From: Deltaproteobacteria bacterium
GTDB lineage: Bacteria; Desulfobacterota; Desulfobulbia; Desulfobulbales; SURF-16
Length of the DNA: 40,817 bases
Reading direction: 5' to 3'
Assembly (NCBI GenBank): GCA_030667965.1
Contig: DAOUUW010000006.1
Coordinates: 1 to 40,817, forward strand
The translations under genes and the position numbers were made by a program. Positions 1 through 40,817 of the stretch are shown here, piece after piece. Position 1 is the stretch's first letter; each line of letters starts with the position of its first letter. Under the pieces are notes generated by a model. The model was not told the DNA's origin and did no database searches. It worked only from the letters and a program-made list of their open reading frames with translations.

Positions 1-2
1 TC

Positions 3-794
3 TATAATATCGCCATTGAAAACGGCACCACGGCAACGGATGAAAATGATGATTCCACCCGCCAGAACTTTAGTCTGGGTTGGAATCCGCACAGCAGTTT
101 GTCCTCATCCTTCAGCGCCAGTGAAATCAGGGATGAAAGGGGTGATGATGAAGAGACAATGAGCCGTTCCTATGGTGTCAACACAGCGGTCAATGTTCTG
201 CCAACCCTTGATATGTCCTTTGGCGCAACGAGAAGCGAATCTTATGAGGGGGCTGATAAAACCAGTACCTCCCATAATTTCAACTGGTACACCACCGCGC
301 TTCTCTTCCCGGACCTCACATCCAGTCTTGATCTGGGCTATAACACGAGCCTGGACGAAGAAACGGACCTTGAGACCCGGAGCTTCAACTCTAACCTGCG
401 TTTTACCGCCCGCCTTACCCCCCGCTTTACGGCAGAATTTTCGGAGCAGTACAGCAATAGTCATGCTGAGGACAATTCCTGGTACGCTGCCAGCAGGATG
501 GGTCTTCTGTGGCGTCCCTCGGATATTTTGTCGTTCAACGGTACAGTCTCCAAGGACTGGACGGACGGAGAGGCGAGTGAACTGCTCTATAACGCCAGTG
601 TCTCCCTGGCCCTGACACGCACCATGCAGACGAATTTTAATTATAATCATGCTGAAACATCAGACTCCTACAGCCTGAATTGGAACTGGACGGTGAACAG
701 GGTCTTTTCCGTGCGGGCCGACTGCCGCTATCTGGATGATCAGGAGGGCAGCAGCGGTTTCAGCTGGGGCGGACAGATTACTATGAGGTATTGA
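3..794 (+). CDS. Outer-membrane beta-barrel protein, C-terminal part (5' end truncated by window edge)
   Basis: Frame is open from base 3 to the stop at ~794; alternating hydrophobic/polar strands (e.g. SLDLGYNTSL, RADCRYL) and terminal aromatic ...GGQITMRY typical of OM barrels. Confidence 0.75.
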   Translation, partial: YNIAIENGTTATDENDDSTRQNFSLGWNPHSSLSSSFSASEIRDERGDDEETMSRSYGVNTAVNVLPTLDMSFGATRSESYEGADKTSTSHNFNWYTTALLFPDLTSSLDLGYNTSLDEETDLETRSFNSNLRFTARLTPRFTAEFSEQYSNSHAEDNSWYAASRMGLLWRPSDILSFNGTVSKDWTDGEASELLYNASVSLALTRTMQTNFNYNHAETSDSYSLNWNWTVNRVFSVRADCRYLDDQEGSSGFSWGGQITMRY

Positions 795-947
795 TAGAAT
801 TTCGTATTTTGGATTGCTGATTTTGGAATGCGGATTGGGGGGAACGTGGTAAACTGAATTTTCAGTTGTTTGCGCTTGGTGCTTTTGGCCTTTTGCTTAG
901 CCATCAATTTTATGTTATAAAAAATATCAAAGAAAGGGTTCTGGTAT

Positions 948-1559
948 ATGAAAAACATGAGATATTGCTTGATAATGTTGATGCTTTTTTCTCTGCTGGC
1001 AGGATGCGGCGCAAAAGGGATCACCTCTTTTGTCAGGGAGGAGGTTCCCTTTGATTTTGTCCGCAAGGTGGCTGTCATGCCCCTGCAGAACAATACAGAC
1101 AATAAGTATGCCGTTGAGCTTGCCCGGGACGTCATCAACACCCAGATTCTCGCCATGGAGCTTTTTGATGTGGTGGACAAGGGGATTGTTGACAGCATAA
1201 GCTTCGGGGAGGCCCTTAAGCCGGGTGCGCCCATGGACCAGCTTAAACTTGAACGTTTAGGTCAGCGCCTCAATGTGCAGGCCCTCATGCTTGGTTCCGT
1301 TGATCTGGCCGGAGAAAAACGTTCAGGTTCTATTTCGGTTCCTGAAGTGAGTCTCACCCTGCGCCTGGTTGAGATAAAGGCAGGTACCATCCTCTGGCAG
1401 GCAAGCGGCCATAATGATGGAGACAGCATGCTGGGTCGTCTCTTTGGTTTGAATTCTTCCGATTCATACCAGATCACCCAGCAGCTGGTCCGCAGAATGC
1501 TATCCACTGTCCCCGAGGGAACCGGCGGAACGATGCAGGTCGTGAATCAGTCTGAGTAG
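948..1559 (+). CDS. Putative lipoprotein with CsgG/GNA1162-like domain
   Basis: Lipobox signal MKNMRYCLIMLMLFSLLAGCG; VAVMPLQNNTDN...LNVQALMLGSV...TLRLVEIKAGTILWQASG resembles CsgG/GNA1162-type lipoproteins. Confidence 0.75.
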   Translation: MKNMRYCLIMLMLFSLLAGCGAKGITSFVREEVPFDFVRKVAVMPLQNNTDNKYAVELARDVINTQILAMELFDVVDKGIVDSISFGEALKPGAPMDQLKLERLGQRLNVQALMLGSVDLAGEKRSGSISVPEVSLTLRLVEIKAGTILWQASGHNDGDSMLGRLFGLNSSDSYQITQQLVRRMLSTVPEGTGGTMQVVNQSE

Positions 1560-1642
1560 GTTTTTAATGTAACCGCTTAATTGATTTACGCTTAATTGAT
1601 TTAATTGTTAACCACGAAGCGCACGAAGTAACAAAAAAATAT

Positions 1643-1828
1643 GTGATTACTACTAATTTTCAGCCTCCTGAGTAAGTAACCGGCAAAGAATGAGGGTGGG
1701 AGCGGATTTATCCGCGAATTTTCTGGGTTGGCAAACAAGCAGTTCCATCTCCTTGCCAGCCCTTTTCGCGGCTAAAGCCGCTCCTACAGCACTGCCCTGA
1801 TGAATGGCTGAAGTTCGATGGTAATCAC
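1643..1828. repeat. 186-bp dispersed repeat with terminal inverted repeats, copy 1
   Basis: Ends GTGATTACTACTAATTTTCAGCC / GGCTGAAGTTCGATGGTAATCAC; near-identical inverted copy at ~36314-36502. Confidence 0.85.
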
Positions 1829-1925
1829 AAAAAAATAAGTCTTTTCTTCGTGTCCTTCGTGCACTTCGTGGTTAAAGAGATTTTTCATTGACTCTTATTG
1901 TTCTAAGCTGATAACTTTAAAAACA

Positions 1926-3410
1926 ATGATCCGAAAATTTACCCTCATTATCCTTTGTGCCTCTGTGCTGATGGCCTCTTCCGCCAGTGCGGTGACCCTT
2001 GCCGTTTTTCCGGTGGAGGATTTGAGCCTGGGACGGAACGGGGTGAATTTTCCTCTGACGGATTTTTTGCGGCAGAATCTCCAGCAGCGGGGCATGGATG
2101 TGATCATGCCGGACAGGCTCATGGCTTTTATGGCTAAAAAACGCATTCGCTGGCTTGGCTTTCTTGACAGTCAATCCATGTATGAGATTCGCGATGAGCT
2201 GGGTGTGGACCTTGTCCTGCTTGGTACGGTAAGCCAGCGCTCGGAGAAGCCGGTTTCCTCACTGGGCATGATTTTGACAGCTGTGCGTACCAGTGATGGC
2301 CGCCATGTCTGGAGTGAATCGGGCGGATTGTGCTGCGCTGATGTATGTAACCTGCTTGCTGTGGGACAGCCGGAAAATGAAGATGATTTGCTCCCCCTTC
2401 TGGCTGAAAGACTGTTGAAAAGCTGGCCCAGGGAAATTCCGATGGGTGGTGAGTCTGTGAGGCTTGCTGTTGCGTCCACAGACCTTTCCCCCCGTCATGT
2501 CCGGCCCGGAGAGAAGGTTCATTGTCGGATTCAGCTGCGCTCTTCCCGGGAAGAGTTGGAGTTGCCCCAGGTGCTTCTTATGGTGGGAGATGATGATTAT
2601 CTTCCCATGCGAGAGGTTCTGTCGGGCATGTATGAAGTTTCATGGCTCGCTCCAAACCGTGACGGTTCCATCCCGGTCAGTCTTGTTCTGGACAATAGTC
2701 AGGGTGACAAGGAGATTATCTATGTGGGCAGTTACGAAGTTGATAACAGCGCTCCGAAACTGCTGTTGAATGTCAAAGGAACAAAACTCTCCAATGGCGT
2801 TGCTTTCAGCCATGATTTGCCGGTTTTTCCCCAGTGGCTGGAACCGGAACCCGTTTCCCGTTGGTCCTTTGTCGCGTATAACAGCCGGGATGAGGTGGTT
2901 GCGGCCAGTGATGGCAAGGGCAACCTTCCCATCCGTATTATCTGGAAAGGTTTACGGGAAAACGGTTATAAGGCCCCTGATGGAACGTATAGTCTTGTGC
3001 TGAAGGTGTGGGACAGGGCGGGAAATGAGTCAGTTGCCGTTGAAAAAGTGCTCCTGCACAGCAGTCCTCCTGCGCCCCTTCTTGTTGTTGAGCCTGCCAT
3101 GAACGGCCTGTTGCTGAGGATGGGAATGGACGGTGAAACCGAAGTCCCTGTCAGCCATTGGTCTGTGGAGGTCTTTTATTCCGATGGCGAGACGCTTCTT
3201 GCCCGCCAGGGAGAGACCCTGCCGGTGGATTTTCGCCTTCCCCTTCCTTCTTCGGAAGAGACAAGAAAGCTTGAGGCCCGGGTGAAAATACAGGACGTGC
3301 TGGGAAACCGTAAACAGCAGAAAATTGATGACCTGACACGTCTTATTAAAACCGAGGTCGAGGCAGAGGAAGAGGAGATCAAGGAAGAATCATGGGTAAC
3401 GGGGTTTTGA
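1926..3410 (+). CDS. Secreted protein with N-terminal CsgG-like domain and later beta-rich (FlgD/Ig-like) region
   Basis: Signal peptide MIRKFTLIILCASVLMASSASA; VTLAVFPVEDLS...GVDLVLLGTV...DGRHVWSES; C-terminal 'PDGTYSLVLKVWDRAGN' FlgD-Ig-like motif. Confidence 0.7.
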   Translation: MIRKFTLIILCASVLMASSASAVTLAVFPVEDLSLGRNGVNFPLTDFLRQNLQQRGMDVIMPDRLMAFMAKKRIRWLGFLDSQSMYEIRDELGVDLVLLGTVSQRSEKPVSSLGMILTAVRTSDGRHVWSESGGLCCADVCNLLAVGQPENEDDLLPLLAERLLKSWPREIPMGGESVRLAVASTDLSPRHVRPGEKVHCRIQLRSSREELELPQVLLMVGDDDYLPMREVLSGMYEVSWLAPNRDGSIPVSLVLDNSQGDKEIIYVGSYEVDNSAPKLLLNVKGTKLSNGVAFSHDLPVFPQWLEPEPVSRWSFVAYNSRDEVVAASDGKGNLPIRIIWKGLRENGYKAPDGTYSLVLKVWDRAGNESVAVEKVLLHSSPPAPLLVVEPAMNGLLLRMGMDGETEVPVSHWSVEVFYSDGETLLARQGETLPVDFRLPLPSSEETRKLEARVKIQDVLGNRKQQKIDDLTRLIKTEVEAEEEEIKEESWVTGF

Positions 3411-4006
3411 TGCGGTATTTATTTTATTTCATGTCGATCATTTTTTCTTTTTGCTGTATGTCATGCACATCGACAAAACCGTCGCTACATACATTCGCTG
3501 CTGTTGAAGCAGATGCATTGTGCCGGACTGCCGTTTTGCCCTTTGTCAACAACAGCCGTTTTGATCAGGGGGAGCTCATTGTCCAGCGTGTTTTTGCAGC
3601 GGAACTTGCCGATTTGCAGGGTGTGGAGGTTGTCGGTGAGGGGGATGTGCGCGCTTTTTACCCAGAGCTGCGTATTTTCCCAAACCAGTTGCCCGATCTT
3701 GATCAGCTCCGCGTGCTGGGCAGCCGGCTTGGCGTGCAATCCATTATCAGCGGCAGGATTGTTGAAATGGAGGAAAGGGGGACTGTAAACAAGGTCAATC
3801 CCCAGATCGCCCTGAGCCTGCAGGTTCATAGCGGGCAAAGCGGCGAAACCATGTGGACCAGCTATTATCGCAGAGAGGGGGAGGATTACCGGACAGTTAT
3901 GCATTATGGACAAATTAATACGGTGACGGAACTGGCCCGTATCATGAGTAATGAAATTCTTGAAAAATGGCTTTCTGAAGGAGTGAGTGGATGCGGCGGG
4001 CAGTAA
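3410..4006 (+). CDS. Putative lipoprotein, paralogue-like to the 948-1559 product (CsgG/GNA1162-like)
   Basis: Lipobox MRYLFYFMSIIFSFCCMSCTS; TAVLPFVNNSRFD...LGVQSIISGRI...LQVHSGQSGETMWTSYYR. ATG at 3410 overlaps upstream TGA (TGATG); ORF track start is 3392. Confidence 0.75.
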   Translation: MRYLFYFMSIIFSFCCMSCTSTKPSLHTFAAVEADALCRTAVLPFVNNSRFDQGELIVQRVFAAELADLQGVEVVGEGDVRAFYPELRIFPNQLPDLDQLRVLGSRLGVQSIISGRIVEMEERGTVNKVNPQIALSLQVHSGQSGETMWTSYYRREGEDYRTVMHYGQINTVTELARIMSNEILEKWLSEGVSGCGGQ

Positions 4007-5619
4007 CAATTTTTGTATGGGCATTTTTTCTTGTTGTTCTCTCACAGGAAAGTCTTTACGCCTGGTTCTGGGGAGATTCCACCCTGGTAACAGTCAATGG
4101 CGAAAAATATACCAGCCGCGATTTTGCTAACTGGTGGCAGAACTGGAAGGAGGAGGGAATTTCTTTTCCAGATACGCCGGATTCCTTTATCGACTGGCAT
4201 CTTCTTGCCCGTGAAGCCGAGCAGATGGAGCTGTATAATGAACCTTCCTACCGCCATAAAATCGATGTCTTTTTAAAAGCGCGCGCCCTGCTGATGTATC
4301 AGGGAGAGAAAATAGGCGCCCGCCTCGATATAAGCGAAAGTGATTTGAAAAATCAGTATGAGGCGAAATATCTGCCCCGTATACTGCTTCACATTCTTTA
4401 TTTTAATGATAAGGAGAAGGCGGAGGCTGCCTATCGGACATTAAGTAGTGAACAGATTGACTTTCCCTCTTTTGCACAGCAGGCTCTGGAGGGGGACGCA
4501 AAATCTGTTTTTTTTGAGGAAAAATGGACGCGTCATGCAAAGCTCAACCAGGAATGGCTTTCTGTTGTAAGCAAACTTCATCCGGGAGAGACTGCCGAAC
4601 CGTTTGCCTGGAGCAAGGGTTATGTCATTCTCCGTCTTCAGGAAGAGAAAGGCGGCGATGATGAGGATTTTGAGTATTTCAGGGAAACAGTGAGCCGGGA
4701 ATTGCGCAAGATCAGGGAAGCGCAACTGACCTTTGAGCTGGTAGAGGAGTTAAAGAAAAAATACAAGGTAACAGTTGACCAGCAGCTTTTTGATGCCATT
4801 GATCCGTTTGGGACAAATGAAAAAATACTTGATGAGCCCTTCATCACCATGGATGATACGGTGTATTCGGTGGGTATTTTCCTGCAGCACCTGCAGAAGG
4901 ACACCAAGTTCCGCAGCAAGTACGGTTACGATGTTGCTGAGGCGGATGCACTCAAAAAGAAAGCGCTGAACGGTGTGTTGGCTCAGACATTGACCACCCG
5001 CGGCGCCGTTGATGAGCATTACGAGGAAAAAGAGCCTTTAAAGCCGCTGTATCAGTTTTATACAAAGCATCGCTTGATCAAGGAGTTGGAAAAACGTCTT
5101 TTCCGGCCAAAGGTTATTGTTTCCGAGGAGGAGATAAAGACCTATTACGAAGATAATCCGGAAAAATTTTCCAGGCCTGCAACGGTCTCCCTGGCTGTAC
5201 TGGAGGACGAAGAAAAGCTGATAGCAAAAATTCACCGTGAATTGATTGGGGGGGGCAATTTCGAGGAGGTTGCCACAACTTATTATTCCGCAGGGGCGCC
5301 GGTCAGGCAGATGGAGTATAAAAGCCTGCATCCGGAGGTAAAAGCCGTGCTCGACGGGATGGTTGCCGGCGATGTCAGTGAACCTTTTTTGGTCAATGGT
5401 CATCACACCATCATTAAACTGGTCAAAAGGGTAGAGACCGTGCCCTTTCCCTTTGATCATGCGCGGGAGCAAATTGTCGGATTACTTGACAGGGAAAAGT
5501 ATGAAAAGGTGCGCAACGCGTATCTCGCCGCTCTCAGGGCAAATTCGGTCATTTCCGTAAATGGTGATGTCTGGCAGAAAATAAGAAAGGAATATGGTGA
5601 TGCTGAGAAAGAAAATTAA
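3991..5619 (+). CDS. Periplasmic peptidyl-prolyl cis-trans isomerase (PpiC/SurA-like, two parvulin-like segments)
   Basis: N-terminal signal sequence; parvulin-like segments ILLHILYFNDKEKAEAAYRTL...GETAEPFAWSKGYVILRLQEE and VSLAVLEDEEKLIAKIHREL...GDVSEPFLVNGHHTIIKLVKRVE. Confidence 0.8.
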   Translation: MRRAVTIFVWAFFLVVLSQESLYAWFWGDSTLVTVNGEKYTSRDFANWWQNWKEEGISFPDTPDSFIDWHLLAREAEQMELYNEPSYRHKIDVFLKARALLMYQGEKIGARLDISESDLKNQYEAKYLPRILLHILYFNDKEKAEAAYRTLSSEQIDFPSFAQQALEGDAKSVFFEEKWTRHAKLNQEWLSVVSKLHPGETAEPFAWSKGYVILRLQEEKGGDDEDFEYFRETVSRELRKIREAQLTFELVEELKKKYKVTVDQQLFDAIDPFGTNEKILDEPFITMDDTVYSVGIFLQHLQKDTKFRSKYGYDVAEADALKKKALNGVLAQTLTTRGAVDEHYEEKEPLKPLYQFYTKHRLIKELEKRLFRPKVIVSEEEIKTYYEDNPEKFSRPATVSLAVLEDEEKLIAKIHRELIGGGNFEEVATTYYSAGAPVRQMEYKSLHPEVKAVLDGMVAGDVSEPFLVNGHHTIIKLVKRVETVPFPFDHAREQIVGLLDREKYEKVRNAYLAALRANSVISVNGDVWQKIRKEYGDAEKEN

Positions 5620-7534
5620 ATTCTGCTTGGGGCTTGCGTTTCTCTCTTTTTTTCTGGTCTCCTGTCTGGCCGGTCAGCCGAGTCGTCAGCCCCGGAAAAA
5701 ATGTGTAGCCTGTCATGAGGAAATGGCGGCGGCCCTGCAGCAGGGAATTGTTCATCAGCCTGTGCAGGAAAATAACTGCGAGGCCTGTCATCTGCACCAC
5801 GGCATGATTGGCGGGGTTTATTTGCGCCAAAATCCGCCTGGGCAATGTTTTTATTGCCATAAGAATATTGCTGCTGACAGTGCCCGTCTGTCCGTACATC
5901 AGCCTGTTAGCAAAGGTCGGTGCCTCACCTGTCATGAAGTGCATAACAGTGACAATGGCGGCCTGTTGAAAACAGCCGGTTCCGAGTTGTGCTTCGGCTG
6001 TCATGACAGCCTGGATTTTACTCGAGCACAGGTGCATGCTCCGCTGCAACAGGGTTGTGATACCTGTCATGTTAATCATGGCTCGGACAATGCCTTTCTG
6101 CTCAAAGAGCAACAGGACAGTCTTTGTTTTTCCTGTCATAAGGCAGATGCTGCTCTGCAGAAAAGTCATTTTGGTTTTATGGCGGATAAAGGATGCATGC
6201 TCTGTCATTCCCCACATAGTTCAGATGGGGCCAATCTTTTGAAAAAGATCGTCCACCAGCCGGTCAATCAAGGGAAATGTGCAAACTGCCACCAGGGTCC
6301 AGTCGATACATTGCAGGTTCCGGTGGATAAGGAGGCAACCTGCCTGACCTGCCACGGCGAAAATCTCCAGCATGAGGTAAAACATCCTCCTGTGGAAAAG
6401 GGGCAGTGTCTGGCCTGTCATGCAGTTCATGCAAGTGATCATCAGGCAATGCTTCATGCAGCACCGAAGGTTGTCTGTGTAACATGTCATTCAGGGGAAA
6501 GCGGTCAAGAAATTAGTGTTCCCCATGCCCCTTTCAAGAAAGGGGATTGTCTGTCCTGCCATTACGGCCACAGTTCAAAAGAGCAATCCCTGCTTGTGAA
6601 AGGTGCAGGCAGGCTGTGCTACGACTGCCACGAAGAAAACCAGTACAGCAGGGGGCGTATCTCCCATCCGCCGGCAGCAGAAGGCAAATGTGTTGACTGT
6701 CATCTTCCCCATGAATCCACTGAGCGCAAACTGCTGGTGAAAAAGGAAAAAGACCTCTGTCTGGCCTGTCATGAAGAGGCGTCCCGGCAAATGGGAAGCT
6801 ATTCGCTTCATACTCCCTTTCTAGCCGGAAATTGCAGTCAATGTCATGAGCCGCACCAGGGTGACAGGAAAAAGTTGCTCAAAGAAAGCGAGAGTCGCGG
6901 TGCACTTTGTCTGACCTGTCATGAAAAGAAATTTAACAGAAAGAGTATGACCACAACCCATGTACCTTTTGTCGAAGGTCGCTGTCAGACATGTCACGCC
7001 CCCCATGCTTCTGATTTTCCATTTAATTTAACAGAACAACCGGGCAAACAATGTCTTTCCTGTCATGGAGCCATTCAGAAAAAAATTGACGGGGTGAAGC
7101 ATGTCCATGCTCCGGCGGCAAAGCTGAACTGCGGTGCATGTCATTCCGCCCATGGATCGGCCCATGAAAAAAATCTGAAGAAAAAGCAACCCGTTCTCTG
7201 TTTGAGCTGCCATCAGGATGTTGCCGTTTACTGGAAAAACGGCGTTGCCCATGCCCCGGCCATAAAAGACTGTACGATCTGCCATGACCACCACGGGTCG
7301 AACAATATGGCCATTGTCAAAAAGAAGGGCGGCGATCTCTGCGCTGATTGCCATAATGTAAATGAGGCACGTTTTACTGCTGTTCACAGCGGCATCCGTC
7401 CTGGGGCGGATTCCTGCTTAGGCTGTCATGATCCCCATGGGGGGCCCGGCAAAGGCCTGCTCTTTCCCGTGGGCCACAGTCCGTTCAGTAAAGGGAACTG
7501 CAGTCCGTGTCATCCCGGGGAGGTAAAGAAATGA
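5600..7534 (+). CDS. Multiheme c-type cytochrome lipoprotein (26 CXXCH motifs, paired-CXXCH repeat type)
   Basis: Lipobox FLVSCLAG; 26 CXXCH motifs counted by eye in ~640 aa; start 5600 favoured over 5594 by spacing from AAGGA. Confidence 0.95.
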   Translation: MLRKKIKFCLGLAFLSFFLVSCLAGQPSRQPRKKCVACHEEMAAALQQGIVHQPVQENNCEACHLHHGMIGGVYLRQNPPGQCFYCHKNIAADSARLSVHQPVSKGRCLTCHEVHNSDNGGLLKTAGSELCFGCHDSLDFTRAQVHAPLQQGCDTCHVNHGSDNAFLLKEQQDSLCFSCHKADAALQKSHFGFMADKGCMLCHSPHSSDGANLLKKIVHQPVNQGKCANCHQGPVDTLQVPVDKEATCLTCHGENLQHEVKHPPVEKGQCLACHAVHASDHQAMLHAAPKVVCVTCHSGESGQEISVPHAPFKKGDCLSCHYGHSSKEQSLLVKGAGRLCYDCHEENQYSRGRISHPPAAEGKCVDCHLPHESTERKLLVKKEKDLCLACHEEASRQMGSYSLHTPFLAGNCSQCHEPHQGDRKKLLKESESRGALCLTCHEKKFNRKSMTTTHVPFVEGRCQTCHAPHASDFPFNLTEQPGKQCLSCHGAIQKKIDGVKHVHAPAAKLNCGACHSAHGSAHEKNLKKKQPVLCLSCHQDVAVYWKNGVAHAPAIKDCTICHDHHGSNNMAIVKKKGGDLCADCHNVNEARFTAVHSGIRPGADSCLGCHDPHGGPGKGLLFPVGHSPFSKGNCSPCHPGEVKK

Positions 7535-8721
7535 TGGTACGTTACCGAAGCCGGTTTTTATTGGTACAGATCGTAATAGTCGGACTTATTCTTGTTCTTC
7601 CAACAGGAGTGTCTGCAGCGTCAACTGTCTGTTTTTCCTGCCATAAAAAAGAAAATTTCACAGATACATATGTGCATCAACCTTTAAAGAAGGGAGAATG
7701 CGGCAGCTGCCATAATCCCCATGTGGCGCATTTCAAGGGCTTGCTGGATGAGAAGGGCGCGGAGCTCTGTTATAAATGCCATCAGGATGCGCAGAAAAAA
7801 TTTGCACAGGACCTGGTGCATCAGCCGGTGCGGCGGGGTGAATGTCTTTCCTGCCATGAGCCACATGCTTCTGGAAGCCGGGGGCTGTTGCGGCATGGGT
7901 TGAAAAGCACATGCTTTTCCTGTCATACAACGCTGCAGGAGAAGTATAAGTATACCCATTCCCCCTATACCAAGGGTCAGTGCTCTTCCTGTCATCGTCC
8001 CCATCAGTCGGAACATGCTTTGCTTCTGAAATTCGAGGGTGAGACTCTTTGTTTTTCCTGCCATCAGGGGGACGCTCTTCGTAAAGGCCATCCGAATTAC
8101 CCGGGCAGGCTGCGGGATTGTCTTTCCTGCCATAATCCCCATGGAAGTAGTAGGAAAGGGATTATAAGGGACGTGCTGCATGCTCCCTATGCAAAGGGAT
8201 GCGGCGATTGCCACGCTAAGGGTAAGAAGCAGGTGGGGACGGAGGTTTGTCTTGGTTGTCATGGTGAGGTGGCTGAAAAAACATTCATGAGCCACACTCA
8301 TCTGAGCGGTAAGGCGGTTAATAAATGCGTTGCCTGTCATTCACCCCATGCTGCTGATGAGAAAACTTTGTTAAAGGGAAGTCAGGCTCAGGTATGTATG
8401 GGCTGCCATGAGGACACACGGGTTCGTTATGAAGACACACTGTATAAACATTCCGGAGCTGAAACCTGCACGGAATGTCATGACGTGCATGGCTCTAACC
8501 TGCTTGTCATGCTGAAGGGCGATGGTAATGGGATTTGTACCCGCTGTCATGAAACCCAGGGAAAGTTTACTCATCCCATTGGCGAAAAAGTGATAGATCC
8601 ACGAACAGGCGGCATGGTGAGTTGTGTTACCTGCCATACCCCCATGGGTTCTGATTATAAATATGAACTGAAGCTGAGCGGGGCCAAGGATCTATGCGTT
8701 CAGTGCCATAAAAGCTATTAG
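7531..8721 (+). CDS. Multiheme c-type cytochrome (16 CXXCH motifs)
   Basis: ATG at 7531 overlaps upstream stop (ATGA); signal peptide; 16 CXXCH counted, many as CXXCHxPH pairs. Confidence 0.95.
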   Translation: MMVRYRSRFLLVQIVIVGLILVLPTGVSAASTVCFSCHKKENFTDTYVHQPLKKGECGSCHNPHVAHFKGLLDEKGAELCYKCHQDAQKKFAQDLVHQPVRRGECLSCHEPHASGSRGLLRHGLKSTCFSCHTTLQEKYKYTHSPYTKGQCSSCHRPHQSEHALLLKFEGETLCFSCHQGDALRKGHPNYPGRLRDCLSCHNPHGSSRKGIIRDVLHAPYAKGCGDCHAKGKKQVGTEVCLGCHGEVAEKTFMSHTHLSGKAVNKCVACHSPHAADEKTLLKGSQAQVCMGCHEDTRVRYEDTLYKHSGAETCTECHDVHGSNLLVMLKGDGNGICTRCHETQGKFTHPIGEKVIDPRTGGMVSCVTCHTPMGSDYKYELKLSGAKDLCVQCHKSY

Positions 8722-8786
8722 GTGAATTTCGGATTTCGGATTTTTGATTTCGGATCTTGGATCGCTGATTCCGGAGTGGAGTGAGT

Positions 8787-9674
8787 ATGAGGCAATTATA
8801 TATATTGACCAAAAAAGCTGTTTTGCTGCTTGCCGTTTTTGCAGGAATGACAACAACAGTCCAGGCGGCCGGTCAGTGGCAGTGGCAGGTGACGCTGGAC
8901 GCCTCCACATCCGGCAAGGCCATGGATATGCCTTCCGCTCTCTACGTGGATGGTGACAAGCAGCGTTACTATGTTGTGGACAGCGGCAATAATCGTCTGC
9001 TTTCCTTTGACAGGGACGGAAAATTTCTCCATGCCTTTACTGCCGAAGGAAGCCTGCAACGTCCCTTTGATATGGTGCGGGATGAAGACGGTATTTTCTG
9101 GGTGGTTGAAAAAGGCAAAAACAGCCTGACTGCTATTGATGTGGCGGCAAAATCGATCACCCCACGCGTGCTGCGCGATGGTGATCATACCATTGTTGCA
9201 GATCGACTGACCCTGGAAAACAATCTTTTTTATGTTCTCGATGCGTCACGTGGCGATATAGCTGTTTTGAATAAAGAGCTTGTCGTGGAAAAATGGTTTT
9301 CATGTGCTGACTGTAGCGGTGGTTTTGTTGATTTTAAGATTGTAAAGGGTACTGTCTGGGCCTTGGATCGATCAGCGAAAAATATCGTTCAACTGGCGGC
9401 AGACGGAAGCCTGAAGTCTTCTTTCTCCGTTGGAGAGCATGCTGCTTTTCCCGTGTCGATGGCCGTCGGTCCGTCCGGTTTTGTTTATGTGCTTGACCGG
9501 CACGAAGGCATTATTGCCGTCTTTGACGCCGGCGGTAGCTATAAGTACAGCTTCCTCTCAGGAGGCCAGATGCGGGGACAGCTTCATTTTCCTGTTGAAA
9601 TTGATTTTGATCCCTGGGGTCGGCTTTGTGTTGTGGAAGAGGGAAATTCCAGGGTGGAAGTTTTCGGTCGCTAG
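8787..9674 (+). CDS. Secreted NHL/six-bladed beta-propeller repeat protein
   Basis: Signal peptide LTKKAVLLLAVFAGMTTTVQA; repeats YVVDSGNNRLLSFDRDGKFL, VYVLDRHEGIIAVFDAGGSY, LCVVEEGNSRVEVF. Confidence 0.85.
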   Translation: MRQLYILTKKAVLLLAVFAGMTTTVQAAGQWQWQVTLDASTSGKAMDMPSALYVDGDKQRYYVVDSGNNRLLSFDRDGKFLHAFTAEGSLQRPFDMVRDEDGIFWVVEKGKNSLTAIDVAAKSITPRVLRDGDHTIVADRLTLENNLFYVLDASRGDIAVLNKELVVEKWFSCADCSGGFVDFKIVKGTVWALDRSAKNIVQLAADGSLKSSFSVGEHAAFPVSMAVGPSGFVYVLDRHEGIIAVFDAGGSYKYSFLSGGQMRGQLHFPVEIDFDPWGRLCVVEEGNSRVEVFGR

Positions 9675-9683
9675 AAAGGAGAG

Positions 9684-10784
9684 ATGACCATGCAATCTGC
9701 TAATAAAATCATCAGCCTTGCTGCACTGTCGATTTTTTGCGTCCCAGGTATATGTGATGCAAAGGTCACAGGCCATTGCGGTAGCTGCCATACCATGCAT
9801 AACAGCCAGGGGGGGCAGGGAGTGGTTGATAATTTGGTATTAGGGGTCATGGATAATAACCTGGATACTCCAAATCCCGCACTTCTCATAAGTAACTGTG
9901 CCGGTTGTCATACCGGATCTAACGGTGGTGGTGCCAACGTTACACCGTATGTTTTTACTATCAGTGAACCAGAATACGGCACAACGGGTACGATAGATGT
10001 TACTTATAGTAATAATACCTTGGCTGGAGGGAATTTCTACTGGGTAACTGTGGGGGATGCCAAGGTACATAATGTGGCCAGTATTGCCGGAGTTGACGGG
10101 ACTTTAGGGGTAACCCCACCAGGGGCCACCGATGGAGTTACATTTATCTCCCAACTCACCTGTGCAAGCAGTACCGGGTGCCATGGAGTTCGTTCTGATT
10201 CAAGTCTCGGCGAAGTTGAATCCATGCTTGGAGCGCATCATAATAACAATATGGCAGTGTGGAAGGATGGAACGACTCTTGCCAAAAGTTATCGTTTTCT
10301 CAATACCATTCAGGGCTATGAGGATGACGAGTTCGAGTACCAGCCTACATCAACACGGCATAATGTGTATTACGGTGTTGCAAGAAACTCTGTGGCAGAT
10401 TCTGCCGGAACTATCAGCAGTTTATGTGCACAATGTCATGGCGATTTTCATAATGGAAGCAATAACGTTATCCCAGGTACTAACACATTTGGAGATGGTG
10501 TGTGGCTGCGTCATCCGACTGACTTTGACATGTTAGACGCCACAACCAGCTCTGAGTATTCCGCTTATACAACATACAGTGTCATTTCTCCTGTCGCGAC
10601 GGAAAATTCTGCGATGGTCTCTTCATTTTCCTCTATTGCAGTTGCGGGTGATGCCATTGTCACTTGTCTTTCCTGCCATCGAGCCCATGGTACTCCCAAT
10701 GATGCGATTTTACGCTGGGATTATAAAGGTTGGCCTACTGCTGGTTATAACGGCTGTGCGGTCTGTCATACCTCAAAAGATTGA
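9684..10784 (+). CDS. OmcS-like hexaheme c-type cytochrome candidate (5 CXXCH + 1 CX5CH)
   Basis: Signal peptide; HCGSCHTMHNS, CAGCH, CASSTGCH, CAQCHGDFHN...LRHP, CLSCHRAH and C-terminal CAVCHTSKD in the same order as remembered OmcS motifs. Confidence 0.85.
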   Translation: MTMQSANKIISLAALSIFCVPGICDAKVTGHCGSCHTMHNSQGGQGVVDNLVLGVMDNNLDTPNPALLISNCAGCHTGSNGGGANVTPYVFTISEPEYGTTGTIDVTYSNNTLAGGNFYWVTVGDAKVHNVASIAGVDGTLGVTPPGATDGVTFISQLTCASSTGCHGVRSDSSLGEVESMLGAHHNNNMAVWKDGTTLAKSYRFLNTIQGYEDDEFEYQPTSTRHNVYYGVARNSVADSAGTISSLCAQCHGDFHNGSNNVIPGTNTFGDGVWLRHPTDFDMLDATTSSEYSAYTTYSVISPVATENSAMVSSFSSIAVAGDAIVTCLSCHRAHGTPNDAILRWDYKGWPTAGYNGCAVCHTSKD

Positions 10785-10826
10785 TTCTCTCTATTTCGGA
10801 TTTCGGAATGCGGATTTTCGATTTTT

Positions 10827-10896
10827 ATAAATTTCTCACAGGCACGGAGTTCACAGAGGTTTTTCTCTGTGTCTCTGCGAACTCTGTGAGATAAAA
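10827..10896. repeat. Palindromic CACAGAG(NN) 9-bp-period intergenic repeat, copy 1
   Basis: tttctcacaggcacggagttcacagaggtttttctctgtgtctctgcgaactctgtgagataaa; similar element at 25882-25955. Confidence 0.75.
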
Positions 10897-10931
10897 TTTC
10901 CCATTCCCAAACCTCTTCCCGGTTTTCTGTC

Positions 10932-12365
10932 ATGAAAAAAATTATACATTTTTCCCATTCTTTTCTCTCTCTCTTTCTCCTCCTCGTTTTTACCGGCTGT
11001 GTTCCCGGAGGTCCTGCCGGTGGTGACTCATTGACCCTTTTTAAATTCCAGGAAACAGGCGGTGAGGCAAGGCTGTCGGTTTTTATGAACCTGAAAGAGC
11101 CTTCAGGGCCGTCAATATGGATGGAAATCGATGAGGTGGAAGTGCTGACCGGCGAGAGGTGGCTGCCGATTGGTACGGCAAGAAAGGAGATCAGTAGCAA
11201 AGAGCTTGGCGCGTCCGGCCAGTTGCTTGTTGCCCGGGGAGGAGTTGATGCAGGCAGTATCAAGCGGCTGCGCCTGAAAATAAATAAGGCGGCCCTTGAG
11301 CGGGACGGGCAGAAAATCTTCCTGGCCCTTGATACCCCTGTCCTGGAAATGGCACTGGCTGATGAATTGACCTTGCGTAAAGGAGAGAGCGCCTGCCTCT
11401 TTATTAGGTGGGATACCTCCTCTTCGGTGCGCAACGTCGCCCTGTTTGCCCCTCAGATGGCTGTTGACCGGCAGTCCATTCCGCTGACAACGGATCTGGC
11501 CTATGTGGCCTGCCCTGATATAGACACCGTCTATATCATCAGAACCGATCAGAACAGGGTGTGCGGCTCCATCGGCGTAAGCGGCGGACCAACGTGCCTT
11601 GAGGTGAATGTGGCCCGCAACAGGCTTTATGTCCTTTCTCCGGGGGAGTCTTCCATTGCGATACTGGAATTAACCTCAAATCGCGCCCTGGACAATGTCC
11701 GTATTCCCCACGTCCAGCAGGCAACATACATGGCTGTCAGTCCGGATGGCGAGTGGGCCTATATCCTTGATGAGCGGGGTGATCAGTTGCTGCGCCTCAA
11801 TCTCGTCACCGGTGTTCTTGCCGACACTGTTCGTCTTGGCTCAAGGCCCAGGTTTATTACCTATCTTGCCAAAGAAAACCTGTTGGCCGTGTCAAGCGCC
11901 TATGCCCAGAAGGTTGTTTTTCTTGACCCGCATACCTTGGCCACGGTGCAAACCATTGCCACAGGCGGCAGTCCGGATGGTCTAGCCGTGGCGGACAACC
12001 TGATCTATATCGCAGAAAGAACAACCAATACGGTGGCCATTTATGATACGATCAGCGGCAGGAGCAGGGCGAGAGTCAATGTGGGCATCATGCCGACAAG
12101 ATTGATTTCCGGCAATAATAATATGTATCTGGCAAATTCAGGTTCCGGCACCATATCGATTTTACGTCCGGGCCAGCTCAATGTTCTGCGTGAGATCCGG
12201 CTGGGCGGCAGGCCGTATGAGATGGCAGTCTATTCTGACCGTCAGTGGTTGTATGTCGGAGACCAGGAGGGTAGGGGCGTAAGTGTTATCGATCTTTCGT
12301 CGAACAGGGTTGTGCGGACAATCGAGCTTGCCGCCCAAACAAGTGGTCTGGCTCTGGTCAACTGA
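10932..12365 (+). CDS. YVTN/YncE-like beta-propeller lipoprotein
   Basis: Lipobox FLLLVFTGCVPGG; repeats DTVYIIRTDQNRVCGSIGVSGGP, GEWAYILDERGDQLLRLNLVTG, NLIYIAERTTNTVAIYDTISG, WLYVGDQEGRGVSVIDLSSNRVV. Confidence 0.85.
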   Translation: MKKIIHFSHSFLSLFLLLVFTGCVPGGPAGGDSLTLFKFQETGGEARLSVFMNLKEPSGPSIWMEIDEVEVLTGERWLPIGTARKEISSKELGASGQLLVARGGVDAGSIKRLRLKINKAALERDGQKIFLALDTPVLEMALADELTLRKGESACLFIRWDTSSSVRNVALFAPQMAVDRQSIPLTTDLAYVACPDIDTVYIIRTDQNRVCGSIGVSGGPTCLEVNVARNRLYVLSPGESSIAILELTSNRALDNVRIPHVQQATYMAVSPDGEWAYILDERGDQLLRLNLVTGVLADTVRLGSRPRFITYLAKENLLAVSSAYAQKVVFLDPHTLATVQTIATGGSPDGLAVADNLIYIAERTTNTVAIYDTISGRSRARVNVGIMPTRLISGNNNMYLANSGSGTISILRPGQLNVLREIRLGGRPYEMAVYSDRQWLYVGDQEGRGVSVIDLSSNRVVRTIELAAQTSGLALVN

Positions 12366-14205
12366 TCGGCAGTTCAATCGTCACCGTGGTGTGGTCATCG
12401 ACTTTGCTGTCCACGGCAATATAGCCATGATGCATATGCATCAATTCACGGCTGACAGTGAGTCCCATGCCCACTCCTTCAGAGGAGGGTTTGGTGGAGA
12501 ATGATGGTTCAAAGACTCTTGGTAGATCATCAGGGGCTATCCCCACACCGTGATCGGTAAATGTCATGCGTAACATTTTCTGACCGTCTTTTCCAATGGT
12601 TTCAGCCTTGATTTCCAGTATCTTCTGTTTATTTTTCTGGCGGAAGCGTTCATTCAATGCCCGGCGGGCATTGTTGAGCACATTGAGGAAAACCTGCTGC
12701 ATCTGTCTTCCGTTTGCCTTGCATAAAGGGATGGCGTCAAGATCGGTTTGAACCGTGGTTCCATCAATTCTGAAATAGTGGCTCATGAGGGCAAGGGCAT
12801 TTTGCAGTATGTCGTCAACTTTGGCAATTTCTTTTGTTTTTGCATCATCCTGGCCGTAGGCAAGAAGGTTTTTGGCCAATCCAGCAATTTTTTCACCTTC
12901 TATAATAATTTTGTGAAACATTTTGTCCCGTTCAAGCTCGAAATCGGGATCGCAGGCGCCATCGGCAAGCACCTGGGCATAGTTGATGATCCCGTTGCTC
13001 ATGTTCCCTATTTCGTGGGCAACGCCGGTTGACATTTCTCCAAGAATTGCCAGATGTGATACGCGAACCATTTCTACTTTTTTGTTTTTTTCCTCCAGCA
13101 AATCATGTTCCAGGGTGTCAATTCTTTCAACTTCAGCCGTAATGTCAAATCCAAGGCAATATATTGATGAAGGCTGATGTTCAGCGGGATTTACGATAAA
13201 GCGACAACGCAGCCGAGGCTTGGAGATTTCGTTGTTTGTGTACAGTGTGACATCAATGGTTTTTCCCGCCAGCAGGAGAATATCCAGTACGGTTTGATCT
13301 TCAGGTGATTCGGAAACAGATTGAGGTATGATAAAAAGCTCGAGCCAGTTTCTACCTATGAGGTCTTCCCTGTTAAAGCCATATTTTTCAGCAATGTGGC
13401 CATTGATATTCAGTATTGTTCCATCCCTGGAGATTTTAGCCCATATGCCGTTAAAAGAATCGATGACACTTGCAGCAGCATTTTGATATGTCTGTTGATG
13501 GTCGCGCAAAATTCTTCGCTGTTCAAGGAGGTCGGCAATAGAAGCTGTCACTCTTGATATTTCTCTTGATGGGCTCGCTATTTCAATGGTGTCAATTGGG
13601 GAGGATACGGCCAGGGAGCTTTTCTGAATGAGGTCCAGCAGGGGGATAATCATCCTGCGATGGAAAAGAGCAAGAACAATCACAAGTAAAAAAACGATAA
13701 GGCAGGAAGAACCGATAATAATATTTTGAAAACCGATTAATTTCTGTTTGGCATTGTTGACCAGCACGCGATCGAAAAGAATAAGACGTTCGCCCAGGGT
13801 ACGCATTTCCTGGTTAAGGTTGCGGAAGTTTTCAGTATCAGAATTTCCTCCTTCAATTTTTTTCAGCAGGAGGATGATTCCGGGAAGGTCTATTGAATTT
13901 AAAAAGGTAAGTTTGTATTCGTCGCCAATAGAGTTGTTGGAAAGAATTGTGGTAAGATTACTATTCAACTTCTCCATTTCGGTGGAAATACCTGAAAGAT
14001 TGGACTGATGGGGATCTATAAGGGACTCGGAAACCTGCTCCCTGATGATGGAAAATTGAAAAATGAGGCTTTCCGTCTGGGAAATAATGGCTTCATGTTC
14101 CTGGTAGAGCTGGTTCTGGCGCACACCTTGCATGAGTAATGCCCCCAATGCAATCAGAACAATCAGGTAAATTGAGTAAATTGTCGATTTAATTGGAAGC
14201 ATCAT
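12358..14205 (-). CDS. Membrane PAS-domain sensor histidine kinase
   Basis: N-terminal TM, second TM IIIGSSCLIVFLLVIVLALF, PAS NINGHIAEKYGFNREDLIGRNW, H-box GVAHEIGNMSNGIINYAQ, HATPase FTDHGVGIAPDDLPRVFEPSFSTK...GVGMGLTVS. Confidence 0.92.
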   Translation of the reverse strand: MMLPIKSTIYSIYLIVLIALGALLMQGVRQNQLYQEHEAIISQTESLIFQFSIIREQVSESLIDPHQSNLSGISTEMEKLNSNLTTILSNNSIGDEYKLTFLNSIDLPGIILLLKKIEGGNSDTENFRNLNQEMRTLGERLILFDRVLVNNAKQKLIGFQNIIIGSSCLIVFLLVIVLALFHRRMIIPLLDLIQKSSLAVSSPIDTIEIASPSREISRVTASIADLLEQRRILRDHQQTYQNAAASVIDSFNGIWAKISRDGTILNINGHIAEKYGFNREDLIGRNWLELFIIPQSVSESPEDQTVLDILLLAGKTIDVTLYTNNEISKPRLRCRFIVNPAEHQPSSIYCLGFDITAEVERIDTLEHDLLEEKNKKVEMVRVSHLAILGEMSTGVAHEIGNMSNGIINYAQVLADGACDPDFELERDKMFHKIIIEGEKIAGLAKNLLAYGQDDAKTKEIAKVDDILQNALALMSHYFRIDGTTVQTDLDAIPLCKANGRQMQQVFLNVLNNARRALNERFRQKNKQKILEIKAETIGKDGQKMLRMTFTDHGVGIAPDDLPRVFEPSFSTKPSSEGVGMGLTVSRELMHMHHGYIAVDSKVDDHTTVTIELPIS

Positions 14206-14226
14206 GATGTGGTGTCAGTCTATAGT

Positions 14227-14250
14227 TGCCGGGGGGGAATTCCCCCGGCA
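14227..14250. terminator. GC-rich hairpin between nrfD-like and histidine-kinase genes
   Basis: TGCCGGGGG...CCCCCGGCA perfect 9-bp arms, but no clear U-tract on either side. Confidence 0.4.
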
Positions 14251-14273
14251 TGTTGATCTTACATTTTAACAGG

Positions 14274-15530
14274 CTATTTCCTTTCACCACGCCATGTGTA
14301 GACGATCGGAATACGATAGAGTACCGCCCGGTAGACGACGATATACGTAAAGTAGACCATAATCGCGATGCAGAATTCCCTCCAGTGAGGAATGTCCTGA
14401 TACATTTCCCAGTTGTAGGTTATCAGCACAGTGTTCATTCGGTTTAAGGCTATGCCGAATACGGCAAACATTGCTGCAAACCGTGCCAGACCGGCCCGGT
14501 CAGTGCGTATGGCCATGGTGAAGAAAGCAAGCGGGATAAGAGTACCGACGATCATCTCAAAGAAAAACCACATGCCCCAACCGTCAAGCAGGTAGCTCCA
14601 TTCGTTGTCATGGGCAATGGCAGTTATCTTGAGGACAAGATAGGTGATGAGGGCCATGGAGCAGCCTTTACCGAGGCCAATGGTGATTCTGTCAAGATTT
14701 TTCAGGAAATTGTCATCGCAGCGCCAGCTCATGAACCATTTGGTCAGTGCACTGACCACAATCAGCATGGAAAGACCGCCGAAAATGGAGGAGCAGAAAA
14801 AAAGGATCCATTGAAAAGCAGTTGAAATCCATAGCGGATGCAGTTTATGGGGCGCGTAGGTAAAAAGCGACCCCAGCGCACCCTGATGCAGGGTGGAAAG
14901 AATAATACCGGCTACAGTCAGGCCAAGGACGATGCTTTTGACGAATTTTTTCGGTTTCACCCAACCCATCAGCTCGCTTGTCGCCGGAACGAGCTCGGCA
15001 ATCTGCACGGTGAGATAGGTGGCAACATGCCAGGCAACCAGAAAGAGAACGGCGGCGGGTCCGAGGGAGACAAACATCGGGTAGACGAGGCGCCATGGCT
15101 GGCCAAGATCGACTTCAAGAAACACGACTGCAAAGAAATAGCCGAGGAGACCGTTTAACAGGCCAAGTCTTTCAATGGGTTTGAAATCTTTGCGACCGAA
15201 AAGTTCAACCGTCGTGCCAAGCATGAAACCGGAGGCGGAAAGGGGAACCATGACAAATAGGCCCCAGCCAAGAAAAAGGCCCCAGGGATAGTCGTAGGAG
15301 CCGTGGGTTGCCCAGCCGAGACCAAAAAAGAAGCGGCCGAGGAGCAGCGGAATACCAACTGCATAAACTACAGCAAGAAACCAGTTAAAGGGGTTGCGAA
15401 GCAGCTGCTTCATATAGTCCTGGGGACTGAGGCCGAGAAGGAGCTTTTCTTTCACCGTCCAGGGGTTGTTTGTATTTGGTTTTATTAGAGTGTCAATGGG
15501 CTCATAGCCCTCTTGTGCGAGTTTTTTCAT
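14274..15530 (-). CDS. NrfD/PsrC-like quinone-interacting membrane subunit (CbcU-like)
   Basis: Multi-TM protein with NrfD-type segments (NPFNWFLAVVYAVGIPLLLGRFFFGLG; FGRKDFKPIERLGLLNGLLGYFFAVVFLEVDLGQPWR), next to an FeS subunit. Confidence 0.85.
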   Translation of the reverse strand: MKKLAQEGYEPIDTLIKPNTNNPWTVKEKLLLGLSPQDYMKQLLRNPFNWFLAVVYAVGIPLLLGRFFFGLGWATHGSYDYPWGLFLGWGLFVMVPLSASGFMLGTTVELFGRKDFKPIERLGLLNGLLGYFFAVVFLEVDLGQPWRLVYPMFVSLGPAAVLFLVAWHVATYLTVQIAELVPATSELMGWVKPKKFVKSIVLGLTVAGIILSTLHQGALGSLFTYAPHKLHPLWISTAFQWILFFCSSIFGGLSMLIVVSALTKWFMSWRCDDNFLKNLDRITIGLGKGCSMALITYLVLKITAIAHDNEWSYLLDGWGMWFFFEMIVGTLIPLAFFTMAIRTDRAGLARFAAMFAVFGIALNRMNTVLITYNWEMYQDIPHWREFCIAIMVYFTYIVVYRAVLYRIPIVYTWRGERK

Positions 15531-15542
15531 TTCATCACCCTC

Positions 15543-16466
15543 CTATGCCTTGTTGGATTCATCTGTTTTTGCTTTTCGTGTCGCCAGAAGATGGAATCCG
15601 GTGAACAAAGCCGGCCAGATTATCAGAACCATTGGAACCATTGCCAGGAAGTCCTTGACATAGCTGATAATCGGGGCATTTCCCACGTGCATATTAAAGC
15701 CTATTTCCTCAAATGGAACATCTGAAATATACATCCAGGACGTTCCACCCACCTCTTTTTCGCCATAGACATGGTCGATGTATTTTCCGCCACTTTCTTC
15801 AATTTTAGTGTGTGCTTGAGCAACAAGGTCTTTACGTTTGCCAAATGTCATGACGCCCTGGGGACAGGCCTCAACACATGCCGGTGGACGTCCGAATTTA
15901 AGCCGGGTGTCGTAGCACATGATGCATTTTTTGATAATTGGGTTAATGGCGCTTGAGAAGCTGTATGCCGGAATATAGAAGGGGCAGGCAATCATGCAGG
16001 TACGGCAGCCGACGCATACCTTGGGATTGTATATAACAGCGCCTTCGGGTGTTTTGGTATATGCATTAACAAAGCAGGATGTCAGACATCCCGGCTCCTG
16101 GCAATGGTTGCACTGTACTTTTCTGAAGAAAGGACTTTCTCGTCCTTCAACTTCGTAGCGGTTGACAACCGTGTACGCTTTCTCAGTGGTGCGTGGTTTT
16201 TCTCCGCCGTGACCATGCTGGTCAAAGAAGCTGTAGTCGTCAAATGGGATGTCTGGTTCAGGAAGTCCCTGTTCTACATTGCATGCTGCCTCACATGTGC
16301 GGCATCCTATGCATTTTGTCATGTCAACAAGCACCCCCATACTATCCGGGTAGCCGCCGAATGTGCCGCCCGCTGCATCGGCCTTAGTGGCTTTGCCTGT
16401 TGCCGCTGCAGCAAGTCCGCCTGCCAGGCTTCCCTTTATAAAATTTCTGCGGTTTAATTTTTTCAT
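15543..16466 (-). CDS. TAT-exported 4x[4Fe-4S] ferredoxin-type subunit with C-terminal TM (HybA/CbcT-like)
   Basis: Tat motif NRRNFIKGSLAGG; CIGCRTCEAACN, CNHCQEPGCLTSC, CVGCRTCMIACPF, CIMCYDTR...CVEACPQ; TM near C-terminus. Confidence 0.9.
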   Translation of the reverse strand: MKKLNRRNFIKGSLAGGLAAAATGKATKADAAGGTFGGYPDSMGVLVDMTKCIGCRTCEAACNVEQGLPEPDIPFDDYSFFDQHGHGGEKPRTTEKAYTVVNRYEVEGRESPFFRKVQCNHCQEPGCLTSCFVNAYTKTPEGAVIYNPKVCVGCRTCMIACPFYIPAYSFSSAINPIIKKCIMCYDTRLKFGRPPACVEACPQGVMTFGKRKDLVAQAHTKIEESGGKYIDHVYGEKEVGGTSWMYISDVPFEEIGFNMHVGNAPIISYVKDFLAMVPMVLIIWPALFTGFHLLATRKAKTDESNKA

Positions 16467-16508
16467 TCATTTCACCTATATTATTTTGAACTTATTGTTT
16501 GACTGATT

Positions 16509-17030
16509 TTAGTGATGCCCTGAAGCCTTGCCCGGGGCAGGGGCGTATTTACCTGTCCTGTAGAATTTTTCGCCTTTGTCCGTCATTGCGTGGCAATCAA
16601 CGCATCCGTCAGGAGCACCGACTTCCTTGTGGCAGGTGAGACAGTTCAGGTGGTAGACTGCTTTCAGTCCGGGTTTGGCCTTGTGATGCAAGCGGGGCGT
16701 GTTGTAGCTTTTTTCAAGATTAGCGGCAGAAAACGGTTCTGCTGCATGGCAGTCGCTGCACAATGGTGATTCGGCCTCTCCGCTGTTCATGTGACAGGGG
16801 ATGCAGTTCGGATCTTCGGGAGGTGTGCCCGCAGTGTGGTGGTGACATGTGGTGCAGTTTTCAGATGTTGCTTCAATATGCATGTCGTGGTCAAAACTGA
16901 CCCCCTCATATAAACTGCTCAGTCTGTTCAGCTCGAGCACCTGGCCACCGACGGTCATCGGCAGTGAAAGAGGGACCGCCATGGCTAGTATTGCCGCGAG
17001 GCCTATAATTTTCCCTTTTTTAAAACCCAT
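16509..17030 (-). CDS. Cytochrome c3-family pentaheme protein (5 CXXCH; CbcS-like position)
   Basis: Signal peptide; CTTCH, CIPCH, CSDCH, CLTCH, CVDCH; 'VSFDHDMHIEATSENCTTCHHH' typical of class III cytochromes. Confidence 0.9.
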   Translation of the reverse strand: MGFKKGKIIGLAAILAMAVPLSLPMTVGGQVLELNRLSSLYEGVSFDHDMHIEATSENCTTCHHHTAGTPPEDPNCIPCHMNSGEAESPLCSDCHAAEPFSAANLEKSYNTPRLHHKAKPGLKAVYHLNCLTCHKEVGAPDGCVDCHAMTDKGEKFYRTGKYAPAPGKASGHH

Positions 17031-17139
17031 TTCCTTTCTCCTTAAATTGGAATGTACTAAAATTCAGGCACGCAAAAAACAAGCAGCCTATTAATTTAAT
17101 AGCAGGATTTACCCGCATTTTTGGTCGGCATGGCGTTTA

Positions 17140-17155
17140 TGCATAAAAAATGCCA
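17140..17155 (-). promoter_or_regulatory. Candidate sigma-54 (-24/-12) promoter upstream of the pentaheme/FeS/NrfD operon
   Basis: Minus-strand TGGCATTTTTTATGCA: GG and GC dinucleotides at canonical spacing relative to TGGCACGN4TTGCA, ~110 bp upstream of the start at 17030. Confidence 0.5.
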
Positions 17156-17305
17156 CATTTTTTATGATCAGGTAGATGTGAAAGGGGAGTGGCTGTTTGT
17201 CGAATAAAAAAATGGAAAAAAAGGATGAATAATGCCTCATTCTGAGACAGGGGGTGATATGGTGAGACGGAAAAGTGTGGCATGGAGTGTTGCACGCCGC
17301 ACTTT

Positions 17306-17324
17306 TGTTGCAACATATATGTTG
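17306..17324. promoter_or_regulatory. Nested palindromes, candidate upstream activator site
   Basis: TGTTGCAACA (17306-17315) overlaps CAACATATATGTTG (17311-17324), both perfect palindromes, ~150 bp upstream of the candidate sigma-54 promoter. Confidence 0.4.
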
Positions 17325-17347
17325 TGACTGCATCACCTATGTTCTAT

Positions 17348-19144
17348 CTATTTTAGCCGCATGATTTTCTCATTGAATTTGCCGATTTCTTTGCATTTTA
17401 AGATGATGTTTACTTCTTCCGCATCAATTGTCTCATTTTCAAGAAGGACTTCAGCAAGTTTGTGCAGATAGCCTATTTTACCGTCGAGGAGAATCATAGT
17501 TTGCTGATAACAGTCCTCGATGATTTTATTAATTTCAGCATCGATAGTCTGGGCGGTTTGGGCGCTGTAGGAACGTTTGGCCGAATCGCCGCCAAGGAAC
17601 CCTTGATCACTTGTAACATACGCCCTGGGACCAAGACGTTCACTCATGCCCCATTCGCAAACCATTTTTGTTGCAATTTCAGTTGCAGTCTGCAGATCAT
17701 TACTTGCCCCCGTGGTAAGTTGGTTGAAAATAATTTCTTCGGCAGTTCTGCCGCCAAGCAATGTCATAACCCGGGCAAGCAGATATTCGCGGGTGTAAGA
17801 ATGGCGGTCGTCAAGGGGAACCTGCATGGTAACACCCATGGCTCGACCACGGGGGATGATCGTGATTTTATGTACCGGGTCCGCATCAGGCAGAATTTCG
17901 GCAATAAGGGCATGCCCTGCCTCATGATAGGCGGTGACCTGTTTTTCCTCATAGCTGATCACCATACCCTTTCTTTCCGCCCCCATGAGTATTTTGTCTT
18001 TGGCATTTTCAAAGTCGTCAAGGGAAATGCAGTCCTTGTTCTGTCGGGCGGCCAACAGGGCGGATTCGTTCATGAGATTTGCCAGTTCCGCCCCGGTAAA
18101 GCCGGGAGTGCTCTTTGCAACAATCTTAAGATCAACATCATGGCAAAGTTTGAGATTTTCCCCATGGACTTGCAGAATTTTCTCGCGGCCTTTCACGTCG
18201 GGAGGCAGTATGGTGACCTGCCTGTCGAAGCGGCCAGGTCTCAGCAGGGCCGGGTCAAGGACATCCGGACGGTTGGTTGCGGCGACAAGGATAACCGTCT
18301 TGTCTGATTTAAAGCCGTCCATTTCCACGAGCAGGGCGTTCAGGGTCTGTTCCCGTTCGTCCTGGCCACCCTGGGCTTGGGCTCCGCCACGGCTGCGTCC
18401 CATGGCGTCTATTTCATCGATGAAAATAATGCAGGGCGCATTTTTTTTAGCCTTTTCAAAAAGTTTGCGCACCCTGGAAGCACCGACCCCGACAAACATT
18501 TCAACAAAATCCGAGCCGCTCATGTAGAAAAAAGGAACACCGGCTTCACCGGCAATGGCTTTGCCGAGAAGAGTCTTACCGGTTCCCGGAGGCCCCTGCA
18601 GTAGTACACCTTTAGGGATACGGCCGCCAAGTTTGGTGAATTTGGTTGCATCTCTCAGGCATTCCACTATTTCCACGAGTTCTTCCTTGGCTTCGGGAAT
18701 ACCGGCAACATCGTCAAAGGTAACATCAATAGATTTTTCCGGAGTAATTTCTGTCTTTTTCTTGTCCAGAGTTCCTCCTTTTTTCTGCTTCATCATTAAA
18801 TACATCCAGACTCCCATTATCATGAGAAAGAACAATGGAGCCAGGGGAGACGACATGGGTATGGGGGCACGGGTCGTTATGCTGATGTTTTTTTCTTCTA
18901 ACCTGTCAAGAATAGTTTTGATATCAGGGGCATAGGTTATAAATTGCCTGCCGAATTTGTCCGTTGCCTCAATTTTACCATCCTGCATGGTGACTTTGGT
19001 GATTTCATCATCTGCAATCTGTGCCACAAAGGTTGAATAATCGAGATTTGGCAGTTTCTTTTCGGCTTTCCAGAAACTGGCGGCAACAGCGAGAACGACA
19101 AGAACGACCAATGCTATCAGTATATTTCTAAAACTATTTTTCAT
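17348..19144 (-). CDS. ftsH: ATP-dependent zinc metalloprotease FtsH
   Basis: Two N-terminal TMs, Walker [17 protein letters not shown] region [27 protein letters not shown] zinc motif. Confidence 0.97.
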
Positions 19145-19193
19145 GCAAGCCTCCGGCTCTTTGTAATTAATTTTTGTTAGCGCAATTATACAC

Positions 19194-19285
19194 CAATATC
19201 ATTAACTTAAGGCTTCTTGTAATCCCCTCTCCTGGGGGGAGGGGGAAAGGGTGAGGGGGAAAAACGCCTTAAGGTAATGACATTG
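19194..19285. repeat. 92-bp dispersed repeat with TIRs, copy 1
   Basis: CAATATCATTAACTTAAGGC ... GCCTTAAGGTAATGACATTG flanking CCCCTCTCCTGGGGGGAGGGGGAAAGGGTGAGGG; second copy 25694-25785. Confidence 0.8.
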
Positions 19286-19291
19286 AATTAT

Positions 19292-19504
19292 ACGTAACTT
19301 CTCCAAAAGTGGTGGTAAGTAGTTATTTTTGACTTTCTGGATCGGAGTCTTCGCTACCTCCGGCTAAAAGCATACCGGAGGTAAGCGCAGACACCGATGA
19401 CGGATTTACGGGAAGTTACGATCGTCATCCCCGAATGTCGTTATCGGGAGGTAAGCGAAGACTCCGATCCAGGAGTTTTACCACCACTTTTGGAGAAGTT
19501 ACGT
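19292..19504. repeat. ~213-bp MITE-like element with long inverted-repeat arms
   Basis: ACGTAACTTCTCCAAAAGTGGTGGTAA at left is the exact reverse complement of TTACCACCACTTTTGGAGAAGTTACGT at right; inner arms CTGGATCGGAGTCTTCGCT / AGCGAAGACTCCGATCCAG also pair. Confidence 0.85.
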
Positions 19505-19564
19505 GTTTTTATGTTATCTCCCTGATATGATATGTGTTTTAATTTTTTGAGGTATTTGTTTCTA

Positions 19565-19611
19565 CCACACATGGTGTTGTGTTTTTTTCGTAAATGCAAC
19601 ATCATGTGTGG
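19565..19611. repeat. 15-bp-arm inverted repeat (operator or hairpin)
   Basis: CCACACATGGTGTTG - N17 - CAACATCATGTGTGG, one mismatch; no adjacent U-tract. Confidence 0.65.
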
Positions 19612-19669
19612 CATAAAACTGTTTTGACGATCCTATGTAACAGTATGAGCCCAACAATTTCTTTAAGGT

Positions 19670-21481
19670 TTATGAGCTGATCTCCAGCAGCGATGTGTCA
19701 ATGTCGAGCTGCCTGATTTTACGATAGAGCGTACTCCTGTCAATGCCCAGAATACGGGCTGCCTGGGCTTTGTTGCCGTAGGTCAGTTTTAATGTGTTGA
19801 GAATACGTTCTTCTTCGCTTTCGTTCCCGCTCGCTTCGACAAAGATTGCTTCTTCTGCCCGGGTTGTTTCAAGGGCTTTCTGGTCCTGAATTTCCAGAGG
19901 AAGATTTGCCAGGGTGATTGTTACTCCGGAGCAGAGAACACAGGCTCTTTCAATGACATGCTCAAGTTCCCTGACATTGCCGGGCCACTGATACTTGATG
20001 AGCTGGCCCAGGGCCTGATCTGAAATGCCTTGGATTGATTTGTCCAGACGCTTGCTGAAGCGTCCTATGAATTTTTTGACCAGCAGGTGGATGTCATCAT
20101 ATCGTTCCCGCAGGGGCGGCAGGATTATATCCACAACCTTAAGGCGATAGTAAAGATCTTCCCTGAAACTTCCGGCAACGACCAGGGCTTTCAGATCGGC
20201 ATTGGTGGCTGCAACAACTCGTACATCAACTTTTATCGGCCGGTCTTCTCCTACCGGATAGAAAGTCCGTTCCTGCAGGAAACGCAGGAGGCGAAGCTGC
20301 ATCATGGGTGAAATGTCACCAATTTCATCAAGAAAAAGAGTGCCTCCGTCAGCTTGGAGAATTCGTCCCTGACGGTCGCGGTCGGCCCCGGTAAATGAAC
20401 CTTTTTTGTGGCCGAATAACTCGCTTTCCAGCAGATTTTCAGGTATGGCCGTACAATCAACCTTGATGTGAGGCATGTCTCTTCTCGGACTCTCAAGATG
20501 AAGTGCCTCAGCAACAAGCTCCTTGCCTGTTCCGCTCTCGCCGGTAATGAGGACGGTGGTGTCGACCTTGCCCACGTTTTCGATCAGGGTGTAAACGGTC
20601 TGCATGGGTCTGCTGTTGCCGATCAGTCTGTGCAGGCCAGTCCGTTTATCACGTTGCTCCAGGGCTTCCAGGCGGCTCACGTCCCTTGCTATAAGGACAA
20701 CACCAAGAAAATGTCCGTCAGAGGTCAGTAGTGGAGCTGCACTGATTCTGAAAACCGTGACGCCGGATCCTTCAAGCTCAAATTCAACCCGGTGTTCGGC
20801 CACTTCGCATTCTTCCTGCAGCACCGTCTGGGCGTCAAAGGCAAAAATCTCGGAAAAACAGGGGAGTTCGTCAATTCTTCTCCCCCGGGCAATGTTGTCC
20901 GGGTTGAATTTTTCCTGCCATTTACGGGCCTCATTGTTCATGTCAGTGACCATCATTTCAGCGTCAACCGTCACGACAAGATCCTTGATGCTGCGGAACA
21001 CTGTTTCCAGGTATTGCTGATAACGGTCTTTCTCAAGGGTTAACAGTTCATTCTCTTTGTGCAAAGAGTATTGTTGCAGAGCCATGCGGGCAGTACGCAA
21101 CAGGTTGTCTTTTTTTACCGGCTTGGCCAGATAATCAAAGGCACCGAGGCGCACGGCTTCAGCGGCGGAATTAATATTGGGATAGCCGGTGACCATGACC
21201 ATTGGGCATTTCAGGCCCATTTCTCTTACCTGGCGCAAAAGATCAATGCCGGATGAACCCTCCATAACAATATCACTGACAATGAGATCGAAATTCTTAT
21301 TTTCCAACAGATCCAGCGCCTCTTCATAGGAGGATGCTGCGGAAACAGGTCCATAGCCGGCTCTGGTGAGAAACATTTTAAATGTAAGCCGCAGGCTTTC
21401 CTCGTCATCTACGACAAGAATGGGATGCTTTGTTTCTTTGATTTCGTCAGTTTTTTCTTCTTCGTTATTGCTGTCTATCAT
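19670..21481 (-). CDS. Sigma-54-dependent response regulator (REC-PAS-AAA-Fis HTH)
   Basis: REC ILVVDDEESLRLTF...LIVSDIVMEGSSG; AAA+ GESGTGKELVAEALH, GAFTGA-type motif KGSFTGADRD; HTH GNKAQAARILGIDRSTLYRKI. Confidence 0.95.
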   Translation of the reverse strand: MIDSNNEEEKTDEIKETKHPILVVDDEESLRLTFKMFLTRAGYGPVSAASSYEEALDLLENKNFDLIVSDIVMEGSSGIDLLRQVREMGLKCPMVMVTGYPNINSAAEAVRLGAFDYLAKPVKKDNLLRTARMALQQYSLHKENELLTLEKDRYQQYLETVFRSIKDLVVTVDAEMMVTDMNNEARKWQEKFNPDNIARGRRIDELPCFSEIFAFDAQTVLQEECEVAEHRVEFELEGSGVTVFRISAAPLLTSDGHFLGVVLIARDVSRLEALEQRDKRTGLHRLIGNSRPMQTVYTLIENVGKVDTTVLITGESGTGKELVAEALHLESPRRDMPHIKVDCTAIPENLLESELFGHKKGSFTGADRDRQGRILQADGGTLFLDEIGDISPMMQLRLLRFLQERTFYPVGEDRPIKVDVRVVAATNADLKALVVAGSFREDLYYRLKVVDIILPPLRERYDDIHLLVKKFIGRFSKRLDKSIQGISDQALGQLIKYQWPGNVRELEHVIERACVLCSGVTITLANLPLEIQDQKALETTRAEEAIFVEASGNESEEERILNTLKLTYGNKAQAARILGIDRSTLYRKIRQLDIDTSLLEISS

Positions 21482-23550
21482 TCCTTGTTTCCCTTGAAGA
21501 CAGGCAGGTCTACCATGATGTTGGTATACTCGCCTGATTCGCTTTCAATTCTTATAAAGCCGTTGAAATTTTTAATAAGTCCCTGGCTGATACTAAGTCC
21601 GAGTCCTGTTCCTTCCCCGGATTTTTTGGTGGAGAAAAAAGGATTGCAGATAAATTGAATAATCTCGGCAGGAATTCCAATGCCGTAATCTTTGATTGAC
21701 GTTCGGACATAGGTTTTTCCCGCCACTTCCACGGTGTTTATTTTCAGTTCAATTTTTTTGTTTGTTCCTATTCCTGTAAATTTTTCGTTAAGTGCATAGC
21801 GGGCATTGCTCAACAGATTAATAAAGACCTGCTCCAGATGCTGAGGGTGGACCCAGACAGGTGGAGTGTCGTGTTCGATGTCTTCAGCAATATTTATGCC
21901 ATCTTTAATGAGCTGGTGACGGACAAGGGCCAGAGAGTTGTCAACGACATCAGGTACATATGTTTCTGAAAATAACTGGCTATCGTCATCCCCCTGGCGG
22001 GCAAAAGAAAGCAGTTTGCCGGCAATATCGGCAATCCGTTCTCCTTCGCTGATAATGCGGGGAAGAAGTGAGTTTATTGTTTCCGTATCCTGGTTATCAT
22101 CAAGGACAATCTGGGCATAGTTAATAATACCATTGATAGGATTATTAATTTCATGGGCCACACCGGCTGCAAGTTCACCGATGGAGGCAAGCTGGGCCGT
22201 GCGTATGGTCTTGGCCCTGTTTTGCTTTTCAACGGTAACATCGCGCAGGAAGACCAGGCATTTTGTCCGGCCGTCGACATCTGTAAACGGCGCATAGCTC
22301 TGGCTGTAATGCCTGTCCTTGAAAAGAATGTCCTCGGTATGTTCTATGCGGTTATGTTGGATGACAGAGCGCATGCGGCAGTCTTCACACGGTTCGGTTC
22401 GTTTTTTGTAGACCTCGAAACATTTATGTCCTAGCTTGTCACCGAATATGTTTTTAAGGACATCGTTCTGGAATTCGATTTCGTAGTTTGAGTTGAGGAT
22501 GTGCAGGCCCTGTCGGGTGGCGGCGATTATTCCCATGAATTTATCTCGTTCGGAACGTAGGGCTTCTTCCATTTTTTTGCGCTGCGTTATGTCTTCAAAA
22601 GACTCTATGCCGCCGATGACGTTACCTTTGGGGTCATAGAGAAGATCGGCGTTTTTGGAAATGATCAAGATGCGGCCGTCTTTGGCGCGCATCCGGCATT
22701 CATGGTTTAAAAACGGTTTTTGGGTTTCATCGGAAAAGAGCCGGCATGTCTTCGCCGGACAGATGATGTCGCATTTCTTTCCCTGGATTTCTTCATAAGA
22801 GTAGCCGGTTATTTCCTCTATCTTATTGTTCCAGGAGGTTATTTCCTTGTTTTTATTAACAGTGAAAATGGCACAGGGTGATACTTTGTATATGAGTTCC
22901 GCTTGCTCCAGGGCTTGACGCAGTCTATTTTCGGCTTCCTGTCTCTCAATTATTTCCTGGCGCAGGGCGCTGTTGAGGTCAATTAGGTCGGTGATTCTAT
23001 CCTGAACCCGAATTTCCAGAAAGTCATGGCCCGACTCAAGCATTCTTGTTTCAGCGCGCTGTTGGCTTACATCTCTGAGGGTCGTAACCATGCCAAGCAG
23101 GGAGCCGTCATCCTTCCATATCGGAGAGCCGTGGATTTCGTATATTTTTTCTTCACCATTTTTTAAAGTTACATTTTTGTCGATGGATACATCCTTTTTC
23201 TCTTTAATCACTTGGCTTAAAAGGCATTTCTGTCCTTTATGGTCACATTGACTGTCAAAGTTGAAGAGAAGTTTGTAGCACGTTTCTGCTCCTGGTTCAG
23301 GCGGGGTTTTTTCTCCGGAAAGCTGCCGGGCCGCCTTGTTGGCATATTTCACTTTGAAGTCTGTGTCGATGACAAGGATGGGCTCTGCCATATCGTTGAT
23401 AAATGTTTGGAAAAAATCGCATTCTCGTAACAATGGGTCATTTTCCTGCCCTGTATCATTAATTGCCTTTTCAAGATGGGCAACAAGGCTTGTCCGGCAG
23501 GCATCCAATTCGTCGATGAGTTCTTTTTTTGTTTTTTTGCTTTCAGGCAT
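21478..23550 (-). CDS. PAS-domain sensor histidine kinase, cognate partner of adjacent RR
   Basis: Multiple PAS segments, H-box GVAHEINNPINGIINYAQ, HATPase DYGIGIPAEIIQFICNPFFSTKKSGEGTGLGLSIS; stop overlaps RR start. Confidence 0.94.
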   Translation of the reverse strand: MPESKKTKKELIDELDACRTSLVAHLEKAINDTGQENDPLLRECDFFQTFINDMAEPILVIDTDFKVKYANKAARQLSGEKTPPEPGAETCYKLLFNFDSQCDHKGQKCLLSQVIKEKKDVSIDKNVTLKNGEEKIYEIHGSPIWKDDGSLLGMVTTLRDVSQQRAETRMLESGHDFLEIRVQDRITDLIDLNSALRQEIIERQEAENRLRQALEQAELIYKVSPCAIFTVNKNKEITSWNNKIEEITGYSYEEIQGKKCDIICPAKTCRLFSDETQKPFLNHECRMRAKDGRILIISKNADLLYDPKGNVIGGIESFEDITQRKKMEEALRSERDKFMGIIAATRQGLHILNSNYEIEFQNDVLKNIFGDKLGHKCFEVYKKRTEPCEDCRMRSVIQHNRIEHTEDILFKDRHYSQSYAPFTDVDGRTKCLVFLRDVTVEKQNRAKTIRTAQLASIGELAAGVAHEINNPINGIINYAQIVLDDNQDTETINSLLPRIISEGERIADIAGKLLSFARQGDDDSQLFSETYVPDVVDNSLALVRHQLIKDGINIAEDIEHDTPPVWVHPQHLEQVFINLLSNARYALNEKFTGIGTNKKIELKINTVEVAGKTYVRTSIKDYGIGIPAEIIQFICNPFFSTKKSGEGTGLGLSISQGLIKNFNGFIRIESESGEYTNIMVDLPVFKGNKE

Positions 23551-23788
23551 TTTCGGGCCTTTTAGAGAAGCAAGTTAGTGGTGAGAAAAATTTGGGGATT
23601 TGTATTATTTTTATTACATCGAACGTAATTAAGCAATAATTTTGCCAAAAAGAGGCAAATTGGCTCCCCGCTTTTTTTGCAGGAGTTAGTGAAAAGAAAA
23701 ATTTACCGCAAAAAAAAATCAGGGGAGGGTGTTTTGGAGAGGACTTGATTCCCAGGGTGATTAAAGGGAGAGAAGAGGTAAACAACGA

Positions 23789-25561
23789 TCAGGCGGACGC
23801 CGCGTTCTCTCCCTTAAAATTGCGGGACGAGGGATCGCTTAATTCGGAGAGTTCCTGCTCCAGACTGTTTTTGAGTTTGAATCGGTCAATTTTACGACGC
23901 AGTGTATCTTTGGAAATTCCAAGCTCCCGGCATGTTGCCATGCGTTTCCACTTGTTTCTTTCCAGACACATGTAAATGGCCATTTTTTCTATATCTTCAA
24001 GAGTCTGCGCGCCTTTTTGGAACTTTTCCTCCTGCATGCCTTTTTTAGCCTGTCCACTGGAAGCGGCAAACGGATCCGGTAGATGTTGAGGTTGGATAAA
24101 GCCGCCTTCACAGAGAATAAAGGAATATTCTATAATATTTTCAAGTTCCCTGATGTTGCCCGGATAATCATAGCGCATGAGGATATTAAGAGCAGCGTTG
24201 GAAATACCGACAATGTCTTTTCCCTGCTGGGCGCTGAATTGTTTGATGAAATGGTCGATGAGTAGCGGAACGTCCTCCATTCGTTTTCTCAGGGGCGGTA
24301 ATTGGATTTTGACCACATTGAGTCGGTAAAAGAGGTCTTCCCTGAACAGACCTTGGTTGACAAGATCCTGCAGGTCGCGGTTGGTGGCAGTGATTATGCG
24401 AACATCTGCTTTAACAGGGGTATTGGATCCCAGGGGCTCATATATTTTGTTTTGCAGCACCCTGAGTAGTTTGACCTGCAGGGAATGAGGAATATCACCG
24501 ATTTCATCGAGAAAAAGGGTGCCCTTTTCCGCTGCGGCAAAACGTCCCTGTCTGTCTTGTTTGGCATCGGTAAAGGCCCCGGCCTTGTAACCGAACAGTT
24601 CCGATTCAAGCAGGGTATCAGGCAGGGCACCGCAGTTGACCACGACAAAGGGTTTTTCATTCCTGGTACTTGCATGAAAAATCGCCCTTGCCACCAGTTC
24701 TTTGCCTGTGCCGCTTTCTCCCAGTATCAGTACATTGCTCGGGCTGCGGGATATTTCCGGCAGAATGTTGAAAATACGCTGCATGGAGGCGCTTTTGCTG
24801 ATGATCTCATCAAAGGTGTAACTTTTGCTGAGTTTTTTCTGCAGCATGGTGATGGCGGAAAGGTCGCGGAAGGTTTCAACGCCGCCGATAATATTGCCTT
24901 CATGGTCGGTAAGGGGAGAGGCGCAAATACTGATGGGAATGCGGTTGCCCTTGATGTCGGCAATGGTGATGGAACAGTTGGAAACATGTTTGCCGCTGTA
25001 CAGGCTCTGGGCAATGGCGCAGTTTTTACCGCATATGCTTGAATAAAAAACATCACCGCAGAATTTGCCGATGGCATTGTTTCGGGTCCAGCCGGTGATG
25101 TTTTCGGCCGCAGTATTAAAAGATGTAATTTTCCAGTTGCGGTCAACGGTGAAAACGCCGTCTGCTATGCTGTCGACGATCCTGCGGTTGCACATCGACA
25201 CGGAGGAAGCGTCTTTAAAGATGACAATTGCCCCGGACGGGACCCCTTTCTCATTCGGGATGGGAACGGCGGAGGCAAGAACGGGGTTCAAATCCCCCCG
25301 GCTCGGATTTTCAATGACCAGATTGAAATCCGATACCATTTTTCCGGCGGATATTGACGGACAGAGTGAAGAGAAAAGCTCTTCAAACCGTTTGTCGTTG
25401 CCGAAAATGTCATGGCAGTTTTTGCCGAGAATGTTGGTGGCTTTCAGGTCAAAGAGGTGTTCGGCGGCTTTGTTAAAGGAGGTGATTTCCCAGTTTTCGT
25501 TTACAGTGAACACCGCGTCGGCTATCTGTGGTTTGCGGGCAGCTTTGGGCAATGTAACCAT
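23789..25561 (-). CDS. Sigma-54-dependent transcriptional regulator with two PAS domains (PAS-PAS-AAA-Fis), no REC
   Basis: PAS repeats TVNENWEITSFNKAAEHLF / TVDRNWKITSFNTAAENITGW; AAA+ GESGTGKELVARAIFH, KAGAFTDAKQDR; C-terminal HTH ATCRELGISKDTLRRKIDRF. Confidence 0.93.
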   Translation of the reverse strand: MVTLPKAARKPQIADAVFTVNENWEITSFNKAAEHLFDLKATNILGKNCHDIFGNDKRFEELFSSLCPSISAGKMVSDFNLVIENPSRGDLNPVLASAVPIPNEKGVPSGAIVIFKDASSVSMCNRRIVDSIADGVFTVDRNWKITSFNTAAENITGWTRNNAIGKFCGDVFYSSICGKNCAIAQSLYSGKHVSNCSITIADIKGNRIPISICASPLTDHEGNIIGGVETFRDLSAITMLQKKLSKSYTFDEIISKSASMQRIFNILPEISRSPSNVLILGESGTGKELVARAIFHASTRNEKPFVVVNCGALPDTLLESELFGYKAGAFTDAKQDRQGRFAAAEKGTLFLDEIGDIPHSLQVKLLRVLQNKIYEPLGSNTPVKADVRIITATNRDLQDLVNQGLFREDLFYRLNVVKIQLPPLRKRMEDVPLLIDHFIKQFSAQQGKDIVGISNAALNILMRYDYPGNIRELENIIEYSFILCEGGFIQPQHLPDPFAASSGQAKKGMQEEKFQKGAQTLEDIEKMAIYMCLERNKWKRMATCRELGISKDTLRRKIDRFKLKNSLEQELSELSDPSSRNFKGENAASA

Positions 25562-25647
25562 GTTCTTCCTTCTTGATAGATAATGTTCCCTGTTGGCTTA
25601 AATTGCGTCCATTCTTTTTCTTTAGCATAGAAATGGCTAGATGTGAA

Positions 25648-25664
25648 TGTGGCAAATTGTCGCA
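25648..25664. promoter_or_regulatory. Near-palindromic operator candidate upstream of the PAS-AAA-Fis regulator
   Basis: TGTGGCAAATTGTCGCA versus its reverse complement TGCGACAATTTGCCACA (TGYGRCAAWTTGYCRCA). Confidence 0.3.
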
Positions 25665-25693
25665 TTGGGATCAAATTATGCCCGTTTGTCATT

Positions 25694-25785
25694 CCATGTT
25701 ATTAACGTAAGCCACCTTATAATTCCCTCTCCTGGGGGAGAGGGTAAGGGTGAGGGAGAAAAAAGCCTTAAGTTAATGACATTGG
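25694..25785. repeat. 92-bp dispersed repeat with TIRs, copy 2
   Basis: CCATGTTATTAACGTAAGCC ... GCCTTAAGTTAATGACATTGG flanking CCCTCTCCTGGGGGAGAGGGTAAGGGTGAGGG; matches 19194-19285. Confidence 0.8.
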
Positions 25786-25881
25786 TTTGTCATGGCCAAA
25801 TGCGCTGTAATTACCGCTTGCCTATTTTGAAGAAAATTATATCATGAAGTGTGGTTTCTTTTTGCAGGGTTTCTGTGGAAA

Positions 25882-25955
25882 TCTCTCACAGAGCTCACAG
25901 AGGCACAGAGAAAAAAAGAGAAAAGCTCTGTGAACTCTGTGACTCTGTGAGATAA
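25882..25955. repeat. Palindromic CACAGAG(NN) 9-bp-period intergenic repeat, copy 2
   Basis: tctcacagagctcacagaggcacagag...ctctgtgaactctgtgactctgtgagata. Confidence 0.8.
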
Positions 25956-26040
25956 ATGTTCATGTTTCGTTGTGGCTCGGTGTAGCCATGGCTGTTAGAA
26001 CGTTTGCTGAAAAGGAAGAAAATGAGAAAAAGGAGTCATT

Positions 26041-26691
26041 ATGGATGAAATGAATCAGATAATACATACAATTTCCCTGAGCATGGGCGCCTCCTGGGCC
26101 AGTGGAATCAATTTGTATGCAACACTGCTTACCCTGGGCGTCCTGGGGGCAAGCGGCAACATGATCCTGCCGGCAGATTTGCAGATTCTGACCAATCCCC
26201 TGGTGATAGGGGCAGCAGGGCTCATGTTTGCCGTGGAGTTTGTGGCGGATAAGATCCCCGGTGTTGATACGGGCTGGGATTCGATTCATACCTTTATCCG
26301 TATCCCTGCCGGCGCCATGCTGGCAGCGGGAAGCCTGGGAGAGGTCAACGCCGCAATGACGCTTTCGGCGGCAATTCTCGGCGGCACCCTGGCGGCCGGC
26401 AGTCATGCCGCCAAATCCGGTAGTCGTGTGCTGATTAATACTTCACCGGAGCCTTTTACCAACTGGTTTGCCTCCCTGGGAGAAGACGTTGCAGTAATTG
26501 CCGGGGTCTGGGCAGCCGTGACTCATCCCTATATTTTCCTTGTTCTGCTGGTTCTCTTTATTGTCCTGCTCGTATGGGCGTTGCCGAAATTATGGGCGGG
26601 AATCAAAAAGGTGTTTTCTGTTCTCGGCCGACTTTTTAGCGGCAATAAGGGGGATAGCGCAAAGGAGATTTCGCCTCCGCCCCGGGAGTGA
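26041..26691 (+). CDS. DUF4126-family membrane protein
   Basis: Multi-TM; 'ASGINLYATLLTLGVLG', 'LMFAVEFVADKIPGVDTGWDSIHTFIRIPAGAMLAA' characteristic of DUF4126. Confidence 0.85.
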   Translation: MDEMNQIIHTISLSMGASWASGINLYATLLTLGVLGASGNMILPADLQILTNPLVIGAAGLMFAVEFVADKIPGVDTGWDSIHTFIRIPAGAMLAAGSLGEVNAAMTLSAAILGGTLAAGSHAAKSGSRVLINTSPEPFTNWFASLGEDVAVIAGVWAAVTHPYIFLVLLVLFIVLLVWALPKLWAGIKKVFSVLGRLFSGNKGDSAKEISPPPRE

Positions 26692-26697
26692 TGAGGT

Positions 26698-27123
26698 TCA
26701 TTCATCCCGGGAAACATTTACGGAGCGTTTTTTCTTAAGAGCGCTCCGGCTCTTTTTTGCTTTAAGCCGTTTTCTTGTTGCTGACCTGGGGATTTTGGTT
26801 TTTCTCCGTGGCTTTGCTTCCTGCACGGCCTTATTCAATAACTCATGTAATCTGTCCACCGCCGCCTTCCGGTTTTGCCCCTGGGTGCGATAGCGGTAGG
26901 AAATCACCCGCAGCACTCCTTTTTTGTCAATCCGTGTTGCCAGTTTCTCAAGAGTCAGCCTGCGCTGGTGCTCTGTGAGTTTTGGTGAGGCCGCTACGTT
27001 AAAGTAGAGGGTGACCCTGGTTGCCACCTTGTTGACGTTCTGTCCGCCCGGGCCGCTGCTGCAGGAAAAGGAAAAGGTCAGCTCATTTTCCTCTATAGTA
27101 ATGTTCTTGTTTTCCGTCATCAT
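26698..27123 (-). CDS. arfB: ArfB/YaeJ-like peptidyl-tRNA hydrolase (ribosome rescue)
   Basis: GGQ motif SSGPGGQNVNKVATRVTLYFN; basic C-terminal tail (KPRRKTKIPRSATRKRLKAKKSRSALKKKR). Start at the MMTENK methionine pair assumed; the ORF track begins at 27186. Confidence 0.88.
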   Translation of the reverse strand: MMTENKNITIEENELTFSFSCSSGPGGQNVNKVATRVTLYFNVAASPKLTEHQRRLTLEKLATRIDKKGVLRVISYRYRTQGQNRKAAVDRLHELLNKAVQEAKPRRKTKIPRSATRKRLKAKKSRSALKKKRSVNVSRDE

Positions 27124-27203
27124 GCCGGACGTCATCTTCCTCTGGAGACGCTGTAAAGTTAGTAAATGTTTGATTAACCCATTCACACAAAATCAACGCT
27201 TTG

Positions 27204-27286
27204 GACTGAGTAGGGTGCGCACGGCGCACCTTTCTTTATTGATGATTGGGGCTTTAATTGGTGCGCAATGCGCACCCTACCCAGTC
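27204..27286. repeat. Inverted repeat, TAGGGTGCGCA/GCGCACC type
   Basis: GACTGAGTAGGGTGCGCACGGCGCACC ... GGTGCGCAATGCGCACCCTACCCAGTC. Confidence 0.8.
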
Positions 27287-27519
27287 GTCCCATGAGATGG
27301 GTTTGTCGAATATTTACTCAAATTATTGGATAAGTGATTGAGTTAAAATAATGTTCAACCACGAAGCGCACGAAGCCCACGAAGAAAAAAGAGGAAAAAG
27401 TTTTTGTTTGTTTTTTTGACGTTACAGTGCGTCTCTGCAAAGGAAGGTACCAATTCGATGCAATTTATGCTATATTTGCCGATTTTAAATCTAAAGCATA
27501 GGAATTTCCATTTTTTTTT

Positions 27520-27569
27520 AGACAGGATTAACTGGATTTTTTATCATGTCTATCTTGTTGATCCTGTCT
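27520..27569. repeat. Inverted repeat, GACAGGATTAAC type
   Basis: AGACAGGATTAAC ... GTTGATCCTGTCT. Confidence 0.7.
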
Positions 27570-27628
27570 AAAGCCCGCCCGTAGGGCGCTAAGTTCTAAA
27601 ATTCCAAGATAACCACGAAGGAGAAAAA

Positions 27629-28057
27629 ATGTCACAGGCAAAAAAAGGCGACAGCGTTAAAATTCATTATAAAGGAACCCTGCAGGACGGTACGGTTTTT
27701 GACTCTTCCGAAGGCCGCGACCCCCTCGGATTTACCATCGGCAGTGGCCAGGTGATTCCCGGCTTCGATGAAGCGGTGATGGGCATGAGCATGGGTGAAA
27801 GCAAGAATGTTACCATCCCGGCTGATAAGGCATATGGACAGCGCAAAGACGAGTTGGTCATGCCTTTCCCGAAAAACCAGGTGCCGCCGGAAATCAAGCC
27901 TGAGATAGGTCAGCAGCTGCAGGTCGGCGGCCCCGACGGTGAGCCCATCACGGTATCAGTTATGGAGATAACCGAAGACAGTATTGTGCTGGATGCCAAT
28001 CCTCCCCTGGCCGGTAAGAATCTTATCTTTGATATAGAGCTGGTGGAAATAGGTTGA
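27629..28057 (+). CDS. FKBP-type peptidyl-prolyl cis-trans isomerase (SlyD-like)
   Basis: GDSVKIHYKGTLQDGTVFDSSEGRDPLGFTIGSGQVIPGFDEAVMGMSMGESKNVTIPADKAYG. Confidence 0.95.
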   Translation: MSQAKKGDSVKIHYKGTLQDGTVFDSSEGRDPLGFTIGSGQVIPGFDEAVMGMSMGESKNVTIPADKAYGQRKDELVMPFPKNQVPPEIKPEIGQQLQVGGPDGEPITVSVMEITEDSIVLDANPPLAGKNLIFDIELVEIG

Positions 28058-28076
28058 TTATCTAGGCTGAAGGCTG

Positions 28077-28122
28077 AAAGCCGGGTGTTTTCTGTAAAAG
28101 GAGAAATGCCCGGCTTTTTTTA
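28077..28122 (+). terminator. Intrinsic terminator after the FKBP gene
   Basis: AAAGCCGGG ... CCCGGCTTTTTTT stem plus T-run. Confidence 0.75.
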
Positions 28123-28620
28123 TTTCTTCCCCAGCATTTTGAGCAGGATGTCGATTCCGTCCGGGCAGAAGGGTTTGTCGTTCATCATGGCAAGTATTGC
28201 CTCCAGGGGCATAAATTCACCGCTTTCCACCTCTTCCGCCTGCAGCTCCATGGGACCGTCATACACACAGGAAAATATACGGCCCCAGACCCTGTTGCTG
28301 CCGTCATCGTAAAAATTATCAAAAAGATTGGTAAGCTGAATACCGTCAATACCCAGTTCTTCCTGTAATTCCCGCCTGGCCGATATCTCGTAGGACTCTC
28401 CGGCAAGGACAACCCCGCCTGCGGCAATTTCATAATGACCCGGATAGATGTCTTTCGTCTCCGTTCGTTTCTGCACGAAAAGGTCGCCCATGCTGTTAAA
28501 GACAAGGATATAGGTGGCCCGGTGAATGAGGTTCTTTTCCCTCATTTCAGATCGCGCAGCATTACCGGTCTCATTGTTGTTTTCATCAACAATGGTGATG
28601 ATTTCTTCAGAGGATTTCAT
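28120..28620 (-). CDS. NUDIX hydrolase
   Basis: Nudix box GGVVLAGESYEISARRELQEELGI; start at MKSSEEIITIV (28620) because the longer ORF to 28806 overlaps the upstream nitroreductase. Confidence 0.92.
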   Translation of the reverse strand: MKSSEEIITIVDENNNETGNAARSEMREKNLIHRATYILVFNSMGDLFVQKRTETKDIYPGHYEIAAGGVVLAGESYEISARRELQEELGIDGIQLTNLFDNFYDDGSNRVWGRIFSCVYDGPMELQAEEVESGEFMPLEAILAMMNDKPFCPDGIDILLKMLGKK

Positions 28621-28627
28621 TGTTTTT

Positions 28628-29146
28628 CTACCATTTTTCCCAATGCACAGCATCTTCGTTGTATCGTGTACGGGCCTCCGGGCTTTCTCCGGGCCAGCCG
28701 ATGGCAATGCCGCACATGGGAATGATATGTGCGGGCAAATCAAAGAGCTTCCTGATATCATCCATCCTTTCCACTCGGGGATGAACACCCAGCCAGCAAG
28801 TACCAAGGCCGAGCCTGTTTGCCGCCAGCAGGATGTTTTCTACTGCAGCGCTCAGGTCCTGCAGCATATAGGATTCCTTGTTGTCGTGGGCCTTTTCAAT
28901 GTCTCCGCAGACAATGAACGCCGCTGTTGCCTGACGCAGCATTTTGCCGTGGGGCAGGACTGCTTTGATTGCATCCAGGGTTTCTCTTTTCTGTACCACA
29001 ATGAAATGCCACGGATCTCTGGCCACGGCTGACGGTGCGGCCATGGCGGCCTGCAGCAGGTCATTCAACATATCTTGTCCTACCTCTCTGTCTTGGTATT
29101 TACGAATACTGCGCCTGGAAAAAATAAAGTCTAAAGCCGGATTCAT
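28628..29146 (-). CDS. Nitroreductase-family protein
   Basis: MNPALDFIFSRRSIRKYQDREV...AAMAAPSAVARDPWHFIVV...GLGTCWLGV...GIAIGWPGE. Confidence 0.92.
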   Translation of the reverse strand: MNPALDFIFSRRSIRKYQDREVGQDMLNDLLQAAMAAPSAVARDPWHFIVVQKRETLDAIKAVLPHGKMLRQATAAFIVCGDIEKAHDNKESYMLQDLSAAVENILLAANRLGLGTCWLGVHPRVERMDDIRKLFDLPAHIIPMCGIAIGWPGESPEARTRYNEDAVHWEKW

Positions 29147-29254
29147 TGTATCTCCTCAATCTCCATTGGAGATTGTTTGGTTTTTTCTCTCGATGTCTGC
29201 GCTTATCGGATGTCTTAATAGTTGCTTCGCAAGTGAATTGATACTTTCTGATTC

Positions 29255-29334
29255 AGCCCTTAAAAGGGCGTAATATACCAGCCCAGGGCAACGCCCTGGG
29301 ATATGGAATTTTTAGTGTAAGCCCTGAAAGGGCG
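29255..29334. repeat. REP/BIME-like palindromes on left side of RAYT
   Basis: AGCCCTTAAAAGGGCG, GCCCAGGGCAACGCCCTGGG and AGCCCTGAAAGGGCG in tandem. Confidence 0.8.
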
Positions 29335-29350
29335 TGACATAAAAGAGCCA

Positions 29351-29803
29351 TTAATCCCATAAATATCGTTCATCATATTCAACGTCATACTTGTGGAGGA
29401 GTTCAAGGTATTCCTCCTGGAATGTTTTGTTCTTATGATGCTCGTGTTGTCCGTCAATGTAACGGATCAAGACATTCAGTTGGGATTGGCCCAGTGAGAA
29501 TACACCATAGCCCGCCTGCCAGGCAAAACTTTGACAATCTGTATGCTGCTTTTTGATCCAGGCTGATGAGCTTTTCTTTATCTCTTCAAGCAGTTTGCTC
29601 ACGGTTATGGTGCGAGGCAATGTACATGCGAGGTGTACATGGTTTTCGGTTCCACCGACGCGAAATGCCTCACTTCCATTTGCCCGGATGATCCCAGCCA
29701 GGTAAGCGTGTAAAGCTTTTTCTAAATCTCCGGGGATGGGTTCAACTCTATTTTTTGTACTGAATACCACGTGTAACAAAATTTTAGACAATGACTGTGA
29801 CAT
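29351..29803 (-). mobile_element. REP-associated/IS200-like Y1 tyrosine transposase (RAYT)
   Basis: ENHVHLACTL (HUH-type motif), VLIRYIDGQHEHHK Tyr-containing helix, C-terminal YDVEYDERYLWD; palindromes on both sides. Confidence 0.9.
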
Positions 29804-29820
29804 ATCGTTTTCTTATGTGT

Positions 29821-29901
29821 CGCCCTTTCAGGGCTCATAGTTTTGGGGTGCTTTTTTCCCAGGGCGTTGCCCTGGGCTGGTATGTTTAACCCCTTTGGGG
29901 T
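29821..29901. repeat. REP/BIME-like palindromes on right side of RAYT
   Basis: CGCCCTTTCAGGGCT, CCCAGGGCGTTGCCCTGGGCTGGTAT, ACCCCTTTGGGGT; mirror image of the left block. Confidence 0.8.
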
Positions 29902-30346
29902 AAATAGTTAGTAGCCGAATATTTACTACGTTCGAAATGACAACGGAGGAGTTTTCGACTTTTTACGAAACTGTCATGTTTAGATGGATTATTTCGTGAA
30001 ACAGAATGTGTGTACTATGCAAAAAAACAGGCAAAATGTCGAACTGTTTTAAAAAAGAAACGGAAAATCTTCTATTTCCTCCTCGTGTTCTTCGCGGGCT
30101 TCGTGGTTGACAATCACTTATTGTTGATATTGAACTTGGTGTAGTCTCCCTCCTTTTTTGGGGTTGTTTTAAAAAATGGCCTGATTTTTTTTCAATCCTC
30201 ATGGAACCATCTTCCAGTTTTATTCGTTTACTAAAACATGACCTTCTCCTGCGCCGCAGTTTTTTCAGCGGGCAGGGCAGGGGAGTAATCCGAATTCCGG
30301 CTTGTTTCTTCCGGTACAATCAACGGATTAACAAAGGAGAAAAACC

Positions 30347-30748
30347 ATGAAGAAAATACTCTGCGTAGCTGTTCTCTGTTTTGCCATGAGCGCTGTCCCT
30401 GCCTATTCCCACCATCCGGCTGCCGATTATGTTGATGAAGAGATCTATGCCATGATCGACGAGATGGTTTCCGACACCCCTCACGCTGATTTGGTTTTTG
30501 AAGACGAAATGGGTAACACCTCCGATACCAGCCCTGACATCATGGGCGAAATGGATGAGGACGGTGATGTGGTAACTGATGAAACAATCGATGTAACAAT
30601 CATTACTGCTGAGACAGTTCGAGACGTAGAAGATTTAATGAAGGCCGGTATTTTGACCGAAGTGTCAAGGCTCAATGGTGACGTAATGATCAGTATTGAT
30701 TTAACAAGTGAAGACAGCGTTACTATGACGATCATGCAGGTTGAGTAG
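30347..30748 (+). CDS. Small secreted acidic protein of unknown function
   Basis: RBS AAAGGAG; signal peptide MKKILCVAVLCFAMSAVPAYS; 133 aa. Confidence 0.7.
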   Translation: MKKILCVAVLCFAMSAVPAYSHHPAADYVDEEIYAMIDEMVSDTPHADLVFEDEMGNTSDTSPDIMGEMDEDGDVVTDETIDVTIITAETVRDVEDLMKAGILTEVSRLNGDVMISIDLTSEDSVTMTIMQVE

Positions 30749-30821
30749 AATTTTGTGCTGTTTAAAGATTTCCCAGTAAAAAGGAAATTTTATAATCTCA
30801 ATTTATACTAAGGAGAAAAAA

Positions 30822-31319
30822 ATGAAATCAGGGAAAAAAAGAGTTTTGTCGCGCTTCGTTCTTTCCAGCTTTACAATTGCTGCTCTGTGTGTGGCACCGG
30901 CGGTTTCTCTTGCAGATGAAGTTGTCGATACCGTCATTGCCCCCGGTGTACTGATTGAAGACAATGAGTTTGTTACATCGCTGACTTTCCATGCGGCAAT
31001 CGCCTTTGATATTGTCGATTTAGATTCCTCTGTAACTGTATGTTCTGCATATTCATGTGCAGAAATTGACTCCGCTTTTGCGGACAGCAGGGGAGAATTT
31101 GTCGCAAAAATTTCCGTAGATAAAATTGTTGATGTTGGGCTTGATATTAACGATTACAACGAATTAACCCTGGGAGGGTACATCGATTTTGCTAATGATG
31201 AAACATTCAGCGGCTCAGATGAGATATACTACAAAGGTGACAAGGCGATGGAGACGAATAAACCCGAAGAAACTCCTCCTAACACCCCTGAGGGACCCGA
31301 TGGCCCCCCCACTAAATGA
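30822..31319 (+). CDS. Secreted acidic protein of unknown function with Pro-rich tail
   Basis: RBS AAGGAG; signal peptide ending SLADE; acidic 165-aa protein ending KPEETPPNTPEGPDGPPTK. Confidence 0.7.
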   Translation: MKSGKKRVLSRFVLSSFTIAALCVAPAVSLADEVVDTVIAPGVLIEDNEFVTSLTFHAAIAFDIVDLDSSVTVCSAYSCAEIDSAFADSRGEFVAKISVDKIVDVGLDINDYNELTLGGYIDFANDETFSGSDEIYYKGDKAMETNKPEETPPNTPEGPDGPPTK

Positions 31320-31389
31320 AACTTGATTGAAACCTCTCTCGCTGTTTGCCGATTTTTTAAATAAGACAGAAATATGTTGAATGAACCAG

Positions 31390-31430
31390 AACAATCGGAC
31401 TGAGGGAAACCTGCAGTCCGATTGTTTTGT
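31390..31430 (+). terminator. Intrinsic terminator after the secreted-protein pair
   Basis: AACAATCGGACT - loop - AGTCCGATTGTT TTGTT, 12-bp perfect stem. Confidence 0.65.
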
Positions 31431-31506
31431 TGAGTATGCCGACAATTGCAGAGGTGTTTTGTCAGTGGTGTTGGTGGTGAAATTCAGATACAAATTGAGC
31501 AGGAGT

Positions 31507-31791
31507 CTAAAAATCGCTGAATGGAACGTAAGAAAAATGTTCCTCTTGTCTTGCGTCATGATTTGCTACTTTTCGTAGCCTTGCATTTTGTCGGGAATTA
31601 TCTTTCCTTCCGCTAAGCATCCAGCTCATAACAAAATGCTCGCAGCGGGTAAATTTCTCTGTAGAGCAGAAAAAAAGAGCATGATAGGTCAGCGGGATAT
31701 GGATACCCCCGTTACGCAGCATGCATCGTGAAGTGTCTTCCTGCCAGAACGGGCAGGCTTTTTTATTTTCGTTGCTGGTTTGGTTCAGCAT
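31507..31791 (-). CDS. Small Cys-rich protein sharing a motif with the PilZ protein at 35689-36231
   Basis: CPFWQEDTSRCMLRNGGIHIPLTYHALFFCSTEKFTRCEHF matches CPYWSADSCNGCIATKGGMYIPTREHARIFCRSQLYKQCYHF. Confidence 0.6.
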   Translation of the reverse strand: MLNQTSNENKKACPFWQEDTSRCMLRNGGIHIPLTYHALFFCSTEKFTRCEHFVMSWMLSGRKDNSRQNARLRKVANHDARQEEHFSYVPFSDF

Positions 31792-31909
31792 TGCGGTCTC
31801 GTCAATTTTGATTTATCTCTTTTCCTCATTATTTAGATTAACGAAATAAATTCCCTGAAGGTTCCCATAATTTTGTTTTTATGTAATTTTTTTGTAACAG
31901 AGCCGTGGG

Positions 31910-32500
31910 TTGGCCGGGCATCAGGGGCAGGATGAGAGAGCAGACCGCTTGAAACAACAACCGCAGCAGGAGGCTTCCGAGTTTGAAACGCTCGTAAAGC
32001 CCCATATCACTAATATGTATCAGTTGGCTTACCGGCTCACCGGCAGCATGGCTGACGCGGAAGATCTGGTGCAGGATGTGCTGGTGAAGATATACCCGCG
32101 CCGCCGGGAACTTCCGGAAGTGAAAAAACTTCGGCCCTGGCTTGCAAGGGTTCTTTACACATTGTTTGTGGACCAGAAGAGGAGGGCGGCGCGCTCCCCT
32201 CTGCGCCTATTGCGTTTTACAAAAAAGAATGAAAACGGGCAGGATGCCCTGCATGACATCCCGTCGGATGATCCCGGCCCGGCGGAAATCCTTGACCGGC
32301 GCTTTACATACGCAGAGATTCAGCAGGCTCTGAAAACATTAAACGAAGATCAGCGACATCTGTGCATTCTGCATGATATGGAAGGTTATACCTTAAATGA
32401 ACTGACGGAAATTTTATCAACGCCCATCGGCACCCTGAAATCCCGCCTGCACCGGGCAAGGGCGATTTTAAGAAAAATATTAAATAAGGGAACCTTTTAA
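31910..32500 (+). CDS. ECF-type RNA polymerase sigma factor (sigma-70 family)
   Basis: Region 2 LAYRLTGSMADAEDLVQDVLVKIYPRR; region 4 EDQRHLCILHDMEGYTLNELTEILSTPIGTLKSRLHRARAILR; TTG start uncertain. Confidence 0.93.
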   Translation: MAGHQGQDERADRLKQQPQQEASEFETLVKPHITNMYQLAYRLTGSMADAEDLVQDVLVKIYPRRRELPEVKKLRPWLARVLYTLFVDQKRRAARSPLRLLRFTKKNENGQDALHDIPSDDPGPAEILDRRFTYAEIQQALKTLNEDQRHLCILHDMEGYTLNELTEILSTPIGTLKSRLHRARAILRKILNKGTF

Positions 32501-32593
32501 GATTTATTTTCGTTATTTTGTTAAAGTATCTCTGTTAAAAGTAATTTTTATACAGACGCTTATCGGTGGCAAAAAAAGAGGGTTTAATCAGAT

Positions 32594-33268
32594 ATGAAAT
32601 GCGCTGAATGCATGACATACATAGATGATTTTTTTGATGGTGTCCTTGACCGGCAGGCCGTACAGAACATAGAAGATCATCTTGCCGGCTGCCAAATATG
32701 CCGAGACGCCTTTGCCGGAGAAAAGCATCTGCGTCATATGCTGAAATCCATGCCTGCTCCGCTTCCTTCGCCTGATTTTGCCGGGCAGGTTCTTGCCGGG
32801 GCGGTGGCTCAGAGCCGTGGCAGAAGCAGGTTCAGAAAAGCCGTGTCCATGGCCGGGGCTCTTGCCGCCGGTGTCGTTGTCTGGCTGATGCTTTCCCTGA
32901 CCGGTGGTCCGATGCATCCCGGTCCGGAAAACAAAATTGCATCCGTGCCGATGATCCTGGCGCTGCAGCAGGCAACCACCATTAGAATGGTTGTCAACGC
33001 GCCGTACGATATGCTGCAGTCAACCGTTACCGTTCTTGTGCCGGCACATCTTGAAATAGTCGGTTTTCCCGGAGAAAGTGAAATATCATGGAACACCGAT
33101 CTGCTGAAAGGAAAAAATCTGCTGGAATTGCCGGTTGTGGCAAAAAAAATCGGTGAATCCACCCTGGTTACACAAATTGATTATCAGAACAAAAGGAAAA
33201 TCTTGACACTGACAACGCAGATTGAGAATATTCAGCAAAGTTCGTTAAATGAAAAGGGTATAGCATAA
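32594..33268 (+). CDS. Anti-sigma factor with zf-HC2-type domain and single TM
   Basis: MKCAECMTYIDDFFDGVLDRQAVQNIEDHLAGCQICRDAF; TM SMAGALAAGVVVWLMLSL; directly downstream of the ECF gene. Confidence 0.88.
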   Translation: MKCAECMTYIDDFFDGVLDRQAVQNIEDHLAGCQICRDAFAGEKHLRHMLKSMPAPLPSPDFAGQVLAGAVAQSRGRSRFRKAVSMAGALAAGVVVWLMLSLTGGPMHPGPENKIASVPMILALQQATTIRMVVNAPYDMLQSTVTVLVPAHLEIVGFPGESEISWNTDLLKGKNLLELPVVAKKIGESTLVTQIDYQNKRKILTLTTQIENIQQSSLNEKGIA

Positions 33269-33308
33269 TCTGTTTAAGGCGTCAGGGTAAATTGAGAGAG
33301 GAAATCAA

Positions 33309-33788
33309 ATGATGAAATACATTTGTTCAAAGGGTATGAATATGAAAGCATTCAAATATTTCACCGCAGCATCCGTGGTTCTGCTTGGCATTAGTGTGAC
33401 CAATACGGGTTTTGCTTTTAATCAGGATATTGGGGATTTGGAGATCACCATGGAGGTGGTGGGGGAATCATCCCGTAGCGCCTCGGATATTGTCAACAAA
33501 ATTGAGCTTCCAAGCCGCGTACAGGAAAGGGCCAGAAATTTTGAGCAGGTACGGGATACCAATGAAAATGGCGATCCTGAGGGGGATGTTGACCAGGCCC
33601 GCGAAATGATCCGGGAAATGCAGATGCATCAGGAGGAAGTGCAGGAACAGCAAACGGACAGCCTTAATGATGTCGGAGAAATAACCCAGGACATGCGCGG
33701 CAGTCGGGAACTGGTGGAGGATGCACGGGAACAGGGAGTGGAGGCTCTTGACGATATTCGTCAAAAGAACCAGAAATACGGGAGGTGA
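33309..33788 (+). CDS. Secreted helical, Glu/Gln/Arg-rich protein of unknown function
   Basis: Signal peptide MKAFKYFTAASVVLLGISVTNTGFAF; charged helical remainder; same operon as ECF/anti-sigma. Confidence 0.7.
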   Translation: MMKYICSKGMNMKAFKYFTAASVVLLGISVTNTGFAFNQDIGDLEITMEVVGESSRSASDIVNKIELPSRVQERARNFEQVRDTNENGDPEGDVDQAREMIREMQMHQEEVQEQQTDSLNDVGEITQDMRGSRELVEDAREQGVEALDDIRQKNQKYGR

Positions 33789-33791
33789 AAT

Positions 33792-34163
33792 ATGCTTTGC
33801 CAATCGTGTCGGAAGTTCCGTCTCAGTGACGAAGACGCCCCAAACATTTTAACATCAATGCGGGTTGAGAATTCAGAAGATACATTGCCGTACCATGTTC
33901 CCTCACCTGTTCTTTTTGAAACCTATAAATGCTCGCATAACTTTTCCTGCCTGCAAACAGGAATCGGCAATGGCCCCGGTAATTGTGAGGTGTTGCAAGC
34001 CTATGGCTATGGCATCCTGCATTTAAAAAGCAGAGAGCCTGATTCCTTATGTCTTTATCGTGTTTCTTCAAGTATTGTGGGGGAAGTTTGTACATGCCCA
34101 ACATATAACGCTCTGTACCGGATGAGGAATCCCGAAAGCGTTGAGCACTTGAACGATGAATAA
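33792..34163 (+). CDS. Small 8-Cys protein of unknown function, candidate metal-binding
   Basis: GGGAGGTG RBS before ATG; CQSC, CSHNFSC, C, C and CTC cysteine pattern in 123 aa. Confidence 0.6.
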   Translation: MLCQSCRKFRLSDEDAPNILTSMRVENSEDTLPYHVPSPVLFETYKCSHNFSCLQTGIGNGPGNCEVLQAYGYGILHLKSREPDSLCLYRVSSSIVGEVCTCPTYNALYRMRNPESVEHLNDE

Positions 34164-34198
34164 GCGGTTGTTGGGGAGAGGGCCAGGGTGTGAGGGGG

Positions 34199-35497
34199 TC
34201 AGAAAATTTTTCCAATGGAAAAAGTGACCATATTCCGACTGTAATCATAGTCGTAGGTGGAAACATTGTTCGTGTACTGGTATTCCCCTTTTATTTCCCA
34301 TCCTTTTTTCATGTACAGGGTTAAGCCCAAATCTGCCCGGAAACGATCCTCCTCCCTGTCGGACCCACCCCTTATGTCATAGTTGCTTCTGCGGAAAGAA
34401 CAACCCAATGAAATTTTTATTTTTTCGGATGGCTGGATATGCAGGGCGCCCATGACACTGTGCCGGGTGGGGGAATAGTCGTGCTCATCCCTGTCATTTA
34501 CTTCAAGTACATAGGCAAACACAGCCCGGTATGCCGACCGTTTCCAGGATGACTCGGCAAGCGCCTGGTGGCGCCAGCCTTCCAGGTATTCATAATCGCT
34601 GTCCAGGATATCAATATAGCCGGCACGGTAGCGAAAACGGCCGGAAGCCTTGATTACTGCGAGGGGGCATTGCACCTGCAGAATCAGCCCCGGCGTCTGT
34701 TCAAAGAGTTCGTTGCCAAGCCCGGTGATCCAGTATTCTCCACCTGCCGTAATCTGCAGGGAGTCTGTCTTTTTCTTGTAGCGCAGGTTCATTCCGACTG
34801 TTGCGACATCGTAATCATCCAGCTCGAAATACTCCATAACATAGGCATTCATGTTGAGCTGAATGGCGCTTCCGGCAGATTGTCCTGTAAATGAGCGGCT
34901 CAAATGGCCGAGGGCTTCGATAAAAAAATCATCTTGGCCGCTGTTCTGCAAGGTTTCTGTTTGTGAAACGAGTGCGGCATTATCGTCATACCCCAGCCCC
35001 AGGGATCCAAATTTGAGCCAGATGTCTTTTTTTTCATCTTTCCGGAGAAAATCAAGGGCTGCAGCTGCCATTATGCGCAGCTTTTCGTCATCGGCCTCGG
35101 CATAGGCCCGGTTAAACCAGGAAAGCGCGTTCTGTGTGTCGGAAAGTTTTAAGGAGATGAGTCCCAGATTGTAGTATGCCAGAGGCGACATATCCGGGAA
35201 TTCGGCTGTTTGTTGAAATGCCTTTTCCGCCTGATCGTATTGTCCCATTTTGTAGGAGCACACGCCGATATTGTAATACAGGGCGGGCTTTGCCATTCCA
35301 GCCGCCTCGGCCTGGAGAAATGACTGCAGGGCAGGTTCAAAAGCACCGCGTTTGAACGCTTCCATGCCGGATTGAAAAAAGACGGAAGCCCGTGTCGCCT
35401 CTATGTCATTATCCTGAGCCGACGATGATACCCCACACGGTCCAAGTGACAGAAGCAGCAGGCATAAAAATATGATAATTCGGGACGTCATGAGCAT
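34199..35497 (-). CDS. TPR-repeat protein with C-terminal outer-membrane beta-barrel
   Basis: Signal peptide; TPRs ALYYNIGVCSYKMGQYDQAEKAFQQ, LAYYNLGLISLKLSDTQNALSWFNRAY; amphipathic strands ending ...NMVTFSIGKIF. Confidence 0.8.
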   Translation of the reverse strand: MLMTSRIIIFLCLLLLSLGPCGVSSSAQDNDIEATRASVFFQSGMEAFKRGAFEPALQSFLQAEAAGMAKPALYYNIGVCSYKMGQYDQAEKAFQQTAEFPDMSPLAYYNLGLISLKLSDTQNALSWFNRAYAEADDEKLRIMAAAALDFLRKDEKKDIWLKFGSLGLGYDDNAALVSQTETLQNSGQDDFFIEALGHLSRSFTGQSAGSAIQLNMNAYVMEYFELDDYDVATVGMNLRYKKKTDSLQITAGGEYWITGLGNELFEQTPGLILQVQCPLAVIKASGRFRYRAGYIDILDSDYEYLEGWRHQALAESSWKRSAYRAVFAYVLEVNDRDEHDYSPTRHSVMGALHIQPSEKIKISLGCSFRRSNYDIRGGSDREEDRFRADLGLTLYMKKGWEIKGEYQYTNNVSTYDYDYSRNMVTFSIGKIF

Positions 35498-35688
35498 TTT
35501 CGCAGGGTTTTCAGATGATTCAAGTCAGGGGTAATCAATAATGTATTATCCGAAGATATTATGAAAAGATACCATTTTTAAAACAATGGAGTCCAGTGAA
35601 AATAAAAAAGGGAAGCAACACGGAAGCCCTTCCCCTTGATGAGATGATGTCAGTTGCAAAAATCTATCTCAGCACTTTTCATGCCGGA

Positions 35689-36231
35689 TCAATCCCACAT
35701 GATCAGTCCCAGATGGCTGCCGACAGCCTTGGCATATCCCTTATCCTCAACACTGAGTCCAGCCTGGAAAAGACCATTTTCGTCAATGGAACTGCACCAA
35801 TTGACAAAGCCCCTGCAGGTGAAGCCGTCCGGTGAATCCGGAGAAAAAGAAGAGTTGAAAGTGCAGCCGACCATCACTCCCTGACAAAGATTACATCCGC
35901 TTTCCAGCCGCATGCCGGACAGGCTGATGTCCACGGTAAAGGCATCAGCCGTTTTCAGCGGGTGTCCCGCCATGCCAAGACCTTTTTCTAGCCTCACCGG
36001 AATTTTCCTCGTCATCCGGTGGATATGCCGTCGGCCATTTTTGATAAAGCCGTATGTCATGGAAACCGCATTCAGCATATTGTGGATTTGCTGGAAGTGA
36101 TAACACTGCTTATACAGCTGAGATCTGCAGAAAATCCGGGCATGTTCACGGGTGGGAATATACATCCCTCCCTTGGTGGCAATGCACCCGTTACAGCTGT
36201 CTGCAGACCAGTATGGGCAATGTTGGTTCAT
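35689..36231 (-). CDS. PilZ-domain-like protein with N-terminal Cys-rich module
   Basis: Start MNQHCPYW assumed; Cys module plus RMTRKIPVRLEKG...DISLSGMRLESG PilZ-like core. Confidence 0.65.
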   Translation of the reverse strand: MNQHCPYWSADSCNGCIATKGGMYIPTREHARIFCRSQLYKQCYHFQQIHNMLNAVSMTYGFIKNGRRHIHRMTRKIPVRLEKGLGMAGHPLKTADAFTVDISLSGMRLESGCNLCQGVMVGCTFNSSFSPDSPDGFTCRGFVNWCSSIDENGLFQAGLSVEDKGYAKAVGSHLGLIMWD

Positions 36232-36271
36232 TTGTTTATCTATAGTAATGGGAACTTCAGGGTTAAAGGTT

Positions 36272-36314
36272 GATAAGCGCAGACATCGAGAGGAAAAACC
36301 AACAATTTCCAATG
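36272..36314. repeat. ~43-bp repeat shared (inverted) with 29164-29207
   Basis: GATAAGCGCAGACATCGAGAGGAAAAACCAACAATTTCCAATG versus the reverse complement of CATTGGAGATTGTTTGGTTTTTTCTCTCGATGTCTGCGCTTATC. Confidence 0.75.
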
Positions 36315-36502
36315 TGGTTACCAACGAAATTCAGCCATTCATTAGAACACGGTGCTGTAGGAGCGGCTTTAGCCGCGAAAAGGGCTGGCAAGGAGATGGA
36401 ACTGCTTGCTTGCCAACCCGGAAAATTCGCGGATAAATCCGCTCCCACCTGCATTATTTGCCGGTTACTTACTTAGGAGGCTGAAAATTATTGGTAATCT
36501 CA
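36314..36502. repeat. 186-bp dispersed repeat, copy 2 (inverted relative to 1643-1828)
   Basis: Core GTAGGAGCGGCTTTAGCCGCGAAAAGGGCTGGCAAGGAGATGGAACTGCTTG...GCGGATAAATCCGCTCCCACC is the reverse complement of copy 1. Confidence 0.85.
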
Positions 36503-36558
36503 TATTTTTAATTTCTCTCTCACCCTGCCCCTCTTCCGAGTGAGAGAGAGGGAATGGG

Positions 36559-36939
36559 TTATAATTTTTTGCCAGCTCCAGCAGGAGGTCCATCACCGCC
36601 ACTTGCCGGGGTTTCAACCGCCTCATCCAGGAACATCACCCGGCGGAACCAGGCATCGCTTTCGATCACTTCATGCTCCTTGTTGATCGTCTCCTGGTTC
36701 CAGAGGGCGTAAAAGAAATCGCCACCCGGGCTGGCGGCCACACTGGCTTCACCGGACATGATTTTACTGCTGCCTTCCAGCCAATCGAAGTAGTCGCCTA
36801 CACCGTCATCGTCTGTGTCTTTGTCCTCCAAACCCTGCGAGCGGAGATTAGCCCATAACTCCCCCTTATTTATTGCGTAATTGGAAGAATTATCTGCCGG
36901 AAGTCGTTCATTCTTGTTTCCTCCTGGATGAAAATCTCA
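36559..36939 (-). pseudogene. 5'-truncated remnant homologous to the C-terminus of the 37059-40196 product
   Basis: FDWLEG..K.MSGEASVAASPGGDFFYALWNQ...DAWFRRVMFLDEA aligns to FDWLEGKEDTHAAEASMHASPGGKFFWAVWEQ...DAPLRRLMFLDGE; frame closes upstream at ~36937 without a proper gene start. Confidence 0.65.
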
Positions 36940-37058
36940 ACGATGAATACAGCGACCTCCCGAGCTACCCTGTCCCCCTCCCCCGGGGATCTGGGGAGGG
37001 GCTTCTTGTTCGAGACAAATTGACTTATGGATCCGGTCTATTCAGTCACTGGATCTTT

Positions 37059-40000
37059 CTAGGGCTTTCCGTTCGACGGCGGGGTGAAATTTTCGCCGGG
37101 GCCCTTGCTGGGTTCGGTGTCGTCGTCGATCTCACCATCCAGGAACATGAGCCTTCTGAGAGGAGCATCGGTGTCGTACGCTTCCCCGTCTGCGTCTTCC
37201 TTCCACTGTTCCCAAACGGCCCAGAAGAACTTGCCACCAGGACTGGCGTGCATGGAAGCCTCGGCAGCGTGGGTGTCTTCTTTGCCTTCCAGCCAGTCGA
37301 AGTAGCCCTCATTTTTATCGCTTTCGAGGTCATAAGTCGGAACACCATCAAGCAACGGTGCGTCATCTTCCCACACATATTCATAGTCATCGCCGTAATT
37401 GGTGGCGCGGCTATAGTACATGTCCTGGGGAGGCGCCTCGCCGAACTCTGAAAGCGTGTTGTCTCCCACCTCGAAGGTGATGAAGAATACGGAAGGATCA
37501 CGCTCACTCTCATTATCACCATTGGGGTCGTCGATAGTTATTCCGTCTGCGGCGAGGATGCTCGAGTGCGTCGGACCTCCGGTGGGCGCGTAACGCGGAT
37601 CAAGCACGGTCTCCTTGAGGCCGTTGAGTATGGACATGCTGCGGGTTGGCTCAAACTGACCCGCAATCAGATCGAACTCCACCTTGTATTCGGTAGTGGT
37701 ACCGGCGGGTCCCATCCACTCGTAGAACTTCGTGCCGTCGGCTACAACTTCCACCCCATCCGGCAAGGCCTGCGTGTCGGTCCAGCCTTCGGGCAAGGTG
37801 GTCCAGGTGTCGCCGCCGTCAAAGGAACGCCGGACGTACAGGTTGTAGTTGTCGTGGCCCCAGGTATTGGCCAGCCAGTTGGGAGACCATGCATACAACA
37901 ACATGATGAAGTCGCCGGACATGTAGCCCCGGTGTCCCTTCGCCACATCGTAGGGGTTTTCCCAGGACTGATCGTCCAAGTTGGTCAAAGCAGTATCCGT
38001 GATTACCGCGCCGTAATTGGCCCCGAGCTGTTGCCACTCGTAGACCTTCGGCATCTGGTCCACGCCTTCCGGCAACAAAGCCATATCGATGTCGTCGAAG
38101 GCCTCGTTGAAGGGGAACGCCGCGATCAGGGCGTCGATGTCACTGCCAATGGAGCTGGCTTCCCCACCAATATCCGGCACGTCGAAAGGCATGCCGGCGG
38201 ACAGGGCCTCGGGCGGAGAGATGCAAAGACCCTTGACGTAGCGCGGATTTAATCCCTCTGTGAAGAGCTTGGTCGCGCATTCCATGCAGTCGTAGCCGAA
38301 GGGGTTGTCCACGGCGGCATCGAACACTTCAGGGATGACGAAACGGCGGCCATAGACATCGGCCGGGCCACCCTGACGAATGATCCCCTGCTTCCACATA
38401 CCCAGTGCCACTGTGCCGGACGGGCCGGCGTCCTTGGCAGGCTGGGAGATCAGGCTGAAGCGCCGGGCGATCTCGCACTGCAGCAGCGTTGTGTCCATCA
38501 CCGGCTCTGGTTGTTCTTCGTAAATCGGATCAGGCTCGATATGCATGAATCGGTAATCATAGGTAATATTACCGTCCGCAGATACAGCGGATTCAGGATA
38601 CTCCACCAGACGATTTTCAGTTTGTATAATGGGCGTTCCGTCCGGGTAGACCGCCGGCTGGTTGAGCATCAGGCCCTGGGAGACCAGTTCCGGGGTGCGC
38701 ATGTCGAAGCTGTGGTACCAGATGTTCTTGCCCATGTCGACTTTTTCGATCAATTCGCCTGGATCGTAGTCTAATTCCTCACCCAGACCCTTGGATTCCT
38801 CGTAGGCCATGACAACCCAAGCCTCGTCAAACACACCGTCGCCGTCCGTGTCGTAGCCCCGCAGGTTGACTCGGTTACGCGTAGCCCCGGTGTTGCCCCG
38901 CATGAGGCGGCCATCTTCGGCAACGCACATTTGTAAATCCATTGGAGTAGTTGAGGTCGGGGGATTATTGGTGATGTCTGGGACCTCCACCGTGACCTTT
39001 ACCGTACTTGCACAAAGATCGCACGTACCGCTGTCGTCTTGGTCGAGCTCGTAGAGGTAGGAGGGCACTCCAACCGTATCGTAATCATCCGGCTTTGCGA
39101 GTCCCATGGCGTTGTCGGTCAAACGAACCGGCATGGACATGGGGATGCCCACTGCGGGAGTGGTATCGAGAGTGTAAACGGCCAGATCTATGGCGCTGAA
39201 GCCTTCAGCCCCGTCATCCACCTTATCGAAATCATTCCAATCGATGTAGCTGTACCAGATGTCGGTCTCGTGGTGCGCAACAGCGCCGCTCCAGCCTTCG
39301 CCGGGGCCTTCACCGGTGCCGGGCCGCAGACCATCAGGATCTTCCTGCCAGGTAACCACGAAGCCGGCACCGCCGGCCACGCCCACCTCGATGCGGTGCA
39401 CGTCGCGCCGGCCGGACGTCAGCCGTTCGGCCTGACGCCACACCACCGCGTCGTATACCCCGTCAAGGTTGGTATCTTCCAGCGTGCCGCGGCAAGTCCA
39501 CAGCGTTGCATAGGGCACCTCGCCCACTGAAGGAAAGCCTTCATCGGCAAAATCGGACGAGCTCTGGGAGCCGGTGACTCCAAAGATGTCGTCCACGTAC
39601 AAGTCGAAACCCTCATCTGTCCGGTTAATTCCCAGATACGCTGCAAGGGCTTCACGGTCCGTGTCCGACATGGCGTAGTTGGGATTGCCACCGTTGGCAT
39701 AACGGCTGGCCCAGGCGGCCATCACTTTGGTTCCGGCCGAATTGGTGAAAAGCCGGAAGGTGTCACCGTAATAGGTGGTTTTATCCTTGAGCGTGAAGGA
39801 ACTCTTATCTCCCGACTTCGACAGGTTCGAGCGTATAAAGGTATTGCCGTCATCCAGACTCACTGCGCCAAACACATCGCGTTTGCCGTGACCCGGGAAT
39901 TCTCCGCTGTCCGCGGGATTGACTACAGGCCCATCGTGATACATAGCAATAAGCGGCCTGACGTAATCGTTGGTAAATTCACTGCCATCTTTGGCGATAT

Positions 40001-40196
40001 AAGTGACCGGCGCCGGTTCGCCTACCGAATCTCTGGCTAGAACGTTCTTATACAACACAACTAGCGCGGCGTGATTTGTATCCAAGTCCGGTGTTTTTGA
40101 AATGTCCTTTACGAACAGTTCTCCGTCTTCGGCAAAAGCAGGGGCAGCCAGCATGAGCAGCATGGCCAGGGTGGCAATGTAGCGTTTTGTTTTCAT
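37059..40196 (-). CDS. Large secreted protein, probable 'choice-of-anchor O'-type family, function unknown
   Basis: 1045 aa, signal peptide MKTKRYIATLAMLLMLAAPAFAED; sialidase/BNR-like 'LYVRRSFDGGDTWTTLPEGW'; family name from memory, not verified. Confidence 0.8.
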   Translation of the reverse strand: MKTKRYIATLAMLLMLAAPAFAEDGELFVKDISKTPDLDTNHAALVVLYKNVLARDSVGEPAPVTYIAKDGSEFTNDYVRPLIAMYHDGPVVNPADSGEFPGHGKRDVFGAVSLDDGNTFIRSNLSKSGDKSSFTLKDKTTYYGDTFRLFTNSAGTKVMAAWASRYANGGNPNYAMSDTDREALAAYLGINRTDEGFDLYVDDIFGVTGSQSSSDFADEGFPSVGEVPYATLWTCRGTLEDTNLDGVYDAVVWRQAERLTSGRRDVHRIEVGVAGGAGFVVTWQEDPDGLRPGTGEGPGEGWSGAVAHHETDIWYSYIDWNDFDKVDDGAEGFSAIDLAVYTLDTTPAVGIPMSMPVRLTDNAMGLAKPDDYDTVGVPSYLYELDQDDSGTCDLCASTVKVTVEVPDITNNPPTSTTPMDLQMCVAEDGRLMRGNTGATRNRVNLRGYDTDGDGVFDEAWVVMAYEESKGLGEELDYDPGELIEKVDMGKNIWYHSFDMRTPELVSQGLMLNQPAVYPDGTPIIQTENRLVEYPESAVSADGNITYDYRFMHIEPDPIYEEQPEPVMDTTLLQCEIARRFSLISQPAKDAGPSGTVALGMWKQGIIRQGGPADVYGRRFVIPEVFDAAVDNPFGYDCMECATKLFTEGLNPRYVKGLCISPPEALSAGMPFDVPDIGGEASSIGSDIDALIAAFPFNEAFDDIDMALLPEGVDQMPKVYEWQQLGANYGAVITDTALTNLDDQSWENPYDVAKGHRGYMSGDFIMLLYAWSPNWLANTWGHDNYNLYVRRSFDGGDTWTTLPEGWTDTQALPDGVEVVADGTKFYEWMGPAGTTTEYKVEFDLIAGQFEPTRSMSILNGLKETVLDPRYAPTGGPTHSSILAADGITIDDPNGDNESERDPSVFFITFEVGDNTLSEFGEAPPQDMYYSRATNYGDDYEYVWEDDAPLLDGVPTYDLESDKNEGYFDWLEGKEDTHAAEASMHASPGGKFFWAVWEQWKEDADGEAYDTDAPLRRLMFLDGEIDDDTEPSKGPGENFTPPSNGKP

Positions 40197-40254
40197 GATT
40201 TTTCCCTCGTGTCTCGTCGTTTTTCTTTTCAGTTTTAAAGCTGAGTGTTTTATT

Positions 40255-40352
40255 AAACACGAGGCCCGCGAAGGGCACGAAGGGGGTGCTTTTGTAAAAA
40301 CAGATTGAATTTTTTCATTTTTCTTCGTGTGCTTCGTGATCTTCGTGGTTAC
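40255..40352. repeat. CACGAAG(NN) 9-bp-period palindromic repeat
   Basis: acacgaggcccgcgaagggcacgaag ... cttcgtgtgcttcgtgatcttcgtggtt; related copies at ~1611, ~1850, ~27360 and ~30085. Confidence 0.75.
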
Positions 40353-40493
40353 AAAATTATTGTAATTTGGCCATCAGGCCTTTGCCGGTGCGCAATGCGC
40401 AGTACACGATTTCATGCACTGCGCATGTGCTCCGGAAATGTCTGTATTTTAATATTTTTTTTGTTAAATTAAGGCAACGACTGATCACGATTG

Positions 40494-40519
40494 CCGGCCC
40501 GGGTAAATCCCCGGGCCGG
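40494..40519 (-). terminator. Strong GC hairpin downstream of the third paralogue
   Basis: CCGGCCCGGG-N6-CCCGGGCCGG perfect stem just past the stop of the gene entering from the right edge; U-tract weak. Confidence 0.5.
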
Positions 40520-40542
40520 TAGCCATGATGTACCGTATGATG

Positions 40543-40817
40543 TTAGTCGTCATCACCTCCGGAATCACTGGTGAAGTCGTCGTCCGAACCGGCTTCCTCT
40601 TCAGGAATGATCGCCGCTTCCACCGTAGTGGTCTCTGCTTCGGTCGTAGCGACGTTCGCAGGAAAATCAGCGGACATGATCCGGCGGAACACGATGTCGC
40701 TGCCTTCTTCGCCTTCATCCAGCCAGCTGGCGTAGAAACGCGAGCCGTCGGGAGTCATACGAAGCTGCACTTCACCCTGCTCCTGGTCGCCCTTGGCCAT
40801 CCAGGGGGTGCCATAGA
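40543..40817 (-). CDS. C-terminal part of another large secreted paralogue, truncated by window edge
   Basis: Frame open to the window edge (YGTPWMAKGDQEQGEVQL); PDGSRFYASWLDEGEEGSDIVFRRIM resembles the C-terminal motif of the 37059-40196 protein. Confidence 0.7.
   Translation of the reverse strand, partial: YGTPWMAKGDQEQGEVQLRMTPDGSRFYASWLDEGEEGSDIVFRRIMSADFPANVATTEAETTTVEAAIIPEEEAGSDDDFTSDSGGDDD

Follow-up and report, generated by a model that had tools for sequence, protein, structure and literature searches.

OmcS of Geobacter, which forms electrically conducting filaments, and the genes around it are well described. In the OmcS filament, one ligand of heme505 is supplied by the neighbouring subunit (Filman 2019, PMC6584659). 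In DALI and Foldseek searches, OmcS and OmcE were reported to match only themselves and close homologs (PMC9473688). Among the Osc proteins, OscH has been assigned to folding, OscE-G to secretion, and OscD to morphology (Shen et al. 2025, as cited in PMC13194489). An operon with 16- and 26-heme cytochromes, a peptidyl-prolyl isomerase (PPIase) and a six-bladed propeller was described in seep sulfate reducers (Skennerton 2017, PMC5539420). An oetABI cassette with an OmcS-like protein and the 6-heme Apc2a was described in syntrophic sulfate reducers, for which OmcS-like filaments were proposed (Murali 2023, PMC10553843). The system is already known, and the idea of OmcS-like filaments in such relatives is not new. 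Whether cells need OmcS filaments physiologically is disputed (PMC11077965).

The window, by which we mean the whole 40,817-nucleotide stretch of DNA analysed here, from a sulfur-cycle bacterium of the Desulfobulbales, encodes a multiheme cytochrome that a first-pass annotation had proposed to be an OmcS-like filament subunit. The gene is one open reading frame of 366 amino acids, with exactly the coordinates first noted. It is not a chance frame, since the genome collection yielded 477 encoded relatives; the best 80 of these 477 were analysed further. An alternative in-frame ATG at 9690 has a better Shine-Dalgarno spacing (AAGGAGAGatgaccATG, 8 nt after GGAG), and on this sequence evidence it is the likelier start than the ATG at 9684. 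As read from the sequence, the protein carries a secretion signal and no lipid anchor; the AlphaFold2 model places a hydrophobic helix at residues 4-18 of the signal peptide. Direct reading of the protein sequence found no lipobox, as the first-pass annotation had stated. Of the Pfam and NCBIfam models, only a generic doubled-CXXCH domain reached its curated cut-off. The features of the gene are as follows.

9684-10784, forward strand: OmcS-family multiheme cytochrome c, five CxxCH and one CX5CH, secreted, without lipobox (sequence, profiles, fold search)
9684-9761, forward strand: signal peptide, approximately residues 1-26, ...CVPGICDA/KVTGHC (sequence reading)
9777-9812, forward strand: heme site 1, CGSCHTMHNSQG, including His39 in the OmcS His16 column (presumed inter-subunit ligand; alignments)
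10161-10184, forward strand: heme site 3, CASSTGCH, of the non-canonical form CX5CH; the motif does not vary within the clade, and AlphaFold2 predicts a beta-hairpin here
10236-10241, forward strand: His185-His186 pair, invariant in the clade of the window protein and absent from the OmcS clade (alignments)

A single-sequence phmmer search of the PDB with the window protein did not reach OmcS. The same genome encodes three more full-length paralogues (contigs C98, C169 and C55). A profile built from the four in-genome sequences matched OmcS (6EF8) with E=1.2e-15, and a profile built from 73 homologues did so with E=8.8e-27. With the latter profile the match to OmcE was marginal (E=0.009), and no chain of the octaheme OmcZ appeared at E<=0.1 (A2). 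We confirmed that our OmcS reference sequence is identical to the PDB chain. Aligned with hhalign, the clade of the window protein and the OmcS clade matched over their full length with 100% probability. In a tree of 123 rows, the OmcS clade comprises 37 rows and the window protein falls in another clade of 86 rows; the split has a support of 100, and the branches are long. Relatives occur in 41 of 58 near genomes and in 57 of 297 genomes across the phylum. Judged by these alignments and profiles, the window protein is a member of the OmcS superfamily and belongs to a deep sister clade. The label "OmcS-like" thus stands as a statement of homology, through profiles, full-length hhalign, a weak fold match and synteny, but the protein falls outside the OmcS clade and, given also its CX5CH site, is not an OmcS orthologue.

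The motifs of the window cytochrome are C32GSCH, C72AGCH, C160ASSTGCH, C248AQCH, C328LSCH and C358AVCH. Those of OmcS are, in order, ECEGCHTMHNS, CLNCH, CSSCH, CANCHTDIHN..LRHP, CLSCHRAH and CNKCHAKD. Checked against the OmcS PDB sequence, the parallel order claimed earlier is correct. Of the six sites claimed, five are CxxCH; the "third site", left unnamed in the first-pass annotation, is CX5CH and not CxxCH. There are 15 histidines, of which six lie within heme motifs, leaving the nine additional ones that had been counted. Across 73 homologs there is no variation at H39, H129, H185, H186, H256, H277 or H335; H226 is kept in more than 90% of them, and H31 is not conserved. H39, H129, H277 and H335 are common to the window clade and OmcS. 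H185, H186, H226 and H256 are invariant or nearly so in the window clade, whereas they are rare or absent in OmcS rows. The inter-subunit ligand of heme505 in OmcS is, we presume, His16; the window protein has a histidine in this column (H39), as do 63 of 63 main-clade rows. The N-terminal H2 of OmcS has no counterpart in the window protein. Which histidine would ligate which heme we infer.

Site 3 is CX5CH in all 79 loci long enough to show it (among the best 80 of 477), and likewise in all 84 CX5 rows of the tree set. OmcS relatives have CxSCH[DN]PH at this site, and OmcS itself has CSSCH. The homologous site varies in a sister subfamily typified by the paralogue on contig C55: among 20 members we counted CX2CH in five, CX3CH in nine, CX5CH in two and CX6CH in four, with C..CH retained in every one. 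Site 3 is likely a true heme site, because its homologue in the sister subfamily drifts into the canonical CX2CH. In the sequences compared, this variation from CX2CH to CX6CH is the best argument for heme binding at site 3. In the host genome, a ResB gene lies next to one for a CcsA-type protein, a pair that indicates System II cytochrome c maturation. System II can handle some non-canonical heme motifs, so CX5CH does not conflict with the host's machinery. The term CX5CH was not found in 5.39 million open papers, searched under that one spelling, and the main texts of PMC5539420 and PMC10553843, as searched, do not mention such a site.

Members of the C55-type subfamily (L128-L157; own copy L004:1423-2553) have seven CXnCH motifs, with an additional CxxCH directly before the conserved HH and after the variable site 3. 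One alignment (A3) placed this extra CQGCH on site 3; three hhalign modes put the CXnCH there, and these were trusted more. The paralogue on contig C169 (L093:10584-11882) has an extra CX4CH (CSATSCH) ahead of heme 4.

An AlphaFold2 model from 73 rows had a pLDDT of 77, and Foldseek returned no hit at all for it. A second model, from 114 rows that included OmcS-clade members, had a pLDDT of 85.4 and a pTM of 0.85. For this model, OmcS was the sole PDB match at E<=0.001 (2.2e-6), with TM scores of 0.44 and 0.40 and an rmsd of 11 Å; the match is not independent of sequence because OmcS-clade sequences were in the alignment. A common fold with OmcS is weakly supported by these models. The fold check proposed with the original claim gave no unrelated fold and OmcS as the only significant match, but the agreement is weak.

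The cytochrome gene lies in a cluster of genes of the osc type. The other members in the window are listed below.

3-794, forward strand: outer-membrane beta-barrel protein, C-terminal part (OscD/porin position); the N-terminal part is on contig C98
948-1559, forward strand: LpoB-like lipoprotein, osc cluster homologue
1926-3410, forward strand: 494-aa secreted protein, homologue of an osc-cluster gene of Geobacter-type genomes
3392-4006, forward strand: 204-aa FlgT_M-like lipoprotein
3991-5619, forward strand: periplasmic peptidyl-prolyl isomerase, PpiC type, OscH position
5594-7534, forward strand: 26-CxxCH cytochrome, lipobox FLVSC
7507-8721, forward strand: 16-CxxCH cytochrome
8781-9674, forward strand: NHL six-bladed beta-propeller, ending 9 bp upstream of the cytochrome gene
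10932-12365, forward strand: YVTN beta-propeller lipoprotein

The end of contig C98 and the start of the window overlap by 429 bp with 96.5% identity. The joined order is an OmcS-like gene (C98), beta-barrel, lipoprotein, 494-aa protein, 204-aa protein, PPIase, 26-heme and 16-heme cytochromes, NHL, window cytochrome and YVTN, and a genome of the same genus (G001) has the identical order, uninterrupted. The osc/oet gene set of beta-barrel, lipoproteins, PPIase, 26-heme and 16-heme cytochromes and propellers is thus present in order. Its genes run co-linear with those of the osc operon in a Geobacter-type, OmcS-encoding genome (72% OmcS identity); matches to that operon have E values of 1e-112 for the 26-heme cytochrome, 6e-76 for the 16-heme cytochrome, 1e-16 for the lipoprotein and 3e-8 for NHL. 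Among the best 80 of 477 relatives, 75 loci have NHL, 26-heme or 16-heme neighbours. Where enough upstream sequence was available (71 of these 80 loci), the 16-heme and 26-heme genes lie upstream on the same strand in 50 and NHL in 48. Clusters often contain two OmcS-family genes approximately 12 kb apart.

Beside the cluster, the reverse strand at 14274-17030 encodes a cytochrome with five CxxCH together with inner-membrane subunits resembling HmcC and HmcB; as a set, these are a possible link from quinone to periplasm. Genes for two histidine kinases and for two regulators of the sigma-54 type (12358-14205 and 19670-25561, reverse strand) also adjoin the cluster and possibly control it. Contig C98, which precedes the window, encodes two adjacent 12-CxxCH cytochromes (L092:2067-3938), which could be the 11/12-heme OmcX-related pair of seep sulfate reducers. 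A defence-library scan found nothing.

We consider it rather probable that the window gene encodes a secreted OmcS-superfamily cytochrome of an osc/oet-type nanowire cluster, with six hemes and polymerising through His39. The PPIase, lipoproteins and beta-barrel would aid its export. Six bis-His hemes would be bound, the third through CX5CH. Subunits would assemble head to tail, with His39 ligating heme 5 of the next subunit, and electrons would move along the filament between donors or acceptors outside the cell and a conduit of the 26-heme cytochrome, beta-barrel and 16-heme cytochrome. Both polymerisation and conduction by the window cytochrome we infer. Chances seem even that this large sister clade, which spans Desulfobulbales, Thermodesulfobacteria, Desulfuromonadia and some Nitrospirota, assembles nanowires whose third heme is attached through a strictly conserved CX5CH and has a relocated distal ligand, H185/H186. 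In the adjacent seven-motif subfamily the Cys-Cys spacing at this site drifts from CX2 to CX6.

Site 3 could also be read as a disulfide. Here C160 and C166 would be joined across a beta-hairpin, OmcS heme 3 would be lost, and H167 would serve as a distal ligand like OmcS H147; such a pentaheme may still polymerise. Both AlphaFold2 models place site 3 in a hairpin (158-161/165-168, block pLDDT approximately 95 at 161-170) and not in a helical turn, where most canonical CxxCH motifs of the protein lie, and this prediction makes a pentaheme possible. A gapless alignment of CSSCHDPHG with CASSTGCHG also sets H167 on OmcS H147, but hhalign pairs CH with CH. The disulfide would further leave the near-invariant H185, H186, H226 and H256 without a role, and AlphaFold2 is blind to heme and has scant precedent for CX5CH. 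This reading was preferred at first; we now rank it second and think it unlikely, because the sister subfamily varies from CX2 to CX6 at the homologous site, with CX2CH and CX3CH among its forms.

The hexaheme filament subunit that we favour must also be weighed against a protein that does not polymerise, an adaptor or cap joining a filament of the upstream paralogue on contig C98 to the 26/16-heme conduit. The gene sits downstream, after NHL, and many clusters hold two OmcS-family genes. OmcS-clade genes after or near NHL in Geobacter-type genomes (L108:2717-4024, L109:16122-17198 and equivalents) lack the His16 equivalent and may not polymerise; since it was lost there, a gene at this position is not necessarily a filament former. 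The adaptor or cap is a live rival for this reason, but we give it little probability: the window clade keeps the histidine, with H39 in the window protein and in 73 of 73 aligned homologues. It is highly improbable, in our view, that the protein is an ordinary electron shuttle, soluble in the periplasm or outside the cell, resembling OmcS through heme packing alone. The curated family match, which is generic, fits a shuttle, but full-length profile homology and the co-linear assembly genes speak against it.

If the favoured reading is true, OmcS-type filaments are not confined to Geobacter: sulfur-cycle bacteria have a deeply separated sister branch of them that uses the same assembly genes. 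A predicted conducting filament would then include, always at the same position, a heme attached through the non-canonical spacing CX5CH. The window cytochrome is a concrete target for cryoEM and offers a test of the need for heme 3 in a continuous heme chain.

Compared with OmcS of Geobacter sulfurreducens (6EF8/6NEF), the window protein has the same six-site order, and CHTMHNS, GHN, LRHP and CLSCHRAH are found in both. Both lack a lipid anchor and both have a co-linear osc cluster. The identity is approximately 25-27%, in a separate deep clade. Site 3 is CSSCHDPHG in OmcS and CX5CH here, so that the six CxxCH of OmcS proper are replaced by five plus one CX5CH. The window protein is without the N-terminal H2 and has the extra invariant HH185/186 and H226; its side has CHTTKD at the C-terminus, unlike OmcS. 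What sets the window protein apart from OmcS is its place in a deep sister clade, in which the third heme motif is non-canonical and conserved. OmcE (7TFS) shares a CHTPHN-type first site, but it is a tetraheme protein of 232 aa without a full-length match. The osc operon and the window cluster both have a beta-barrel, lipoproteins, PPIase, 26- and 15/16-heme cytochromes, and NHL and YVTN propellers; here the 26-heme protein has a lipobox and the cluster is flanked at both ends by an OmcS-family gene. Its core is the 26/16-heme cassette that Skennerton 2017 (PMC5539420) described, and the oet cassette that Murali 2023 reported from related bacteria is apparently the same one.
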